Source: Roseibium aggregatum
Lineage (GTDB): Bacteria > Pseudomonadota > Alphaproteobacteria > Rhizobiales > Stappiaceae
Assembly: GCF_017309185.1 (NCBI RefSeq)
Contig: NZ_JAEKJZ010000004.1
Location: forward strand, 372,001 to 436,000
Length of the DNA stretch: 64,000 nucleotides
Reading direction: 5' to 3'
Made by a program: the position numbers and the translations under genes. The notes under the pieces are model-generated. The model was not told where the DNA came from and searched no databases. It saw only the letters and a list, made by a program, of their open reading frames with translations. Shown here in pieces: positions 1-64,000 of the stretch. Position 1 is the first letter of the stretch, and every line of letters starts with the position of its first letter.

Positions 1-1705
1 GGGTTGCCGCGCCGTCGACGGAGCCGTCGTCCGCGAGCACGACGCTATAATCGCTCTCGGCCTTTTGCGGGCTGACAAAGCCGAGACGCACGTCCTGCGC
101 GACGCTTTCCGGATCACGGGTCCTGGGATTGCCGTAGCCGCCACCGCCGGGCGTCTCCAGGCGCAGCTTCTGGCCACGATCGATATGAACGCCAACGATT
201 TTGGAGATCATCGGCGGTTCGTGAAAGCCATCGGCCTGTTCGTACTGGAACCGGTTGGTGGCCGCCGGTCCGCCGCCGACAACGCCGGCCGGAGCGTATT
301 TGCCGCGCTCGCCGAAGAGGAAGACGTCGGCCTCCTGTTCCATCAGCTCGATCTCATAGGTCGCGCCGAGGCCGCCGCGGTTCTCACCCGGTCCGCCGGA
401 ATCGGGCCGGAGCGCCCACTGGGTGAAACGAACCGGATAGGCGGCTTCCAGAATTTCGAGCGGCGGGATGGTCGCGGTGGAAATCGGCGCGTTGCCGTGG
501 TTGAGGCCGTCGCCGCCCGCATGGGCGCCGTGGCCGCCGCCGAAGAAGGAGAACATGACCCAGCGCTGACCGTTGGCCCGGTGACCGGCCAGCGACAGGG
601 CGTTGATCGTGCCATAGGCGCAGGCCATGGCGTCCTTCGGCGCGATCTGGGCAATCGCCTCGAAGACCACGTCGATCAGCCGCAGGATTGTTTCGGTGTA
701 GCCGCCGACCGGCTTGGGGGCCTTGACCGAAAGCAGGGAATCCTCGTCGATCCGGAATTCCACGGGCTCCAGCACACCCGCATTGGCCGGCACGTCGCCA
801 AAGATGTGTTTCAGCGCCACGTAGCAGGCGGCGATCGTCGTCGACCGGGAAATATTGACAGGTCCGGCGCAGGCCGGCGACGAGCGGGTGAAATCGAGGA
901 CCATGCGGTCGTTCTCGATCGTGAGGTCGAGCGCGATCTTCAGCGGTTCGTCGCGGATGCCGTCATTGTCGAGGAAATCCTCGGCCGAGACCGTGCCGGC
1001 AGGCAGGTCTCTTATCTGCGCACGCATCATCTCGGCCGCGCGCGCCTTCAGTTCCACGAGACACGCGCCGACGGTGGCGTCAGTGTATTCGTCAAGCAGC
1101 GCGTTCATGCGCTTCTCGCCGAGCTCGAGCGCGTTGATCTGGCCGTTGAGGTCGCCGTAAAGCGATAGCGGCAGGCGCGAGTTGGCTGACAGGATGTCGA
1201 CCACATCCTGACGGAATTCGCCCCGGTCGTAGAGCTTGACCGGCGGGATCAGCATGCCTTCCTGGAAACACTCGGTCGCGGCCGGATTGTAGTTGCCAGG
1301 TACGTTACCGCCGACATCATGCCAGTGGCCCACGGAGGCGAGGTAGCAGAACACCTTGCCATCCCGGAACACCGGCTTGACCAGCCGGAAATCGGAGAGG
1401 TGCGTGCCGCCGTCATAGGGGTCGTTGAAAATCCAGACATCGCCTTCGTGAACGCCACCCTGACGCGCGGCCTTGTCGATGACGGCCTTTACGGCAAAGG
1501 CCATGACGCCGACGAAGATCGGCAGGCCCGACTTGCCCTGCACCAGCGTTTCGCCTGAAAGGGCGTCGTAGATGCCGTGCGAAGCGTCGTGGGCTTCGGC
1601 GATGATCGGGTTGAAGGCGGAGCGGAAGAGCGTCGCGTCCATTTCGTCGGCGATCTGTTCCAGACGGCCTTTCAAAATGGCGAGCGTGACCGGGTCCAGC
1701 GCCAT
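1..1705 (-). CDS. hyuB: Hydantoinase B/oxoprolinase family subunit (3' end outside window)
   Basis: Beta half of a hydantoinase/5-oxoprolinase-type enzyme. Relatives work with a HyuA partner to open five-membered lactam, hydantoin or imide rings, usually with ATP; some carboxylate ketones. From ATG at 1705, 568 residues are visible and the frame runs off at base 1, near the usual family end. Seen: N-terminus MALDPVTLAILKGRLE, FNDPYDGGTH near residue 95, GGGHGAHAGGDG in the second half and the C-terminal block LETPGGGGYGNPRTRDPE. The ATG shares one base with the stop of the lyase gene (TGATG), so the two are translationally coupled at the end of the liv-leuCD-lyase operon. No hyuA is in the window; it may lie just downstream. 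Family is certain, substrate unknown. Confidence 0.93.
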   Translation of the reverse strand, partial: MALDPVTLAILKGRLEQIADEMDATLFRSAFNPIIAEAHDASHGIYDALSGETLVQGKSGLPIFVGVMAFAVKAVIDKAARQGGVHEGDVWIFNDPYDGGTHLSDFRLVKPVFRDGKVFCYLASVGHWHDVGGNVPGNYNPAATECFQEGMLIPPVKLYDRGEFRQDVVDILSANSRLPLSLYGDLNGQINALELGEKRMNALLDEYTDATVGACLVELKARAAEMMRAQIRDLPAGTVSAEDFLDNDGIRDEPLKIALDLTIENDRMVLDFTRSSPACAGPVNISRSTTIAACYVALKHIFGDVPANAGVLEPVEFRIDEDSLLSVKAPKPVGGYTETILRLIDVVFEAIAQIAPKDAMACAYGTINALSLAGHRANGQRWVMFSFFGGGHGAHAGGDGLNHGNAPISTATIPPLEILEAAYPVRFTQWALRPDSGGPGENRGGLGATYEIELMEQEADVFLFGERGKYAPAGVVGGGPAATNRFQYEQADGFHEPPMISKIVGVHIDRGQKLRLETPGGGGYGNPRTRDPESVAQDVRLGFVSPQKAESDYSVVLADDGSVDGAAT

Positions 1706-2571
1706 CAGTTGGTCTCCTCGTCGTATTTCCTGCCCTCGGTCAGGAGGCCGGGCGTGCCGATCAGGTCGTTCAGACCGGCGAAGTCGAACATGCGGTCGCG
1801 GAAGGACTCGTTCGAACCGTTGGCAATCAGATTGGCGTAATAGTCTCGGGCGGTGGCGGCGGTGGCGCGCACGATGCCGCCCGGAAAGATCACGAAGCGG
1901 AAGCCGAGGTCTTCGAGACCGGAGGCGTTGACGATGGGGGTCTTGCCGCCCTCGACCATATTGGCCATCAGGGGAACGCGACCGGCGAAACGGGCGACGA
2001 TCTCCTTCATCTGCTCCAGCGATTGCGGGGCCTCGATGAAGAGCATGTCGGCCCCGGCCTCGACATAGGCTTCGGCGCGCTCGAGCGCATGCTCGAAGCC
2101 TTCCACGGCAATGGCGTCGGTCCTTCCGATGATAAGCGTCTCCTCGGATGCCCGCGCGTCGCAGGCCGCGCGAATCTTGCCGGCCATTTCCGATTTCGAG
2201 ACCAGCGACTTGCCGTCCAGGTGGCCGCAGCGTTTCGGCAGCGTCTGGTCTTCCAATTGCAGAGCATTGGCGCCCATCCGCTCGAAAACGCGCACGGTGC
2301 GCTGGACGTTGAGGGCGTTGCCGAAGCCATTGTCCGCATCGACGACGATGGGGAGCGAGATCCGGTCCCGCAGCACCGCGACTGTGTCGGCGACCTCGCT
2401 CATGGAGACGAGACCGATGTCAGGACTGCCGAACCGCGTATAGGCGATCGACGCACCGGAGAGATAGACGGTCTCCGCGCCCGCCTGCTCGGCGATGAGG
2501 CCCGAGAGCGCATCGTAGACACCCGGTGCGAGCAGGATGCGATCCTCGCCCAGTCTTTTCTTCAGGCTCAT
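1705..2571 (-). CDS. Isocitrate lyase/PEP mutase superfamily C-C lyase
   Basis: A 288-residue TIM-barrel lyase of the isocitrate lyase/PEP mutase superfamily (2-methylisocitrate lyase, 2,3-dimethylmalate lyase, oxaloacetate decarboxylase). Members split 2-hydroxy-diacids or decarboxylate oxaloacetate with Mg2+. Seen: YLSGASIAYTRFG, the metal-binding DADNGFGNALN near residue 80, LEDQTLPKRCGHLDGK (the KRCGH loop carrying the catalytic Cys) near 110-125, and GRTDAIAVEGFEHALERAEAY. The start overlaps the LeuD-like stop by 4 bp (ATGA). Lying directly behind an aconitase-type hydratase suggests the two act in sequence: hydration of an unsaturated diacid, then cleavage. The exact substrate cannot be read from sequence. 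Confidence 0.9.
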   Translation of the reverse strand: MSLKKRLGEDRILLAPGVYDALSGLIAEQAGAETVYLSGASIAYTRFGSPDIGLVSMSEVADTVAVLRDRISLPIVVDADNGFGNALNVQRTVRVFERMGANALQLEDQTLPKRCGHLDGKSLVSKSEMAGKIRAACDARASEETLIIGRTDAIAVEGFEHALERAEAYVEAGADMLFIEAPQSLEQMKEIVARFAGRVPLMANMVEGGKTPIVNASGLEDLGFRFVIFPGGIVRATAATARDYYANLIANGSNESFRDRMFDFAGLNDLIGTPGLLTEGRKYDEETN

Positions 2572-3074
2572 TGGCCTGTCTCCCTTTTCCGCTCTTCAGC
2601 GAAGCGTTTTTTCAGATGGGGAACCAGCCCGCCGTCGGCGAGCATCCGCTTCAGATTGTCCGGCAGGGGTTCCAGCTTTATGGTTCGGTCCTTGGTGGCA
2701 AGTCTGAGTTCGCCAGCATCCAGATCGAGGTCTACGGTGTCGCCGTCTTCGACCTGGCCGAGATCGTTCGCGATCAGCACCGGCAGGCCGAGATTGATGG
2801 CGTTGCGATAGAAAATCCCGGCGAAGGAGCGCGCGATCACCGCCGCGACGCCGAGATGTTTCAAAGCCTCGGCCGCCTGCTCGCGCGACGAGCCCACGCC
2901 GAAATTTGTTCCAGCGACGACCACGTCGCCCGGCTTGACGGTGCTCGCGAAGTCCGGTCGCGCGGCTTCCAGGCAATGGGCTGCCAGCATGTCGATGCCG
3001 CCCTTCATGTATTGCCCCGGCGCAAGCTGGTCGGTATCGATGTCGTTGCCGAAGAGAAAAACGCGCCCGCTCAT
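2568..3074 (-). CDS. 3-isopropylmalate dehydratase small subunit family (LeuD-like)
   Basis: Small swivelling subunit of an aconitase-family hydro-lyase, 168 residues. ATG at 3074 is chosen because it overlaps the LeuC-like stop by 4 bp and gives the typical start MSGRVFLFGNDIDTDQLAPG. A longer upstream frame only reads antisense-like arginine-rich sequence. Seen: GNDIDTDQLAPGQYM, the substrate loop GTNFGVGSSREQAAEAL near residue 60, and ARSFAGIFYRNAINLGLP near 90. It partners the adjacent large subunit. The size and the GSSREQA loop fit the short archaeal/bacterial LeuD-HacB group. In this transporter-hydantoinase operon a catabolic hydratase (maleate-, citraconate- or dimethylmaleate-type) is likelier than leucine biosynthesis; that is inference. 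Confidence 0.92.
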   Translation of the reverse strand: MSGRVFLFGNDIDTDQLAPGQYMKGGIDMLAAHCLEAARPDFASTVKPGDVVVAGTNFGVGSSREQAAEALKHLGVAAVIARSFAGIFYRNAINLGLPVLIANDLGQVEDGDTVDLDLDAGELRLATKDRTIKLEPLPDNLKRMLADGGLVPHLKKRFAEERKRETGQ

Positions 3075-4354
3075 GATGCTTCTCCTGCATCGGAAAGAAA
3101 GTCGCGCGGGTCGGCGATCTTTCCGGCAACGGCGGAAGCGGCCACTGTCAGCGGCGATCCGAGCCATACCTTCGAGGAGGCCGCGCCCATGCGGCCCTTG
3201 AAGTTGCGGGCGGTCGAGGAAATGCAGGTGACGTCCTCGCCGAGCCTGTTGGTGCCATAGCCGGCGCAGATGCCACAGGCGTTTGGCAGGATCTTCGCGC
3301 CGGCGTCCTCGAACACCTTCATGATGCCTTCTGCTTCTGCCCGATCCTGATCTTGTCGGGAGGAGGGGGCAACCTGTAGGTCGACGCCGGATGCGACCTT
3401 CCGGCCACGCAGGATTGCGGCGGCGCGCCTGAGGTCCTCGTATTTCGCACCGGTGCAGGCGCCGATATAGGCGACGTCGACCGGGGTTTCCGGCGCGTCC
3501 TCGACCGGGCCGGAATTCGCCGGGGAATGCGGAGCCGCCACCTGGGGCGACAGCGTTGCCGCGTCGAAGACGTGATGCGCCAGAAGCTCGGCTCCGGAGT
3601 CGGTATGGAGGTCCGACCAGTCGGCGGCGTTCTGGCCTGTGTCGCGCAAGAAAGCCGCAGTCGTCGCGTCCGGTGCGATCAGACCTGCCTGCGCGCCGAG
3701 TTCGGCGGCCATGTTGGACAGTGTCATGCGCTCCTGCATGGAGAGTGCTGCGATCGCCTTACCGGTGTATTCCACCGCCTGGTAGCGACCGCCGTCCATG
3801 CCGAGCTTGCCGCAGAGGGCCAGCATGATGTCCTTTGCCGTGACGCCGTCCGCAAGCCTGTTTTGCCACTCGATCAGGATGGTGCCCGGCACCTTGATCC
3901 AGATTTCGCCGGTGGCGAGCACGCCGGCCATCTCGGTGGCGCCGATGCCGAACATGTAGGCGCCGAAAGCCCCGCCGGTCGGCGAATGGCTGTCGCCGCC
4001 AACCACGAACATGCCCGGCTTCAGATGCCCGCGTTCCGGCAGAACCACATGGCAGATGCCTTCGCCGTCGTGGAAGGCGACCTTTCTGTTTTTCGCCCAC
4101 TGACGCGTGAGTTCGAGAATACGCGCGCCCTCGTCGGTATCGCCTGGAACGAAATGGTCGGAGATCAGCACGACCTTCTCGCGGTCCCAGAGGCCGACGC
4201 CGAGGTCGTTGAGGATCGGTTCCACCCGGCGCGGCCCGCCGCTGTCGTGGATCATGGCAAGGTCGACCTTCGCGGTCACGACCTCGCCCGGGGTGACGCT
4301 CTTGCGTCCTGCCGCGCGGGCGATGATCTTCCGGGCAAGCGTCGAAGCCATCAT
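3071..4354 (-). CDS. 3-isopropylmalate dehydratase/homoaconitase large subunit family (LeuC-like)
   Basis: Large [4Fe-4S] subunit of an aconitase-family hydro-lyase, 427 residues. Cluster cysteines are visible in GACTGAKYEDL (around residue 300) and in NACGICAGYG (around residue 360). Other family blocks are GGDSHSPTGGAFGAYMFGIGATEMA near 120-145 (listed here only as the motif around the DSH residues) and ATGEIWIKVPGT. The length fits the short LeuC2/HacA type. Two in-frame ATGs occur (4354 and 4351). The first is preferred because it overlaps the livF stop in the usual 4-bp ATGA. It is co-transcribed with the LeuD-like subunit. Reaction type is secure; whether the substrate is isopropylmalate or a catabolic alkyl-maleate is not. 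Confidence 0.92.
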   Translation of the reverse strand: MMASTLARKIIARAAGRKSVTPGEVVTAKVDLAMIHDSGGPRRVEPILNDLGVGLWDREKVVLISDHFVPGDTDEGARILELTRQWAKNRKVAFHDGEGICHVVLPERGHLKPGMFVVGGDSHSPTGGAFGAYMFGIGATEMAGVLATGEIWIKVPGTILIEWQNRLADGVTAKDIMLALCGKLGMDGGRYQAVEYTGKAIAALSMQERMTLSNMAAELGAQAGLIAPDATTAAFLRDTGQNAADWSDLHTDSGAELLAHHVFDAATLSPQVAAPHSPANSGPVEDAPETPVDVAYIGACTGAKYEDLRRAAAILRGRKVASGVDLQVAPSSRQDQDRAEAEGIMKVFEDAGAKILPNACGICAGYGTNRLGEDVTCISSTARNFKGRMGAASSKVWLGSPLTVAASAVAGKIADPRDFLSDAGEAS

Positions 4355-5055
4355 GCCAGCCCCAGGTAGGAGCGCTGCAGCTCAGGATCGTCCATCAGCT
4401 CCGAAGCCTTGCCGGACAGGCGGATCTCGCCGTTTTCCATGACGAAGGCACGGGTCGCGATTTCCATCGACTGGAGGACGTTCTGTTCCACCAGGAGGAT
4501 GGTCAGGCCGTCCGAATTCAGGCGCTTGATCAGGTCGAACATTTCCTCCACGAGGAGCGGGGAAAGACCGATGGAGGGTTCATCGAGGATCAGAAGCTCG
4601 GGCTCGGCCATCATGCCCCGGCCGATGGCGAGCATCTGCTGTTCGCCGCCGGACAGCGTGCCGGCCTTCTGGGCAAAGCGTTCCCTCAGCCGGGGAAACA
4701 CCTCGACGACGTGCTCGAGGTTGCGCGCGCGATTGGCGCGGCCACGCCGGTAGGAGCCGAGTTCCAGGTTTTCCCGGACACTCAGGTTCGGAAAGACATG
4801 GCGGCCTTCCGGGACATGGATCAGTCCCCGGTCAACGATCGCCTGTTCTCCAAGCCCCTGTATTGCCTCGTCCTTGAAGCGAATGGTGCCCGACCAGGGT
4901 TTGACGAGGCCCGACAGCACGGCGGAGAAGGTCGTCTTGCCGACGCCGTTGGAGCCGAGCAGGGCGACGATTTCGCCGGCCGCGATATCCAGATCGATGC
5001 CGCGCAGGACCTCGACCGCGCCGTAGCCGCTGCGGATCTGGCTGACCTCAAGCAT
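4351..5055 (-). CDS. livF: Branched-chain amino acid-type ABC transporter ATPase LivF
   Basis: 234-residue cytoplasmic ATPase of a Liv-type (HAAT family) importer. Walker A GSNGVGKTT lies near residue 37, the signature LSGGEQQMLAIGR near 135 and Walker B ELLILDEPSIGLSP near 155, followed by LLVEQN with the switch region. ATG at 5055 is chosen because MLEVSQIRSGYG is the canonical LivF start and it overlaps livG by 8 bp; the extra upstream residues of the open frame look like non-coding translation. It acts with LivG on LivH/LivM. Liv systems carry many substrates beyond leucine (amides, aromatic acids, urea), so the operon's other genes give the better hint to the ligand. Confidence 0.95.
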   Translation of the reverse strand: MLEVSQIRSGYGAVEVLRGIDLDIAAGEIVALLGSNGVGKTTFSAVLSGLVKPWSGTIRFKDEAIQGLGEQAIVDRGLIHVPEGRHVFPNLSVRENLELGSYRRGRANRARNLEHVVEVFPRLRERFAQKAGTLSGGEQQMLAIGRGMMAEPELLILDEPSIGLSPLLVEEMFDLIKRLNSDGLTILLVEQNVLQSMEIATRAFVMENGEIRLSGKASELMDDPELQRSYLGLA

Positions 5056-5794
5056 GGTGGGCCTCCCGCTTCGCGATACGCTCCGCCATGCCCTTGCCGA
5101 GATAGGCTTCGACGACCAGCGGATGACCGACCACATCGGCGGGCGTGCCTTCGGCGATCAGGGCGCCCTGGTTCAATACCCAGGTGTGTTCGGACAGGCT
5201 CATGACGGCCTGCATGACGTGTTCGATCAGGAGGATCGTCACGCCTTCCTCGCGCACGGCACGAATGACCGGGATGACATCGCGAATTTCCGACGGGTTC
5301 AGACCGGCGAGAACCTCATCGAACAGGATGAGCTTCGGATCGGTGGCAAGCGCGCGGGCGACTTCCAGCCGCTTGCGGCCGGCCACCGTCAACGAGGCGG
5401 CGTCCATGTCGAGCCGGTCGCCAAGACCGACCTTGCCGGCCACGTCTTCCGCTTTTTCGAGCGCGTCCGCGCGGGACTGCACGTGCAGATGCGCGCCGAC
5501 GGCGATGTTCTCCCTGACCGTCTGGCCGGCGAAAGGCTGGACGATCTGGAAGGTGCGGACCATGCCGCGCTGGGCGATCTTCTCCGGCGGCAGGCCGGTG
5601 ATGTCCTCACCCAGGAAATGCACGCTGCCGGCATCCGGCTTGTGAAAACCCGTGATGAGGGCGAAGAGGGTTGTCTTGCCGGCGCCGTTCGGGCCGATCA
5701 GGGAGGTGATCCTGCCTTCCGGCACGCTCAGGCTTACATTGTTGGAGGCCTTGACGCCGCCGAAGGATTTGACGAGACCGCGGACCTCAAGCAT
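5048..5794 (-). CDS. livG: Branched-chain amino acid-type ABC transporter ATPase LivG
   Basis: 248-residue ATPase, the larger of the two Liv ATPases. Walker A GPNGAGKTT near residue 35, the LivG hallmark QRGMVRTFQIVQPF near 75-90, signature-like LTVAGRKRLEVARAL near 140 (the LSGGQ is degenerate, as often in LivG), and Walker B LILFDEVLAGLNPSE near 160. The start MLEVRGLVKSFGGVKA at 5794 overlaps the livM stop by 8 bp; the open frame extends further upstream but without family similarity. Cytoplasmic partner of LivF for the LivHM channel. Confidence 0.95.
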   Translation of the reverse strand: MLEVRGLVKSFGGVKASNNVSLSVPEGRITSLIGPNGAGKTTLFALITGFHKPDAGSVHFLGEDITGLPPEKIAQRGMVRTFQIVQPFAGQTVRENIAVGAHLHVQSRADALEKAEDVAGKVGLGDRLDMDAASLTVAGRKRLEVARALATDPKLILFDEVLAGLNPSEIRDVIPVIRAVREEGVTILLIEHVMQAVMSLSEHTWVLNQGALIAEGTPADVVGHPLVVEAYLGKGMAERIAKREAHHA

Positions 5795-6770
5795 GACCGC
5801 CCTCCGTGGCTTGCGCCTTTGCGGGAGCGGGCTTCGGCCACAGGCGCCGGACAAGTCCGGCGAGGCCGCGCGGCATGAACAGCACCATGATAACGAGGAC
5901 GATACCGTAGATCACCAGGCTGATGCCCGGAAGGTCACCGATCAGTTCACGGGTCGCCTCGGAAATGAGGTGCAGACCGATGGCACCGAGCAGAGGGCCG
6001 AACAGGGTGCCAAGCCCGCCGACGATCGGTACCAGAAGGCTCTCGATCGAAATCGCCGGACCATAGGCGATATAGGGGTCCAGATAGAGAAAATACTGGG
6101 CATAGAAGACACCGGCCAAACCGGAGAACAATCCGGAGAGCATGATGGCGCCCATCTTCACCTTGAAAGCCTCGACGCCGAGCGCTCTCGCGGCATCCTC
6201 ATTGTCACGCACCGCCATGAGCTGAGCCCCGAACCGGGATTTGCCGATCCACCAGACGGTCGCGAAGGCGGCGAGCGTCATCACCCAGATTACCCAGAAA
6301 AAGCCCTGCTTCGAGGCGAACTGGAAGTTCGCCGCGCTCTGGTCGAGCGGAATCAGGATGCCGACGCCGGCACCGGTGAAGGGCACGGAGTTGGACAGGA
6401 TGCGGAGCACTTCGGCGAAGGCCAGGGTCACGAGCGCGAAATAGGAGCCGCGCAGCCCGTACCGGAAGGTCGCGAAACCGATGAAGGCGGCGACCAGCAT
6501 GGCCATGACACCGCCGGCAACGAGCCCCAGCCAGGGATTGATGCCGAGCTGCACCTGAAGAACCGCGACCGTGTAGGCGCCGGTGCCGAAATAGGCGGCA
6601 TGACCGAAGGAGAACTGGCCGCCGTACCCGCCGAGGATATTCCAGGCCTGGCCGAGCAGGGCGGCATAAAGAACCATGATCACCAGGTTGAGCGTGAACT
6701 CCGAGGAAATCACGAAGGGAGCGAGGCCGATGACGGCGAAGACGAGGCCGAGGAGAACGAGCTGTTTCAT
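5787..6770 (-). CDS. livM: Branched-chain amino acid-type ABC transporter permease LivM
   Basis: 327-residue inner-membrane permease, about eight to nine hydrophobic segments. Seen: LLGQAWNILGGYGGQFSFGH near residue 40-58, typical of LivM, and the coupling stretch AVRDNEDAARALGVEAFKVK near 190, followed by the conserved GLFSGLAGVFYA. The C-terminus LVRRLWPKPAPAK is a short charged cytoplasmic tail. It starts 3 bp after the livH stop and pairs with LivH to form the channel. Confidence 0.95.
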   Translation of the reverse strand: MKQLVLLGLVFAVIGLAPFVISSEFTLNLVIMVLYAALLGQAWNILGGYGGQFSFGHAAYFGTGAYTVAVLQVQLGINPWLGLVAGGVMAMLVAAFIGFATFRYGLRGSYFALVTLAFAEVLRILSNSVPFTGAGVGILIPLDQSAANFQFASKQGFFWVIWVMTLAAFATVWWIGKSRFGAQLMAVRDNEDAARALGVEAFKVKMGAIMLSGLFSGLAGVFYAQYFLYLDPYIAYGPAISIESLLVPIVGGLGTLFGPLLGAIGLHLISEATRELIGDLPGISLVIYGIVLVIMVLFMPRGLAGLVRRLWPKPAPAKAQATEGGHA

Positions 6771-6773
6771 GGC

Positions 6774-7646
6774 CTACACCTTGTGTCCCAGGAGGCCGGT
6801 CGGCCGGAAGATCAGCACGAGGATGAAGATCAGGAAGATGCCGATCTGGCCGAGGCTCTCGCCCAGGAAGAGCCCGCCGAGCGCCTCCACGACACCGATG
6901 ATGAGACCGCCGATCAGCGCGCCGACGAAGGAGCCCATGCCGCCGAGAACAACGATGGTGAAGGCGATCAGGACGAAGCCGTGACCCACCTGAGGATTGA
7001 CGTAGTAGCTCGGCAGCAGCAGGCAGGCGGCGACGCCGAGGCAGCCGATGCCGAGACCGAAGCTCATGGCGAAGACATGTTCGGTATTGATGCCGACCAG
7101 CTTCGCGCCCTTGCGCTCCTTGGCGAGCGCCCGGATCGCCTTGCCGAGATCGGTGCGGGCCATCAGCAGCCAGAGCAGGGTCGCCGTTATCAGCGCGCCG
7201 GCGAAGGCAATCACCTTGGGCAGGGGCAGGAAGGCGCCGAGGATCTCGACGACCTCGAAGGAATAGGGCGTGTCAATTGCCCGGGTGTCGGACTTGAAGA
7301 CGAACAGGGACAGGTTCTCGATGACAATGGAGAGGCCAAGGGTGACCAGAAGAATGTTCTCGTCCCTCCCGTGGCTCGCCTTGCCGATGATGCCGCGCTG
7401 GAGCGCGTAGCCGAGGGCGAACATCAGGGGCGGAACGATCAGAAGGGCCACGTAGGGATCGATGCCGAGCGTGGCATTGAGGAAGTAGACGGCATAGAGA
7501 CCAACCATCAGCAAGGCGCCATGGGCGAAATTGATGATGTGAAGGACGCCGTAGATGAGCGTCAGACCGAGCGCGACCAGGGCATAGAGCGCCCCGGTGG
7601 TCAATCCGTTCAGCACGGATGGAATGATAATGGCGAGGTCAGGCAT
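6774..7646 (-). CDS. livH: Branched-chain amino acid-type ABC transporter permease LivH
   Basis: 290-residue inner-membrane permease with about eight transmembrane segments. Family blocks: NGLTTGALYALVALGLTLIY near residue 10-30, VLHIINFAHGALLMVG at 35-50, and AFTIVVLGGMGSFVGALIGG near 230, the usual LivH C-terminal signature. It follows livK after an 88-bp spacer that can fold into a hairpin, so relative amounts of binding protein and permease may be set there. Confidence 0.95.
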   Translation of the reverse strand: MPDLAIIIPSVLNGLTTGALYALVALGLTLIYGVLHIINFAHGALLMVGLYAVYFLNATLGIDPYVALLIVPPLMFALGYALQRGIIGKASHGRDENILLVTLGLSIVIENLSLFVFKSDTRAIDTPYSFEVVEILGAFLPLPKVIAFAGALITATLLWLLMARTDLGKAIRALAKERKGAKLVGINTEHVFAMSFGLGIGCLGVAACLLLPSYYVNPQVGHGFVLIAFTIVVLGGMGSFVGALIGGLIIGVVEALGGLFLGESLGQIGIFLIFILVLIFRPTGLLGHKV

Positions 7647-7673
7647 GGCCGTTCGACTTCAGAAGGAAAAGGG

Positions 7674-7701
7674 GGCGCCGGGCGGTGATGCGTCCGGCGC
7701 C
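7674..7701 (-). terminator. Hairpin between livK and livH
   Basis: Perfect 8-bp inverted repeat GGCGCCGG / CCGGCGCC with a 12-base loop, in the spacer after the livK stop (7735) and before the livH start (7646). No U-run follows it on the minus strand. It could protect the livK message or partly terminate, giving excess binding protein. Inferred from symmetry only. Confidence 0.45.
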
Positions 7702-7734
7702 AGGACGATGGGGTTCAACGTGCTTTTTCTTTTT

Positions 7735-8967
7735 TTATTTCATCGGAAACACGGTCTCGGCCGAGGCGAATTCTTCCGGGAAGATCACCTCGATATCGCC
7801 CTTGAGCACCTGGGTGTTGACCGGCTGAGCGCCTTCGTTCTGGCCGTTGACCATTTTGGTCGGACCGTAGGGCATGAAGGACATGTCCATGGTCGAGGAC
7901 GCCAGTGCCGCGTTGACCGCTTCCTTGTCGGTTGTTCCGGCGCGTTCGAACGCATCGGCCAGACCGAGGACGGCGTTATAGGCCAGGAACACTTCGTAGG
8001 TGTAGATGAGGCCTTTGTCTTCCGCCGCCTTCTTGCGTTGCAGAGCGACGTCCGACTTGGGATTGAACCAGTGGTTACAATCCATGATGTATTCGGCCGC
8101 TTCCGGGAATTCCTTGACGAACTTGTAGTTCGATGCCGCGCCGCCGAGCACGGAATAGATGCCCATGGCTTCGACGCGCTGCTGGCGCATGGTGCGGGCA
8201 AGCAGCACATATTCGTTGTAGTAGTTGGCCGGGATGATCAGGTCGGGCTTCTTCGACTTGATCTGCAGGACGATGTTGGTGAAGTCGCGCGTCGGGTTGG
8301 CGTGCTTGATCACCTCGACGACCTCGATGCCCTTTTCGGGGAGCTTTTCGGACAGGAGGTTGGCCGTGCCCGTGCCGAAGAGCGATTCCTCGTGGATGAT
8401 CATCGCGGTCTTGGCGGGTGAGCCGGCCGCCTTGTTGATCGTGTCGAGGTTGTCGACCGCGAACGCGGCGATCTTGCCGTAGCCGGGGCCGAAACGGAAG
8501 GTGTTGGAAAGCCCGCGGTTGACGATGCTGTCGGAGACGCCGACATCGACAATGTGAGGCGTATTGGTCTTTGCCGCTTCCTGTGAGGTGGCGAGCGAAA
8601 TCGCCGAGGAATAGCCGGCAACGAAGCCGTCGACACCGGCTTCCGCCATCTTGGCGACTTCCGCCGCGCCGATGTCGGGCTTGCCCTGGCTGTCGGCCAG
8701 AACCGCCTCGAGTTTCGCGCCGCCAAGCGACTTGATGCCGCCGGCCGCGTTGATGTCGGCGATCGCCATCAGCGCGCCTTCGCGGCACTGCGTTCCGGAG
8801 AAGGCGATGAAACCGGAGACCGGGTGGATCAACCCGACCTTGACGGCGGCCGGCTGCGCCCGCAGCACGGCCGGAAAGCCGGTCACGCCGAGCCCGAGGG
8901 CGGCTGCTCCGGTGGTTTTCAGAAAATCGCGGCGCTGAATTCCATGTGACTGTTTCTTTTCGGTCAT
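7735..8967 (-). CDS. livK: Branched-chain amino acid-type ABC transporter substrate-binding protein LivK
   Basis: 410-residue periplasmic binding protein. A Tat-type signal is visible at the N-terminus: QRRDFLKTTGAAALGLG followed by an Ala-rich stretch and a likely cleavage at LRAQP. The mature part starts VKVGLIHPVSGFIAFSG, characteristic of type I (Leu/Ile/Val, amide, aromatic acid) binding folds, with GGIKSLGGAKLEAVLADSQG near 85. ATG at 8967 is preceded by AGGGGAGG, an excellent ribosome site; the frame is open further upstream but overlaps gntR. It follows gntR by 59 bp on the same strand, so it is probably the second gene of the operon. Confidence 0.94.
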   Translation of the reverse strand: MTEKKQSHGIQRRDFLKTTGAAALGLGVTGFPAVLRAQPAAVKVGLIHPVSGFIAFSGTQCREGALMAIADINAAGGIKSLGGAKLEAVLADSQGKPDIGAAEVAKMAEAGVDGFVAGYSSAISLATSQEAAKTNTPHIVDVGVSDSIVNRGLSNTFRFGPGYGKIAAFAVDNLDTINKAAGSPAKTAMIIHEESLFGTGTANLLSEKLPEKGIEVVEVIKHANPTRDFTNIVLQIKSKKPDLIIPANYYNEYVLLARTMRQQRVEAMGIYSVLGGAASNYKFVKEFPEAAEYIMDCNHWFNPKSDVALQRKKAAEDKGLIYTYEVFLAYNAVLGLADAFERAGTTDKEAVNAALASSTMDMSFMPYGPTKMVNGQNEGAQPVNTQVLKGDIEVIFPEEFASAETVFPMK

Positions 8968-9026
8968 GAAGACCTCCCCTGCTGGACCTTTTTCGGTCGT
9001 GTGTTCCCGGGTTCCCGTCTGGTTTG

Positions 9027-9908
9027 TTATCCGCCGTCGGCCGGGACCGTCGGCGCGCTTGTCGCTGTCCACCGGGGGCCGCTTTCCTCGCGCACCCGCC
9101 GCATGGACATTTCGAAATGGTAGAGATCGGGGCGGTAGAGCACCCGGATGTATTCGACCGGGCGTTCGAGCCGGTCGCGAACAACGCGACGCACCTCGAT
9201 CAGCGGCGCGCCCGCATGGATCGACAGGGCTGTGGCCACTTCCGAGTCCGCCAGTGTCGCCGAAATCGTCTGCTGTGCCGAGGAGACATCGACACCGGCG
9301 CGCTCCAGCAGGTGGAGCAGCGGCTTGACGTCGAGGTCGGCGCGCTCGAATTGCCGGCCGATGTCGGCTGGCACATAGGTTACCAGGAAGGACATCGGCT
9401 GCTCGTCCAGCCAGCGCACGCGCACCGCCCGCTGGACTTCCGTTCCTGCCTCAAGGTCGAGCGCCTGAGCGATGTCCTCGCTCGCCGGCAGGTATTCGAA
9501 GTCGAGTACCTGGGCCCTGGTTGCCACACCCATGAGGGAGACGTTTTCCAGCCAGCCGTCGATGGACGAGGTTACCGCGGGGGCGGGCGGGCGCTTCACG
9601 ACCCTGGTGCCCCGGCCGCGCTCGCGCACGACCAGGCCCGCGTCGGCCAGTTCATTCAGGGCGCGCTTGGCTGTGATGCGGGAAACACCGAACTCGGTGG
9701 TCAGGTCCTGTTCGCTGGGGACGAGATCGCCTTCCGAAAGCTCGCCACCATAGATGCGGTTGCGCAGGATCAGGAAGATCTGGTGATAGAGCGGGACGTG
9801 TCCGGACGGATTGAGCCGCGCCTGCGAGCGCCGCTCCGGTTCCTGGTCCACGTCCATCTGATCCGCTTTCGTGTTCACCACACTTCCCCGACCGATTGAT
9901 TTCTTCAA
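9027..9908 (-). CDS. GntR family regulator with UTRA effector domain (HutC/FarR type)
   Basis: 293-residue repressor-type regulator. N-terminal winged helix near residues 38-110 (PLYHQIFLILRNRI, VPSEQDLTTEFGVSRITAKRALNEL, GLVVRERGRGTRV), then a UTRA ligand-binding domain from about residue 125 to 275 (QALDLEAGTEVQRAVRVRWLD, PLIEVRRVVRDRLERPVEYIRVLYRPDLYHFEM). First gene of the operon that continues into livK, so it is probably autoregulated through the palindrome at 9933-9946 and responds to the imported compound or a product. An unusually long N-terminal arm (about 37 residues) precedes the DNA-binding domain, so an internal start is possible. Confidence 0.92.
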   Translation of the reverse strand: MKKSIGRGSVVNTKADQMDVDQEPERRSQARLNPSGHVPLYHQIFLILRNRIYGGELSEGDLVPSEQDLTTEFGVSRITAKRALNELADAGLVVRERGRGTRVVKRPPAPAVTSSIDGWLENVSLMGVATRAQVLDFEYLPASEDIAQALDLEAGTEVQRAVRVRWLDEQPMSFLVTYVPADIGRQFERADLDVKPLLHLLERAGVDVSSAQQTISATLADSEVATALSIHAGAPLIEVRRVVRDRLERPVEYIRVLYRPDLYHFEMSMRRVREESGPRWTATSAPTVPADGG

Positions 9909-9932
9909 ATGGTATGTGATTATATCATTATG

Positions 9933-9946
9933 TCAACCCGGGTTGA
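9933..9946. promoter_or_regulatory. 14-bp perfect palindrome, likely GntR operator
   Basis: TCAACCCGGGTTGA is a perfect palindrome in the 70-bp AT-rich gap between gntR (minus) and the tautomerase gene (plus). It is flanked by ATATCAT repeats at 9923-9929 and near 9957. Position between two divergent starts fits an operator controlling both. UTRA-type GntR proteins bind palindromes of about this size; binding here is inferred. Confidence 0.6.
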
Positions 9947-9978
9947 TATAGAGACATATCATTTCATGGAGCGCTCTC

Positions 9979-10539
9979 ATGCCGGTCATACGTGTCACGC
10001 TGATTGAAGGGTATCCGGATGAAGCCAGGCTCCGTCTCGGAGAGGCGCTGACCGCTGCAGTTCGCACGACTATCGCCGCGCCGCTTGACGGCATCACCGT
10101 GGCGATCGAGGAACTGAAACCGTCAAACTACATGCGTGGCGGCCAGTCGCGCACGCCCGGCAAGGCTCTCACCGATCCGGCAAGCCGTATCCGGGAGTTC
10201 CTGGAAACGATGGAGGCCCGGGATCTGGACAAGGCCAAAACCTTCCTGGCGCCGGACTTCAGGATGACGTTTCCTGGCGGGGTGGAGTTCGGCCGGCTGG
10301 AGGAGCTGATCGCCTGGGCCGGGCCGCGCTACAATTTCATGCGCAAGACCTATGAGCGCTTCGACACCTGCTCCGGCGACGAGGGCGCCATCGTCTATTG
10401 CCACGGAACGCTCTCGGGCGAATGGCCTGACGGCTCGGCCTTTTCGGATATCCGTTTCATCGACCGTTTCGAATTCTCGGGAGATCTCATCAGCCGGCAG
10501 CAGGTCTGGAACGATCTGGCCGAGAGCGTGAAAGACTAG
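9979..10539 (+). CDS. 4-oxalocrotonate tautomerase-like domain fused to a SnoaL/NTF2-like domain
   Basis: 186 residues in two parts. Residues 2-62 (PVIRVTLIEGYPDEARLRLG, then ITVAIEELKPSNYMRGG) match a 4-oxalocrotonate tautomerase protomer, including the N-terminal Pro that becomes the catalytic base once Met is removed. Residues about 70-180 (PASRIREFLETMEARDLDKA, FRMTFPGGVEF, DIRFIDRFEF) look like an SnoaL/NTF2-like cup domain. Tautomerases of this family move double bonds in 2-hydroxymuconate-type acids. The gene diverges from the gntR-liv-leuCD-hyuB operon and shares its control region, so it probably serves the same pathway. An inverted repeat follows the stop. The fusion itself is the unusual point. 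Confidence 0.85.
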   Translation: MPVIRVTLIEGYPDEARLRLGEALTAAVRTTIAAPLDGITVAIEELKPSNYMRGGQSRTPGKALTDPASRIREFLETMEARDLDKAKTFLAPDFRMTFPGGVEFGRLEELIAWAGPRYNFMRKTYERFDTCSGDEGAIVYCHGTLSGEWPDGSAFSDIRFIDRFEFSGDLISRQQVWNDLAESVKD

Positions 10540-10541
10540 AT

Positions 10542-10573
10542 ACTTTTCAGGTGGCTGCGGCTCCTTGAAAAGT
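10542..10573 (+). terminator. Inverted repeat after the tautomerase fusion gene
   Basis: ACTTTTCAGG pairs with CCTTGAAAAGT (8-bp uninterrupted arm plus GG/CC with one bulge), starting two bases after the stop codon. No clear U-tract follows, so termination strength is uncertain. Confidence 0.4.
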
Positions 10574-10694
10574 CGCAGGCGGAGGTTGCTGCGGACATCC
10601 GGTTCTGGGGCCGGGCGGCGAGATGCCGTATGGACGAAAGCAGAGAGAACCGGGAGTATGTCCCCTGCGTCAAAAACGAAATGTGGAGCGGACA

Positions 10695-11123
10695 ATGGAC
10701 GGCGATGGAAAGACCGAAACCCTCTTTGAACGGATGGGCGGCTCCAAAGCCATCGGCAGGCTGGTGGACCTCTTCTACCAGCGCATGGACAGCTTGCCCG
10801 AAGCCAAAAGGATCCGCGCGATGCACGCGGAGGATCTCGGTCCGACACGGGAAACCCTGAAGCGGTATTTGAGCGAATGGACCGGCGGGCCGAGGCTCTA
10901 TTCACCGGAAAAGGGTCACCCGCGGATGCGCCGGCGTCACATGATGGTCCCGATCGGCGAAGACGAGCGGGACTCCTGGTTGTTGTGCATGCGCGGCGCG
11001 CTGGAACAGGCCGTCGCCGACCCGCAGGCTCAGGCGGACCTTTACGAGAAAATGTCCGGTCTGGCGGATTGGATGCGCAACACACCCGGCAATCCTCATG
11101 ATCTGCGCAACAGGCAGTCCTGA
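10695..11123 (+). CDS. Group II truncated haemoglobin
   Basis: 142-residue 2-over-2 globin of the trHbO type. ATG at 10695 follows GGAGCGG at suitable spacing and gives MDGDGKTETLFERMGG; the frame is open upstream without similarity. Proximal haem-binding His is H82 in KGHPRMRRRHM, with the family block WTGGPRLYSPEKGHP just before it, and a Trp (DSWLLCM) at the position of the conserved G8 Trp. Such proteins bind O2, NO or peroxide in the cytoplasm. It stands alone between two catabolic units, so a general stress or oxygen role is as likely as a pathway role. Confidence 0.88.
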   Translation: MDGDGKTETLFERMGGSKAIGRLVDLFYQRMDSLPEAKRIRAMHAEDLGPTRETLKRYLSEWTGGPRLYSPEKGHPRMRRRHMMVPIGEDERDSWLLCMRGALEQAVADPQAQADLYEKMSGLADWMRNTPGNPHDLRNRQS

Positions 11124-11174
11124 GTGGAAGCGGGTGCCTCGGAGCCAGGTCGAAGAGGGGCGGCGATGTTGCCG

Positions 11175-11654
11175 CTATTGCCCGCCGCCTTTCTGGAACG
11201 GGATCGGCCGTTGTTCCTCGATTGCTTCCATGGCGAAGTAGGACGTGACGTTTTCCAGCTCAACTTCCGAGATCAGGCGCTGGTAGATCGCGTCATAGCT
11301 CGCCATGTCGCGGGTCACCACCTTGATCAGGTAATCGTAATCGCCGCCGATCCGGTAAAAATCGATCACGTCGGGGATTGAGGAAACATGATCCCGGAAG
11401 GTCTCCAGCCAGGTCAGTGAATGATGGCGAGTCCTGATCATCATGATGACCACAAGACCGGCTCCCAACTCCTCGCGGTTCAGCAGCACCGTCCGTTTAC
11501 GGATGGCGTTTGCGGCTTCCAGAGCCTTGAGCCGCCGCCAGCAGGCGTTCTGGGACAGTCCGACCCTGTCGGCGAGTTCCCGCTGGGACTGTGCAGCGTC
11601 GCGTTGAAGTTCCGCGAGTAACCTGCAATCTAATTGATCTAGTTTTATCGCCAT
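11175..11654 (-). CDS. Lrp/AsnC family transcriptional regulator
   Basis: 159-residue feast/famine regulator: N-terminal helix-turn-helix (LDQLDCRLLAELQRDAAQS, ELADRVGLSQNACWRRLKAL, residues 5-50) and a RAM effector domain (VIDFYRIGGDYDYLIKVVTRDM near residue 100-120). It is divergent from the class V aminotransferase gene with about 85 bp between the starts. Lrp-type regulators of this layout usually activate the neighbouring amino-acid catabolic operon in response to its substrate, which is the inferred role for the 11.7-21.4 kb operon. Confidence 0.92.
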   Translation of the reverse strand: MAIKLDQLDCRLLAELQRDAAQSQRELADRVGLSQNACWRRLKALEAANAIRKRTVLLNREELGAGLVVIMMIRTRHHSLTWLETFRDHVSSIPDVIDFYRIGGDYDYLIKVVTRDMASYDAIYQRLISEVELENVTSYFAMEAIEEQRPIPFQKGGGQ

Positions 11655-11660
11655 TTGAAT

Positions 11661-11670
11661 ATCATATGAT
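11661..11670. promoter_or_regulatory. Palindrome in the Lrp/aminotransferase divergent promoter
   Basis: ATCATATGAT is a perfect 10-bp palindrome 7 bases upstream of the Lrp-family start codon, inside an AT-rich gap. Candidate Lrp-type binding half of a longer site; suggestive only. Confidence 0.4.
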
Positions 11671-11700
11671 CGAATTTCTGGGTTTTCTTCCTAAAGAAAT

Positions 11701-13251
11701 GTGATGAATTTCCGTGATTTGAATGTCAATAATCTTTTTATGAGTAATTTACCAAACCTCGCCGAAACCGTTCCGTGCCCTGAGCCAGAAGAAAGTGTGC
11801 TGGACACGTTCCGGACGTGGCTGCGTCAACCGAACCTTGTTGAAGACCTGCGGTCGGGATTGATCGGCGAGGATGCGGTTGTGCCTGGACCTTACGGTCC
11901 GAAAAAACTCGTCTACGCGGATTATGTCGCTTCTGGCCGGGCGCTGGCCCAGGTTGAGGATTTCATCCGTCACGAGGTGCTGCCCTATTACGCCAACAGC
12001 CACACACAGGCCTCCTATTGCGGGGCCTTCGTCACCCGGCTGAGAAACCGGGTCCGCGCGGAAATCGCCCGGATCGTTGGCGCGGACGAAGATTATTCGG
12101 TGGTTTTCACCGGCTCGGGGTCGACGGCCGGGCTGAACCGGATCGTCATGCTGCTGAACATTCCGTCTCTCGTGGCTGCGGGCGGACGCGCCGTGGTTCT
12201 GATCGGGCCTTACGAGCATCACTCCAATCTGCTGCCGTGGCGGGAAAGCGGTGCGGAGGTCATCGAAATACCCGAAGGCGCAACCGGTGGACCGGACCTC
12301 GAAGCGCTTGAGAAGGCGCTGCGCGAAAATGCCGGGGTAGATCTGCTCGTCGGAGCCTTCGGAGCGGCATCGAATGTCACGGGGATCCTCACCGACGACA
12401 GGGCCGTGACCCGGCTTCTAAAGACCCATGGCGCTTTGGCGATCTGGGATTACGGCTGCGCCGCTCCCTATGTGCCGATGAGCATGGGCGCCGATGGGGA
12501 GACGGACACGGCCAAGGACGCTCTTGTCTTCTCACCGCACAAATTCCCCGGCGGGCCGGGCGGGTCCGGTATCATGGTCGTCCGGGACTCGATTGTCCGC
12601 CGCCGGACGCCGACGCTTCCCGGGGGAGGCACGGTGTCCTTCGTTTCTCCGTGGGATCATGTCTATTCCGAAAGCCTGGAAAATCGCGAGGAGGGCGGCA
12701 CGCCGAACGTTCTCGGCGATATCCGCGCCGGCCTGGCGCTGATGGTCAAGGATGCGATCGACGCGGACTGGCTTGCCGCGCGGCAGCGGGACCTGCGGGC
12801 CCGCGCTCTCTGCGTGTGGCGAGACAATCCGCATATTCAACTGCTTGGCAAACAGGGTGTCGAGGCGCTGCCGATCTTCTCGTTTCAGGTGCGCGACGGC
12901 AACGGCGAACCGGTTCATCACCAGCTTTTCACGCGCATGCTGTCCGACATTTACGGCATTCAGGCGCGTGGGGGATGCGCCTGCGCGGGATCTTATGCCC
13001 ATGCGCTGCTGGATATCGATCCGCAAGCCTCCGCCGGCTTGAAGCAGGCCCTGGATGCGGGGTCGGAGATCGAAAAACCGGGATGGGTCCGGTTGAACTT
13101 GTCACCACTTATGCGCGATGAGAAGGTTGATTTCGTCGTAAGGTCGGTAGATTGCCTGGCCCGTGAAAGTGCATCTTATACCAAAGACTATGTGGCCGAT
13201 GTCTCAAACGGCCGGTTTTCCGCTAAAATTCCCGACAGGGCCAAGGCCTGA
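11701..13251 (+). CDS. Class V aminotransferase/cysteine desulfurase-like PLP enzyme
   Basis: About 500-516 residues, PLP-dependent fold type I. The PLP lysine is in FSPHKFPGGPGGSG, and the cofactor region includes GSGSTAGLNRIVMLL and AIWDYGCAAPYVPM. In SufS-type desulfurases the catalytic Cys sits where this protein has RGGCACAGSYAHALL, so cysteines are present but the loop differs. The start is uncertain: GTG 11701, ATG 11704 or ATG 11740 (MSNLPNLAETV); no strong ribosome site separates them. First gene behind the Lrp regulator. Transamination, racemisation or C-S/C-N cleavage of the imported compound are all possible. Confidence 0.85.
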   Translation: MMNFRDLNVNNLFMSNLPNLAETVPCPEPEESVLDTFRTWLRQPNLVEDLRSGLIGEDAVVPGPYGPKKLVYADYVASGRALAQVEDFIRHEVLPYYANSHTQASYCGAFVTRLRNRVRAEIARIVGADEDYSVVFTGSGSTAGLNRIVMLLNIPSLVAAGGRAVVLIGPYEHHSNLLPWRESGAEVIEIPEGATGGPDLEALEKALRENAGVDLLVGAFGAASNVTGILTDDRAVTRLLKTHGALAIWDYGCAAPYVPMSMGADGETDTAKDALVFSPHKFPGGPGGSGIMVVRDSIVRRRTPTLPGGGTVSFVSPWDHVYSESLENREEGGTPNVLGDIRAGLALMVKDAIDADWLAARQRDLRARALCVWRDNPHIQLLGKQGVEALPIFSFQVRDGNGEPVHHQLFTRMLSDIYGIQARGGCACAGSYAHALLDIDPQASAGLKQALDAGSEIEKPGWVRLNLSPLMRDEKVDFVVRSVDCLARESASYTKDYVADVSNGRFSAKIPDRAKA

Positions 13252-13469
13252 AAATGTTATCGCCGTTAAGCAATTTCTCTTGTTCTTTGCCCTTCGCATC
13301 ATGGTATCCGCCGCTGGCCGCATTCGCGCCGCCGGTGGGAGGCTTTTCCTCCGAGGCTCTACCAACCCGGGTTTGGCGCGCCGCGCGTATGCTTTTCCTT
13401 TCGACAATTTGCATCCGCTTCGGGATGGCTGACTGAAACGCTAGTACAGGTGAAGAAAAGGACCGAGTA

Positions 13470-14957
13470 ATGTCTGACACGAGTGCCCCGCTACCTTTGG
13501 ATGGAGCAGGTCTGGATACCCTGGAAAAGCGGTTGTGGGAGAACCTCGAATACCTGTGCTATCCCGGCAAATCCTGGGTTCCGCCAAAGACCGTCGGCGG
13601 GGAAGCGGTGACCGATGTGGTCGTTATCGGCGGTGGCATGTGCGGCATGCTTGCCTGGTTGGCGTTGCGCACCGGCGGTATCGACAATGTCCGCGTTCTC
13701 GATCGCAGTCCGGAAGGTCTCGAAGGCCCTTGGCTCAACTACGCCCGCATGGAAACCCTGCGCTCGCCCAAGAGCCTGACCGGCCCCAGCTTCGGTCACG
13801 GCATGCTGACGTTCCAGGCCTGGTACCGGGCCCAGTTCGGGACAGTGGCCTGGAACGAGCTCGACAAGATCCCCCGTCCCATGTGGATGGACTATCTCAA
13901 ATGGTACCGGAAGGTGCTTGAGGTGCCGACGGAAAACGGCGTTTCGCTCGACCTCGTGGAGCCGGAGGGAGACCTTCTGCGGCTTCACCTGAGCGGCGCG
14001 CAGTCCGGCTCGATCCTGACCCGCAAGCTGGTGATGGCGACCGGCCGCGACGGAACAGGCGTACCGAACATACCGGGCTTCATGGACGGTATCTCGCGCA
14101 AGTACTGGGCGCACAGCGCCGACGAAATCGATTTCGATGCATTGAAAGGCAAGAAGGTTGCGGTCATCGGTGTGGGTGCGTCGGCTGTCGATAACTCCGC
14201 CGAGGCGCTCGAGCATGGGGCCGCGGAAGTGCGCCATCTGATCCGGCGCAAGGAAATGCCGACCGTCAACAAGATGATGGGCATCGGCAGCTACGGCTTT
14301 ACCGCCGGCTACGGCGCCATGCCGGACGAATGGCGCTGGCGGTTCATGAACTATTCCTTCGTCACCCAGACGCCGCCGCCGCACGGATCAACACTGCGGG
14401 TTTCCCGGCACAAGAACGCCTATTTCCATTTCGGCCTGCCTGTCGGCAAGGTGGAGGAAACGGGAGAGGGGCTGAAGATCCACCTCGGCGAGGATTCGGT
14501 CTACGAGGCGGACTTCCTCATCCTCGGCACCGGTTTTTCCGTCTATCCGGAGGCGCGAGCCGAGTTCGGCCCGGCGGCGATGGAGATCTCCCTGTGGCGT
14601 GACGTCTACACGCCGCCGGAAGACGAGCAGAACAGAGACCTTGGCGCGTTCCCCTATCTGAACGGCGATTTCACCTTCCGGGAAAAGACGCCGGGCAAGG
14701 CGCCGTGGCTCGCCAACGTCTATTGCTTCAACTACGGCGCGACCGCGAGTCTTGGAAAAGTATCCGGCGACATTCCGGGCGTTTCGGAAGGGGCTGCCTG
14801 GCTCACCAAGTCGATCGCAGGCAAGCTTTACAGTGAGGACCTTGCCCGGCACTGGCAGGATTTTCAGGACTACAGCACACCGGAGCTGGACGGCAGCGAA
14901 TGGACGCCGACGCCTTTGCCGCAACATGGCAGGGAAGAAGTCGAGGCCGCACAGTGA
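13470..14957 (+). CDS. FAD/NAD(P)H-dependent flavoprotein monooxygenase
   Basis: 495-residue cytoplasmic flavoprotein with two Rossmann motifs: VVVIGGGMCGMLAWLAL near residue 50 for FAD and KKVAVIGVGASAVDNSAEAL near 230 for NADPH. Resembles flavin-containing or N-hydroxylating monooxygenases (LNYARMETLRSPK, ILGTGFSVYPEA). It starts 218 bp after the aminotransferase, a gap holding only a weak GGAGG/CCTCC hairpin, and overlaps the next gene (GTGA/TGA). Because it is bound to an opine-dehydrogenase-like gene and a polyamine-type importer, oxidation of an amine or N-substituted amino acid is plausible. Confidence 0.88.
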   Translation: MSDTSAPLPLDGAGLDTLEKRLWENLEYLCYPGKSWVPPKTVGGEAVTDVVVIGGGMCGMLAWLALRTGGIDNVRVLDRSPEGLEGPWLNYARMETLRSPKSLTGPSFGHGMLTFQAWYRAQFGTVAWNELDKIPRPMWMDYLKWYRKVLEVPTENGVSLDLVEPEGDLLRLHLSGAQSGSILTRKLVMATGRDGTGVPNIPGFMDGISRKYWAHSADEIDFDALKGKKVAVIGVGASAVDNSAEALEHGAAEVRHLIRRKEMPTVNKMMGIGSYGFTAGYGAMPDEWRWRFMNYSFVTQTPPPHGSTLRVSRHKNAYFHFGLPVGKVEETGEGLKIHLGEDSVYEADFLILGTGFSVYPEARAEFGPAAMEISLWRDVYTPPEDEQNRDLGAFPYLNGDFTFREKTPGKAPWLANVYCFNYGATASLGKVSGDIPGVSEGAAWLTKSIAGKLYSEDLARHWQDFQDYSTPELDGSEWTPTPLPQHGREEVEAAQ

Positions 14958-14959
14958 GC

Positions 14960-15451
14960 ATGGAAACCTTGACGAAGAGCACGCTTCTGGACCTTGCCGG
15001 CATTGCCGGGGGCAGCCCCATCGCGGCGGCGCTGGAAGGCCGGAGCAATATTGTCGCCATGACGCAGACCACAGAGGACGCGGTGCTGAAGCCTGTCGAC
15101 GCGGGAAGCTGGTCGCATGATGTCAGGGCGGCGCTGGCCGCCCGGATCGCGGCCCTCAATGGAGAAGGCGCCCTGGCGGATCGTTATTGCGGGCTGATCG
15201 CGGATCCCGAGGTCGCCGAACTGGCGGATCCGCTGAAGTCCGGCAAGGTTCAGGGCATGGAACATGTCTGCGACTTCATGGACAAGGTGGCGGCACAGAC
15301 CCGCGACGTTGATGCGGAAGACATCAGGACCCTGCAGGAAAGCGGTGTCTCCGATGCCGACATCGTCCGACTGTGCGAGATCAACGCCTTCATGTCTTAC
15401 CAGGTGCGCGTTCTGGCCGGTCTCCGGCTGATGAAGGAGACCGGGGCATGA
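14960..15451 (+). CDS. Carboxymuconolactone decarboxylase-fold protein without CxxC
   Basis: 163 residues from ATG 14960; a GTG at 14954 overlapping the previous stop would add two residues. The C-terminal part (LQESGVSDADIVRLCEINAFMSYQVRVLAGL, quoted only to show the helix pair around SYQVRV) fits the AhpD/CMD helical fold, similar to the small CMD-domain proteins that occur in pairs. No CxxC or His of the peroxidase centre is present. The stop overlaps the next gene by 4 bp (ATGA), so it is likely a structural partner of that protein. Confidence 0.75.
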   Translation: METLTKSTLLDLAGIAGGSPIAAALEGRSNIVAMTQTTEDAVLKPVDAGSWSHDVRAALAARIAALNGEGALADRYCGLIADPEVAELADPLKSGKVQGMEHVCDFMDKVAAQTRDVDAEDIRTLQESGVSDADIVRLCEINAFMSYQVRVLAGLRLMKETGA

Positions 15452-16032
15452 GCGATGTCATCCGCAAGTTTACCCGCAATGTTCCTGACTGGCGGCCGAG
15501 GGTCGAGCCGGTCAAGCTGGAAGAGGCTAGCCAGGAACAGCTCGACGCCCTCAAGGTGACGCCCTCCAACACCAAGGTCTCGGCCTATGTTCTGACGCTC
15601 GCCCACGATGTGGAGACGCTGAAGGTCCGCTCGCCGCTCTTCAACGGCATCATGTACGACAAGGGCGGGATGTCCCGGGACGAGCGCGAACTCGGCGCGA
15701 TTGCCGCCTCCATGGTCAATCACTGCATCTATTGCGCCGCTGTCCATGCCGACCGGCACGCCAAGATCGCCAAGGACACCACGGTTACCGACGAACTCTT
15801 CGCCAAGGGTCTCAAGGCCGATCTGTCAACGCGCGACCGGGCCATCTTCGATTTTGCCCATGCGCTGTCCCAGACGCCGTCCGAGGCGACGCCCGAACAG
15901 ATGTCGGCCCTGCGGGACGCGGGTCTCGACGAGGCGGAAATTCTTGACCTGATCCTGTCCACCGCCCTGTTCGGCTGGGCCAACAGGCTGATGCATGTGC
16001 TCGGCGACCCGGTCAGAAAGGTCAGCGCATGA
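15448..16032 (+). CDS. AhpD-like peroxidase-related CMD protein
   Basis: 194 residues. The redox centre is intact: E81 in RDERELGAIAASMVNHCIYCAAVH, Cys93, Cys96 and His100 (ExnCxxCxxxH of AhpD). The start MSDVIRKFTRN overlaps the previous gene by 4 bp. Family members reduce peroxides or act in decarboxylation/dehydrogenation steps with lipoylated or thiol partners. Being coupled to a flavin monooxygenase, it may remove peroxide leaked by that enzyme or process its product; that is inference. Confidence 0.87.
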   Translation: MSDVIRKFTRNVPDWRPRVEPVKLEEASQEQLDALKVTPSNTKVSAYVLTLAHDVETLKVRSPLFNGIMYDKGGMSRDERELGAIAASMVNHCIYCAAVHADRHAKIAKDTTVTDELFAKGLKADLSTRDRAIFDFAHALSQTPSEATPEQMSALRDAGLDEAEILDLILSTALFGWANRLMHVLGDPVRKVSA

Positions 16033-17141
16033 CGGCGGGGGTTCCCTTGAAAGTCGGTATTGCCGGAGCTGGATCGATTGCCTTCGGTACGGCCGCGCTT
16101 TTGAAGCAGATGGGCCACGAGCCCATGTTGTGGTCGCCGTCGGGCGAGGGTACGGCGGAGCTGCGCTCAGCCGGAGACCTGACAGCCGCCGGTGCGATCG
16201 AACTCACTTTCACCCCCGGGATCGCTTCGGACGCCAAAGAGCTTGCGGCGTCAAGTGACGTCATCGTCGTGGCGGTTCCGGGCTATGGCCACAAGGCGAT
16301 TATGGACGCGCTGGCGCCGCACCTAGCCGCCGGTCAACCCGTCATCATTTCCTCTCATGCCTCCTTCGGCGCGCTCTATCTCGCCGACCGGCTCGCGGCA
16401 CGCGGTGTCGAGTTGCCGATCACGGCCTGGGGAACGACGGCGGTGACCGGCCGCCGGCAGGGCGGAACCAGGGTGCAGGTGAATACGGTGCGCTCGCTGA
16501 TCGACATGTGCACCATTCCGGAAAGCTCAACCGACGCCGGCAAGGCCCTTTGCGAGCGCCTTTTCGGCGAAAGGTTCAATTTGCGCGACGGATTGCTGGC
16601 GATCACGCTGTCCAACCTCAATCCCCAGAACCACATGGGTATCGCGCTTGCGAACATGACCCGGATGGAAAAGGGCGAGGCCTGGGGGCAGGGCGAGAAC
16701 GTGACGCCGAATGTCGGCCGTCTGCTCGAGGCGCTCGACAAGGAACGGCTGGCGATCGCCGAAAAGCTCGGTCTGGCCGTGCGGACCATCTTCGAGCATT
16801 TTCATCTGTCTTTTCATGTGCCGGTGGCTTCCATTAGTGACATGAACCAGGAAATGCACAAGATGGGCCGGGGTGGTACGGGACCTTCGACAGGCGACAG
16901 CCGTTATGTGACCGAGGACGTCCCGTTTGGACTGGCCGTCACGGTCGCCCTGGGCAAAATGGCCGGCTGCCCGGCCGTTCTGCACCAGGCCGGGGTGGAG
17001 ATCTTTTCGGCCATGTACGGCCGCGACTTCTTCGCCGAAAATGATCTCCTGCCAGCCATCGGGCTGGAGGAGATGACACTGGACGACTTGCGTCAGGCGG
17101 TTTCGACGGGCTGCCTGGGGGAAGGGGGCGAGCGGGCCTGA
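16029..17141 (+). CDS. NAD/NADP octopine/nopaline dehydrogenase family protein
   Basis: 370 residues. N-terminal dinucleotide-binding motif KVGIAGAGSIAFGTAALL (residues 8-25) and a C-terminal opine-dehydrogenase helical domain (SNLNPQNHMGIALANMTRME, ISDMNQEMHKMGRGGTGPST). Opine dehydrogenases reductively condense an amino acid with a 2-oxo acid, and run in reverse to release them. Overlaps the peroxidase gene by 4 bp (ATGA). Followed after 77 bp by a Pot-type binding protein, so an imported N-(carboxyalkyl)amino acid is a reasonable guess for the substrate. Confidence 0.9.
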   Translation: MTAGVPLKVGIAGAGSIAFGTAALLKQMGHEPMLWSPSGEGTAELRSAGDLTAAGAIELTFTPGIASDAKELAASSDVIVVAVPGYGHKAIMDALAPHLAAGQPVIISSHASFGALYLADRLAARGVELPITAWGTTAVTGRRQGGTRVQVNTVRSLIDMCTIPESSTDAGKALCERLFGERFNLRDGLLAITLSNLNPQNHMGIALANMTRMEKGEAWGQGENVTPNVGRLLEALDKERLAIAEKLGLAVRTIFEHFHLSFHVPVASISDMNQEMHKMGRGGTGPSTGDSRYVTEDVPFGLAVTVALGKMAGCPAVLHQAGVEIFSAMYGRDFFAENDLLPAIGLEEMTLDDLRQAVSTGCLGEGGERA

Positions 17142-17218
17142 CCCGCTTCAGCCGAAAGAGGGGACTGTTCCGCCAAACCATAAAACACCATTGCGCGGAC
17201 AAAACATGGAGACTGGAA

Positions 17219-18325
17219 ATGACGAAGTTTAAGCTGAACCGTAGAACGTTCCTTGGAACCGCCGCAGCGACCGGGGCCGTTCTGGCTTCGCCGGCTTATC
17301 TGCGCCGGTCCTACGCCGCGGGCGGAGAAGTCAATATCTGGACCTACGCCAATTTCGTTCCGGAAGACTTCAAGAAGCAGTTCGAGGATGAGACCGGTAT
17401 CAAGGTCAACATCCGCCTGGTCGACGACCAGGGCAAGCAGTTCAACCTGCTGGCGGCCGAAGCCTCCAACCCGACGGTCGATATCGTGACCGTTGCCGGC
17501 CACCGTTTCCTGCAGTTCATCGACAGCGACCTGCTGGCGCCGCTCGACACGGGCCGCCTGACCAACTGGGGCAACATCAACCCGGTCTACTCCGAAAGCG
17601 ACTGGGCGACGATCAACGGCAACAAATGGGGCGCACCGATCCTGTCCGGGATGGAAGTGATGGCCTACAACACCGACGTCGTCGATCCCGAGGAAGCCAA
17701 GACCTGGGATACGATGTTCTCCGACAAATATGCCGGTCAGACCGCCTATGTCCTTCAGGACATGATGTCCATCGTCATGCTGAAGATGGGCTATGACGGC
17801 AACATGGTCGCCTATATGGACGATCCGGAAAAGGCCGCCGCAATCGTCGCCGAAGCGCGCGACTACCTGATCGAGAAGAAGCCGCTGGTGCGCAAATACT
17901 ACGACGGCGGCGCGGAAGTGCAGCAGATGTTCGTCAACCAGGACATCGTCATGGCCTGCGCGTGGAACGGCCCGATCGCGGCCCTGATGAACGACGGCTT
18001 CCCGGTCGCCATGAGCATTCCGAAGGAAGGCAGCTACGGCTTCGTCTACACCTACAACGTCGCCAACAACGCGCCGAACGCGGACAACGCCTACACCTTC
18101 CTGAACGCCATTCTCGGCTCCGGCGAAATCGGTGCGGCGATGACCAAAGCCTCCGGCTTCATCTCCACCTACAAGGATGCCTCCCAGTATCTCACGGATG
18201 CCGAAAAAGCCTCCACGAGCTTCCCGGAAGAAGAGCTTGCGAACATGAAGTTCTTCCGCGCGGAAGCCAACAAGATGAAATACGAGCTGGTCGATCCGGC
18301 GGTGGAAGAAATCAAGGCCGCCTGA
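17219..18325 (+). CDS. Polyamine/opine-type ABC transporter substrate-binding protein (PotD-like)
   Basis: 368-residue periplasmic binding protein. Tat-like signal LNRRTFLGTAAATGAVLASP with likely cleavage near RRSYAAG. The mature start EVNIWTYANFVPEDFKKQFE and the WGAPILSGMEVMAYNTDVV block are typical of the PotD/PotF cluster D binding proteins. First gene of the importer that continues with the permeases and ATPase (18561-21453), separated from them by a strong hairpin. Confidence 0.92.
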   Translation: MTKFKLNRRTFLGTAAATGAVLASPAYLRRSYAAGGEVNIWTYANFVPEDFKKQFEDETGIKVNIRLVDDQGKQFNLLAAEASNPTVDIVTVAGHRFLQFIDSDLLAPLDTGRLTNWGNINPVYSESDWATINGNKWGAPILSGMEVMAYNTDVVDPEEAKTWDTMFSDKYAGQTAYVLQDMMSIVMLKMGYDGNMVAYMDDPEKAAAIVAEARDYLIEKKPLVRKYYDGGAEVQQMFVNQDIVMACAWNGPIAALMNDGFPVAMSIPKEGSYGFVYTYNVANNAPNADNAYTFLNAILGSGEIGAAMTKASGFISTYKDASQYLTDAEKASTSFPEEELANMKFFRAEANKMKYELVDPAVEEIKAA

Positions 18326-18370
18326 GTTTTTCAGGCTTGACCGGTTCTTCCGCCGGTTGAGAAAAACCGA

Positions 18371-18405
18371 GCCGGTCCGGAGGCGCTGCTTGCCTCCGGA
18401 CCGGC
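18371..18405 (+). terminator. 14-bp-stem hairpin after the PotD-like gene
   Basis: GCCGGTCCGGAGGC and GCCTCCGGACCGGC form a perfect 14-bp stem with a 7-base loop, 45 bases after the binding-protein stop and before the permease gene. No U-run follows. It probably stabilises the binding-protein message and limits read-through. Confidence 0.7.
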
Positions 18406-18560
18406 CCTGAAAACCGGCTTCCGAGATGTCCGCACAAGCGCCCGGCCCGGGAGGGACGGCCGTCGCGCAAGGCTGGTATCTTTTCAGGTCGCCGGGCAGT
18501 CGTTTGCGCAAGCCGATACCGGCCCTCAGGCCCGCGCTTGCCATTTTCGAAGGAAATAAA

Positions 18561-19562
18561 ATGTCTGGAAAGGTTCCATCGGGCGCTGCCGCACTGGCGG
18601 GAAAGCGCAGTGCCGAGAACCAGACGAATGATGGGCGCTCTTTCTGGGGAGCACTTGCCGGGTCGGACCTCTATCAGGCATTCTCCGACGCGCTCCTGAG
18701 CTCGCCGCGGCGCCAATTCGCCATCCTGCTCACGTTTCCGCTGGTCTGGGTCGTGACCCAGCATCTCGGACCGATGCTGCAGATGCTTTACGTCAGTTTT
18801 GTCGAAGCCTATCCGGTCGCCCCCGGCTACGAGCAAAGCTTCACCCTCGACAATTACGCGCGGTTCTTCGGCAGCGCGATCTTCGTCATGCCGTTTCTGC
18901 GCACGCTCGTCTTTTCCGCGACGCTGACTTTCGCGACGCTGATCCTGACCTACCCGGTTGCCTATTTCCTGGCGCGGCACGTCAAGCGCTCGAACCAGAT
19001 GATCTTTCTGCTGCTGCTCCTGATCCCCTTCTGGGTCGGCGAGATCGTGCGTACCTACGCCATCATGATCCTGCTCGGCAACAACGGGGCCGTGAACCTT
19101 GCCCTCAAATGGCTCGGCCTGGTCGATCGGCCGATACCCTTCATGTACACGGGCTTTTCCATCTCGGTCGGCATCATCTATCTCAGCGCGCTCTATATGT
19201 TGCTGCCGCTTTATTCCGCGCTGGAGAAGCTGCCGCGCAGCTACACCGATGCCGCAGCCGATCTCGGGGCCGGTCCGTGGACCCGTTTCTGGCGGATCAC
19301 GTTGCCGCTCTCCCTGGAAGGGATCTCCTCCGGCTCGACGCTCGTGTTTCTGATCGCGACCGGCTATTACGCAACACCGGTTCTGCTCGGCGGGCCTTCA
19401 ACCACCGTTTTCGCGGAAACCATTGCCGGCTTCTTCCATGCCGCCGGAGACGAATGGCCGACCGGGGCTGCCTTCGCCTGCCTGATGTTCGTGACCGCCC
19501 TTGCGATCAGTTTCGCCTTCGGACGTCTCATGACCCGACTTCAGAAGGGAGTGCGCAAATGA
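18561..19562 (+). CDS. ABC transporter permease (PotB-like)
   Basis: 333-residue inner-membrane permease. ATG at 18561 follows AAGGAAATAA; the longer open frame upstream overlaps the hairpin region. Six or so hydrophobic segments; the EAA coupling loop is SYTDAAADLGAGPWTRFWRI near residue 240. An N-terminal extension of about 55 polar residues precedes the first membrane segment. Overlaps the next permease gene by 4 bp. Confidence 0.92.
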   Translation: MSGKVPSGAAALAGKRSAENQTNDGRSFWGALAGSDLYQAFSDALLSSPRRQFAILLTFPLVWVVTQHLGPMLQMLYVSFVEAYPVAPGYEQSFTLDNYARFFGSAIFVMPFLRTLVFSATLTFATLILTYPVAYFLARHVKRSNQMIFLLLLLIPFWVGEIVRTYAIMILLGNNGAVNLALKWLGLVDRPIPFMYTGFSISVGIIYLSALYMLLPLYSALEKLPRSYTDAAADLGAGPWTRFWRITLPLSLEGISSGSTLVFLIATGYYATPVLLGGPSTTVFAETIAGFFHAAGDEWPTGAAFACLMFVTALAISFAFGRLMTRLQKGVRK

Positions 19563-20344
19563 CCCGGCACACGCGCCTTGTGATGTCCATGATCTACTGG
19601 GCATTCGTGCTTTATATCTTCGTGCCCCTGGCTCTCATGGTCATGATGGGGTTCAAGGACAGCAAGTTCATCGGCTTCCCGATCCGTTCCTGGACGCTTG
19701 AATGGTACATCGGCGTCTTCGGAAATTCGGAGGTCATGTCGGCCTTCGGCTATTCGATGGTCATCGGTATCACCTCCACGCTCATTTCGCTTTTCGTCGG
19801 CGTCTGGATTGCCGTGCTTCTCAATGGGCGGGGCTTTGTCGGCAAAGGTGTGATTTACGGTCTGACCCTCTTGCCGGCGCTGATCCCCGGAATCATCTCG
19901 GCGATTTCCTTCCGCATCTATGCGCAGCTCTGGGGCGTGCCGCCCGGAACCGGCGCCATCATCTGGTGCCATGCCGTGCACAACGTGCCTTTCGTGGTTC
20001 TGATCGTCTCGGCCCGGCTCGGTACCTTGCCGAAGAGTTATCTGGACGCGGCCCGCGACCTCGGCGCCGATCCGCTGATCGCCTTCATGCGGGTGACGCT
20101 GCCTTATCTGCGCCCGGCGCTGATCGGCGGGAGCGTGTTCTGCATGCTGATCAGTTTCGACGACTTCGTCCGCTCCTTCTTCCTGGGCGGATACCAGCCG
20201 ACGCTTCCGGTGCTCATCTTCGCCAAGCTGCGCTCGGGCATGTCGCCGGAAATCAACGCGATCGCGACGGTCGTTCTGGTCCTGACCGCCCTGCTCGGGA
20301 TCTGGGCCGAACGAACCACGCGCCGGCTGAAAAAGGGATACTAA
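19559..20344 (+). CDS. ABC transporter permease (PotC-like)
   Basis: 261-residue inner-membrane permease starting MTRHTRLVMSMIYW at the ATGA overlap with the previous gene. EAA loop SYLDAARDLGADPLIAFMRV near residue 165; RSFFLGGYQPTLPVLIFAKL near 210 is typical of PotC. Forms the channel with the PotB-like subunit. Confidence 0.93.
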   Translation: MTRHTRLVMSMIYWAFVLYIFVPLALMVMMGFKDSKFIGFPIRSWTLEWYIGVFGNSEVMSAFGYSMVIGITSTLISLFVGVWIAVLLNGRGFVGKGVIYGLTLLPALIPGIISAISFRIYAQLWGVPPGTGAIIWCHAVHNVPFVVLIVSARLGTLPKSYLDAARDLGADPLIAFMRVTLPYLRPALIGGSVFCMLISFDDFVRSFFLGGYQPTLPVLIFAKLRSGMSPEINAIATVVLVLTALLGIWAERTTRRLKKGY

Positions 20345-20346
20345 GA

Positions 20347-21453
20347 ATGGAAAACCTGCAACAAGACACGTCCCAGGAAATTGTCCGGCTCGACGCGATC
20401 AACAAGCGGTTCGGCGACACGGAAGCCCTGAAAAGCCTGACCATGTCAATCCGGGAAGGGGAGTTCGTGACCTTTCTCGGTCCGTCGGGCTGCGGCAAGT
20501 CGACCACCTTGCGCATTCTGGGCGGCTTCGAGACGCCCACCTCGGGCCGGGTGATCGTCAACGGCGAGGACGTCACGAAGCTTCCGCCCAACCGGCGCAA
20601 GGTGAACATGGTGTTTCAGGACTATGCGCTGTTTCCGCATATGACGGTTCGCCGCAACATCTCCTTCGGCCTGGAACTCAAGGGCCTCTCCAAGAGCCAG
20701 ATCGTTCAGCGCTGCGACGAGCTGATGGGCTTTCTGGAGCTGTCGGCCTATGCGGACCGTCTCCCCGATCAGCTGTCCGGCGGCCAGCGCCAGCGCGTGG
20801 CGCTCGCCCGCGCGCTCGCTCCCGATCCGGCGCTGCTGTTGCTGGACGAGCCTCTGGGGGCGCTCGACGCGAAACTGCGCGGGCAGGTTCAGGCCGAGCT
20901 GAAATCGATCCAGCGGCGGACCTCGAAAACCTTCTTCTTTGTTACCCACGACCAGGACGAGGCGCTGACCATGTCCGACCGCATCGTGGTGATGAACAAG
21001 GGCGTGGTCGAGCAGGACGGTACGCCGGAAGAGCTCTACTTCCATCCGTCCTCGCGCTTCGTCGCGGAATTCGTCGGTGAAACCAACCTGATCGAAGGTC
21101 ACGTAGATACCGTCAGCGGTTCCGACGTGACGCTCGACTGGCGGGGGCTGAAACTGGCCGGACGTCCGCCGGTCTCCGGTGGATTGGAGGCGGGCAGCAA
21201 CGTTGCCGCCTCGATCCGACTCGAAGGCCTGAAGCTGTCGCTCGACAAGCCCGAAGATCAGCCCAACTCGGTCTCCGTCCGCGTGTCCGGCCGCACCTTC
21301 AAGGGCAGCCGCACCGAGCTCGACCTTCAGGTGGAAAGCGCGCCGGAAATCTCGATGCGGGCCTATGTGGATACGGCTCTTGCCGAAGAACTCGGAGAAG
21401 CCCCCGTCTGGGCGAGCTGGTCGCAGGAAGCGATGGCGGTTCTCAGGGATTGA
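20347..21453 (+). CDS. ABC transporter ATP-binding protein (PotA-like)
   Basis: 368 residues starting MENLQQDTSQEIVRLD, two bases after the permease stop. Walker A GPSGCGKST near residue 48, signature LSGGQRQRVALARAL near 145, Walker B LLLLDEPLGALDAKLR near 168, and a C-terminal TOBE regulatory domain from about residue 285. Energises the PotB/C-like channel. The gene ends the operon; a strong inverted repeat lies 100 bp downstream. Confidence 0.95.
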   Translation: MENLQQDTSQEIVRLDAINKRFGDTEALKSLTMSIREGEFVTFLGPSGCGKSTTLRILGGFETPTSGRVIVNGEDVTKLPPNRRKVNMVFQDYALFPHMTVRRNISFGLELKGLSKSQIVQRCDELMGFLELSAYADRLPDQLSGGQRQRVALARALAPDPALLLLDEPLGALDAKLRGQVQAELKSIQRRTSKTFFFVTHDQDEALTMSDRIVVMNKGVVEQDGTPEELYFHPSSRFVAEFVGETNLIEGHVDTVSGSDVTLDWRGLKLAGRPPVSGGLEAGSNVAASIRLEGLKLSLDKPEDQPNSVSVRVSGRTFKGSRTELDLQVESAPEISMRAYVDTALAEELGEAPVWASWSQEAMAVLRD

Positions 21454-21551
21454 GACCTGGCGGATTGCACCGGGCCGACAGGGTGGTCGATGCCGGTGTA
21501 AATTCGCTTGTTGGGTTAGGTGAATTCCTCACTCTTGCTCAAGCATTTCGT

Positions 21552-21592
21552 CTTGCTCCAGTCTCCCCCTTTGAGGGGGAGACTGGAGCAAG
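21552..21592. repeat. 19-bp perfect inverted repeat with 3-base loop
   Basis: CTTGCTCCAGTCTCCCCCT and its exact reverse complement are separated by TTG, between the convergent PotA-like and aldehyde dehydrogenase genes. The 9-base word AGGTGAATT occurs on both sides (around 21518 and 21591). There is no U-run. It could be a bidirectional terminator or one copy of a dispersed intergenic repeat; similar CCCCCTTTGAGGGGG cores are frequent in Rhizobiales spacers by general knowledge. The rest of the 271-bp gap (21454-21724) shows nothing recognisable. Confidence 0.75.
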
Positions 21593-21724
21593 GTGAATTG
21601 TTCCGGAAACTCAGACTTGCTCGTTTAGCCGGACGGCAGCTGACCAAGCAATGCCATGACGCCGGGCGCGGGTGCCGCTTGTCGAGTGCGGCGCCTGGTT
21701 TCGTTCGGCAGGCGGGGAGGGAAA

Positions 21725-23203
21725 TTACCCGATCCGCGCGGCGACGCTTTTCACCTTGCAGTAGCTCTTGAGGCCCTCGAGGCCCTTTTCCCGGCCGAAG
21801 CCTGAGAATTTGTTGCCGCCGAAAGGCACTTCGATGCCACCGGCGAAATACTCGTTGATGTAGATCTGGCCGGCGTCGATCTCGCTCGCAAGCGAAAGAG
21901 CGTTGGAGATATCCTGCGTATAGATGCCGGCGACCAGGCCGTATTTGCTGTCGTTGGCAAGCTCCAGGGCATGAGCGGCATCCTCGGCGACCTGGACGGT
22001 CAGGACCGGTCCGAAAATCTCTTCCTGCACAAGTTCGTCATCGCAGGGGCGGTCGGCGACGATGGTCGGCTCGTAGAACCAGCCCTGACCGGTTTCCGGA
22101 TCGGCCGTGATCGCGCCGCCCGTCAGGATTTCGGCGCCGCGCTCGCGTGCACGGTCAATGAAGCCGGCGACCTTGCTCAAGTGTTCCTGCGAGTTGACCG
22201 GACCGAATTGCGGGTCCCGCAAACCATGGCCGATGGTCAGCGTCTTTGTGCGCGCGACCAGTTCTTCAAGGAAACGGTCGCGGATGCCGCGTTCGATCAC
22301 CAGGCGCGAGCCCGCGGAGCAGATTTGGCCGGCATTCTCGAAGATCGCGCCGAGAACGCCGGTGAGGGTCTGTTCCCAGTCGCAATCGTTCAGCACCACG
22401 ACGGGTGACTTGCCGCCGAGTTCAAGCACCACGCGTGTTATGTTGTCGGCCGCCGAGCGCATGACCTTCTGGCCGGTGACGACCGACCCGGTGAAAGTGA
22501 CCTGATCCACGTGCGGATGTGTCGTGAGCGGGGCGCCGACCTCGGCGCCCGTACCGGTGACCACATTGCAGACCCCGTCGGGCAAGCCCGCTTCGCTCAG
22601 GAGTTCCGCCAGAAGCAGCGCCGTGAAAGGGGTCTGCTCCGCGGGCTTGGCGACCACCGTGCAGCCGGCCGCGAGCGCCGGGGCAAGCCCTCTTGCGGTG
22701 GTGGAAATCGGGAAGTTCCACGGAATTATGTGTGCGGTCACGCCAACCGGCTCATAGACACTGTAACCCAGGTAGCCGTGAGGCAGCGGAAAGGTGTCGC
22801 CCTGAAGCTTGTCGCAGGCTCCCGCGTAGTATTCGAAAGAGCGCGCCGCGCCGTTCACGTCTCCAAGCGCCTCGTTCAAAGGCTTGCCGCAGTCCAGGGT
22901 CTCGACGATGGCAAGACGCTTCGCGTTGGCGCGGATGAGTTCGGCGGCCTTCAGCAGGATGCGCGCGCGTTCGGCGGCAGGCGTTTTGCGCCAGACGGTT
23001 TCAAAGGCCTCGCGCGCGCTTGCCACGGCCGCATCGACATCCGTCGCGTTGCCGGCGGCAAATTGTGCGAAGACGGTGCCGCGCCCGGGATCGAAGCTGT
23101 CCATCATCCGGCCGCTGCTGCCTTGAACGAAACAGCCGTCGATATAATGGCCCATGGGCAGACCGGTTACGGGCTTGCCGGCCAGAATGTCCTGAATGTT
23201 CAT
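21725..23203 (-). CDS. NAD(P)+-dependent aldehyde dehydrogenase
   Basis: 492-residue soluble aldehyde dehydrogenase. Catalytic Glu in VLELGGKSPVVV and catalytic Cys in NAGQICSAGSRL (about residues 260 and 295), cofactor motif FTGSVVTGQKVM near 240, and the family end PFGGNKFSGFGREKGLEGLKSY. ATG at 23203 gives MNIQDILAGKPVTGLPMGHY; upstream residues of the open frame belong to the neighbouring gene's antisense. One base after the racemase-family gene, so both are one unit under the box at 24362-24407. Probably oxidises an aldehyde from the oxidases of this cluster; resembles betaine-aldehyde/gamma-glutamyl-aminobutyraldehyde enzymes. Confidence 0.94.
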   Translation of the reverse strand: MNIQDILAGKPVTGLPMGHYIDGCFVQGSSGRMMDSFDPGRGTVFAQFAAGNATDVDAAVASAREAFETVWRKTPAAERARILLKAAELIRANAKRLAIVETLDCGKPLNEALGDVNGAARSFEYYAGACDKLQGDTFPLPHGYLGYSVYEPVGVTAHIIPWNFPISTTARGLAPALAAGCTVVAKPAEQTPFTALLLAELLSEAGLPDGVCNVVTGTGAEVGAPLTTHPHVDQVTFTGSVVTGQKVMRSAADNITRVVLELGGKSPVVVLNDCDWEQTLTGVLGAIFENAGQICSAGSRLVIERGIRDRFLEELVARTKTLTIGHGLRDPQFGPVNSQEHLSKVAGFIDRARERGAEILTGGAITADPETGQGWFYEPTIVADRPCDDELVQEEIFGPVLTVQVAEDAAHALELANDSKYGLVAGIYTQDISNALSLASEIDAGQIYINEYFAGGIEVPFGGNKFSGFGREKGLEGLKSYCKVKSVAARIG

Positions 23204-23204
23204 C

Positions 23205-24311
23205 TCAGTCGTTCCATGTGCTGATCTGGTACGCGGACTTTGCAAGCCATTCGGGATTGATCTCAACCCCCCAGCCCGGCGCGTCGGTGACGGTTGCCTT
23301 GCCGTCGACGATTTCATAGGGGTCGTTGACAAAGATCTGGTCCTGCCAGGGATAATAGTCGAGACCCTCGATGGAAAACTCGAGATATTTCCCGGCATTC
23401 GGGATGGCGCGCAGAAGGTGCATCGTGAACAGCGTCACCATGGACATGTTGGCGGCGTGCGGGGTGACCGGCATGCCGGCGGCCTCGGCCATGCGGGCGA
23501 CCCGCAGCGTGCGCGCGATGCCGCCCAGGTAACAGACGTCGGGCTGAAGCACATCGACGATCCGCCGGTCGATCATCGCCTTCCAGTTCGCCAGCATGCA
23601 GTCCTGCTCGCCGCCGGTGATGTCGATATCGAGGGCGTCGGTCACTTCCTTGGTCTGCTCGAACTCCCAATAGGGACAGGGCTCCTCGTAGTGGGAAATG
23701 CCGTTGTCCTGGAGCATCCGGCCGACCTCGATCGCCTTGTCGGGCGAGTAGCACGAGTTCGCGTCGACCAGAAGCGCGACGTCGTCGCCGAGTTCCTTGC
23801 GGATCAGCGGGACGATCTCTTCCGTCCGCCCGGGCCATTCGTCCTGATTGCGGCCCACCTCCGCGCCGATGCGGAACTTGAAGGCGTCGAAGCCGTTCTC
23901 GTCGCGCAGCCGCTTGAACCGGTCCGCTTCGTCGCGAGGCGTGATGTCGCGCTTCATCGAGGAGGCGTAGGCACGGAACTGCCCGGGCGTTCCGCCGATG
24001 AGTTCGCAGACCGGGCGCTGCTCCACCTTGCCGCGCAGATCCCAGAGCGCCGTGTCGACACCGCCCATCGCGCGCCTGAGATAGGCCCCCGGGAACTTGT
24101 GCTCCCGGTCACGGACGACATCGAGCATCTCGTCGATCTCGAAACAGTCCCAGCCCAGAACGTAAGGCGCGACCTGCCGGTGCAGGACCTTGGCGGTGAT
24201 GTCGGCGCAATAAGGTGCGACCTGTCCCCACCCCTGTGCGCCGTCGTCGGCCGTCACCCGCACGAAGCAGATGAATTCATTCGTGAAAGTTTCGATTTTT
24301 TTCAGTTTCAT
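23205..24311 (-). CDS. Mandelate racemase/muconate lactonizing enzyme family protein (enolase superfamily), copy 1
   Basis: 368 residues from ATG 24311 (MKLKKIETFTNEFICFVRV). Metal ligands are visible as LLVDANSCYS, HYEEPCPYWE and ITGGEQDC on successive strands, with DVCYLGG and VTPHAANMSM carrying the C-terminal Asp/His dyad, so it is a His/Asp-dyad member; the Lys position reads KFRIG. Such enzymes racemise or dehydrate acids such as aldonates, or isomerise N-substituted amino acids. Only about 51% of its neighbours' function can be guessed from context: it is coupled to an aldehyde dehydrogenase and controlled from the MocR-side promoter. Confidence 0.9.
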   Translation of the reverse strand: MKLKKIETFTNEFICFVRVTADDGAQGWGQVAPYCADITAKVLHRQVAPYVLGWDCFEIDEMLDVVRDREHKFPGAYLRRAMGGVDTALWDLRGKVEQRPVCELIGGTPGQFRAYASSMKRDITPRDEADRFKRLRDENGFDAFKFRIGAEVGRNQDEWPGRTEEIVPLIRKELGDDVALLVDANSCYSPDKAIEVGRMLQDNGISHYEEPCPYWEFEQTKEVTDALDIDITGGEQDCMLANWKAMIDRRIVDVLQPDVCYLGGIARTLRVARMAEAAGMPVTPHAANMSMVTLFTMHLLRAIPNAGKYLEFSIEGLDYYPWQDQIFVNDPYEIVDGKATVTDAPGWGVEINPEWLAKSAYQISTWND

Positions 24312-24361
24312 GGGGTCCGGAACGTCCTGGTGAACTTGTGCTTTCCAAGCATTGCGCGATA

Positions 24362-24407
24362 ATTGGCGTATCAGACATATCCATTTCGGAACTCTTTCCA
24401 GACCAAT
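24362..24407 (-). promoter_or_regulatory. MocR-type 46-bp box A (reads toward racemase copy 1)
   Basis: On the minus strand: ATTGGTCTG, 11 bases, GAAATGGATAT, then 15 bases ending in GCCAAT. It has the same length and internal spacing as three other boxes in this window. It sits between the divergent racemase-family gene and the mocR gene, so it can serve both activation of the catabolic unit and autoregulation. Confidence 0.75.
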
Positions 24408-24432
24408 TCGAGTCCGGCAAAAGGACGGAATC

Positions 24433-25908
24433 ATGAAACATTCGGCAGGTGCGCTGCTGTTTTCCATCAAGCTCGACCGCGAGGCACGCAAGGGGGTCGG
24501 GGTCCAGCTCTATATGGCGTTGCGCGATATCATCCTTTCGGGCGGACTACGCGCGGGCGACCGGCTTCCGGCGACGCGAATCCTGGCGCGGGAACTCGGC
24601 GTGTCGCGCACCACGGTGATCGACGCGCTCGACCGGCTCGTGGTCGAAGGCATGCTGGTGTCGCGTGTCGGGGCCGGCACATTCGTCAGCGATGCGCTTG
24701 AGGCGCAGCGCCCGGTCAACGAGGAGCCGAGGCCGGTGGAAAGCGGACGGAAGCCCCGGCTGTCCTACACGATCACCCATGCCGCTTCCAGCTACGCCCG
24801 GCGAACCTGGTTGCCGCATGAGGCGCGCGCCTTCATTACCGCTCTTCCCGCGCTCGACGCGTTTCCGATGACCCATTGGGCACGGCTTTCCGCCAGGCAT
24901 TTGCGCGGCTCACCGAGCGCCGTAATGGGCTATGGTGAGCCCAAGGGGCTGCGGGCCCTGCGCCGGGCCATTGCGACGCATCTCAGCGCGCTCAAGGGGA
25001 TCAGGTGCAACGAGGAACAGATTTTCATCACCTGCGGAGCGCAACAGGGGTTCGCGCTCATCGCAAGATTGCTGATGAATCCGGGTGAGAAGGTCTGGAT
25101 GGAGAACCCGGGGGCTTCCGGCGCGCGCAACGCCTTTCTGGCAGAAGGTGCGGAGCTGGTCCCTGTCGACGTAGACGAAGAGGGCATGGTCGTTGGCGAC
25201 GGCCTTTCGAAATCCCCCCACTTTCGGCTTGCCTTCGTCACCCCGACCCACCAGCAGCCGCTCGGTCACGTCATGTCCCTGGCGCGGCGTTTCGAGCTGC
25301 TGCGCGCAGCCGACGAGGCTCAGGCGCTGATCATCGAGGACGATTACGATGGCGAGTTCTATTACGGCAGCGCCCCGCAACCGACCCTTTACAGCACCGA
25401 CACGACAGGGCGGGTGCTTTATGTCGGGACCTTTTCGAAGTCGCTGTTCCCATCGTTGAGGCTCGGTTTCATTCTTGTTCCCGAACGGATGGTGGACGCA
25501 TTCGATCAGACCTTTTCCGCCTGGGCGAGCGGGCCGTCGACGGCGACCCAGGCGATCGTCGCCGACTTCATGGACGAAGGCTATTTCGCAACGCATATCC
25601 GGCTCATGCGGCGGCTTTACAAGGCAAGGTACGAGGCCTTGAAGGACGCGGCGAAAACCCTGCCTGAAACGGTCCGGCTCGACGACACGGCAAGCGGCTT
25701 TCATGCGGCTGCTTATCTCTCACCGGAAATCGATGCGCAGGAGGTCGTCGCCCAGGCGGCGAAAAAAGGTGTCATTCTTGCCCCGCTGTCGCGCTACTGC
25801 CTGGCGCCCACCGGTCTGAACGGCCTGGTCTTCGGTTTCGGCAGCGCACCTCCGGAAGAGCTGCGGCAGGGCGTTGAGGTCGTGCGGGATCTGCCCGCCT
25901 TTCGATAA
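24433..25908 (+). CDS. MocR-type regulator (GntR winged helix fused to PLP aminotransferase domain)
   Basis: 491 residues. N-terminal GntR helix-turn-helix at about 15-85 (VQLYMALRDIILSGGLRAGD, LARELGVSRTTVIDALDRLV), linker, then a fold-type-I aminotransferase domain with the PLP-contact blocks FVTPTHQQPLG, IIEDDYDGEFYY and the Schiff-base Lys in GTFSKSLFPSLRLG. All cofactor residues seem intact, as in GabR/PdxR/TauR. ATG at 24433 gives MKHSAGALLFSIKLD. MocR proteins bind direct repeats plus an inverted element and activate neighbours; the four 46-bp boxes of this cluster fit that pattern. Confidence 0.93.
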   Translation: MKHSAGALLFSIKLDREARKGVGVQLYMALRDIILSGGLRAGDRLPATRILARELGVSRTTVIDALDRLVVEGMLVSRVGAGTFVSDALEAQRPVNEEPRPVESGRKPRLSYTITHAASSYARRTWLPHEARAFITALPALDAFPMTHWARLSARHLRGSPSAVMGYGEPKGLRALRRAIATHLSALKGIRCNEEQIFITCGAQQGFALIARLLMNPGEKVWMENPGASGARNAFLAEGAELVPVDVDEEGMVVGDGLSKSPHFRLAFVTPTHQQPLGHVMSLARRFELLRAADEAQALIIEDDYDGEFYYGSAPQPTLYSTDTTGRVLYVGTFSKSLFPSLRLGFILVPERMVDAFDQTFSAWASGPSTATQAIVADFMDEGYFATHIRLMRRLYKARYEALKDAAKTLPETVRLDDTASGFHAAAYLSPEIDAQEVVAQAAKKGVILAPLSRYCLAPTGLNGLVFGFGSAPPEELRQGVEVVRDLPAFR

Positions 25909-25954
25909 ATTGGTCTGTTTGAAATGTTAAATTGGATATCTTAACCGGTCCATT
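25909..25954 (+). promoter_or_regulatory. MocR-type 46-bp box B (upstream of racemase copy 2)
   Basis: ATTGGTCTG, 11 bases, AAATTGGATAT, then 15 bases ending GGTCCATT. It begins on the first base after the mocR stop codon. CTAG follows 6 bases after the box, as in boxes C and D, where a -10 element would lie; the ATG of the next gene is at 26028. Confidence 0.78.
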
Positions 25955-26027
25955 CGTCCCCTAGTGTCTCGGCGGATTTCATAATTTTGGGACATTGCCT
26001 TCGGGCTCCCTCCGGAGAAGACTGAAC

Positions 26028-27227
26028 ATGCCAGTGATCGATCGTATCGAACTCTATTTCGTGAAGGCTCCCCTGCCGGCTCCCTTCGCGCCCTCCTGGA
26101 TGCCGGGCCTGGTGCGGGAAGCGATCACTTTCTATCTCGTCCGCTTCGTGACCGACGAAGGCGTCGAGGGCTGGAGCGCGTTCACGTCCGGAGGACGCGA
26201 GCGGGCGGGCCTCGGCGATACGCTGGCGAACCTGTTTCTGGGCGAGAACCCGGAGAATATCGACCGGCTTTGCGAGCGCATTCACATCATGGCCGTGGGC
26301 GGCAGCTTCAACTGGTGGCTTGAACCGGCCTTTTGGGACATCAAGGCCAAGATGGCGGGCCTGCCGCTCTACAAGCTTCTGGGCGGAACGCACGACCGCC
26401 TGAAACTCTACGCCTCCGGCGGAGAGCTCAAGGACACCGGGGCGCGTCGCGAGGAAGCGGAAACCCGCTACGCCGAAGGTTTCGAAACCATGAAGGTCCG
26501 CGTCCACGATTTCGACGAAAAGGTCGACATCGAACATATTTCGGATATCGCGCTCCACATGCAGGGCCGGATGAAGATCTCCGTGGACTGCAACCAGGCC
26601 TTCCGCCTGACCCAGTTCGCGGAAGCGCCGCAATGGTCTCTGGAGCGGGCCAAGCGGTTCGTTGATGCGGCGGCCGATGTCGGTCTTGCCTGGGTGGAGG
26701 AGCCGCTGTTCGGGGAGTGGCATGAGGAGATCGCCCGTCTCACGGCCTATTCGCGGGTTCCCATCGCCGGCGGAGAACTGCACGTCATGGGCGCGCCGGA
26801 ACTGATCAGAATGGCGAAGATGGGGTGCTACAACATCTATCAGCCCGACGCGATGTTCGCAGGCGGGGTGAAGCAGGGTCTGGACGTGGCGAAAGCCTGC
26901 CGCGATCTGGGTCTCAAGTTCACGCCGCATACCTGGACCAACGGTTTCGGTCTGATCGTCAACGCACATGTGCATGCGGCCTCCGGCTTCGCCGACGAGA
27001 CGCTGTTCGAATACCCGCTGGCGGAACCGGGCTGGGTTCCGGAAGGCCGGGATGCGATCATCAGGGAGCCGTTTCATCACGACCGGGGCTGGTTCAACAT
27101 GCCTGAGGCGCCGGGTCTCGGTTTCGAGATCGATCATGAAAAACTTGCCAGATATGGTCGTTGCTTCTTCAAGGCAAGCCGCCGGGAAGTCCACTGGATG
27201 CCTCAGGCGCTGGCGGAGATCGTTTAG
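26028..27227 (+). CDS. Mandelate racemase/muconate lactonizing enzyme family protein (enolase superfamily), copy 2
   Basis: 399 residues from ATG 26028, preceded by GGAGAAG. The metal ligands are in KISVDCNQAF, WVEEPLFGEW and IAGGELHV; MKVRVHDF supplies the KxR(H) region and FTPHTWTNGFG the catalytic His loop. It is only distantly similar to copy 1 (different lengths and motifs), so the two probably act on different intermediates or stereoisomers. Own promoter with box B. Confidence 0.9.
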   Translation: MPVIDRIELYFVKAPLPAPFAPSWMPGLVREAITFYLVRFVTDEGVEGWSAFTSGGRERAGLGDTLANLFLGENPENIDRLCERIHIMAVGGSFNWWLEPAFWDIKAKMAGLPLYKLLGGTHDRLKLYASGGELKDTGARREEAETRYAEGFETMKVRVHDFDEKVDIEHISDIALHMQGRMKISVDCNQAFRLTQFAEAPQWSLERAKRFVDAAADVGLAWVEEPLFGEWHEEIARLTAYSRVPIAGGELHVMGAPELIRMAKMGCYNIYQPDAMFAGGVKQGLDVAKACRDLGLKFTPHTWTNGFGLIVNAHVHAASGFADETLFEYPLAEPGWVPEGRDAIIREPFHHDRGWFNMPEAPGLGFEIDHEKLARYGRCFFKASRREVHWMPQALAEIV

Positions 27228-27294
27228 GGCAGGGGTCTTGGGCACGGTAAAGCGAGTGGTTCAGCGTTGTTCCACGTCTCGTTGCAGATGCCGG

Positions 27295-27340
27295 ATTGGT
27301 CTGGACCTTTTGTCAAATTGGATATGAGTCGTGGACCAAT
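27295..27340 (+). promoter_or_regulatory. MocR-type 46-bp box C (upstream of FAD oxidase/ABC unit)
   Basis: ATTGGTCTG, 11 bases, AAATTGGATAT, then 15 bases ending GGACCAAT; the outer ATTGG and CCAAT are inverted, the inner ATTGG is direct. CTAG follows after 6 bases (27347-27350). The nearest start is 27412. Elements 1 and 2 are identical to box B. Confidence 0.8.
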
Positions 27341-27411
27341 ACTGTTCTAGCTTTTTTCTGCGGTGCTCGGTGCGTCCGTCTTTTTCTCCGGCGCACGTTT
27401 AGGGGAACGGA

Positions 27412-28728
27412 ATGGCTGTCGTTGATCTTTCGAAAATTCGTCGTACTCCCTTTTGGTACGATCAACTGACGGACGCACCCGAGTTACCGGTCGAAGTGCC
27501 GCAAACGGTCGACGTGGTGGTGATCGGCGCGGGATATACGGGACTGAGCGCGGCGATCGCAACGGCGCGCGGTGGGCGCTCGACCCTCGTGATCGATGCG
27601 GAAGATCCCGGGTATGGCTGCAGCAGTCGCAATGGCGGCCAGATCAGCACCAGCGTGAAACCTTCGCTGGAAAAGCTTGCCGCGAAATTCGGTGATGAAA
27701 AGGCCCGTGCGATCCGCGGCGAAGGGGCCGCGGCCCTGAACTGGCTGGGCAGTTTCGTCGAGGCCGAAGCGCTGGACTGCGACTTCCGGCGCTCCGGGCG
27801 CTTCCATGCCGCCCATACACCCGCCCATTATGAGGAACTGGTGCGCGACGCGGACAAGATGCGGCGCGAGGAAGGCATTGAAACCTTTGCCGTGCCGCGC
27901 AGCGAGCAGCGCAAGGAACTCGGATCCGATTCCTATTTCGGCGGTGTGGTATTTTCCAAACACTGTTCCGTGCATCCCGCCAAGCTTTTGCGCGAATTTC
28001 TGCGCGTTGCCGTGTCTTCCGGCGCTGCGGTCGTCGGACGCTGCCCCGCGACCCGGATCGAAAAGACCGGGTCCGGTTTCAGGGTCCACACCGCCAAGGG
28101 GGTGGTTGAGGCCGGAAACGTGATTGTCGCCACCAACGGCTATACAACGAACATGGTTCCGTGGCTGCGCCGCCGGATCATTCCGATCGGCAGTTACATC
28201 ATCACCACGGAAGAGTTGCCGCAGGACGTCGTGGACGAACTTTTCCCGACAGACCGGATCGCCAGCGACACCTGCAAGGTTCTCTACTATTACCGGGCCA
28301 CACCCGACCGGAAGCGGATCGCGTTCGGTGGCCGGGTGCTTTCGGCCGAGTGCGATCCGGTTGAGGCGGCGCCTCATCTTTACAATCACATGTGCCGGAT
28401 TTTTCCGACACTGAAGAGCTTCGGGCTTTCTCACGTCTGGAAAGGCACCGTGGCCTACAGTTTCGACGAGCTGGCCCATACCGGCGTTCACGACGGTGTT
28501 CACTACGCGCTCGGGTATTGCGGGTCGGGCGTGTCGATGGCGAGCTATCTTGGCATGAAAGCCGGCCAGAAGGTGCTGGGTCTGGCCGAAGGCCGGACGG
28601 CGTTCGACGATCTCACCCATCCGACGCAGCTCTTCTACACGGGCAAGCCCTGGTTCCTGCCGGCGGCGGTCGCCTATTACCGGTGGATGGACACAAGACA
28701 GTGGCAACGGGCCGCGGCGCGGGCCTGA
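27412..28728 (+). CDS. FAD-dependent amine/amino-acid oxidoreductase (DAO family, PuuB-like)
   Basis: 438 residues. FAD-binding VDVVVIGAGYTGLSAAIATA near residue 33-52, then GCSSRNGGQISTS, a block typical of the gamma-glutamylputrescine oxidase and glycine/sarcosine oxidase branch of the DAO family; C-terminal YALGYCGSGVSMASYLGMK closes the FAD site. Such oxidases turn a primary or secondary amine to an aldehyde or imine plus H2O2 (or reduced quinone). The aldehyde dehydrogenase at 21725-23203 could take the product. First gene of the box C unit, followed after 100 bp by the Pot-type importer. Confidence 0.9.
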   Translation: MAVVDLSKIRRTPFWYDQLTDAPELPVEVPQTVDVVVIGAGYTGLSAAIATARGGRSTLVIDAEDPGYGCSSRNGGQISTSVKPSLEKLAAKFGDEKARAIRGEGAAALNWLGSFVEAEALDCDFRRSGRFHAAHTPAHYEELVRDADKMRREEGIETFAVPRSEQRKELGSDSYFGGVVFSKHCSVHPAKLLREFLRVAVSSGAAVVGRCPATRIEKTGSGFRVHTAKGVVEAGNVIVATNGYTTNMVPWLRRRIIPIGSYIITTEELPQDVVDELFPTDRIASDTCKVLYYYRATPDRKRIAFGGRVLSAECDPVEAAPHLYNHMCRIFPTLKSFGLSHVWKGTVAYSFDELAHTGVHDGVHYALGYCGSGVSMASYLGMKAGQKVLGLAEGRTAFDDLTHPTQLFYTGKPWFLPAAVAYYRWMDTRQWQRAAARA

Positions 28729-28828
28729 AGGGCAGAGCTTATCGTGCGGACCTGGTCGCCCGGACGAAGAATATAACCTGACCGAAGTCGCGTTCCAGAG
28801 CGGCGATTGTTCGATAGGAGGACTATTG

Positions 28829-29869
28829 ATGAAACTTAAAGCAACTTTCTCATTGGCGGCAGCGTTGCTTGCCACCACATCGATTGCCCAAGCGGACGAT
28901 CTGACGATCGCCTCCTGGGGCGGTTCTTATCAGGAAGCACAGAGCAAGGCCCTGTTCGAACCCGCCGAAAAGGCCATGGGCATCAAGGTCAAGCAGGAAA
29001 CCTACGGCGGCATGTCCGACGTCAAGCTGCAGGTTTCGACCGGTCAGGTGACGCTCGACATCGTCGCCAGCGGCTCCGGTTCCGCGGCGCGGGCCGGCGC
29101 GGAAGGCCTGCTTGAGGAACTCGACTACGACGTGATCGACGTGTCGAATTTCGGTCCGACGCTTTACTCCAAATACTGTGTCGGCGGCGATGTCTTCTCG
29201 ACCGTCTATGCCTGGAACACGGAAACCTACGGCGAGGACGGACCGCAGAGCTGGGCCGATTTCTGGGATGTCGAGAAATTCCCCGGCAAGCGCGCTTATC
29301 GCAACAAGGTCGCCGGGGCCCTTGAGCCGGCCCTCATGGCCGACGGTGTTGCGCCCGAGGATGTCTACAAGGTCCTGGATTCGGAAGAAGGCATTGAGCG
29401 CGCCCTGAACAAGATCCGCGAACTGCGTCCGCATATCGACGTATTCTGGTCCTCCGGCGCGCAGCAGGCCCAGTTGATGAAGGACGGCGAGGTCGACATG
29501 ACCACCGGCTGGAACGGCCGCTTCGACAACGCCAAGAAGGACGGAGCGAAGGTCGCCTATTCCTTCAATCAGGCACTCCTGGACTACGATTGCTTCGCCA
29601 TCCCGAAAGGGGCTCCGAACAAGGACCTCGCCATGAAGTTCCTGGCCGAAGTCTCCAAGCCGGAATACCAGGACGACCTGCCCAAATACATCACCTACGG
29701 TCCGACCAACGCGGCGGCTTACGAAACCGGCGTGATTTCCCCGGAAACCGCGGCCGGCCTTCCGTCTTCGCCTGAAAATGCGGCCATGCAGCTTCCGATT
29801 TCCCTGGAATGGTATGCGAAGTGGGAAACCGTCGCTTCGGAAATGTACCAGGAAATGATGACCGAGTAG
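28829..29869 (+). CDS. Polyamine-type ABC transporter substrate-binding protein (PotD-like)
   Basis: 346-residue periplasmic binding protein with a Sec signal (MKLKATFSLAAALLATTSIA, cleavage near AQADD). The mature part starts DDLTIASWGGSYQEAQSKAL, common to the spermidine/putrescine-like binding proteins of this type. ATG 28829 lies 7 bases after AGGAGG; a TTG one codon upstream is too close to it. Precedes its ATPase and permeases, separated by a 13-bp hairpin. Confidence 0.93.
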   Translation: MKLKATFSLAAALLATTSIAQADDLTIASWGGSYQEAQSKALFEPAEKAMGIKVKQETYGGMSDVKLQVSTGQVTLDIVASGSGSAARAGAEGLLEELDYDVIDVSNFGPTLYSKYCVGGDVFSTVYAWNTETYGEDGPQSWADFWDVEKFPGKRAYRNKVAGALEPALMADGVAPEDVYKVLDSEEGIERALNKIRELRPHIDVFWSSGAQQAQLMKDGEVDMTTGWNGRFDNAKKDGAKVAYSFNQALLDYDCFAIPKGAPNKDLAMKFLAEVSKPEYQDDLPKYITYGPTNAAAYETGVISPETAAGLPSSPENAAMQLPISLEWYAKWETVASEMYQEMMTE

Positions 29870-29918
29870 GGTTTCTTCCCGATCTCGGCCGAAGCCCGCT
29901 GCCGGGCGCCGGAGCACG

Positions 29919-29947
29919 GGACGTCCACTCGGTTCGAGTGGACGTCC
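29919..29947 (+). terminator. 13-bp-stem hairpin after second PotD-like gene
   Basis: GGACGTCCACTCG and CGAGTGGACGTCC form a perfect stem with loop GTT, 50 bases after the binding-protein stop. No U-run. Same placement as the hairpin in the first Pot-type operon, so it probably sets binding-protein excess. Confidence 0.7.
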
Positions 29948-30050
29948 GAGGCCCGATCGGCTTGAATGCGCCGGAGAAGAGCCCGCGCGCCGGAGGCGCT
30001 CGGGACATTCCGCGCCTGTCGTTTTCACACAATAACAAGGAGGGGCCCCT

Positions 30051-31139
30051 TTGCGGTCACATGACAGCGATGCGCTGCCGATTTCGATCAAGGGCGTCAC
30101 CAAGACCTATGGACCGGTCCATGCACTGGACGATGTGTCGCTCGAAGTGAACAGCGGCGAGTTCATCACGCTTCTCGGCCCTTCGGGCTCAGGCAAGACG
30201 ACCTTGCTGATGGTTATTGCCGGTTTCACGCGCCCGGACTGCGGCAGCCTGAAATTCGGCGACAGGGAAGTCATCCGCACGCCGCCGCATCTGCGCGATC
30301 TCGGCATGACGTTCCAGAGCTATGCGCTCTTTCCACACATGACCGTCGCCGGAAATGTCGCTTATCCCTTGAAACTGCGGAAACTTCCGAAGGCGGAAAT
30401 CGCGGAGAGGGTGGAACGGGCTCTCGACACGGTACAGCTCGGCGGCTATGGCGACCGGGGCATCGATCAGTTGTCCGGCGGTCAGAAGCAGCGTGTTGCG
30501 CTGGCCCGCTCCATTGTGTTCGAGCCGCGCATTCTCCTGATGGACGAGCCGCTTTCCGCGCTCGACAAGAAACTGCGCGACCAGATGCAGATCGAACTGC
30601 GCCACCTGCACGAGAAACTCGGCATGACGACGGTCTACGTGACCCATGACCAGCGCGAGGCGCTGACCATGTCCGACAGGATCGCGGTGGTGAACAAGGG
30701 CCGTATCATGCAACTCGCCACGCCGCGCGAGCTTTACGAACGTCCGGCCAACCGCTTCGTCGCGGATTTCATCGGCGATTCCACGTTTCTTCCCGTCGAG
30801 AAAACCGGCGTGGGAATCTCCTATAACGGCATGGCATTGACGTTCAGCGAGGCTCCGCCGGATACGGAAAAGCTGATCCTGATGATCCGGCCAGAGCGTA
30901 TCGTCCTGTCTCCCGAAGGTCCGCGCGAGGGCGTCAATAATTTTTCCGCCACGGCCGTCGAAGTTGTCTACCAGGGCGACAGCTTTCTTCTCCATGCCCG
31001 CCTGGACGATGGAACGCAGATCGCCTTGCGCGGCGGGGTGCGCGGGGCAAGCCTGTCGGCTCTCCCCAATGTGGGCGACACGGTCACACTGACCCTGGCG
31101 CCGGAAGACACGGTTCTGATCGACGGAAGCGAGGTCTGA
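30051..31139 (+). CDS. ABC transporter ATP-binding protein (PotA-like)
   Basis: 362 residues, probably from TTG at 30051, which lies 5 bases after AAGGAGGGG; nearby ATGs are out of frame. Walker A GPSGSGKTT near residue 43, signature LSGGQKQRVALARSI near 140, Walker B ILLMDEPLSALDKKLRDQ near 160, C-terminal TOBE region from about 280. Energises the permeases that follow immediately. Confidence 0.93.
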   Translation: MRSHDSDALPISIKGVTKTYGPVHALDDVSLEVNSGEFITLLGPSGSGKTTLLMVIAGFTRPDCGSLKFGDREVIRTPPHLRDLGMTFQSYALFPHMTVAGNVAYPLKLRKLPKAEIAERVERALDTVQLGGYGDRGIDQLSGGQKQRVALARSIVFEPRILLMDEPLSALDKKLRDQMQIELRHLHEKLGMTTVYVTHDQREALTMSDRIAVVNKGRIMQLATPRELYERPANRFVADFIGDSTFLPVEKTGVGISYNGMALTFSEAPPDTEKLILMIRPERIVLSPEGPREGVNNFSATAVEVVYQGDSFLLHARLDDGTQIALRGGVRGASLSALPNVGDTVTLTLAPEDTVLIDGSEV

Positions 31140-31140
31140 G

Positions 31141-32025
31141 ATGCAGGCGATCCGGGCAAACGAGACGGGACTGCGCGTAGACGAGAAACTTGAGAGGCTG
31201 AAGCTTTACGGTCTGAGTTCTCCCGCGCTTCTGCTGATCCTTGTCATTCTGGTCATTCCGGTCGGTTGGCTGTTTTACGTGTCCTTTATTGGCGGTGACG
31301 GTCAGTTTTCCCTTGAAAACTATCAGCGGATGATCAAGCGCAGTTCCTACATGCGGATCTTCCGCACGACTTTCGAAGTCAGCGTCGTCACGACGGCCCT
31401 TTGCATCGTCATCGGCTATCCGCTGGCCTACTTCCTGTCCCAGTTGCCCGCGCGGCTGGCGAACCTGTGCATGATCACGGTGCTGCTGCCGTTCTGGACG
31501 TCCCTGCTGGTGCGCACATACGCCTGGCTGGTGCTGTTGCAGAAAAAGGGTCTCGTCAACGACTGGGCGATCGCGCTCGGGCTGTGGGACGAACCCATCA
31601 AGATGGTCCACAACATGACCGGCACGCTGATCGGCATGGTCCACATCATGCTGCCGTTCCTGATCCTTCCCGTCTACGGCTCGATGAAGGCGATCGACCG
31701 GGATTACATGAAGGCGGCGTCCAATCTGGGAGCCAGTCCGAAAAGAGCCTTTTGGGATGTCTTCTTTCCCCTGACCCTGCCGGGTCTTTTCGCCGGCACG
31801 CTGATGGTCTTCATCCTGTGTCTGGGCTTTTTCGTCACGCCGGCGGTTCTGGGTGGCGGCAAGGTGATCATGGTGTCGATGAAGATCGTTTCCAACATCG
31901 AGCTCTTCGTCAGCTGGGGGGCGGCGAGTGCGCTCGGCGTGGTTCTGCTCGCCATGACGTTCGCGATCCTCTGGGTAGCATCCCGCTTCCTGAAACTGGA
32001 TCAGATCGCCGGGGGAGGTCACTGA
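31141..32025 (+). CDS. ABC transporter permease (PotB-like)
   Basis: 294-residue inner-membrane permease starting one base after the ATPase stop. About six membrane segments; EAA loop DYMKAASNLGASPKRAFWDV near residue 195 and FFVTPAVLGGGKVIMVSMKI near 235. Pairs with the downstream permease, whose ATG overlaps its stop (TGATG). Confidence 0.93.
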   Translation: MQAIRANETGLRVDEKLERLKLYGLSSPALLLILVILVIPVGWLFYVSFIGGDGQFSLENYQRMIKRSSYMRIFRTTFEVSVVTTALCIVIGYPLAYFLSQLPARLANLCMITVLLPFWTSLLVRTYAWLVLLQKKGLVNDWAIALGLWDEPIKMVHNMTGTLIGMVHIMLPFLILPVYGSMKAIDRDYMKAASNLGASPKRAFWDVFFPLTLPGLFAGTLMVFILCLGFFVTPAVLGGGKVIMVSMKIVSNIELFVSWGAASALGVVLLAMTFAILWVASRFLKLDQIAGGGH

Positions 32026-32852
32026 TGTTCAATTGGCTGAACCAGCCCGCGACCGAAACGCAGATTACGCACGGCCAGCGCCTGTGGCTCTATATCGTGG
32101 CCGTCGTCATCATGCTGCTGCTGGTGGCGCCGACGCTGATCGTGGTGCCGATGTCGTTTTCCGACAGCCAGTATCTGGAGTTCCCGCCGAAAGTCTGGTC
32201 CCTGCGCTGGTACGAGCATTATTTCGGCTCGTCGGAATGGATGCTGGCGACCTGGACGTCGCTCAAAGCCGCCTTTCTGACCATGCTGGTCGCGACCCCG
32301 GTCGGTGTCCTGGCGGCCTATGGTCTGCATGCGTCCAACGTACGGTTCGTCCGGGTCACCTTTCTGTTCCTGATCACGCCGATGATGGTGCCGCTGGTTC
32401 TCGTCGCCATCGGCGTGTTCTATGTGTATGTCCAGCTCGGTATCCTGTACACGGTCGGCGGACTGGTTCTGGCGCATTCGATCCTGGCTCTGCCGCTGGT
32501 GGTGATCGTCATCGGCTCGGCGCTGAAAAGCTACGACATGAGCCAGGAAAACGCAGCGCGCAGCCTCGGGGCTCCACGGTGGAAGGCCTTTTTGACGATC
32601 ACCCTGCCGCAGATCCGCTTCGCGGTGGTGACCGCAGCCCTGCTGGCATTTCTCACCTCCTTCGACGAGGTCGTGGTCGCCATGTTCATCTCGGGCGGCG
32701 ACAATCCGACCCTGACCCGCAACATGTTCAACGCGCTGCGCGACCAGATCGATCCGACGATCGCCTCGATCTCGACGATCATGATCTGCGTCACCACGTT
32801 CATGATGATCCTTGCGCAGCTGTTCGGCCAGCAGAAGAAAGCGCAGGACTGA
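32025..32852 (+). CDS. ABC transporter permease (PotC-like)
   Basis: 275-residue inner-membrane permease starting MFNWLNQPATETQITHGQR. EAA loop MSQENAARSLGAPRWKAFLT near residue 175, then FDEVVVAMFISGGDNPTLTR typical of PotC-like proteins of this second type. Translationally coupled to the previous permease by one shared base. Confidence 0.93.
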   Translation: MFNWLNQPATETQITHGQRLWLYIVAVVIMLLLVAPTLIVVPMSFSDSQYLEFPPKVWSLRWYEHYFGSSEWMLATWTSLKAAFLTMLVATPVGVLAAYGLHASNVRFVRVTFLFLITPMMVPLVLVAIGVFYVYVQLGILYTVGGLVLAHSILALPLVVIVIGSALKSYDMSQENAARSLGAPRWKAFLTITLPQIRFAVVTAALLAFLTSFDEVVVAMFISGGDNPTLTRNMFNALRDQIDPTIASISTIMICVTTFMMILAQLFGQQKKAQD

Positions 32853-32920
32853 GTTCAAACCGACCGCCGGGCGTGCGTCGCCCGGCCTGTTTCCTTCCAG
32901 ATTTTCCGCCGGAGCCATTC

Positions 32921-33286
32921 ATGATCGATCTGCTCACCTTCGCGAACCTTGCCGCGCAGCCGCTCGGTGCCTTCGCCCCGAAGCCCACGACCCTGACCGA
33001 GGGACAGGAGGAGGCTTCAAGCCTCCTTTGGACGTCCGCCGACGGTCACACGAAAATCGGTGTCTGGGAATGCACGCCCGGCCATTTCACCGCAGACCGG
33101 ACCAAGGCGGGCGAATACTGCCACATCCTGTCCGGACGCGCCTCCGTGACCAATGCCGACGGCAGCGGCACCCGCGAGATCGGACCCGGCGATCTTCTGG
33201 TGCTTCCGCAGGGCTGGACCGGCGAATGGGTGATCCACGAACACATGCGCAAGCTGTTCGTGATCGACGCCGCGCCGGAGAGTTGA
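32921..33286 (+). CDS. Small cupin protein (DUF861/EutQ-like)
   Basis: 121-residue single-domain beta barrel. The cupin box reads EYCHILSGRASVTNADG followed by IGPGDLLVLPQGWTGEW, as in the cupin_3 group that accompanies amine and opine catabolic genes. Metal ligands are partly kept (His in CHIL; the second-motif His is in WVIHEHMRK). 68 bp after the permease on the same strand, so probably last in the box C unit. It may bind or isomerise an intermediate; no activity can be assigned. Confidence 0.85.
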   Translation: MIDLLTFANLAAQPLGAFAPKPTTLTEGQEEASSLLWTSADGHTKIGVWECTPGHFTADRTKAGEYCHILSGRASVTNADGSGTREIGPGDLLVLPQGWTGEWVIHEHMRKLFVIDAAPES

Positions 33287-33327
33287 GCGCGGAGGTTGCC
33301 TCATGCGAAAATTAGAGAATTTGCCGG

Positions 33328-33353
33328 CCCGGTTTTGCGCAGCAAAAACCGGG
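33328..33353. terminator. Hairpin between convergent cupin and DadA-like genes
   Basis: CCCGGTTTTGC pairs with GCAAAAACCGGG (one bulged A) around a short loop. The A/T-rich inner arms give it some terminator character on either strand. It lies 41 bp after the cupin stop and 110 bp from the convergent gene's stop. Confidence 0.55.
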
Positions 33354-33463
33354 AAACAGTATCTCCGGTGAAGCTTTTTTGGCAGGCGCTTGCGTTTACC
33401 GGGTCCCTGTCTCCGCAGGGTCGACAAGAAACGGCAATGGACTCATCCGCATAAGTCCCGACC

Positions 33464-34705
33464 CTAAAACCGGTCCGGCCGATATGGCGTAAGGTTGGTG
33501 TTCGGCAGCCTGTCCGATGCCAGATCCGCGACCATCCGGCCGAGCTTGGGGCCGATGGTCAGACCGACATGCTGGCCCCCGTAGGCATGCAGGACATTCG
33601 GGGCTTTCGCGGATTCCCCGACGACCGGCAGGCTGTCCGGTGTGGTCGGCCGGCGCCCCATCCAGCTTTCCACCTTGTCGAAGTCAAGCGTGGGGTAAAC
33701 CCGCCGAACGGCCTTCTCGATGAGGTTGGGCGGTGCTTTGGCAGGCGGGCCCGAGATGCCGGCGAATTCAACAACGCCCGCGCCGCGCAGCGCATCCCGC
33801 ATCGGCGTGAGGACGATCTTGGCATCCGTCACCATATAGGGCTGCGGGGCTGTGAATTCCGGCTTGCCGATTGAGACATGATAGCCGCGCTCGGCTTCCA
33901 GCTTCATCTTGATGCCGAGCCTCTTCGCAATCGGGCCGGACCAGACGCCCGCCGTCAGAACGATCTTGTCCGCCTCAAGAACATCTCCACCTTCCAGAGT
34001 CACGAAGGGCGCGCTTCCGGGGGTGATGTCGGCAACACGTGCCTGACGGAAAATCCCGCCCAGGCTCAGGTGGTGGGCAAAGAGATCCGCCGCATAGTCT
34101 CCGGGAGACGACAGCCACTTGCAGTCGTCGAAGACGGTTGCGAATTGATAGGCCGGGCCAAGGTTCGGGTCCCGTTCCAGAAGCTGTTCGCGCGTCATCG
34201 GGACCGGCTCCAGCCCGTAACGCCGGCGGGTCTCGATGGTCAGCGTGTCTGACTCGTAGTCCTGTCGCTGCTTGTAGAGGGTGACGAGGTCGCCGCTTTG
34301 AATATGGCGTTCCGCCGGCGTTCCCGCCGCAAGCGCCAGATGCTGCTCATTAGTGTCGAAGGTGACTTGAGACAGTCCCTGAGAGATCTCCGCGATCCGT
34401 TCCTGCGTCAGATTGCGGATAAAGGGAACCAGCCACGGCAGAAGGCGGGGAAGGTAGGACCATCGCATGTAAAGCGGCGAGTCCGGGTCGAGAAGCATCG
34501 CCGGAGCCTTGCGGACCAGGGACGGAGCGGCGACCGGCATGACGGAGGTCCGGGCGAGCAATCCGGCGTTGCCGTAGGAGGACTGCTCCGGCGAGCCGGG
34601 ATGAACCGGATCGATCAGGGTCGTGGCCCAGCCTTCCCGGCGCAACCACTCGGCCGCTGCAAGCCCGGTGATGCCCGCGCCGACAATCAAGACTGACTTT
34701 TGCAT
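33464..34705 (-). CDS. FAD-dependent D-amino-acid dehydrogenase-like oxidoreductase (DadA type)
   Basis: 413 residues. N-terminal FAD motif SVLIVGAGITGLAAAEWLRR, then SSYGNAGLLARTSVMP and C-terminal MGRRPTTPDSLPVVG with YGGQHVGLTIGPKLGRMVAD, the pattern of DadA/glycine oxidase-like dehydrogenases. Deaminates an amino or imino acid and passes electrons to the quinone pool in this family. Divergent from the GMC gene across a 250-bp gap that holds box D, so MocR may act on it too. Confidence 0.88.
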   Translation of the reverse strand: MQKSVLIVGAGITGLAAAEWLRREGWATTLIDPVHPGSPEQSSYGNAGLLARTSVMPVAAPSLVRKAPAMLLDPDSPLYMRWSYLPRLLPWLVPFIRNLTQERIAEISQGLSQVTFDTNEQHLALAAGTPAERHIQSGDLVTLYKQRQDYESDTLTIETRRRYGLEPVPMTREQLLERDPNLGPAYQFATVFDDCKWLSSPGDYAADLFAHHLSLGGIFRQARVADITPGSAPFVTLEGGDVLEADKIVLTAGVWSGPIAKRLGIKMKLEAERGYHVSIGKPEFTAPQPYMVTDAKIVLTPMRDALRGAGVVEFAGISGPPAKAPPNLIEKAVRRVYPTLDFDKVESWMGRRPTTPDSLPVVGESAKAPNVLHAYGGQHVGLTIGPKLGRMVADLASDRLPNTNLTPYRPDRF

Positions 34706-34831
34706 ATTCGAAGCGCCCTGGTTCCTGAATCGTCTAAGTCATTAAAGGCCATAGCGTCCCGGCGACGGCAGGTCCATTCTGCCGGAACAATAAATGCCAA
34801 AGCCGGAAACGATGTGCTCGGGGCAGGTGTA

Positions 34832-34877
34832 ATGGTATGAGAACGATTTGAAAATGGATATGCAGACCAGACCAATC
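34832..34877 (+). promoter_or_regulatory. MocR-type 46-bp box D (between DadA-like and GMC genes)
   Basis: AATGGTATG, 11 bases, AAAATGGATAT, then 15 bases ending AGACCAAT. Read in reverse it also begins with a perfect ATTGGTCTG. CTAG follows 6 bases after the box (34884-34887) as in boxes B and C; the GMC start is at 34956. First element matches 7 of 9 bases. Confidence 0.72.
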
Positions 34878-34955
34878 TTTGCCTAGCTTGGCCGAGACCC
34901 AGGATCGCGAACGCTGAACCTCGGTACGATGCCCGCTCGATATCCAGGATGCCCC

Positions 34956-36575
34956 ATGTCGGAATTTGACTTTATTGTCGTCGGTGCCGGATCGGCCGGT
35001 TGCGCGGTGGCCAACCGGTTGACGGAAAACGGAAAATACAGCGTGCTTCTGCTCGAAGCGGGTGGCAGCGACCGCAATTTCTGGATCTGGATGCCGATCG
35101 GTTACGGCAAGACCTTCTTCCGGAAAAGCGTCAACTGGATGTATTCCACCGAGCCGGTCACGGCCTTGAACAACCGCACCTCCTACTGGCCGCGCGGCAA
35201 GGTGCTGGGCGGGTCCAGTTCCATCAACGCCATGGTCTATGTCCGGGGACAAAGAGAAGACTTCGACGGTTGGGAACAGATGGGCAATCCCGGCTGGGGC
35301 TGGGAGAAAGTGCTGCCCTATTTCAAGAAAATGGAAACGAACGACCGCGGCGCGGATGCCTTTCGCGGTGGCGATGGCCCGGTTCATGTGAAGACGACCG
35401 ACGGTGACCGTCACCCGCTCTGCGAGACGTTTTTCGAGGCGGGCGGGCAGTTGCAGTTTCCCTATAACGCGGACTTCAACGGAGCGAGCCAGGAAGGCGT
35501 CGGCGCCTACCAGATGACGGTCAAGGACGGGTTGCGCATGTCGGCGGCGCGGGCCTATCTCGCTCCGGCACGGGGGCGTATGAACCTGAAGATCGAAAGC
35601 CATGCTCATGCGACGGCGATCCTGTTCGACGGCAAGCGTGCGACGGGCGTGGCGTACCGTCAGGGCGGTGTCGACAGGAAGGCGGTTGCGCGCAGGGAAG
35701 TCATTTTGTGCGCCGGGGCGATCAATTCGCCGCAACTGCTTCAGCTCTCGGGTGTCGGGCCCGGCGGCCTGTTGCGCGGCAAGGGAATAGAGACCGTTCA
35801 TGATCTGGACGGAGTCGGGCGCAACCTCCAGGACCATCTCTGCGTCGACTATCTGTACCGTTCGAAAGCGTCGACCTTGAACGAGCAGCTCAATCCCTGG
35901 TACGGCAAGCTTTGGCAGGGGATGAAGTATCTCGCCACACGGCGCGGGCCACTGTCGCTCGGTCTCAACCAGGCCGGCGGTTTCGTAAAATCCCGGCCCG
36001 ATCTGAAGAGCCCGAACATCCAGCTGTTCTTCTCGCCGGTGAGCTACACCAAGGCTCCCGAAGGCGAACGGCCCTTGATGAATCCGGACCCGTTTCCCGG
36101 GTTTCTGCTTTCCGGGCAGCCGACGAAACCGTCGAGCCGGGGGCATCTTCAGATCCGCTCGTCCGACCCCTTCGAGGCGCCCGAGATCCATCCGAATTAT
36201 CTTGCCACCGACCACGATATCCAGGAACTGCTCGAGGCGGCGAAGATCTTGCGTCAGCTCGCGCAGGCTCCGGCGCTTGCCGATATTATCGAAGCTGAGA
36301 TCGAACCCGGCCTCCACATTCAGACCGACGAAGAGTTCATCGCCGATCTCCGGGAACGGGCCATCACCGTGTTTCATCCGGCGGGTACCTGCCGCATGGG
36401 GCCGGACGCGCAAACCGATGTGGTCGATGCCCGGCTGCGGGTTCACGGTATCGAAGGGCTTCGGGTCGCCGACGTCTCCATCTTCCCGACGCTGACCTCC
36501 GGCAACACCAACGCACCCGCCATCATGGTGGGCGAAAAGGCGGCCGATCTCGTTCTCGAGGATCTTGCCGACTGA
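34956..36575 (+). CDS. GMC family FAD-dependent alcohol dehydrogenase (choline dehydrogenase-like)
   Basis: 539 residues. FAD motif DFIVVGAGSAGCAVANRL at 5-22, GMC signature 1 PRGKVLGGSSSINAMVYVRG near 83-102, signature 2 CAGAINSPQLLQLSGVGP near 245-265, catalytic His in ITVFHPAGTCRMG and the closing NTNAPAIMVGEKAADLV. Oxidises primary alcohols (choline-type, polyethylene glycol or sugar alcohols in the family). Under box D and next to an aldehyde dehydrogenase cluster, an alcohol to aldehyde step is likely. Confidence 0.93.
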   Translation: MSEFDFIVVGAGSAGCAVANRLTENGKYSVLLLEAGGSDRNFWIWMPIGYGKTFFRKSVNWMYSTEPVTALNNRTSYWPRGKVLGGSSSINAMVYVRGQREDFDGWEQMGNPGWGWEKVLPYFKKMETNDRGADAFRGGDGPVHVKTTDGDRHPLCETFFEAGGQLQFPYNADFNGASQEGVGAYQMTVKDGLRMSAARAYLAPARGRMNLKIESHAHATAILFDGKRATGVAYRQGGVDRKAVARREVILCAGAINSPQLLQLSGVGPGGLLRGKGIETVHDLDGVGRNLQDHLCVDYLYRSKASTLNEQLNPWYGKLWQGMKYLATRRGPLSLGLNQAGGFVKSRPDLKSPNIQLFFSPVSYTKAPEGERPLMNPDPFPGFLLSGQPTKPSSRGHLQIRSSDPFEAPEIHPNYLATDHDIQELLEAAKILRQLAQAPALADIIEAEIEPGLHIQTDEEFIADLRERAITVFHPAGTCRMGPDAQTDVVDARLRVHGIEGLRVADVSIFPTLTSGNTNAPAIMVGEKAADLVLEDLAD

Positions 36576-36697
36576 AAACCCTTTGGGGTTCCCCAATCGT
36601 CGCCTGGTGTTGCGTGTCACTTTAAAATGGCTCAAAAACGCCCAGGTTCGAAGGAAATCCGCGGATTGTTCCGGAGGATGGGAATTGGGAAATCGTC

Positions 36698-37216
36698 ATG
36701 ACTTTTCTTATCGGTTTTGTTGTTTTTGCCACTGTCTTGCGGCTGGGGTCGCTTGCCGTTTCGATCCGTAACGAAAAACGCCTGCGCCGTGAGGGGGCGG
36801 TCGAATATGGCGCCGGGACGTCCCGGGTTCTTGCCTCGACCCATGTCGGCTTTTATCTCGCCGCTATCGCGGAAAGCGTCTGGCGCGCTGCTCCTTTTTC
36901 CTGGGTCAATGCGACGGGGCTGGTTGTCTACACCCTGTCCATGGTCATGCTTTTCTGGGTTATCCTGACGCTCGGTCGGTTCTGGACGGTCAAGATCTTT
37001 ATTGCCGGCGATCATCGGTTGAACAGCAATTGGGTCTTCCGGACGGTGCGGCACCCGAACTACTTTCTCAACATCATCCCGGAACTGGTCGGCTTCGCCC
37101 TGGCGCTTCAGGCCTATATGACCCTGATCGTCGGTCTTCCCATCTACGCGGTCATTCTCCACCGCCGCATTCAGGAGGAAGAGCAGGCCATGCGGGATCG
37201 ATTCCCGGAGTATTGA
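36698..37216 (+). CDS. Isoprenylcysteine carboxyl methyltransferase (ICMT) family membrane protein
   Basis: 172 residues with four to five hydrophobic segments. The C-terminal FRTVRHPNYFLNIIPELVGF is the ICMT/PEMT-like motif that binds S-adenosylmethionine. Bacterial relatives have no known prenylated protein substrate; some methylate phospholipids or small isoprenoid compounds. Stands alone after the GMC gene, 122 bp downstream; convergent with the next gene. Confidence 0.88.
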   Translation: MTFLIGFVVFATVLRLGSLAVSIRNEKRLRREGAVEYGAGTSRVLASTHVGFYLAAIAESVWRAAPFSWVNATGLVVYTLSMVMLFWVILTLGRFWTVKIFIAGDHRLNSNWVFRTVRHPNYFLNIIPELVGFALALQAYMTLIVGLPIYAVILHRRIQEEEQAMRDRFPEY

Positions 37217-37279
37217 GCTGTCACCGCCCCCTGGACGGGGGCGAGGCCGGATCCGCAGCCGGTTTCATGTTCGGATCGC

Positions 37280-38851
37280 TCACAGGCCTTTTTCTTCCAG
37301 AAACCGGTTTACCGTATCCAGACAGACCTTCAGGGCGGGTTCATAGTCGACCAGGATGTGGTTGCGGCTTTCAAGCGGAACGAATTGCGCGTCGGGAATG
37401 CCGGCCGCCAGCGCGCGGCCCAGTTCGAGGGGGATGCGCTGGTCATATTTGGCATGAAGAACGATCGTCGGTGCCTTGACCTTTGCCAGCCGGTCACGCA
37501 CGTCGATATAGCCGAAAGCATCCTGGAAGCGCGCCGCGTTGCGCGGCGAGGTGGTCTGGCGCTGGAACTCGTCGAACCATTCAAGATCCTCGGCGCTCGC
37601 GTCCGGAAGGAAGGTCTGCGAGAAAATATGACGGTAGGCCGGGTTGTCGGTGCCCCAGCCGAGTTCGGTCAGGGTCAGGACCGCCTCGCGTCGGGCCTGC
37701 TCTTCCGGCGTAGCGAGATGACGCCATCCGGCTGCATAGCCGCTGATCAGAACGAGCGCGCTCACTCTCTCTGGGTGGCGGACGGCATATTCGATCGAGA
37801 CGGCGCAGCCTTGCGAAATGCCAAGAAGCGGGAAACGCTCGAGCTTGAGCTTGTCGGCGACGGCCTCGAGATCCTCGACGAAGGCGTCGAAGCTCAGGTC
37901 GGAAACGTCCCAGTCGGACAGGCCGCAGCCGCGTTCGTCGTAGCGGATGAATGTGCGGTTACGCGCCATGGTGGCGAAGCTCTGACCCCATATCGGGCTC
38001 GCCCAGTCGAACTCAAGGTGATTGAGCCAGTTGGCCGCCTTCAGGAGCGGCGGTCCGGAACCGATGGTCGCATAGGCGATCTTGGTGCCGTCGGCGACTT
38101 CGCAAAAGCCGATTTTCTGCGCGCGCAACGCGTCGGCGGAAACGAGGCCCGCGGTTTCGACACGGCGGCCCTGTTTCGCTCCGCTCTTGCCGGAAGACCG
38201 TTGAGCGGGGAATCCTTTTTGAGAATGAAGAGCGGTCTGTGACGATTTCTGCTCCGGTTCCCTGTCCTGATACTCGGCCGCTCCCTCCGGATCGGCATGG
38301 GACCACAGGGCCAACCACTTCCTTGCCGACATGGGATCCATGTCCTTGTGGGTGGCGAGCCGTCTGAGGACCTCGACATGAGCCCGTTCCGCATCGACGC
38401 GTTCGGCGATCAGCCAGGTGGCGAAGGCGTCGTCTCCCGCGTTGTCGAGCCCGCCGAGCAATTGGCCGTCGAGTTTCCCGGCCATGGCTTCAAGCTCCGG
38501 GATGCTCAATCGGTCGGCTCCCTCCCGCAGGCTGGTATGGATGTCGCGAATGTCGACACAGGCGTTTTGAATGTTGAAATGGACGCGTTCGCGGTCCGCG
38601 ATAATCCGTGTGTTGTCCGGTGCGTCTACAACCCGCCGCAGCTTGCTCAGAGCCCAGCGTAACGCGGCCTTCGGGTCGTCGGGAACGTTCCAGAACAGTT
38701 CGCACAACCGCTCGCGCCTGTGCGGGCGGCCGGTCGCCACGAGGAATGCAAGAAGAGCACGGGCTTTTTTCGAAGCGGGTAAAGACCTTTCCTGTCCCTG
38801 TGTCACGACGCGAAGCTCGCCCAACAGGAATACCTCAAGCTCTTCGCCCAT
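37280..38851 (-). CDS. SARP-like DNA-binding domain fused to alpha/beta hydrolase
   Basis: 523 residues from ATG 38851. Residues 5-95 look like a winged-helix trigger domain of the SARP/OmpR type (ELEVFLLGELRVVTQGQERS, KKARALLAFLVATGRPHRRE, LFWNVPDDPKAALRWALSKL), followed to about 190 by a helical BTAD-like part. A polar linker (about 195-235) leads to an alpha/beta hydrolase (245-523) with Ser346 in LLGISQGCA, Asp470 in LHAKYDQRIP and His498 in ESRNHIL, a complete catalytic triad. Single-gene unit on the minus strand. Known members of this architecture are few; it may hydrolyse a small ligand to switch transcription, but that is inference. Confidence 0.88.
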   Translation of the reverse strand: MGEELEVFLLGELRVVTQGQERSLPASKKARALLAFLVATGRPHRRERLCELFWNVPDDPKAALRWALSKLRRVVDAPDNTRIIADRERVHFNIQNACVDIRDIHTSLREGADRLSIPELEAMAGKLDGQLLGGLDNAGDDAFATWLIAERVDAERAHVEVLRRLATHKDMDPMSARKWLALWSHADPEGAAEYQDREPEQKSSQTALHSQKGFPAQRSSGKSGAKQGRRVETAGLVSADALRAQKIGFCEVADGTKIAYATIGSGPPLLKAANWLNHLEFDWASPIWGQSFATMARNRTFIRYDERGCGLSDWDVSDLSFDAFVEDLEAVADKLKLERFPLLGISQGCAVSIEYAVRHPERVSALVLISGYAAGWRHLATPEEQARREAVLTLTELGWGTDNPAYRHIFSQTFLPDASAEDLEWFDEFQRQTTSPRNAARFQDAFGYIDVRDRLAKVKAPTIVLHAKYDQRIPLELGRALAAGIPDAQFVPLESRNHILVDYEPALKVCLDTVNRFLEEKGL

Positions 38852-38905
38852 CAACGGCCCTCTCTGTCAAAAAAACAACGATAGGAATTACGATTATCAT
38901 TGCTT

Positions 38906-38929
38906 TTACAACGGTGACAACAACGGTCG
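38906..38929. promoter_or_regulatory. 24-bp motif upstream of SARP-hydrolase, copy 1
   Basis: TTACAACGGTGACA followed by ACAACGGTCG. It matches the motif in the crp upstream region (39863-39886) at 19 of 24 bases on the same strand. It begins 55 bases upstream of the hydrolase start. The remaining 277-bp gap holds a tailing small frame without a start codon and nothing else I recognise. Confidence 0.5.
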
Positions 38930-39128
38930 TGTGGCCAAGGCGCGTGCCGGTAGGCGAGTGGTTCGAAACGGACGTTGCGGTAGGTCCGGTTGCCGATCGT
39001 TTGACCGGACAGGAAATCAAGCACTGTTCCGTGGCAGGCGGTGTTCCGCTTGTCCTGTGCTGCGCTCCTGGAGAGGGGGTGCCTTGAGATTTGGCTCAGG
39101 TTCAGAGCCAGCAGGCAGAAACGGCAGT

Positions 39129-39830
39129 TTACTCCGATTCCGCGATGTCTTCGAGCTTTTCGCGGTCACGGATAATGAGCCAGCCGTCCTTCAGGTCGAC
39201 GACCTCGGCGCGTTGCCATTTGCGCAGGCATCGGTTGACGTTCTCACGAGTGACCCCGATCAGGCTGGCGATTTCCGACTGCGACATGGACAATTTGCCG
39301 AGCGGTTTCTCGGGGCTTCCGGGCGCGGTGGTCGTAACGCGGAGAAGCGCCTTGGCGAGGCGGGAGGGCAGATCGTAAAACGCGATTTCCATCATCCGTT
39401 CGTCAGACCGGCGTACCCTCTTGCAGAGCAACTCGATGAGACGGATCGAGAGGCTCGGGTCGCGGTGCAGGACCTCAAGCAGGGATCGTCGCTCGAGCAC
39501 GACCATGGTGCAGTTCGTCAGGGCCTTGACGTTCGCGGATCTTTCTCCGCCGTCCAGCAGCGCGATCTCGCCGAAAACATCTCCGGCGCTCAGTTCGGAT
39601 AGGGTGACGTCGCGCGCGGAAGGGGTTTGCATGCTCACGCGCACGGTGCCTTCCGCGATGGCCATCATGCTGAGGCCGGGGCTTCCCATGTCAAAGACGG
39701 TCTGGCCCGCCTTGTACCGTTTGATGTGGGCGAAGGACGCCAGATCGACCTTGCTTTTTTCGTCCAGTGCTTCGAAAATCATGCTCCGGCTCAGGAGCTT
39801 TTCCTTGGCGATGCTGTCTTGATCATCCAT
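39129..39830 (-). CDS. Crp/Fnr family transcriptional regulator
   Basis: 233 residues from ATG 39830 (a TTG five codons upstream is less likely). Cyclic-nucleotide-binding beta barrel at about 15-130 (KRYKAGQTVFDMGSPGLSMM, LSAGDVFGEIALLDGGERSA; the FGEIALLDGGxRSA block contains the Glu and Arg that hold cAMP in Crp) and a C-terminal helix-turn-helix (LSMSQSEIASLIGVTRENVN). No N-terminal cysteine cluster, so not Fnr itself. It diverges from the FecR-cyclase pair across about 120 bp, which suggests it senses cAMP made by that cyclase. Confidence 0.92.
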   Translation of the reverse strand: MDDQDSIAKEKLLSRSMIFEALDEKSKVDLASFAHIKRYKAGQTVFDMGSPGLSMMAIAEGTVRVSMQTPSARDVTLSELSAGDVFGEIALLDGGERSANVKALTNCTMVVLERRSLLEVLHRDPSLSIRLIELLCKRVRRSDERMMEIAFYDLPSRLAKALLRVTTTAPGSPEKPLGKLSMSQSEIASLIGVTRENVNRCLRKWQRAEVVDLKDGWLIIRDREKLEDIAESE

Positions 39831-39862
39831 TGTTCGCACTTTCAACTATCAAACCCCTGTCA

Positions 39863-39886
39863 TTACCACGGTGGTAACAACGATTG
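39863..39886. promoter_or_regulatory. 24-bp motif upstream of crp, copy 2, with embedded palindrome
   Basis: TTACCACGGTGGTAA (39863-39877) is a perfect odd palindrome, followed by CAACGATTG. It starts 33 bases upstream of the Crp start and shares 19 of 24 bases with the motif upstream of the SARP-hydrolase gene. Candidate autoregulatory operator. Confidence 0.6.
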
Positions 39887-39954
39887 AGATTTAAGCGTCA
39901 CATCATAGACCATTTGGTCAGAAAACGATTTCCAGAAAGTCTGCCGAGGAAGTA

Positions 39955-40473
39955 ATGCCCCAACGAATATCCGTAATCTTCGCCATACTGTCCTGCTTAG
40001 CCGTGATGGCCCCGTTGTCAAGTCCCGCTCAGCAAGCCGGCGGCTGTGTCAGGACGGAAGCGTCGGATCCGGCGCGGGTCATCTTCAAATGCGCAAACGG
40101 ACTGGTACTCGAGGCCGAGGCAGCGGCGGTCCTGCAAATCCAGGACGTGGACGGGCAGACCCGGCCGGACAGCGTGGACCTGACGGGACGCGCGCTCCTG
40201 ATCGAAGTGGCGCCGGGGAGCGGCCCGTTCCAGATCCTCACACCGCACGCGATCGCCGCGGTTCGCGGAACCGTTTTCATCGTCGATGTGGGCAAGGAGG
40301 TCACCTCGGTCTTCGTTGAACGTGGGGAGGTCGAGGTCACCAGACGTGGCGGTTCGTCGGGAGTAACCCTGACGGCCGGCGAGGGGGTCGACGTTTCGGA
40401 GAATACGCCGATGGTCACCACGCAGTGGGGCCAGCAGAGGGTTGACGAGCTGTTGGCACGATTCGGACGATGA
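39955..40473 (+). CDS. FecR domain-containing secreted protein
   Basis: 172 residues with a Sec signal (about residues 1-25, ending PAQQAGG). The FecR-type domain is in FQILTPHAIAAVRGTVFIVD and VFVERGEVEVTRRGGSSGVT. Preceded by GAGGAAG. Its stop overlaps the cyclase gene by 4 bp (ATGA), so the pair is co-translated. FecR-fold proteins of this family often lie beside CHASE2 signalling proteins, suggesting it presents an envelope signal to the cyclase's periplasmic domain. Confidence 0.9.
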   Translation: MPQRISVIFAILSCLAVMAPLSSPAQQAGGCVRTEASDPARVIFKCANGLVLEAEAAAVLQIQDVDGQTRPDSVDLTGRALLIEVAPGSGPFQILTPHAIAAVRGTVFIVDVGKEVTSVFVERGEVEVTRRGGSSGVTLTAGEGVDVSENTPMVTTQWGQQRVDELLARFGR

Positions 40474-42359
40474 AACCCCACTTGCCTGTCTGGATGTTCG
40501 TTGGAGCATTCGTGATTGGCGGTATCTGGGCCGGCTGGCTCGGACAGCGTCATTTGGCAGGCACGGGGAGCTGGTTCGATCGGGTCGAGACCGTTCTGCT
40601 CGATTGGCGCATTCATGTCACCGGCACGCGCGCGTCGCCGGATAACGTCGTTGTGATCGCGATTGACGATGCAACGATTTCCGCGTCCGGGACACAGCCC
40701 ATCGGGCGCAGGCGACTTGCGCTCTTGATCGAAAGGATCAAGGCTGCCGGTGCGCGCGGACTGGCTGTCGACATCCTGCTGGTCAGCGCATCCGATCCCG
40801 AGGCCGATGCGGTTCTGGCCGAGGCGCTCGGTTCGCTTCCGACGGTCATCGCCGGAGCGGCGCAATTCGCGCAGGCGACACATTCAGACGCCTTGATCCC
40901 GGTGGCCGACGGGCAGCTCATGCCATTGGACGTCTTTTCGAAAGCTGCCTCCGTCGGTCTTGTGAACGTGGCGACCGACAATGGGGGCACGCCGCGTCAC
41001 ATTCCACTTCTGTTTCAGGTGCAAGGCAGCCTGGCACCGTCTTTCGCGCTCAGTGCCGCAGGCGTTTATCTCGGAGCCATGCCTTCTCTGACCGCCGAGG
41101 GAATACGGCTCGGGGAGCGCGTGCAACCGCTCGATCTCGGATGGCATATGCCGCTGAATTATTACGGTCCGCGCGGAACGGTCAGAACCATCAGTGCCCA
41201 GGACCTTTTCGACGGTGTCGCGGATCCGGCCGAGATCAATGGCCGGCTGGCCGTTCTCGGGGTGACCGCGACCGGAGTCGGCGACCGGTTCGCGACCCCC
41301 TTCGACCAGATTCTGCCTGGCGTTGAGGTTCAGGCGACGGCAATGGCTAATCTTCTGGACGGGTCTTGCCTGATTCGGAATTCCGCCGTCAGGTCGATAG
41401 ATGCTGTCGCAGCTCTTTTGATCACCTGTCTCGGCGTTCTGGCGGTGGTGGTGTTGCCGCTGGCCGCCGCCTCCCTGACCTTCATCGGCCTTCTGACAGG
41501 ATGGCTCGCGGCGATCACCGTTCTGTTCGGAAACGGCTACTGGTTCAATGGCGCGTTGCCGATCGTGGCCAGCGTTCCTCCCGTCGTGGCGCTGGTGATC
41601 TTGAGACAGGTGGCGGATCGCTACCGGACCCGGCGCCTGACGGTGGCGCAGGAAGCGCTCAGCCGGTTCCAGGCACCGGCGATCGCCAGACGCATCGCGG
41701 AGGACCCGTCCTTCCTGCTCGCGCCGAAGGAGCAGGACGTGGCCATACTGTTTATCGACCTGTCGGGTTACACCGGCCTGAGCGAGCGGCTCGGGCCCGC
41801 CCGCACCCGGGACGTGCTCAAGGCTTTCCATACGCTGGTGGTCAACGAGACCGGCAAGAACAACGGTCTCGTTCTGGATTTCATGGGCGACGGCGCAATG
41901 CTCGGTTTCGGTATTCCGGATGCCGGCTCAACGGACGCGGCCGATGCCTGTCAATGTGCTTTCGACCTTGCGCGCAGTGTCGGAGCCTGGATTTCCGACA
42001 GCGGCCTGGAGGGCGAAATCAGCGGCGTGCGGGTCGGGGGGCACTACGGGCAGGTTGTCCTGTCCAGGCTGGGGCACGAGAACCAGCAGCAGATCGCCGC
42101 GACAGGCGACTGCGTAAACGTGGCCAGCCGTCTTCAGGATGTTGCGAAGGGCCTGGAAGCATCGGTTGCCCTGTCGACCGATCTTACGGATGCCGCCAAC
42201 GCCTCCGCGGACGAGCCATTTTCCGCGCACCGTGTGGAAACAGCGGCCATCCGCGGCCGCCAGAAGCATCTGAGGGTCGGATTGTGGACCCGGCAGGAAA
42301 TCTTGAAGCCAATGCGGGTGGATGATCTGCCGGAACCGGCCGATCGACCGTCAGACTGA
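40470..42359 (+). CDS. CHASE2 sensor/class III nucleotide cyclase
   Basis: 629 residues. One N-terminal membrane segment (residues 8-25), a periplasmic CHASE2 domain to about 305 (DNVVVIAIDDATISASGTQP, GARGLAVDILLVSA), three membrane segments at about 311-378, then a class III cyclase domain from 420. Metal-binding D430 (LFIDLSGYTG) and D474 (FMGDGAMLGF) and the transition-state Asn550/Arg554 (CVNVASRLQ) are present. The Lys that selects adenine in most adenylyl cyclases is Asp470 here, and the partner position is Ala. Co-expressed with FecR; divergent from Crp. Confidence 0.93.
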   Translation: MKPHLPVWMFVGAFVIGGIWAGWLGQRHLAGTGSWFDRVETVLLDWRIHVTGTRASPDNVVVIAIDDATISASGTQPIGRRRLALLIERIKAAGARGLAVDILLVSASDPEADAVLAEALGSLPTVIAGAAQFAQATHSDALIPVADGQLMPLDVFSKAASVGLVNVATDNGGTPRHIPLLFQVQGSLAPSFALSAAGVYLGAMPSLTAEGIRLGERVQPLDLGWHMPLNYYGPRGTVRTISAQDLFDGVADPAEINGRLAVLGVTATGVGDRFATPFDQILPGVEVQATAMANLLDGSCLIRNSAVRSIDAVAALLITCLGVLAVVVLPLAAASLTFIGLLTGWLAAITVLFGNGYWFNGALPIVASVPPVVALVILRQVADRYRTRRLTVAQEALSRFQAPAIARRIAEDPSFLLAPKEQDVAILFIDLSGYTGLSERLGPARTRDVLKAFHTLVVNETGKNNGLVLDFMGDGAMLGFGIPDAGSTDAADACQCAFDLARSVGAWISDSGLEGEISGVRVGGHYGQVVLSRLGHENQQQIAATGDCVNVASRLQDVAKGLEASVALSTDLTDAANASADEPFSAHRVETAAIRGRQKHLRVGLWTRQEILKPMRVDDLPEPADRPSD

Positions 42360-42379
42360 GCGCGGGCTCCGGTCCGCTT

Positions 42380-42943
42380 TCAGAGTATCTTGTAGAGCGT
42401 GGCGTCGCGCCGGATCATGTGATGAAACAGAACGGCTGCGATATGCACGGCGAACAGGGCGAACAGAATCCAGGCGCTCCATTCATGAATGGCCGATAGA
42501 GTTCCCGCGATTTCAGGCGATTTTCCGATCGGGCTCCAAACCGTGACGGCGCCGAACCACTTCAGCGGGAAACCGTGCGCGTTGGTGGCCAGAAACCCGC
42601 TGACGGGCATCACGATGAGAAACAGATAAAGAAGACCGTGAACGGATTCCGCCGCGATTTTTTCCATCGCGCTTCCTTCCGCCGGCGGCTTGCGGGCGAT
42701 CAGCTTGTTGCCGACACGGACAAGCATCAGCCATAGGACCAGGAAACCGAAGCCCTCGTGCAGCATGTAGAAGTCCATCTTGGCATCGTTGTTGACGTAG
42801 TGGATGAGGAAACCGAGCGGCCAGGTTGCCAGGACCAGAACCGCCACGAGCCAATGCAGCAGACGGGTCGTCACGGCGTAGCGTTCGGACGGGGCCAGGG
42901 GGGTGCCTGCCGCCGAAGTTTGTGTCTGCAGGGTTTCCGACAT
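42380..42943 (-). CDS. Cytochrome b561 family membrane protein
   Basis: 187 residues, four transmembrane helices. Haem-ligand histidines lie in RLLHWLVAVLVL, MLHEGFGFLVLW, VHGLLYLFLIVMP and FAVHIAAVLFHHM. A quinol or superoxide-quinone electron carrier in related proteins. Single gene; its upstream gap (42944-43201) has the palindrome CTTGTACAAG at 42961-42970. Confidence 0.93.
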   Translation of the reverse strand: MSETLQTQTSAAGTPLAPSERYAVTTRLLHWLVAVLVLATWPLGFLIHYVNNDAKMDFYMLHEGFGFLVLWLMLVRVGNKLIARKPPAEGSAMEKIAAESVHGLLYLFLIVMPVSGFLATNAHGFPLKWFGAVTVWSPIGKSPEIAGTLSAIHEWSAWILFALFAVHIAAVLFHHMIRRDATLYKIL

Positions 42944-42960
42944 TTCTCTCTCCGTAAGGT

Positions 42961-42970
42961 CTTGTACAAG
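42961..42970. promoter_or_regulatory. Palindrome upstream of cytochrome b561
   Basis: CTTGTACAAG, perfect 10-bp palindrome 18 bases upstream of the cytochrome b561 start. Possible operator or promoter-core element; no partner site seen. Nothing else is recognisable in 42944-43201. Confidence 0.3.
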
Positions 42971-43201
42971 GCGTCGGGGTCAAACACCGCAACGTCCGCC
43001 CGCCTCCCGCGCGCGCCTCGGCAGGATGGCTGGACCATGCCAGAAAACCTACGTCAAAGACACGATCTCCGCTACCGTTTGAAGCATGCGCAAACCAGTC
43101 TTGTGGTCGCTGCCGCCCCGTTTTGTCTAAGGCGGAAAGACGCGCTGGACCTGTGACGGACGGCACTGCGTCGATGGCAGACCCACATTTGGGGAAAGGC
43201 G

Positions 43202-44275
43202 TCAGGCGACCTGCTGGCCCCGGGGTTCGAGCCGTCCGCTCAGGATCCGGTCGGTGATCGCAGCGGACAACCAGATGCCGGTCAGTGTGATCCAGGCGGT
43301 GAGTGCGAAAATGGAAGCGCCTGTCACGCCTGCCCCTACCGCGCAGCCGCCGGCGAGCATGCCGCCGAACCCCATCAGCGTCGCGCCGGTCAGGTAGCGG
43401 GCCATGGATTTGCCCCCTTCGAAGCCCTGCAGTTCGAGCTGGCGTGTCAGGAATGCCGCCAGAAAGGAACCGAGAAAAACCCCCGGAACCAGGCCGATGT
43501 CGAAATCCAGGACATCGCCGGGAGGAGAGAGAACCAGCATGAGCGTGTCGGCGGAGGGGCCGGTGAAGGTCACGCCTTCGATCTGGACCGGATCAAAGGC
43601 CTGAAGGGCCATGGCTGACGTGAACCACCAGGCGAGGGGAATGGCAAGCCCGGCTCCGGCTGCCGCGATCAATTGCCAGGCAGGCACCTTTACCCGCCAG
43701 GCAATGACCAGACCGGCGATGAGCCAGAGACAGCCGAAGGCGATCGTCATCCCGGACGTCAGCCCCAGATGCGCCGTGATGTCGTTTCCACCCACGTCGC
43801 CGGTTGTCCAGAGCGCGGCGATCCATTCGCGGAACGGTTTCAGGATCCCGCGCAAACTTGCTTGCGCGACCACGGCGAACACAAGCCCGGACAAGAGGGC
43901 CCGCAGATTTCCGGTGGCGGAGAGGACGAGGAGCCGGCTGGCGCACCCGCGCGCGAGCACCATGCCGGTGCCGAACATCAGGCCGCCGAGAAGGGCGCCC
44001 GAAAGACTTTGCGGAGACGCGAGCTGGCGGGCCTCGTTGGCCTGAACCTCACCGATAGAGATCAGGACCTGGGTCCCGATCAAGGCGGCGGAAAACGACA
44101 GCAGCCAGACCGGCAGGCGATCGCCGGGCGTTCCCCGGGAGAACTCGATGCTCGCGGCGCGCAGACAAAAGCGGCTTTGCTGAGCGAAGGCGCCGAACAG
44201 GGCTCCAACCAGAAGCCCGCCCAGGGCCAGCAACCAGGGTTCGGAAATCCGGTCCAGCAAATAGGTCAAGTCCAT
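43202..44275 (-). CDS. YeeE/YedE family sulfur-compound transporter (SoxT-like), copy 1
   Basis: 357 residues, about nine to ten membrane helices. Starting ATG 44275 follows AGAGGAAG; upstream residues of the open frame are a non-coding extension. Family blocks: ALFGAFAQQSRFCLRAASIE, GTGMVLARGCASRLLVLSA and MLAGGCAVGAGVTG, with the Cys residues that line the thiosulfate path in TsuA/YeeE. Next to a sox system it probably moves thiosulfate or a reduced sulfur compound across the membrane. Divergent from the metallo-beta-lactamase gene. Confidence 0.9.
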   Translation of the reverse strand: MDLTYLLDRISEPWLLALGGLLVGALFGAFAQQSRFCLRAASIEFSRGTPGDRLPVWLLSFSAALIGTQVLISIGEVQANEARQLASPQSLSGALLGGLMFGTGMVLARGCASRLLVLSATGNLRALLSGLVFAVVAQASLRGILKPFREWIAALWTTGDVGGNDITAHLGLTSGMTIAFGCLWLIAGLVIAWRVKVPAWQLIAAAGAGLAIPLAWWFTSAMALQAFDPVQIEGVTFTGPSADTLMLVLSPPGDVLDFDIGLVPGVFLGSFLAAFLTRQLELQGFEGGKSMARYLTGATLMGFGGMLAGGCAVGAGVTGASIFALTAWITLTGIWLSAAITDRILSGRLEPRGQQVA

Positions 44276-44403
44276 GGCGCTTCCTCTCCCACCGCGCAAA
44301 CTTCCGCCAATCCGCGGATGGTCCGGGTGTATTTCGAATTGCGCATTGACCAATCTCAAGGAAACATAGATAAATTCAAAACTATGCATGTGTGGAGGAG
44401 AGC

Positions 44404-45342
44404 ATGTCTCAATCAAACTCGTTCAATCTGACAAGACGGCAGGTTTTATCGGCCGGCGTCGCGTTGACAGCCACAGGCCTGGCCGGTGTGCCAGGCCGAG
44501 CCGTCGCGGAGGCCAGCCTGGCGGTTGGTGATCATGAGTTGACCGTCTTTTCCGACGGCCACTTGTCCTTGCCGATGAACTTTGTCCTGCCGAACCAGAG
44601 CGAGCAGGAAATTTCGGAGCTTCTGACGCCCCATGGTCTGGCTACCGACGCCTTGCGACCGGACTGCAATGTCACGCTCCTGAGAAGCGGTGACCGCCTC
44701 GTCCTGTTCGATGTCGGTGCCGGGGCGAATTTTCAACCGACCGCGGGAGAGCTGCCGGGCAAGCTAGACGAAGCGGGGATCGACCCGTCGGACATCACCG
44801 ACGTCGTCCTGACCCATGGTCACCCGGACCACCTTTGGGGAATCCTGGACGATTTCGACGATCCATTTTATCCGGAAGCCACCATTTGGGTGCCTCAGGC
44901 GGAATGGGATTTCTGGCGTGCGGACGACACCCTGGCGAAAACGCCGGAAGCGCGCAAGAGCTTCGTCGTGGGGGCGCAGGCCCGGTTCGAGGCCATTGAG
45001 GATCAGGTGTCGATGATCAAACCGGACCAGGAAATTTTTCCGGGTGTCGAGGCGGTCGATACGTCCGGCCATACGCCGGGCCACATGTCCTACGCGATCC
45101 ACGGGGGAGCCGAGAGTGTTTTCATCATCGGCGACGCCATCACCAACTCAATTATCTCATTCGAGAAACCGGAGTGGATTTCCGGCACGGATACAGACGG
45201 TGAGAAGGGCGTCAAGACGCGCCTGCGTCTCCTTGACAGACTGGCGCAGGACAAGTCACGGGTGATCGGGTTTCACTTTCCCAATCCGGGCGAGGGCCGC
45301 GTCGAGAAAACCGGAGACGGTTACACATATGTTGCCGGTTGA
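44404..45342 (+). CDS. Tat-exported metallo-beta-lactamase fold hydrolase (SoxH-like)
   Basis: 312 residues from ATG 44404 behind GGAGGAGAG. N-terminal Tat motif LTRRQVLSAGVALTATGLAG, so periplasmic. Metal motif THGHPDH at 137-143, further ligands in DTSGHTPGHM and FIIGDAITN. In sox clusters, such proteins (SoxH-type) are known beside the core genes with no established function. Lies between two SoxT-like genes. Upstream CATAG and CTATG (44365 and 44382) form a possible operator. Confidence 0.88.
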   Translation: MSQSNSFNLTRRQVLSAGVALTATGLAGVPGRAVAEASLAVGDHELTVFSDGHLSLPMNFVLPNQSEQEISELLTPHGLATDALRPDCNVTLLRSGDRLVLFDVGAGANFQPTAGELPGKLDEAGIDPSDITDVVLTHGHPDHLWGILDDFDDPFYPEATIWVPQAEWDFWRADDTLAKTPEARKSFVVGAQARFEAIEDQVSMIKPDQEIFPGVEAVDTSGHTPGHMSYAIHGGAESVFIIGDAITNSIISFEKPEWISGTDTDGEKGVKTRLRLLDRLAQDKSRVIGFHFPNPGEGRVEKTGDGYTYVAG

Positions 45343-45346
45343 TCGA

Positions 45347-45399
45347 GGGAAACTTTTTTAAGGTACTGTCCCGGCCCTGAGCCGGGACGAAAGTTTCCC
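45347..45399. terminator. Nested hairpin between convergent MBL and soxT genes
   Basis: Inner perfect 8-bp stem GTCCCGGC / GCCGGGAC (45368-45388, loop CCTGA) enclosed by a second pair GGGAAACTTT (45347-45356) and AAAGTTTCCC (45390-45399). It lies in the 97-bp gap between the two convergent genes and can terminate both. Confidence 0.75.
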
Positions 45400-45439
45400 G
45401 ACAAACACTTTCCCAGACCACAGTTTACTGAATAACTCT

Positions 45440-46537
45440 TTATTCGGCCGCGGAGGGATGCTGGTTGCGGCGGAAGGCGGCCAGTGCCGAGCCTTCGACC
45501 AGCCAGGCGAGGCCAACCCTGGCGCCCAGGGCCATGGAAATCATCACGACGGGGGCGGAAATGGCCAGGGTCGAGAAGGCCGTGATCCCCTGACCCACCG
45601 TGCAGCCCATGGAAATGACGCCGCCAATTCCCATCAACGTGCCGCCGAGAATGTGGCGTCCGAGTTCGCGGGCGTCGTCGCAGGCTTCCCAGCGTATGTC
45701 GCGTTTCCAGACGGCGGCGGCGACCGCGCCGAACAGGGTTCCGACGATCAGTCCGACACCGTAATCGGGCCATGTGCCGGTGTAGGTGATGAGCTGCATG
45801 ATGGTGTCGCCCACAGGCACGACGAAGGAACCGGCCTCGATCTGGACCGGGTGGAATGACCGCGCGGCCATGAAGCTCGTCGCCCACCAGCCGAAAGGGA
45901 TCACGCTGCCGATGACCATGGCCGCGCCGATCCTGGCATATTGCCGGCGGAAGGCCGGGGACTTGAACACCCAGAAGAGACCGGCCAGAAGGATCAGGAT
46001 CGCGACGGCTCCCTGAAGTCTCATGCCGAAGATCGTGGAGACGATATCGCCCATGGACTGGCTGCCGCTGCCGGCGAAGGACACCGCCAGGTCGTCGACG
46101 AGCGGAACGCGAAGGATACCGACAATGCCGCGTTGCGTGGCGAGGGCGGACAGGCCGATGACGGTGAGAACCACCAGCGCCCGCAGACTGCCGCCACCCA
46201 GGCGCAGAACGGCGCCAAAGCCGCATGTTCCCACAAACGCCATGCCGATGCCGAACATGAACCCGCCCGCGATGGCGCCTGTCCAGGCGAAATCGGGCGA
46301 CAGGTAGAAAGATGCCTTCAGATCGGCAAGACCGAGGCCGGACAGAAGCTGGCTGCCGGCAAGCGCGACGAGTGAGGCAAGAACCCAGAGTCTCAGGGTT
46401 CGGCTGTCTCCGGCATACCAATGGCGCTCCAGCGCCGACAGCGTGCAAAAATGGGTTGAGCGGGCAACGAAGCCCAGAACGCTTCCCGCCAAAATGCCGA
46501 GCAGCGGTGTCAGAAGCACCGGGTCAAGGACGATCAT
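45440..46537 (-). CDS. soxT: YeeE/YedE family sulfur-compound transporter SoxT, copy 2
   Basis: 365 residues, about ten hydrophobic helices. Blocks FVARSTHFCTLSALERHWY near the N-terminus, FVGTCGFGAVLRLGGGSL and VISMGCTVGQGITAFSTL, the YeeE-type Cys motifs. It stands beside soxR and soxS on the minus strand; soxS-soxR-soxT in this order and orientation matches the Pseudaminobacter-type soxSRT arrangement known from the family. Likely transports thiosulfate or sulfane sulfur for sox or its regulation. Confidence 0.9.
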   Translation of the reverse strand: MIVLDPVLLTPLLGILAGSVLGFVARSTHFCTLSALERHWYAGDSRTLRLWVLASLVALAGSQLLSGLGLADLKASFYLSPDFAWTGAIAGGFMFGIGMAFVGTCGFGAVLRLGGGSLRALVVLTVIGLSALATQRGIVGILRVPLVDDLAVSFAGSGSQSMGDIVSTIFGMRLQGAVAILILLAGLFWVFKSPAFRRQYARIGAAMVIGSVIPFGWWATSFMAARSFHPVQIEAGSFVVPVGDTIMQLITYTGTWPDYGVGLIVGTLFGAVAAAVWKRDIRWEACDDARELGRHILGGTLMGIGGVISMGCTVGQGITAFSTLAISAPVVMISMALGARVGLAWLVEGSALAAFRRNQHPSAAE

Positions 46538-46630
46538 ATGCGTTTACCGTTTCCCCCCAACACCCCGATGGTCTCCCCAAGATCCTCCCGAAGACCTTTA
46601 TGAGGGCATCCTGAGCGTTTCCTCACGACT

Positions 46631-46676
46631 GTTTCAGGCCGCGGACCCGCGGATCAGAGCGCGAAAGACCTGAAAC
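46631..46676. terminator. Inverted repeat between soxR and soxT
   Basis: GTTTCAGG (46631-46638) and CCTGAAAC (46669-46676) flank two CCGCGG words. A loose stem that could form in the 275-bp gap between soxR and soxT. The rest of that gap (46538-46812) shows no gene. Confidence 0.4.
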
Positions 46677-46812
46677 TGCGAATGTCCGCAGGGCCGGATT
46701 CCGGTTCTGCAAAACCTTCAGCGTGTTTCGGAAACCGTAGCAGGCCGCGCACAAAGCGGCAATCAAAGACGATGCTGCAGCGCACGCTTGCAGGCGGCCC
46801 GCTCAGCCTTCG

Positions 46813-47163
46813 TCAGGTTGTGGCCGGCCGGACGTCCTTGCAGAACAGCGTGTACAGGCTCTCGATGATCGAGCTGATTTCGTCGTCCAGGAGGCTGTAG
46901 TAGATCATGCGCCCGTCCCGGCGCGACTGGACCAGGCCTTCAAGGCGAAGCCGCGCCAGTTGCTGCGAGACGGCGGCCTGCGGCATGGTCAGGATGTCTT
47001 CCAGTTCGGAAACGGACTTTTCGCCTTCGGACAGCAGACACAGGATGACAAGGCGCACTTCATGAGACAGCGCCTTGAGCAGATCGCTGGCCTTTCTCGC
47101 CTGATCCATGAGCAGGTCGAGTTCCTCCGCATCCATATTTTTATCGAAGGCCGGCAGAATCAT
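46813..47163 (-). CDS. soxR: ArsR-family persulfide-responsive repressor SoxR
   Basis: 116 residues from ATG 47163. Winged helix-turn-helix of the ArsR type (LLKALSHEVRLVILCLLSEG, LTMPQAAVSQQLARLRLEGL, QSRRDGRMIYYSL). Two cysteines fall at 42 and 108, the exact positions of the disulfide/trisulfide pair known in BigR, and close to SqrR, which sense reactive sulfur. No metal-binding motif. In related bacteria SoxR represses soxV and soxX promoters. A GTG 14 codons upstream could also start it; the cysteine numbering favours the shorter form. Confidence 0.93.
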   Translation of the reverse strand: MILPAFDKNMDAEELDLLMDQARKASDLLKALSHEVRLVILCLLSEGEKSVSELEDILTMPQAAVSQQLARLRLEGLVQSRRDGRMIYYSLLDDEISSIIESLYTLFCKDVRPATT

Positions 47164-47260
47164 TTGAAACGCGCTTTCCTTGCTGGCGGTGCTGCTGCGA
47201 TGCACAATCGAAGACTACACAGATACTTGCCTTAAGTCATTACAGATATCAACAGCGAGC

Positions 47261-47647
47261 TTAGTTGGTGTTTTCCGGCAGTTTCTGAAGCATTCCCGTA
47301 AGTAGTGGCCAGAAAAAATGCTCGCCGGGATAACCTCGCAGCCGGTCGATTTCCTGGCCCTCGGAAACGAGAACGAACGTCGGTGTCATTCGTTCCCTGG
47401 CAATGCCGTTGAGATCGGCGGGCCACGGCTCGGTGATGTCCACCCGCCGCAAGGGTGCCAGCCGGCCTTCTTCGGTCTTCGGATACGCGACGCCGATTTC
47501 CTCGTTCCAGCGCTTGCACCAGACACAGCCGGGTTGCTCCAGCATGAGCAGCTCAGCAGCCTTCGGAGCCTCGGTCCAAAAGAGGCCCGGAACGACGGTC
47601 ATTGCGACCAGGAAGAAGCGGTAGGGTTTGACCATTTTGAAATCCAT
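47261..47647 (-). CDS. soxS: Thioredoxin-like SoxS
   Basis: About 128 residues; ATG 47647 or 47635. A signal or membrane segment (about 11-30) precedes a thioredoxin-fold domain with CVWC at 41-44 in LLMLEQPGCVWCKRW. SoxS is known to keep SoxY reactivated via reduction. Head-to-head with soxV; the 79-bp gap between them is a probable SoxR-controlled divergent promoter, containing ATTGCA at 47659. Confidence 0.88.
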   Translation of the reverse strand: MDFKMVKPYRFFLVAMTVVPGLFWTEAPKAAELLMLEQPGCVWCKRWNEEIGVAYPKTEEGRLAPLRRVDITEPWPADLNGIARERMTPTFVLVSEGQEIDRLRGYPGEHFFWPLLTGMLQKLPENTN

Positions 47648-47726
47648 GCATTTCTGTGATTGCAATATATAGGATTATTTGAATATTTTAAAGCTGTCTC
47701 AATCGGGTGTCCCTGGGAGGAGTTGA

Positions 47727-48461
47727 ATGCTCGATGTATCGCTCTGGGCGGCGTTTCTGGCCGGCCTGCTGTCATTCGTGTCGCCGTGTGTGTTGCCCAT
47801 CGTACCGCCTTACCTGTGCTATCTCGCGGGTGTCAGTTTCGACGAGCTGAAAGGGGAGACCGCGACGGCGGCGACGGAACGGCGGGTCATCTTCGCGGCA
47901 ATCGCCTTTGTTCTCGGCTTCTCCGCCGTGTTTGTCGCGCTCGGCGCGACCGCCAGCGTGATCGGCCAGTCGGTTGCTCGCTATTACGACATTCTTTCCT
48001 ATGTGGCCGGAGCGATCATCATCGTCATGGGGCTGCATTTTCTCGGGCTGTTCCGGATCGGGCTTCTATTCCGGGAAGCCCGGGTTCATGTGGAAAGCAA
48101 ACCCGCGGGATTGCTCGGCGCCTTTCTCATGGGGCTTGCCTTCGCCTTCGGCTGGACCCCATGCGTCGGGCCGGTGCTCGCGGCGATCCTGTTTGTCGCC
48201 GGATCCTCCGACACGACCTGGCAAGGCGCCGGTCTGCTTGCGGTCTATGCGCTCGGCATCGGCATTCCGTTCATTCTGGCGGCCGCCTTTGCCAGCCGGT
48301 TCCTAAAGTTTGCCGGGCGCTTCCGCAAACATATGGGCGCGGTGGAAAAGGTCATGGGAGGTTTGCTCGTTCTGACAGGCGTTCTTTTCATCACCGGCCA
48401 GATGTCCGCGATCGCCTTTTGGCTGTTGGAAACGTTCCCCGTGTTCTCGCAAATCGGCTGA
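47727..48461 (+). CDS. soxV: CcdA-type thiol transporter SoxV
   Basis: 244 residues, six to seven transmembrane helices. The two redox Cys are C21 in LSFVSPCVLPIVP and C145 in AFGWTPCVGPVL, as in CcdA. It moves electrons from cytoplasmic thioredoxin to periplasmic SoxW/SoxS. First gene of the soxVWXYZABCDEF run, 33 bp before soxW. Confidence 0.94.
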   Translation: MLDVSLWAAFLAGLLSFVSPCVLPIVPPYLCYLAGVSFDELKGETATAATERRVIFAAIAFVLGFSAVFVALGATASVIGQSVARYYDILSYVAGAIIIVMGLHFLGLFRIGLLFREARVHVESKPAGLLGAFLMGLAFAFGWTPCVGPVLAAILFVAGSSDTTWQGAGLLAVYALGIGIPFILAAAFASRFLKFAGRFRKHMGAVEKVMGGLLVLTGVLFITGQMSAIAFWLLETFPVFSQIG

Positions 48462-48494
48462 AACGCCCGGGGAAAATAGAGGGAGGATATCGGA

Positions 48495-49088
48495 ATGCGA
48501 CTCTGGAAACGACTGGCTTTCGCTCTTTGCCTTGTCATGCTTCCGCATGCACAGGCTCTCGCGGCCACGGTGGGCGACGACGGTCTGCACAAGCAGCCCT
48601 GGTTCACGGTGACCTTCAAGGATATCGCCGAAGACATCGAGACGGCGGCGGCCGAAGGCAAGCGGCTGGCGATCGTCTTCGAACAGCGCGGCTGTATCTA
48701 CTGCCGGCAGATGCATGAAAAAATTCTCTCCGATCCGGAGGTCACGGATTACATCAAGGAGAATTTCATGGTCGTTCAGTACAACATGTTCGGCGACGAG
48801 GAGGTCATCGATCTGGACGGCGAGGAGCTGAGCGAAAAGACGGCGGCGCGCAAATGGGGATTTGTCTTCACCCCCACGATCGTCTTTCTGCCGGAGGAGG
48901 TGCCGGAGAGCGGAACGGTCTCGGAAACGGCCGTCGCGATCATGCCGGGGGCTTTCGGAAAATGGACTTTCCTGAATATGTTTCGCTGGGTTCACGAAAA
49001 AGGTTATGATGGCGACGAACATTTTCAGAAGTATCATGCCCGTATAATCAATGAGTTACGGGAACAGGGACGGCTCGGTGCCGAGTAG
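48495..49088 (+). CDS. soxW: Periplasmic thioredoxin SoxW
   Basis: 197 residues with a Sec signal (1-23, cleavage near ALAAT). CIYC at 67-70 in VFEQRGCIYCRQM. Reduced by SoxV; helps keep the SoxY swinging-arm Cys active. Followed by a 175-bp gap holding a 7-3-7 inverted repeat and then soxX. Confidence 0.93.
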   Translation: MRLWKRLAFALCLVMLPHAQALAATVGDDGLHKQPWFTVTFKDIAEDIETAAAEGKRLAIVFEQRGCIYCRQMHEKILSDPEVTDYIKENFMVVQYNMFGDEEVIDLDGEELSEKTAARKWGFVFTPTIVFLPEEVPESGTVSETAVAIMPGAFGKWTFLNMFRWVHEKGYDGDEHFQKYHARIINELREQGRLGAE

Positions 49089-49134
49089 CCGAGCGGCTTT
49101 GCACGATAAAATGCAAGATCGGCAAAAAGGCCTA

Positions 49135-49151
49135 TTGCATAACATATGCAA
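49135..49151. promoter_or_regulatory. 7-3-7 inverted repeat in the soxW-soxX gap, likely SoxR operator
   Basis: TTGCATA, ACA, TATGCAA: perfect inverted repeat in an AT-rich stretch about 110 bp before soxX. SoxR in related species binds the soxS-soxV and soxW-soxX spacers. The soxS-soxV spacer shares ATTGCA (47659) and a TTTGAATATTTT tail, but no clean second copy, so the match is partial. Confidence 0.6.
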
Positions 49152-49263
49152 AAAATCATATCTTTTAATGTGAGGAGGACAGGCGGAGGCGGTTTCGCAT
49201 CCGTCGCGAAACGGACATTCGACGAAAGCGAGCCGTTTCACACTGAGGAGGAAAGCCGACATC

Positions 49264-49743
49264 ATGAGTAAGGGCGCGACTAGAAAAGGCTTGCCGGCAC
49301 TGCTGGCCGGCGCGGCGGTGATGGCCGCATCCGTGGCGAGTGCGGGCACCGTTGCCCCGGACAGTGTGCCGATCGTCGATATGGAGCTGCCCCAGTCCCT
49401 GACCGGGGTCGCGGGTGATCCCGTCGCCGGCCGCGAGACCTTCGCCGACCGGAAAAAGGGCAATTGCCTGGCTTGCCATGCCAATGCCGACCTGAACGAC
49501 CAGCTGTTTCACGGGGAGGTCGGTCCGGTTCTCGACGGCGCGGCAGACCGCTGGGAGGAGGCCCAACTCAGGGCGATCATTGTCAATTCCAAGGACGTCT
49601 TCGGCGAACAGACCATCATGCCCGGATTCTACACCATGAAAGTCGGGATCAACGTTGCCGAGGATCATGCCGGAAAAACCATCCTGAGCGCACAGGAGGT
49701 GGAAGACATCGTCGCCTACCTCATGACGCTCAAAGAAGATTGA
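49264..49743 (+). CDS. soxX: Sulfur oxidation c-type cytochrome SoxX
   Basis: 159 residues; ATG 49264 follows GAGGAGGAAAG. Sec signal 1-28. Haem motif CLACH at 68-72 and likely axial Met119 in TIMPGFY. Forms SoxXA with SoxA, which couples thiosulfate to SoxY. Confidence 0.96.
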   Translation: MSKGATRKGLPALLAGAAVMAASVASAGTVAPDSVPIVDMELPQSLTGVAGDPVAGRETFADRKKGNCLACHANADLNDQLFHGEVGPVLDGAADRWEEAQLRAIIVNSKDVFGEQTIMPGFYTMKVGINVAEDHAGKTILSAQEVEDIVAYLMTLKED

Positions 49744-49766
49744 TCTCGCGACTCAAGGAGCAAGAG

Positions 49767-50216
49767 ATGACCATCACCAGACGCCAATTGTTCGGCCTGA
49801 CGGCAGGCGCCGCCACCGTTCTGGCATTCAACCCGAAAATGTCCTTCGCGGCGGCCGATGAAACAGACGCTGCGATCAAGGCCTTCACCGGCGGCGCGGA
49901 GCCTGCCGCAGGCACCGTTTCCCTGGATACCCCGGAAATCGCCGAGAACGGCAACACGGTTCCGGTGGGTGTCTCGGTCGACAGTCCGATGACCGCCGAC
50001 AGCTTTGTCGAGTCCGTGCTCATCCTGGCGGACGGCAATCCGAGCCCGGCCGTCGCGACGTTTCATTTCACCGCCATGAGCGGTGTGGCGGAAGCCAAGA
50101 CCCGCATTCGCCTCGCCAAGACCCAGAATGTGATCGCGGTCGCGAAAATGAATGACGGTTCCACCTATATCGACCGCAAGGAAGTCAAGGTCACCATCGG
50201 TGGCTGCGGCGGCTAA
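49767..50216 (+). CDS. soxY: Sulfur carrier protein SoxY
   Basis: 149 residues. Tat-like N-terminus MTITRRQLFGLTAGAATVLA, so exported folded with SoxZ. The C-terminal swinging arm VTIGGCGG with Cys147 carries the sulfur substrate as thioether-linked persulfide through the cycle. 23 bp after soxX. Confidence 0.96.
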   Translation: MTITRRQLFGLTAGAATVLAFNPKMSFAAADETDAAIKAFTGGAEPAAGTVSLDTPEIAENGNTVPVGVSVDSPMTADSFVESVLILADGNPSPAVATFHFTAMSGVAEAKTRIRLAKTQNVIAVAKMNDGSTYIDRKEVKVTIGGCGG

Positions 50217-50237
50217 GCGAGGAAAGGATCAACAGAT

Positions 50238-50567
50238 ATGGCATCTCCAAAACCACGCGTGAAAGTGCCGAAAAAGGCATCTCAAGGCGAAGTGATCACC
50301 ATCAAGACGCTGATCAGCCATCCGATGGAGTCCGGGCAGCGCAAGGACAAGAAGTCCGGCGAACTCATTCCGCGGCAGATCATCAACAAGTTCACCTGCG
50401 AGTTCAACGGGCAGGTGGTCTTCAGCTGCGACATGGATCCCGCCGTTTCGGCGAACCCCTACGTCGAGTTCAGCGCCAAGGTGAATGAGCCCGGTACGTT
50501 CAAGTTCACCTGGGTGGACGACGATGGCAGCGTCTACGAGACGGAGAAAAAGATCGCTGTTGAATAG
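50238..50567 (+). CDS. soxZ: SoxZ, partner of SoxY
   Basis: 109 residues, no signal of its own; carried out by SoxY's Tat signal in this family. Begins MASPKPRVKVPKKASQGEVI and keeps LISHPMESGQRKDK, TCEFNGQVVFSCDMDPAVSA and FTWVDDDGSVYE, the SoxZ pattern. The SoxYZ heterodimer is the sulfur carrier. Confidence 0.96.
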   Translation: MASPKPRVKVPKKASQGEVITIKTLISHPMESGQRKDKKSGELIPRQIINKFTCEFNGQVVFSCDMDPAVSANPYVEFSAKVNEPGTFKFTWVDDDGSVYETEKKIAVE

Positions 50568-50605
50568 GCCGCGGTGTCAAGCCGCACAAATCGGGAGGAG
50601 ACGAT

Positions 50606-51469
50606 TTGGCTAAGACGGAAAGTAAGCTCGCCACCCTGCTAGCAGTGGCGGTGGTGAGTGCAAGCACTGCGGCACTTGCTGGGGGACCGGCGGACGACAA
50701 GCTTGTGATCGACGACGAAATCGAGATCAAGACTCGTGTGGCGGCTCCGGAGGGGCATCCGCTCGATGAACTGATTTCAGGCTGGCACTATCGCACGGAC
50801 GAAACCCGTGCGCTGGAGGCCGACAGTTTCCAGAATCCCGGTATGCTTTATGTGGAGCGCGGAGAAGAAATCTGGAACACGGTCGATGGAGCGGCGGGCA
50901 AGTCCTGTGCGTCCTGTCACGAGGACAGCGAGAGTTTCCTGAAAGGACTTGGCGCAAGCTATCCTAAATGGGACGCGGATGCCGAACGGCCGATCAACAT
51001 TGAGCTTCAGATCAACAAGTGCCGCGAAGAGAACATGGAGGCAAAGCCCTACAAGTTCGACGCGGCGGATCAGAAAGCCCTGACGACCTACATCAAGCAC
51101 CAGTCGCTCGGAATGCCGGTCGAAGTCGATCTGACCCAGGGCGACATGGAGTCCTGGTGGGACAAGGGGGAGGAGCTCTACTATACGCGGACCGGCCAGT
51201 TGAACCTGTCCTGCGCTACCTGCCACGAAGACTATAACGGCAACTACATTCGTGCGGACCACCTGAGCCAAGGCAATGTCAACGGATTTCCAACCTACCG
51301 GCTGAAGCAGTCGGCGATGGTGTCTCTGCACAATCGCTTCCGCGGCTGCATCCGCGATACACGGGCGGCTTTCCCGCCCGCATTCTCGGACGACCTTATG
51401 GCGCTGGAAGTCTATGTGACCTGGCGCGGGTCCGGCCTGGGCGTCGAAACCCCGGCGGTTCGCCAATAG
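50606..51469 (+). CDS. soxA: Dihaem cytochrome SoxA
   Basis: 287 residues from TTG 50606, five bases after GGGAGGAG; no ATG lies closer in frame. Sec signal 1-26. Both haem motifs are kept: CASCH 101-105 and CATCH 203-207. Cys139 (INKCREEN) and Cys248 (RFRGCIRDT, the catalytic Cys that can carry persulfide) are the haem ligands known for SoxA. Forms SoxXA. Confidence 0.95.
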   Translation: MAKTESKLATLLAVAVVSASTAALAGGPADDKLVIDDEIEIKTRVAAPEGHPLDELISGWHYRTDETRALEADSFQNPGMLYVERGEEIWNTVDGAAGKSCASCHEDSESFLKGLGASYPKWDADAERPINIELQINKCREENMEAKPYKFDAADQKALTTYIKHQSLGMPVEVDLTQGDMESWWDKGEELYYTRTGQLNLSCATCHEDYNGNYIRADHLSQGNVNGFPTYRLKQSAMVSLHNRFRGCIRDTRAAFPPAFSDDLMALEVYVTWRGSGLGVETPAVRQ

Positions 51470-51660
51470 GCTGACTGCTTAACTTCCGGCGCGGTGGCAG
51501 CCGCCGCGCCGGACCTTTGCCGCACGGGCGGCGCGACTGAAATTCAACACCGCCTCCGGGAGGGTGCGGGTGCGCGAGGTGTCTTGCGCGCCAACGGGAT
51601 CGATTTGCTAACGGCCGGCCGGTTTCAGGCCCTGCGGCCAGGATTTGGAGTGACGAGGGA

Positions 51661-53355
51661 ATGTTCTCAAGACGCGAGTTCCTGATGGCGGCAACGGCGA
51701 CCAGCGCCTTGCTCGGGTCCGGCATGGCCGGCTCCTGGTCCCGGCTGATGGCGCAGCAGGCGCTCAGCGAGGACCAATTGCTGGAGATGGCACCCAAGGG
51801 TCAGCTCACTCTGGTCCATATCACCGACATTCACGCCCAGCTGAAGCCGATCTATTTCCGGGAGCCGTCGATCAACCTGGGCATCGGCGACGTGAAAGGC
51901 AAGCCACCGCATGTGACCGGCGCGGTTTTCCTCAAGCTTTACAATATCGAAGCGGGTTCTCCGGACGCCTATGCCTTGACCTCCGAGGACTACGTGGCGC
52001 TTGCCAAGACCTACGGCAAGATGGGCGGCATGGACCGGGTTGCCACCATCGTCAAGCGCATCCGGGCCGACCGTGGCGCGGACAACGTCCTTCTTCTGGA
52101 CGGCGGCGACACATGGCAGGGAAGTTATACCGCCAACCAGACCCTCGGGCAGGACATGGTCACGATCATGAACGCCCTCCAACCCGATGCCATGACCGGC
52201 CACTGGGAATTCACCTACGGCACCGACCGGGTTCAGGAACTCATTGAAGGCCTGCCTTTCGCGTTTCTCGGATCGAACATCTACGACAACGAATGGGATG
52301 AGCCGGCCTTCGAGAGCTGGAAGATGTTCGAGCGCGGCGGCGCCAAGGTGGCCGTGATCGGTCAGGCCTTTCCCTATACACCGATCGCCAACCCGCGCTG
52401 GATGATCCCCGGCTGGTCCTTCGGTATCCGCGAGGAGGATATCGCAGCCCATGTCGAGGAAGCGCGAAGCGAGGGCGCGGAGCTGGTCGTGCTCCTGTCC
52501 CACAACGGGTTCGACGTGGACCGCAAACTTGCTTCGCGCGTCGACGGAATCGACGTCATCCTGACCGGCCATACCCACGACGCGCTGCCTGAACCGGTGA
52601 TCGTCAACGACACGCTGGTGATCGCTTCCGGCTCGAACGGCAAGTTCGTGTCGCGCCTCGACCTCGATATTCAGGACGGGAAGCTGGCGGGTTACAGTTA
52701 TCGTCTCATCCCGGTGTTCTCGGACGTGATCACGCCGGACGCCGAGATGGCTGCCCTGATCGACGACGTTCGGGCGCCTTACGAAAGCGATCTGTCCCGC
52801 GTTCTCGGCAAGACCGAGGATCTCCTCTACCGGCGCGGGAACTTCAACGGCACGTTCGACGATCTGATCTGTCAGGCGCTGATCGAAGAGCGCGATGCCC
52901 AGATCGCGTTGTCGCCGGGGTTCAGGTGGGGCACGACGCTGCTGCCTGGACAGGAGATCACCTTCGAGGACCTGCACAATGCCTGCGCGATGACCTATCC
53001 GGCGGCCTACCGCTCGACGATGAGCGGGAAGATGCTCAAGGATATCATGGAAGATGTCGGCGACAACCTGTTCAACAAGGATCCCTACTACCAGCAGGGC
53101 GGCGACATGGTTCGCGTCGGCGGCATGGGCTACACCATCGATCCGAACAAGGAGATCGGCGAACGTATCTCCGATATGACGCTTCTGGCGACCGGCGAGA
53201 CCATCGATCCCGCCAAGGACTATGTCGTCGCCGGCTGGGCTTCGGTCAACGAAGACACCGAGGGTCCGGCCATCTGGGACGTCGTTGAAAACCACATCAC
53301 CAAAAACCCTGTCGTCAAGCTGCCGGACAACCAGTCCGTGAAGCTTGCCGGTTAA
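51661..53355 (+). CDS. soxB: Thiosulfohydrolase SoxB
   Basis: 564 residues with a Tat-type N-terminus MFSRREFLMAATATSALLGS. Dinuclear Mn/5'-nucleotidase fold: LVHITDIHAQLKP at 52-64, LLLDGGDTWQGS, TGHWEFTYG, VVLLSHNGFDVDR and LTGHTHDALPEP. Hydrolyses sulfate from the SoxY-bound thiosulfonate. 191 bp after soxA; that spacer has no clear gene. Confidence 0.97.
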   Translation: MFSRREFLMAATATSALLGSGMAGSWSRLMAQQALSEDQLLEMAPKGQLTLVHITDIHAQLKPIYFREPSINLGIGDVKGKPPHVTGAVFLKLYNIEAGSPDAYALTSEDYVALAKTYGKMGGMDRVATIVKRIRADRGADNVLLLDGGDTWQGSYTANQTLGQDMVTIMNALQPDAMTGHWEFTYGTDRVQELIEGLPFAFLGSNIYDNEWDEPAFESWKMFERGGAKVAVIGQAFPYTPIANPRWMIPGWSFGIREEDIAAHVEEARSEGAELVVLLSHNGFDVDRKLASRVDGIDVILTGHTHDALPEPVIVNDTLVIASGSNGKFVSRLDLDIQDGKLAGYSYRLIPVFSDVITPDAEMAALIDDVRAPYESDLSRVLGKTEDLLYRRGNFNGTFDDLICQALIEERDAQIALSPGFRWGTTLLPGQEITFEDLHNACAMTYPAAYRSTMSGKMLKDIMEDVGDNLFNKDPYYQQGGDMVRVGGMGYTIDPNKEIGERISDMTLLATGETIDPAKDYVVAGWASVNEDTEGPAIWDVVENHITKNPVVKLPDNQSVKLAG

Positions 53356-53380
53356 GTGAAATCGAGCAAGAGGACCAGTC

Positions 53381-54655
53381 ATGAGTGACAAGACCGTTTC
53401 TCAATCGCCGAACCTGTCGCGCCGGTCGCTTCTGAAAGCCGGACTTGCCACGGGCGTGGCCGCAGGCGCGGTGGGAACAGCCCGCGCGGGCGGAGATCCG
53501 CTGATAACCGAAATCCAGGACTGGAACCGGTATCTCGGCGAAGGCGTCCAGGCGCGCCCCTATGGGATGCCTTCGGAATACGAGGCCCATGTCGTGCGCC
53601 GCGATGTGGAATGGCTCACCGCCTCCACGGAGAGTTCCATCAACTTCACGCCGCTGCACGAACTCGACGGCATCATCACGCCGAACGGCATCTGTTTCGA
53701 GCGTCATCATGGCGGCATCGCGGAAATAAATCCGGCCGACCACCGCCTGATGATCAACGGTCTCGTCGACACGCCGCTGGTCTTCACGATGGAGGACCTG
53801 AAGCGGTTTCCGCGCGAGAACCGGGTCTATTTCCTGGAATGCGCGGCGAACTCCGGCATGGAGTGGCGCGGCTCCCAGCTCAACGGCTGCCAGTATACCC
53901 ACGGCATGGTTCATTGCGTCGTCTACACCGGCGTGCCCCTGAAGCTGCTCCTCGAAGAAGCCGGCATAAAGACCAACGCCAAGTGGGTGATGCCGGAAGG
54001 CGCGGATGCGTCCGCCATGACCCGCTCGATCCCGATGGAAAAGGCGCTCGACGACTGCCTTGTCGCCTTCAAGATGAACGGCGAGGCGCTGCGCCCGGAA
54101 CAGGGCTATCCGTTGCGGATGGTCGTTCCCGGCTGGGAAGGCAACATGTGGGTCAAGTGGCTGCGCCGGATCGAAGTCGGCGACGAGCCGTGGCATCAGC
54201 GCGAGGAAACCTCCAAGTACACCGACCTCCTGGAGAACGGCAAGGCTCGCCGGTTCACCTGGGTCATGGACCCCAAATCGGTGATCACCAACCCGAGCCC
54301 GCAGGCGCCGATCAGCCACGGCAAGGGGCCGCTGGTGATCTCAGGCGTCGCCTGGTCCGGCAATGGCCGCATCACCCGGGTGGATGTGTCCCTCGACGGT
54401 GGGCGCAACTGGAAGACCGCCCGCATCGACGGTCCGAGCCTGCCCAAGGCCATGCACCGTTTCTATCTCGACATCGATTGGGATGGTTCGGATCTGCTGC
54501 TGCAGTCCCGCGCGATGGACGAGCACGGTTACTACCAGCCGACCAAGAACGAATTGAGGGTCTCTCGCGGCGAAAACTCGATCTACCACAACAACGGCAT
54601 CCAGACCTGGCATGTCAAAGCAGACGGGACGGTGGAAAATGTCGAAGTTTCTTAA
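53381..54655 (+). CDS. soxC: Sulfane dehydrogenase molybdenum subunit SoxC
   Basis: 424 residues. Tat signal LSRRSLLKAGLATGVAAGA. Sulfite-oxidase-type molybdopterin fold with the Mo-coordinating Cys154 in VYFLECAANSGM and the GGISFERHHGG-like ICFERHHGGIAE region. With SoxD removes the sulfane sulfur electrons from SoxY, so this organism need not store sulfur globules. SoxD's ATG overlaps its end. Confidence 0.96.
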   Translation: MSDKTVSQSPNLSRRSLLKAGLATGVAAGAVGTARAGGDPLITEIQDWNRYLGEGVQARPYGMPSEYEAHVVRRDVEWLTASTESSINFTPLHELDGIITPNGICFERHHGGIAEINPADHRLMINGLVDTPLVFTMEDLKRFPRENRVYFLECAANSGMEWRGSQLNGCQYTHGMVHCVVYTGVPLKLLLEEAGIKTNAKWVMPEGADASAMTRSIPMEKALDDCLVAFKMNGEALRPEQGYPLRMVVPGWEGNMWVKWLRRIEVGDEPWHQREETSKYTDLLENGKARRFTWVMDPKSVITNPSPQAPISHGKGPLVISGVAWSGNGRITRVDVSLDGGRNWKTARIDGPSLPKAMHRFYLDIDWDGSDLLLQSRAMDEHGYYQPTKNELRVSRGENSIYHNNGIQTWHVKADGTVENVEVS

Positions 54656-55754
54656 AGCTCTCAGCCTGGGCGTTTCCATCGCGGCGCTGCCGGTCGTGGC
54701 CGGTGCCGCATTCGCCGGCGATGCCGCGCAGGGCGAAAAGGTCTTCAAGAAATGCCGGGCCTGCCACGCGGTCGGCGAAGGGGCCAAGCACAAGGTCGGT
54801 CCGGAGTTGAACGACGTGTTCGGCCGAACCGCCGGCTCCATAGACGGCTTCAAATACTCCAAGGCGATGATTGCGGCCGGCAACGAGGGGCTTGTGTGGG
54901 ACGAGACCACCATGGCCACCTACCTCGAAAAGCCGAAGGCGATGATCAAGGGTACGAAGATGGCTTTCGCCGGCCTGAAGAAGGACGACGATGTGGCGAA
55001 TGTCATCGCCTATCTGGCGACCTTCTCCAGCGCCGCTGCGGCCAAGGAAGAAGAGCAGAGCTCCGCGGCGCCTGCCGCCGATGCGGAAACGCAAACGGCC
55101 AGCGCGGACCAGCCGGCGGCTCCCGTCTCGGCGACGCGCGACGGTGGTGTTTTCGGGCTGGGCCGGGAAGCGCTGCCTGAGGAAATCGCCGCCTGGGACA
55201 TCGACATTCGTCCCGACGGGGCCGGTCTGCCGGTCGGCTCCGGCACGGTGGCCGACGGAGAGGTTCTTTACACCGACAACTGCGCGGTCTGTCACGGCGA
55301 CTTCGGCGAAGGTGTCGGACGCTGGCCGGTTCTCGCGGGCGGGCACGACACGCTCGCCGACGAGCGTCCGGAAAAGACCATCGGCTCTTACTGGCCGTAT
55401 CTGTCGACCGTTTACGACTACGTCCGCCGGGCGATGCCGTATGGAAATGCGCGCTCGTTGTCCGATGACGATGTCTATGCCTTGACGGCCTATCTGCTTT
55501 ACCTGAACGATATCGTCGATGACGAGGATTTCGAGCTGTCGAATGAAAACTTCACCGACATTCGTCTGCCCAACGAAGAGAACTTCTTCTTCGACGACAG
55601 GGATGAGGAGCCTCACTACGCTCAGAAAGGCGAGCCCTGCATGAGCGATTGCAAGGCGGATGCGGTCAAGATCACGCAGCGGGCGCGCATCCTTGACGTG
55701 ACGCCTGGATCGGTCGACGACGACCAGGCCGCGGCGGGAGGCGGCGTGGACTGA
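54639..55754 (+). CDS. soxD: Dihaem cytochrome SoxD
   Basis: 371 residues from ATG 54639, overlapping the soxC stop by 17 bp. Sec signal 1-27. Haem 1 CRACH at 39-43 (cytochrome c2-like, ending IAYLATFS), an Ala/Glu-rich linker at about 130-165, and haem 2 CAVCH at 215-219. A further CMSDC sits near the C-terminus. Electron acceptor subunit of sulfane dehydrogenase SoxCD. Confidence 0.95.
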   Translation: MSKFLKALSLGVSIAALPVVAGAAFAGDAAQGEKVFKKCRACHAVGEGAKHKVGPELNDVFGRTAGSIDGFKYSKAMIAAGNEGLVWDETTMATYLEKPKAMIKGTKMAFAGLKKDDDVANVIAYLATFSSAAAAKEEEQSSAAPAADAETQTASADQPAAPVSATRDGGVFGLGREALPEEIAAWDIDIRPDGAGLPVGSGTVADGEVLYTDNCAVCHGDFGEGVGRWPVLAGGHDTLADERPEKTIGSYWPYLSTVYDYVRRAMPYGNARSLSDDDVYALTAYLLYLNDIVDDEDFELSNENFTDIRLPNEENFFFDDRDEEPHYAQKGEPCMSDCKADAVKITQRARILDVTPGSVDDDQAAAGGGVD

Positions 55755-55779
55755 CGCAACGGGTTTGGGAGGACCCGAC

Positions 55780-56535
55780 ATGACAATGGCCGAAACAATC
55801 AGGCTTGCCTTGCGGCTTCTCGAAGCCGGGGGGAAGGTCTGGCCGAAAGCGGGTCTTTCCACTCTTGCCTTTCTCTTCCTGGCCGCTTCAACTGCGGCGC
55901 AGGAAGGAGACCCCGAAAAGGGGGCGAAGCTTTTCAAAGCCTGCAAATCCTGTCACGAGATCGGTGCCGAAGCCAGGAACGGTGTCGGTCCGCATCTCGA
56001 CGGTCTTTTCGGTCGGCAGGCAGGGATCCTCGACGGTTTCAAGTATTCCAGCGCGATGAAGAAACAGGGCGAGGAGGGGCTCGTCTGGAACGAGTTCACG
56101 CTCGATCAGTATCTGAAGAAACCGCGCGCCTATGTGCCGGGTACGCGCATGTCCTACCGGGGCATGTCCAGGGATGCCGAGCGCACCCATATCATCGCCT
56201 ATCTCAAGACCCTTTCCAGCGAAGCGCCGGCGGAAAATCCCACGGCCGCGAAACCGCACCGTCCGGAAATGGGCGCCGCCGCGATGGACTTGACCGGCGA
56301 TCCGGATTACGGCGAGTATCTGTCCAGCGAATGCGTCACCTGCCATCAGATCACGGGCCGGGCGGACGGCATTCCCTCCATTGTCGGCTGGCCCAAGGAG
56401 CCGTTCATCCGGGCCCTCTTCGAATACAAGACAAACGTGCGCAGTCATCAGGTCATGCAGAACATGACGATCAATCTCGGCAACGAGGAAATCGCAGCGC
56501 TTGCGGCTTATTTCGGATCCCTCGATCCACAATAA
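55780..56535 (+). CDS. soxE: Dihaem c-type cytochrome SoxE
   Basis: 251 residues from ATG 55780, directly behind TTTGGGAGGACC; the TTG five codons upstream forms part of that ribosome site. An N-terminal membrane/signal segment is followed by CKSCH 55-59 and CVTCH 185-189, with MSYRGMSRDAER between. Acts as the haem partner of the SoxF flavoprotein (as in FCSD) and passes electrons from sulfide. Confidence 0.9.
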   Translation: MTMAETIRLALRLLEAGGKVWPKAGLSTLAFLFLAASTAAQEGDPEKGAKLFKACKSCHEIGAEARNGVGPHLDGLFGRQAGILDGFKYSSAMKKQGEEGLVWNEFTLDQYLKKPRAYVPGTRMSYRGMSRDAERTHIIAYLKTLSSEAPAENPTAAKPHRPEMGAAAMDLTGDPDYGEYLSSECVTCHQITGRADGIPSIVGWPKEPFIRALFEYKTNVRSHQVMQNMTINLGNEEIAALAAYFGSLDPQ

Positions 56536-56580
56536 AGGTTTGGAGCATCTGCCGCCCGCTGCTCAACTGGGAGGAAGAAA

Positions 56581-57858
56581 ATGCCAAGAATCTCACGCCG
56601 GACATTCGGAGGGCTGATGGGCGCGGGCGCTGCGTCGCTCGCCCTGCCTTATTACGCCCGGGCCCAGGGCAAGCCGAGGGCCGTGGTCATCGGCGGCGGG
56701 GCCGGCGGGGCGACCGCCGCGCGCTACATGGCCAAGGACGCCGGGGAGGATCTCAACGTCACCCTGATCGAGGCCAACCCGAAATACACGACCTGCTTTT
56801 TCTCCAACCTCTATCTGGGCGGTTACCGCGACTTCGAGTCCATAACGCACGGCTATGACAAGCTTGCCTCCAATTACGGCATCACCGTCGTCAACGGCCG
56901 GGCCGAGGCCGTGGACCGGGACGCCAGGGAGGTGACGCTGGCGGACGGATCGAAGGTGCCGTACGACCGGCTGATCGTCGCGCCCGGGATCGACCTTATC
57001 TACGACAGCGTGCCCGGTTACTCGGAAGAGGCATCCGAAATCATGCCGCATGCCTGGAAGGCCGGTCCGCAGACGCAGTTGCTAAAGGCCAAGCTGGACG
57101 CGATCGAAAACGGCCAGCAGATCGTCATGGTGGCGCCGCCCAATCCCTACCGCTGCCCGCCGGGACCCTACGAACGGGTTTCCATGATGGCGCATGTTCT
57201 CAAGCAGAAGGGGTTCAACGACAGCAAGATCGTGATCATCGACCCCAAGCCGAAATTCTCCAAGCAGGCCCTCTTCCAGGAAGGCTGGGACAAACACTAT
57301 CCGGGCATGATCGAATGGTACGGACCGGACGTTCACGGCGGTATCGCGAGCGTCGACCCTCAGACTGGGGAGGTCGAGACCGATCTCGACACGTTCAAGG
57401 GGGCGCTCGTCAACGTGATCCCGGCTCAAAAGGCCGGCGGGATCGCGGCGCAGGCCGGGCTTGCCAACGACAGCGGTTTCTGTGCCATCGATCCGAAGTC
57501 CATGCGCTCGCAGGCGGACGACAACATCTTCGTGATCGGCGATGCCTCGATTGCGGGCGACATGCCGAAATCCGGCTTCTCGGCGAACAGTCAGGCCAAG
57601 GTGGCCGCCATGGCCATTCGGGGAGACCTGCTCGGATCGAAAGTCTTTCCGGCCAAATACTCCAATACCTGCTGGAGCCTGATCGAGACCAACGACGGTG
57701 TGAAGGTCGGCGCGCAATATGCTCCGTCCGCAGAAAAGATCGCCTCGACCTCAAGCTTCATCAGCCAGACCGGCGAGGACGACGCCGTGCGCCAGGCGAC
57801 CTACGAGGAATCGGTCGGCTGGTACAAGGGGATCACAACCGACATCTTCGGAGCCTGA
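56581..57858 (+). CDS. soxF: Sulfide dehydrogenase flavoprotein SoxF
   Basis: 425 residues. Tat signal SRRTFGGLMGAGAASLALP. FAD motif RAVVIGGGAGGATAARYMAK; the redox Cys pair includes YTTCFFSN near residue 75 and PNPYRCPPGPYER in the middle, as in flavocytochrome c sulfide dehydrogenase. Oxidises sulfide and hands electrons to SoxE. Last gene of the sox run; a hairpin follows. Confidence 0.95.
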   Translation: MPRISRRTFGGLMGAGAASLALPYYARAQGKPRAVVIGGGAGGATAARYMAKDAGEDLNVTLIEANPKYTTCFFSNLYLGGYRDFESITHGYDKLASNYGITVVNGRAEAVDRDAREVTLADGSKVPYDRLIVAPGIDLIYDSVPGYSEEASEIMPHAWKAGPQTQLLKAKLDAIENGQQIVMVAPPNPYRCPPGPYERVSMMAHVLKQKGFNDSKIVIIDPKPKFSKQALFQEGWDKHYPGMIEWYGPDVHGGIASVDPQTGEVETDLDTFKGALVNVIPAQKAGGIAAQAGLANDSGFCAIDPKSMRSQADDNIFVIGDASIAGDMPKSGFSANSQAKVAAMAIRGDLLGSKVFPAKYSNTCWSLIETNDGVKVGAQYAPSAEKIASTSSFISQTGEDDAVRQATYEESVGWYKGITTDIFGA

Positions 57859-57888
57859 CACCGGCTTCGTTTGGAGGTTCAGCGTTCC

Positions 57889-57935
57889 GGTGCCCCGGCG
57901 GCCTGTAAGGAGGGGTCGGCGGGGTGCCGGGCACC
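57889..57935. terminator. Hairpin after soxF
   Basis: GGTGCCCCGGC (57889) can pair with GCCGGGCACC (57926), one bulged base, in the gap between convergent soxF and the GntR gene. No U-run; terminator role likely but not proven. Confidence 0.5.
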
Positions 57936-57969
57936 TGTGTGGCGAAATCTCTGAACACCTGACGTGAGA

Positions 57970-58602
57970 TCAGATCCCGGCAGGGGCCAATTCGCCGTCG
58001 ATGACGCAGCGGAACAGGTCCGTGCTGTCGCGGGGCGTGTAGCCGGCGATATGGCGGATGAGGTTGCGCAGCGTCTCGGCCGCGCCCTTTTTGTCGCTTG
58101 CGAGATCCTGCATGTGCCAGCGGACCACGCGCCAGAAACTGGCCGAGAATGTGTCCCGCAGGATCGGGTCCGGGATCACTTCGGCCAGCAGAGCGTGCAT
58201 CCTGTTCCTGAGATCGTAATGAAGATCGCGGTCCTCGTCCTCCAGCATGGAGGCCATGCCGGCCAGCGCCAGAATGTCGGAATGCTGGGCGATGGTCAGG
58301 GGCGGCAGCTGGTGGAGCAGTACCGCCTGCAGGATGCCGCGATGGGTCACAAGATCGCGGTTGCGATTGTCTTCCGCCATGGCGACGACGACCGTGCCGA
58401 CGCCGCTTTTCGTTTCCACCAGCCTTTCGTAGGCCAGGCGCTGCAGGATCTGGCGGATCGGGGTCCGCGACATGCCGTATTGCGCCGTCAGGGTCGTTTC
58501 GTGAAGGATGAGATCCTCACCGGGCGGAGCCATGCAGATGGTGCGCCGCAAGGCGTCGAGCGTTCTGGTGTGTTTGGTGTCGAATTGAGAGGCCTGGGTC
58601 AT
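57970..58602 (-). CDS. GntR family regulator with FCD effector domain
   Basis: 210 residues. N-terminal winged helix (LHETTLTAQYGMSRTPIRQI, LQRLAYERLVETKSGVGTVV, residues 30-75) and an all-helical FCD domain from about 85 (metal- and acid-binding; ALAGMASMLEDEDRDLHYDL, HALLAEVIPDPILRDTFSAS, RHIAGYTPRDS). Divergent from the Aap-type permease; the 99-bp gap contains a perfect 14-bp palindrome that recurs upstream of the binding-protein gene, so it probably represses this transport set. Confidence 0.92.
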   Translation of the reverse strand: MTQASQFDTKHTRTLDALRRTICMAPPGEDLILHETTLTAQYGMSRTPIRQILQRLAYERLVETKSGVGTVVVAMAEDNRNRDLVTHRGILQAVLLHQLPPLTIAQHSDILALAGMASMLEDEDRDLHYDLRNRMHALLAEVIPDPILRDTFSASFWRVVRWHMQDLASDKKGAAETLRNLIRHIAGYTPRDSTDLFRCVIDGELAPAGI

Positions 58603-58656
58603 GTGTTTCTGGTACGGTTCGATTTCTTGCGGAACGGCTTTACGGAGGTGATATAT

Positions 58657-58670
58657 ACCTGTATACAGGT
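58657..58670. promoter_or_regulatory. GntR/FCD operator, copy 1
   Basis: ACCTGTATACAGGT, perfect 14-bp palindrome in the gntR/permease gap. A further GTATAC occurs at 58687-58692. The permease ATG (58702) has no clear ribosome site just upstream, so its message may be leaderless or start in this region. Confidence 0.75.
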
Positions 58671-58701
58671 GTAATTCGTTGTCTCAGTATACATATCCCC
58701 G

Positions 58702-59853
58702 ATGATTCCACCAAGTGCGCCGCCTCCCCAAACCACAAAGCTCCGCGCCTTGGATCTGGCGGTCGCGGCCGGTCTGACGGCTTTGCTCCTCCTTGCCGTG
58801 GTCAACATCTTTCTGAACATGTCCGCGGCCGGGATCGCTCCCGGATACGGCTTTCTGGTTCAGGAGGCGGGCTTCGACGTCAGCGAGTCCCTGATCCCTT
58901 ACCAGCCGGACGACACTTACGGCAGGGTCATCCTGACCGGGTTGGTCAATACCATCTTTCTGGCCGGCGTCTGTCTGGTTCTGTCCACCGCAATCGGAGT
59001 TGCTGTCGGGTTGACGAGCGTCGGACCGAGCCCGCTCGGGCGCGTCCTTGCGCTCGGCTATGTCGAACTCTTCCGCAACCTGCCAAAGCTTCTGGTCCTG
59101 CTCGTGCTTTATGTGGTTGCGGTGAACGGTTTACCGCACGTCCGTCAGGCGGTTTCCCTGGGGCCGGTCTTCCTGTCGAACCGGTCGGTCAATTTCCCTG
59201 TTCCCGAGCTGGATGCGACGGCCTTGATCCCGATGGCGGTGCTCTGCGCGGGACTTTTGTTTTGCGTCTTGAGGTCCCGCAGCCGATGGCGAAAAGGTAT
59301 CGTTGCGGACTGGAAAGAGCGATGCCTGCAGTTTGCCGTTGTCCTGGGGCTGCCGGTTCTTTGCATTCCGGTCTTTGCCGTTCACGTCGGGGTTTCCGTG
59401 CCGGAGCTGAAGGGCTTCGATTTCAAAGGCGGTGGACGGATTTCGCTCCAGTTCGCGATCATCGCGCTGACCCTGGGGCTTTATCACGGCGCCCAGATCG
59501 CCGAAGTGGTGCGCGGCGGTCTTCAGGCCATTCCCGCAGGGCAGACAGAGGCCGCGAGGGCGCTGGGTCTGAAACGCTGGCAGGTCATCCGTCTCGTGAT
59601 CCTGCCCCAGGTGGTCCGGATCGTCATCCCGCCGATGAACAATCAATATGTCAACCTGATCAAGAACACATCCATCGCCATCGCCGTTGGCTATTCCGAC
59701 CTGATGTCGGTGACGGGCACCATCATCAACCAGACGTTCAAGCCTTTCGAGATGATGCTCATCACCATGGGGCTCTACCTCGGCCTGTGTACTTTCCTGA
59801 CAACCGTGCTCAACCGGTTTCACCGCCGGCTGACGGAACGCGAGACGAGGTGA
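58702..59853 (+). CDS. aapQ: General amino-acid ABC transporter permease (AapQ-like)
   Basis: 383 residues, about seven to eight membrane segments, longer than usual permeases because of the AapQ-type extra loop (roughly 130-220). Coupling EAA loop TEAARALGLKRWQVIRLVIL near residue 280 and NNQYVNLIKNTSIAIAVGYS near 320. No Shine-Dalgarno is obvious before ATG 58702. Pairs with AapM; the ATPase AapP is missing from the neighbourhood. Confidence 0.9.
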   Translation: MIPPSAPPPQTTKLRALDLAVAAGLTALLLLAVVNIFLNMSAAGIAPGYGFLVQEAGFDVSESLIPYQPDDTYGRVILTGLVNTIFLAGVCLVLSTAIGVAVGLTSVGPSPLGRVLALGYVELFRNLPKLLVLLVLYVVAVNGLPHVRQAVSLGPVFLSNRSVNFPVPELDATALIPMAVLCAGLLFCVLRSRSRWRKGIVADWKERCLQFAVVLGLPVLCIPVFAVHVGVSVPELKGFDFKGGGRISLQFAIIALTLGLYHGAQIAEVVRGGLQAIPAGQTEAARALGLKRWQVIRLVILPQVVRIVIPPMNNQYVNLIKNTSIAIAVGYSDLMSVTGTIINQTFKPFEMMLITMGLYLGLCTFLTTVLNRFHRRLTERETR

Positions 59854-59856
59854 CAG

Positions 59857-60927
59857 ATGACGGGTGGAGCAATGAACCGGCTCGTTCCGTTCTTCCGGGA
59901 AGCGTTCGCAACACCCCTTGCCGGAGTCCTGTCTCTCCTGGCCTGCGCCTTGACCGGAGTGCTGGCCATGGGCGCTTTCAAGTGGCTGGTTCTCACCGCC
60001 GTCTGGCCCTGGCAGGCGGCCGGGGCCTGCAAGGATCTGGCGGGGTTTTGCTGGCCCTTCCTGATTGAAAAGACCCGTTTCATCCTGTTCGGCACCTATC
60101 CTTACGCGCTTCACTATCGTCCCGCGCTCGTTTGCCTGATCCTGTGTGTCTTTGCGGTGGTCACGTGCCGCCATCTGGTGGCCGCGGCTCCGCTCCTGAG
60201 CGCAAGGCAGCTGGCGGCGAGCTGGATCGCGGTTATCGTGGCTTCCTTCGTGCTGATGGGCGGTGGGATATTCGGACTGGAGCCGGTCGATCCGGTCCGA
60301 TGGAACGGCCTGCCGATCCTTCTCATCCTGTCGATCGTCGCCGTGGCGCTGGCCTTTCCGCTCGGGGTCTTTTTGTCGCTCGCCCGTGTCCAGAGCTCCT
60401 ATCCCCTGCTGGCGCGCTTCGCGGCCGCCTATGTCGAAATCGCGCGCGGCGTGCCGATGCTGACGGTGTTGTTTGTCGGCATTTTCGTTCTGCCGCTGAT
60501 GCTGCCTGAAGGTGTCGGTATTTCGCCCGTTCTGGCAACACTCGTGGCGCTGGTGTTCTTCCATGCGGCCTATTTCGCCGAAGATGTGCGCGGCGGGCTG
60601 CTTGGCTTGCCCAAAGGGCAGGACGAAGCAGCCAAATCCCTCGGCATGACCTACTGGCAGTCCACCCGGCTGGTGGTGTTGCCGCAGGCGTTGCGCCGCA
60701 GCCTGCCGTCGCTGGTGAACAGCATCATCGGCGCCTACAAGGATACGTCTCTTGTGGTGGTTGTCGGTATCCACGATCTGACCGCGACCGCGCGCATGTC
60801 CTTCGGCGATCCGGCCTGGCGCGACAACGCGGTGGAGGCCTATGCGCTGGTCGCGATCTGGTTCTTCGTCTCCTGCGCGTTTCTGTCCGGGATCGGGCGC
60901 ACACTTCACAGAAACACCGTTTCCTGA
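59857..60927 (+). CDS. aapM: General amino-acid ABC transporter permease (AapM-like)
   Basis: 356 residues; ATG 59857 behind GAGGTGA (ATG 59872 is an alternative). About seven membrane helices. Loop DEAAKSLGMTYWQSTRLVVL near 260 and NSIIGAYKDTSLVVVVGIHD near 290, typical of AapM. Second permease of the pair; the binding protein follows after 162 bp with its own operator. Confidence 0.9.
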   Translation: MTGGAMNRLVPFFREAFATPLAGVLSLLACALTGVLAMGAFKWLVLTAVWPWQAAGACKDLAGFCWPFLIEKTRFILFGTYPYALHYRPALVCLILCVFAVVTCRHLVAAAPLLSARQLAASWIAVIVASFVLMGGGIFGLEPVDPVRWNGLPILLILSIVAVALAFPLGVFLSLARVQSSYPLLARFAAAYVEIARGVPMLTVLFVGIFVLPLMLPEGVGISPVLATLVALVFFHAAYFAEDVRGGLLGLPKGQDEAAKSLGMTYWQSTRLVVLPQALRRSLPSLVNSIIGAYKDTSLVVVVGIHDLTATARMSFGDPAWRDNAVEAYALVAIWFFVSCAFLSGIGRTLHRNTVS

Positions 60928-61030
60928 GGTTTTCCCTGGCCGCAAGTAAAGCCGCCATGCGGGAAACGGTCCCTCCGGGTGTCGATTGAAAATTTCAGGC
61001 TGGACAAGCGTCAAGAATTTGTAACAATAT

Positions 61031-61044
61031 ACTTGTATACAGGT
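61031..61044. promoter_or_regulatory. GntR/FCD operator, copy 2
   Basis: ACTTGTATACAGGT, identical to copy 1 except one base; the surrounding ATACTTGTATACAGGTAT is an 18-bp palindrome with one mismatch. 46 bases before the binding-protein start, so the binding protein has its own controlled promoter. Confidence 0.75.
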
Positions 61045-61089
61045 ATTGAGGTGAGCGAAAGACACCTTTGAAGCAAAGGAAAGTTCCCA

Positions 61090-62127
61090 ATGAAAAACCT
61101 TTTGATATCGACCGCATTCCTCGTGGGCGCATTCGCGGCCGCGCCGGCGCTTGCCGGCGACGTCCTGGACGACATCCTCTCCAAGGACCAGCTCATCTGC
61201 CTGGTCAACCCGAACTCGCCGGGTTTTTCGGTGCCGGACAGCGAAGGGATCTACCAGGGGTTCAACACGGACTTCTGCCGCATGGCTGCCGCCGCCATTC
61301 TGGGTGACGCAGGCAAGGCCGACATCCGCGGGATCGGATTTTCGGATTCCATGAAAACCCTGGTCGCCGACGGGGCGCATATGGCGTCGCGCTCGATCAC
61401 CGCGACCGGCACCCGCGATGCCGATCCGGGCCTCGCCTTCGTCGCCACGACCTTTTATGACGGTCAGGGCTTCATGGTGCCGAAATCCCTCGGTGTTACC
61501 AGCGCGGCCGACCTGAACGGTGCCACGGTCTGCGCCGAAGACGGCTCGACGACACTCCTTAACATCGCGGACTGGTTCGGAGACCGGGGTATCGAGTACC
61601 GGGTCGAAAACATCGCGGACAAGACCGCGCGGCTCGAAGCATTCTTCTCCGGTAAATGTGACGTCTATGCCTCTGACGTGACCGCGCTCCTGAGTGACCG
61701 TCTCCTGTCGGAAAAGCCAGAAGCCTACACGATCCTTCCCGAAGTGATTTCGGCAGAGCCCCTGACGCTCGTCACTCAGCCGGATCAGGCACTGGAAGCG
61801 GCTGTCTTCTGGGCGTTTCAGGTGATGATCAATGCCGACCAGTTCGGGGTCACCTCGAAGAACGTCGACAGCATCGTCGCGGATCTGGAAAATCAGCCCA
61901 AGGCGGTCCGCCGCCTGTTCGCCGAAGACAGCGCCACCGCCGAAATGGCCGACAAGCTGGGCCTGCCCAAGGATTGGGCCTATCGGGTTATCGCGCAGGT
62001 CGGCAGCTACTCGGAAGTTTTCGAGCGCCATCTCGGCAAGGAAACACCGTTCGGCATCGAGTTGAAGGAAACCGCCAACGCCCTGACTCGCGACGGCGGC
62101 CAGATGTACGCCTATCCGATCCGCTAA
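61090..62127 (+). CDS. aapJ: General amino-acid ABC transporter binding protein (AapJ-like)
   Basis: 345 residues with a Sec signal (1-22, ending PALAGDVL). Type II binding fold of the polar amino-acid family (DDILSKDQLICLVNPNSPGF, GATVCAEDGSTTLLNIADWF, SGKCDVYASDVTALLSDRLL). Captures amino acids for the AapQM permease. Separate operator; 80 bp before the phosphatase-like gene. Confidence 0.92.
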   Translation: MKNLLISTAFLVGAFAAAPALAGDVLDDILSKDQLICLVNPNSPGFSVPDSEGIYQGFNTDFCRMAAAAILGDAGKADIRGIGFSDSMKTLVADGAHMASRSITATGTRDADPGLAFVATTFYDGQGFMVPKSLGVTSAADLNGATVCAEDGSTTLLNIADWFGDRGIEYRVENIADKTARLEAFFSGKCDVYASDVTALLSDRLLSEKPEAYTILPEVISAEPLTLVTQPDQALEAAVFWAFQVMINADQFGVTSKNVDSIVADLENQPKAVRRLFAEDSATAEMADKLGLPKDWAYRVIAQVGSYSEVFERHLGKETPFGIELKETANALTRDGGQMYAYPIR

Positions 62128-62207
62128 ACCGGCCTTGGCGGAGGGGAGCTCAAAGAGCTTCCCTCCGCACGGCAAATGCCTTTCCGCAAGAAAAAGATAT
62201 AAAAAGC

Positions 62208-62789
62208 ATGAGTGACCCTCTTTCGGAGAAATACCCTCCCGACCTTCGCGACCGTCTCATGGAAATCGAAACCAGCGTCAGAAGCGATATTCCCTGTCCC
62301 GGAGCGGGGCGCATTGTCACGCTCGGTTTTCCGGGGCTGGCCTTCGACGTCCGGGGCGCCACCTTTGTCGACAAGGAGCGGATGGATGCGACGCTGGCGG
62401 ACCGGGCGCTTGAGCCCTGCCGCCTCCTGATCGTTCTACTGGAGGAAGAAGAAGTTCCCGAGGAGGCCTGGAGCCTCTTGAAGGAAGCCGCGAACCGGAA
62501 ATCCATTCGGATCGAGCATCTGCCGATCAGGGATTATGAGGCACCTGACGATGCGTTTCAGGAGAAGTGGCAGTCTGTCGAACCCGAAATCCGCGCGCTT
62601 CTCGCGGCGGGCGGCACGGTCGCGCTGTCCTGCCACTATGGGGCGGGCCGGTCCGGTACGGTCGCCGCAGGTCTGCTGATGGATCATGGCCTCGATGCCG
62701 ATGCGGCGATAAAAACCGTTCGGGCGCATTTCCCGGAGTCCATCGAAAGCGACAAGCAACTGGAGTGGCTGAAGCGGAAGGCCGGGTAA
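62208..62789 (+). CDS. Cys-based protein tyrosine phosphatase family protein
   Basis: 193 residues, cytoplasmic. The P-loop is CHYGAGRSG with Cys142 and Arg148 (CX5R), and Asp109 or Asp114/115 in IRDYEAPDD may be the general acid. N-terminal PCPGAGRIVTLGFPGLAFD suggests a cyclin-like phosphatase of the dual-specificity or inositol-phosphatase type. Lies behind the AapJ-like gene on the same strand. Substrate unknown. Confidence 0.87.
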   Translation: MSDPLSEKYPPDLRDRLMEIETSVRSDIPCPGAGRIVTLGFPGLAFDVRGATFVDKERMDATLADRALEPCRLLIVLLEEEEVPEEAWSLLKEAANRKSIRIEHLPIRDYEAPDDAFQEKWQSVEPEIRALLAAGGTVALSCHYGAGRSGTVAAGLLMDHGLDADAAIKTVRAHFPESIESDKQLEWLKRKAG

Positions 62790-62820
62790 GAGACGCGGTC
62801 GACCGGGTTTCCCCGTACCT

Positions 62821-64000
62821 TCAGACTGCCGCGTCCACTTCTTCCAGGACGACCTTGTAGCCCCAGAGCCGTTCGACGTGTCCGATGGTCGCGTCCCGGC
62901 CGGCCGCGTCCAGGGGCACGCGATCACGGCGAACGGCCTTCAGATGCAGGCATCGGTCGCCCAGAAGATCCGCGTCGACGACCTGGATATCCGGTTCCAT
63001 CGTCGAGAGATCGTGGTTCCGCGCCAGAACCTCGCGCAGCTTTCTGTAACCGCGCGCGTCGTGGATACCGGTCACGGTGCAATAGGGTTCCCGGGCCTCG
63101 TCAGACAGCGCGAACATCCGGAAACGGCGCATCACCGAGGGCGACAGGAACTGCTGGATGAAGCTTTCGTCCCGGTAATTCGCCCAGGCATGCTTCAGCA
63201 CGCCGCGCCAGTCGCCACAGCCTGCGATGTCGGGGAACCACTCCCTGTCTTCTTCCTGCGGGGCCTCACAGATCCGGCGGATGTCCTGCATCATCGCGAA
63301 GCCGAGCGCGTAAGGGTTGATGCCGCCGAACCTCGGGTCGTCGAAATCCGGCTGGGTCAGCACATTCGTATGGCTATGCAGGATTTCCAGCATCGCGCCG
63401 TCGCTGATCCGCCCGTCCTCGTAGAGCTTGTTCAAAATGTAGTAATGGACGAAACAGGCGCAGCCCTCGTTCATGACCCTGGTCTGTTTCTGCGGATAGA
63501 AATACTGGGCGACGTTTCGGACGATCCTGAGGATCTCGCGCTGCCAGGACCGGAGAACCGGACTGAATTGTTCCAGGAAAAACAGCAGGTTTTCTTCCGG
63601 AAGCTGCATCCGGCGCTTGCGTTCCTGTAGCGCGGCGTCCGTCTCCTCAGTCCCCTCCCGGCGGTGGGGCAGGGTGTTCCAGAGATAGTAGACATTCTGT
63701 TCCGCAGCCGCGAGCCGTTCCAGGCGCTGGTCTTCGGCTTCCTTCAAGGACAACTGGCGCGGCCGGCGGTGGCGGAAGACGCCGACAGACATCAGGGAAT
63801 GAGCGGCATCCAGAATGGCTTCGACTTCCTCCGTGCCGTGTTTTTCCTCGCAGCCGGCGATGAAATGGCGCGCGTAATCGAGATAGTCGAGAATACCGTC
63901 CGCGTCGGTCCACTGCCTGAACAGGTGGTTGGACTTGAAGAAGTGGTTGTGACCGAAGGCCGCGTGAGCCATCACCAGCGCCTGAAGCGGCATGGTGTTT
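62821..64000 (-). CDS. SpoVR family protein (5' end outside window)
   Basis: The frame is open to the window edge; the visible internal Met at 63993 is probably not the start because SpoVR proteins are about 500 residues and 390 are seen from it. Blocks MAHAAFGHNHFFKSNHLFRQ, MNEGCACFVHYYILNKLYED and RFGGINPYALGFAMM are typical. SpoVR often travels with PrkA and YeaH in proteobacteria and has a role in stress and stationary phase; not sulfur-related. 5' part lies to the right. Confidence 0.92.
   Translation of the reverse strand, partial: NTMPLQALVMAHAAFGHNHFFKSNHLFRQWTDADGILDYLDYARHFIAGCEEKHGTEEVEAILDAAHSLMSVGVFRHRRPRQLSLKEAEDQRLERLAAAEQNVYYLWNTLPHRREGTEETDAALQERKRRMQLPEENLLFFLEQFSPVLRSWQREILRIVRNVAQYFYPQKQTRVMNEGCACFVHYYILNKLYEDGRISDGAMLEILHSHTNVLTQPDFDDPRFGGINPYALGFAMMQDIRRICEAPQEEDREWFPDIAGCGDWRGVLKHAWANYRDESFIQQFLSPSVMRRFRMFALSDEAREPYCTVTGIHDARGYRKLREVLARNHDLSTMEPDIQVVDADLLGDRCLHLKAVRRDRVPLDAAGRDATIGHVERLWGYKVVLEEVDAAV

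Follow-up and report, generated by a model that had tools for sequence, protein, structure and literature searches.

A three-part box at four promoters around a mocR gene of Roseibium aggregatum as the candidate operator of a catabolic and transport regulon

MocR-type systems and the regulator of this locus

In the portions of the survey by Suvorova and Rodionov (2016) considered here, most of the reconstructed MocR regulons are described with repeats, two direct repeats plus one inverted being the commonest motif structure (32%), and PdxR of Bacillus clausii is described as favouring direct repeats in its apo form and inverted ones in its PLP-bound form (PMC5320631). The locus reported here lies in a window of 64,000 nucleotides, the whole stretch of Roseibium aggregatum DNA analysed, and resembles the MocR/GabR subfamily, as presented in those portions, in the domain layout of its regulator, the TGG core of its boxes, direct repeats two helix turns apart, an inverted third element, and catabolic and transport genes as neighbours (PMC5320631). 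A mixed direct and inverted operator is likewise described there for PdxR of B. clausii and C. glutamicum, whereas the box sequence and target set found here match none of the regulons that those portions name (PMC5320631). As in the rhizopine MocR of Sinorhizobium, separate promoters of a catabolic region appear under one regulator; the box proposed for that system in the part of the source consulted is, however, a repeated AAAGYGGYTCT with a 13-bp spacer (PMC10107442). The ectoine regulator EnuR/EhuR is also an alphaproteobacterial member of the MocR family with a transporter-catabolism regulon, but the consensus operator given in the consulted part of its source is ATTGT-N6-ACAAT (PMC8739950).

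The product of mocR matched the GntR winged helix at its N-terminus (PF00392, 63.2 bits against a cut-off of 27) and the class I/II aminotransferase domain at its C-terminus (PF00155, 80.8 bits against 19.7). A lysine in the FSKS stretch, K336, was invariant (frequency 1.0) among the 60 orthologues kept after thinning 92 full-length matches, and we take it to be the PLP-binding Schiff-base lysine. The best match among solved structures was 7PQ9, listed as a PLP-dependent aminotransferase family protein, which we take to be PdxR of B. clausii. Among the NCBIfam models, the rhizopine MocR model (NF052281) gave the top score, 433.6 bits, which is below its cut-off of 650; the GabR (NF052285, 255.2 bits, cut-off 600) and EhuR/EnuR (NF052286, 159.9 bits, cut-off 480) models also stayed below theirs, and the PdxR model (NF052282) passed with 394.4 bits over a cut-off of 320. 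Despite this pass, a PdxR assignment was rejected because no vitamin-B6 gene bears a box, unlike in PdxR systems, and four of the four boxes in the genome stand at catabolic or transport units. The first-pass annotation had called this MocR the lone one, which holds locally; genome-wide, at least three other proteins match it across both domains (35, 33 and 27% identity).

Literature searches combining MocR with mandelate racemase found nothing, and by title none of the papers retrieved with the PDB codes of the solved relatives of MR1 (below) was about such a regulon; a search for cryo-EM work on PdxR surfaced none, and one on the MR1 enzyme family gave nothing useful. The kind of switch is known and this particular MocR circuit seems uncharacterised, although the orthologues of its regulator may already figure as one of the groups left unassigned in PMC5320631.

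The four boxes and the units that they face

The four boxes are 46-mers of the ATTGG...CCAAT type, and their elements have the same spacing in all four (8 + N11 + 11 + N10 + 5), as the first-pass annotation had noticed; its coordinates stood for boxes 1 to 3 and were one base off for box 4. It described inverted outer elements and a direct middle one; the arrangement found, two direct and one inverted, is that of the commonest MocR motif and resembles PdxR. Two departures occur in the first element of box 4 (ATGGTATG), and the third element of box 2 reads CCATT. The features of the locus are collected in the table.

Table. Boxes, genes and -10-like hexamers of the locus (positions in the window)
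Feature	Position	Strand	Description
ALDH	21725..23203	-	aldehyde dehydrogenase; starts 1 bp after MR1
MR1	23205..24311	-	enolase-superfamily (MR_MLE) enzyme
box 1	24362..24407	-	faces MR1-ALDH; inside 121-bp gap from MR1 start codon to mocR
mocR	24433..25908	+	GntR winged helix and aminotransferase-like domain; 491 aa; presumed box reader
box 2	25909..25954	+	adjoins mocR stop codon; MR2 start codon 73 bp on
-10-like hexamer TAGTGT	25962..25967	+	box 2, position 53
MR2	26028..27227	+	second MR_MLE enzyme, different from MR1
box 3	27295..27340	+	DAO1 start codon 71 bp downstream
-10-like hexamer TAGCTT	27348..27353	+	box 3, position 53
DAO1	27412..28728	+	FAD-dependent amine/amino-acid oxidoreductase
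SBP	28826..29869	+	PotD-like ABC solute-binding protein
ABC ATPase	30051..31139	+	TOBE domain present
PermB	31141..32025	+	ABC permease, PotB-like but under the model's cut-off
PermC	32025..32852	+	second permease; named from position and kept gene order
cupin	32921..33286	+	EutQ-like
box 4	34831..34876	+	52 or 79 bp upstream of two possible GMC start codons
-10-like hexamer TAGCTT	34884..34889	+	box 4, position 53
GMC oxidoreductase	34929..36575	+	choline-dehydrogenase-like; start possibly 34956

The three-element pattern TTGGTCTG-N11-RAAWTGGATAT-N10-CCAAT, with up to 3 mismatches, gave four matches in the 6.12-Mb genome, which were exactly boxes 1 to 4, and its reversed control gave none. 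The two-element pattern (up to 3 mismatches) found four matches in the window, where shuffles led to an expectation of 0.03, and boxes 1 to 4 alone in the whole genome; taken by itself it is barely specific, as its reversed control yielded 3 genome matches. Furthermore, a sequence-only box model built on 35 boxes from 16 other genomes, with none from this genome, ranked boxes 1 to 4 at the top (E 7.1e-8, 1.0e-6, 1.7e-6 and 1.0e-5) in a scan that scored 150 out of 1015 first-look candidates; the next match had an E of 0.28 and was partial, covering model positions 2-29 of 51. The three-element search and the model scan thus detected no further copies of the box at random places in the genome.

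The first-pass annotation placed the boxes at the promoters of four units, which was borne out, and named two of the genes as racemase copies, which was not. MR1 and MR2 are distinct enzymes and not copies, as they share 25% identity and differ in their Pfam and PDB neighbours. The unit at box 1 had also been drawn incompletely, because ALDH presumably belongs to one operon with MR1; the MR1-ALDH order is repeated in most of the relatives examined. The closest solved relatives of MR1 (3T8Q, 3U4F, 3TCS and 3T9P) are very close and carry generic names. Box 3 faces DAO1 together with the PotD-type ABC transporter and the cupin gene, and box 4 faces GMC. That box 4 might serve the divergent DAO2 was considered and rejected, since GMC, not DAO2, keeps company with the box: the two still adjoin in G418 (L114), where no DAO2 was found, and the box is worn in G416 (L110), where DAO2 remains and no GMC was found. 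The worn box of G416, on contig C61, is changed in a spacer and in a half-site (E 0.007). A recent duplication of promoters was also rejected, given the diverged spacers between the half-sites.

Across 70 distinct boxes, the information is concentrated in three half-sites and is near zero at most spacer positions. Half-site 1 (TTGGTCTG) and half-site 2 (AAWTGGATAT) form a direct repeat, with 22 bp from one to the next, and half-site 3 (CCAAT) is inverted. Downstream of the box T53, A54 and T58 are prominent. When box plus 40 bases was clustered at no more than 75% likeness, TANNNT started between box positions 52 and 54 in 41 of the 54 clusters, and at 28 other offsets the count averaged 0.9 and never exceeded 3. 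A -10-like hexamer is present at boxes 2, 3 and 4 and absent from box 1. Taking TANNNT as the -10, half-site 1 would lie near -64 to -57, and half-site 2 near -44 to -35, in place of the -35, where no -35 hexamer was seen. Because TANNNT follows the box at a constant distance, half-site 3, near -24 to -20, would lie inside the promoter spacer. At spacings of 16-18 from TANNNT, the best -35 match at boxes 2 to 4 was 3/6; with a spacing of 15 bp, box 2 reaches 4/6. The transporter-facing box has a degraded half-site 1 in G434 and G458, two of the family genomes examined, so this half-site is not strictly needed. The box in front of MR1 differs from the window pattern at 3-5 positions in many relatives.

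Co-occurrence of box and mocR among relatives

A mocR orthologue (58-100% identity) was found in 28 of the 45 genomes of the genus, and the same 28 bear boxes at E<=1e-3, 69 in total. The 17 genus genomes without mocR gave no box at this threshold, the best match being a partial one at 0.007. With stricter filters and mocR called present at E<=1e-100, the search of 87 family genomes, which include the 45 of the genus, found boxes (E<=1e-3) in 39 of the 39 genomes with mocR and in one of the 48 without it. In one of the 39, G436, mocR is split over three frames, as are other genes nearby, so either a faulty assembly or decay may account for it. Thirty of these 40 box-bearing genomes contributed no box to the model and 10 did. 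In the exception, G081, mocR was not found, and two boxes are left at a distance of 390 bp. The third half-site of one is broken, the other has diverged to roughly the extent seen in the relative G041, and ALDH is divided between two frames.

As mocR and most of the boxes adjoin, this co-occurrence is partly linkage, and the independent part comes from boxes that are unlinked, i.e. on another contig or more than 300 kb from mocR. Sixty of the 69 genus boxes belong to the mocR cluster, two come from broken-off contigs of the fragmented G418, and seven are unlinked. Five of the seven stand 86-88 bp upstream of MR2 orthologues (G365, G271, G402, G406 and G417), the sixth precedes an SBP transporter unit (G416:C61), and the seventh (G416, C61:115275) faces no regulon gene. 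MR2 itself occurs in 8 of the 45 genus genomes, each of which has mocR; a box lies upstream of it in seven, and in G418 the contig stops at MR2.

All four boxes were found in the gene order of the window in G237, of the same genus, and in G204, from another family of the order. Most other genus genomes with mocR have a second layout, in which one box faces MR1-ALDH and another, after mocR, faces ATPase-permease-permease-GMC-DAO1. GMC and DAO1, each of which has its own box in the window, come under one box in this arrangement, so the box stays with the gene set when the genes are rearranged. Only a single box each, at up to 5 mismatches, was found in G181 (L044) and G038 (L045).

In the order, the pattern with up to 3 mismatches occurred in 17 of 397 genomes and its reversed control in one (G208). 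Regulon genes adjoin the match in 15 of the 17, where G070 was assessed on a piece of 3 kb, and are lacking at the matches of G355 and G390. The G390 match falls inside an ORF that is RlpA-like by eye. An exact scan of genome contigs, taking one genome per species, found 93 stretches, and about 0.5 match was expected by chance in the contig collection (a hand estimate). Among the 80 loci listed of these 93, mocR was within the fetched piece in 70, and 77 hold MocR, MR1, MR2, GMC or DAO1; L133 and L186 hold transporter genes instead, and L181 (Aquibacillus) alone is without any regulon gene. These counts are not independent, as several genomes give two loci and some recur across searches. Taxa with loci include Roseibium, Stappia, Hoeflea, Martelella, Ruegeria, Roseovarius and Azospirillum, and one record is from the Alcaligenaceae, its MocR being 48% identical.

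Predicted regulon and mode of control

These sequence comparisons strongly support, with a probability that we put at about 85 to 90%, the prediction that the boxes are operators of the neighbouring MocR and that four units form its regulon, namely MR1-ALDH, MR2, DAO1-SBP-ATPase-PermB-PermC-cupin, and GMC. That MocR probably controls all four units, and not one neighbour, had been put forward in the first-pass annotation, and the co-occurrence, the kept gene order and the unlinked boxes speak for it. The regulon very probably lets the cell take up and oxidise an amine or amino compound.

Chance repeats are a practically nil prospect. The loose two-element pattern with its reversed-control matches in the genome, the regulon-free matches of the order and the single reversed-control match there would fit them, but the three-element search and the model scan single out boxes 1 to 4 and, together with conservation of the boxes across families, exclude this reading. 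Another transcription factor, encoded elsewhere, could read the boxes, with mocR a bystander or a target: the genome encodes further MocR-like proteins, and MocR binding is itself predicted. We give this very little credence, as the boxes so closely track mocR across the family and mocR lies within reach in most of the loci listed from the wider scan, while the sole genome that has boxes without mocR shows a broken half-site and a split ALDH. Just as little weight falls on the idea that MocR acts on the adjoining MR1 or MR2 and on nothing else, with the outer boxes as duplicated relics. The box at C61:115275 of G416, which precedes no regulon gene, is indeed a relic; against this stand half-sites and spacing kept while spacer sequences diverged, all four box positions kept in G237 and G204, and the box retained at its set distance before unlinked MR2 genes.

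For MocR acting at these operators, a PdxR-like switch between activation and repression has, in our estimate, slightly short of an even chance, on the grounds of promoter geometry plus analogy. A MocR dimer on half-sites 1 and 2 would recruit RNA polymerase and activate, and a dimer reaching half-site 3 would block the polymerase and repress, and which of the two prevails would depend on the effector or on the PLP state, along the lines proposed for PdxR of B. clausii. On box 1, MocR would also cover the mocR start, leading to autoregulation. Binding, polarity, effector and autoregulation are what we infer for this MocR. The main competitor accepts the boxes as real MocR operators and makes MocR a plain repressor released by an inducer, without activation. 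It draws on the position of half-site 3 within the -35/-10 spacer and on EnuR, a repressor whose operators overlap promoter core elements according to the part of the source consulted (PMC8739950). We regard it as unlikely, though well short of negligible, because half-sites 1 and 2, two helix turns apart, are placed upstream of the core promoter and a good -35 is lacking, both of which suit activation.

More tentatively, and with less confidence than in the activating and repressing switch itself, this may be a MocR regulon, with Alphaproteobacteria as its main known bearers to date, that governs an undescribed catabolic pathway, with the half-site in the promoter spacer letting one protein both activate and shut the same promoter according to effector state. 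The pathway in that reading would comprise PotD-type uptake, an amine oxidase, GMC and aldehyde dehydrogenases, and two different MR_MLE enzymes.

With the regulon as predicted, a regulator that was uncharacterised acquires a defined set of targets and a directly testable promoter layout. With the phased -10, the question of activation or repression at three-box MocR operators becomes testable on natural variants such as those of G434 and G458. Furthermore, the enzyme family of 3T8Q, 3U4F, 3TCS and 3T9P, known by generic names, is thereby linked with oxidases and a transporter, and identifying what induces MocR would give a lead to the pathway's substrate.

Surroundings of MR1 and ALDH in the window

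The MR_MLE enzyme MR1 has four very close solved structures (3T8Q, 3U4F, 3TCS and 3T9P), all under generic names only. Directly ahead of ALDH lies a further gene cluster for ABC-type uptake, which includes a dehydrogenase-like gene; the domain scan of this cluster covered the permease and the ATPase, and the box was absent from it in a whole-genome search with the three-element pattern at ≤3 mismatches.

Coordinates of the features
Feature	Record	Positions
MR1	window	23205-24311
ABC uptake cluster	window	16029-21453
Second unit copy (L110)	G416:C61	7276-13925
Four-box cluster (L213)	G436:C35	2370-17020
Box remnants (L212)	G081:C3	9547-12616
Exact box match (L181)	Aquibacillus koreensis	3700-3744

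Boxes in other genomes

The second ABC-cupin-DAO2 unit of G416 carries its own box and no mocR. Locus L110 also contains a stray box, which points at none of the regulon genes, and a worn GMC-type box, at which GMC was not found within the locus. One cluster of G436 has four boxes, and its frame splits, which hit mocR, GMC, DAO2, ATPase and ALDH, represent either decay or an assembly fault. The Aquibacillus match, with no regulon genes within 8 kb, is either a stray contig or chance.

Locus without mocR

The two box remnants of G081 are 390 bp apart, and mocR was not found in the stretch between them. The third half-site is broken in one remnant, and ALDH is divided over two frames. This locus represents a natural loss of the regulator.
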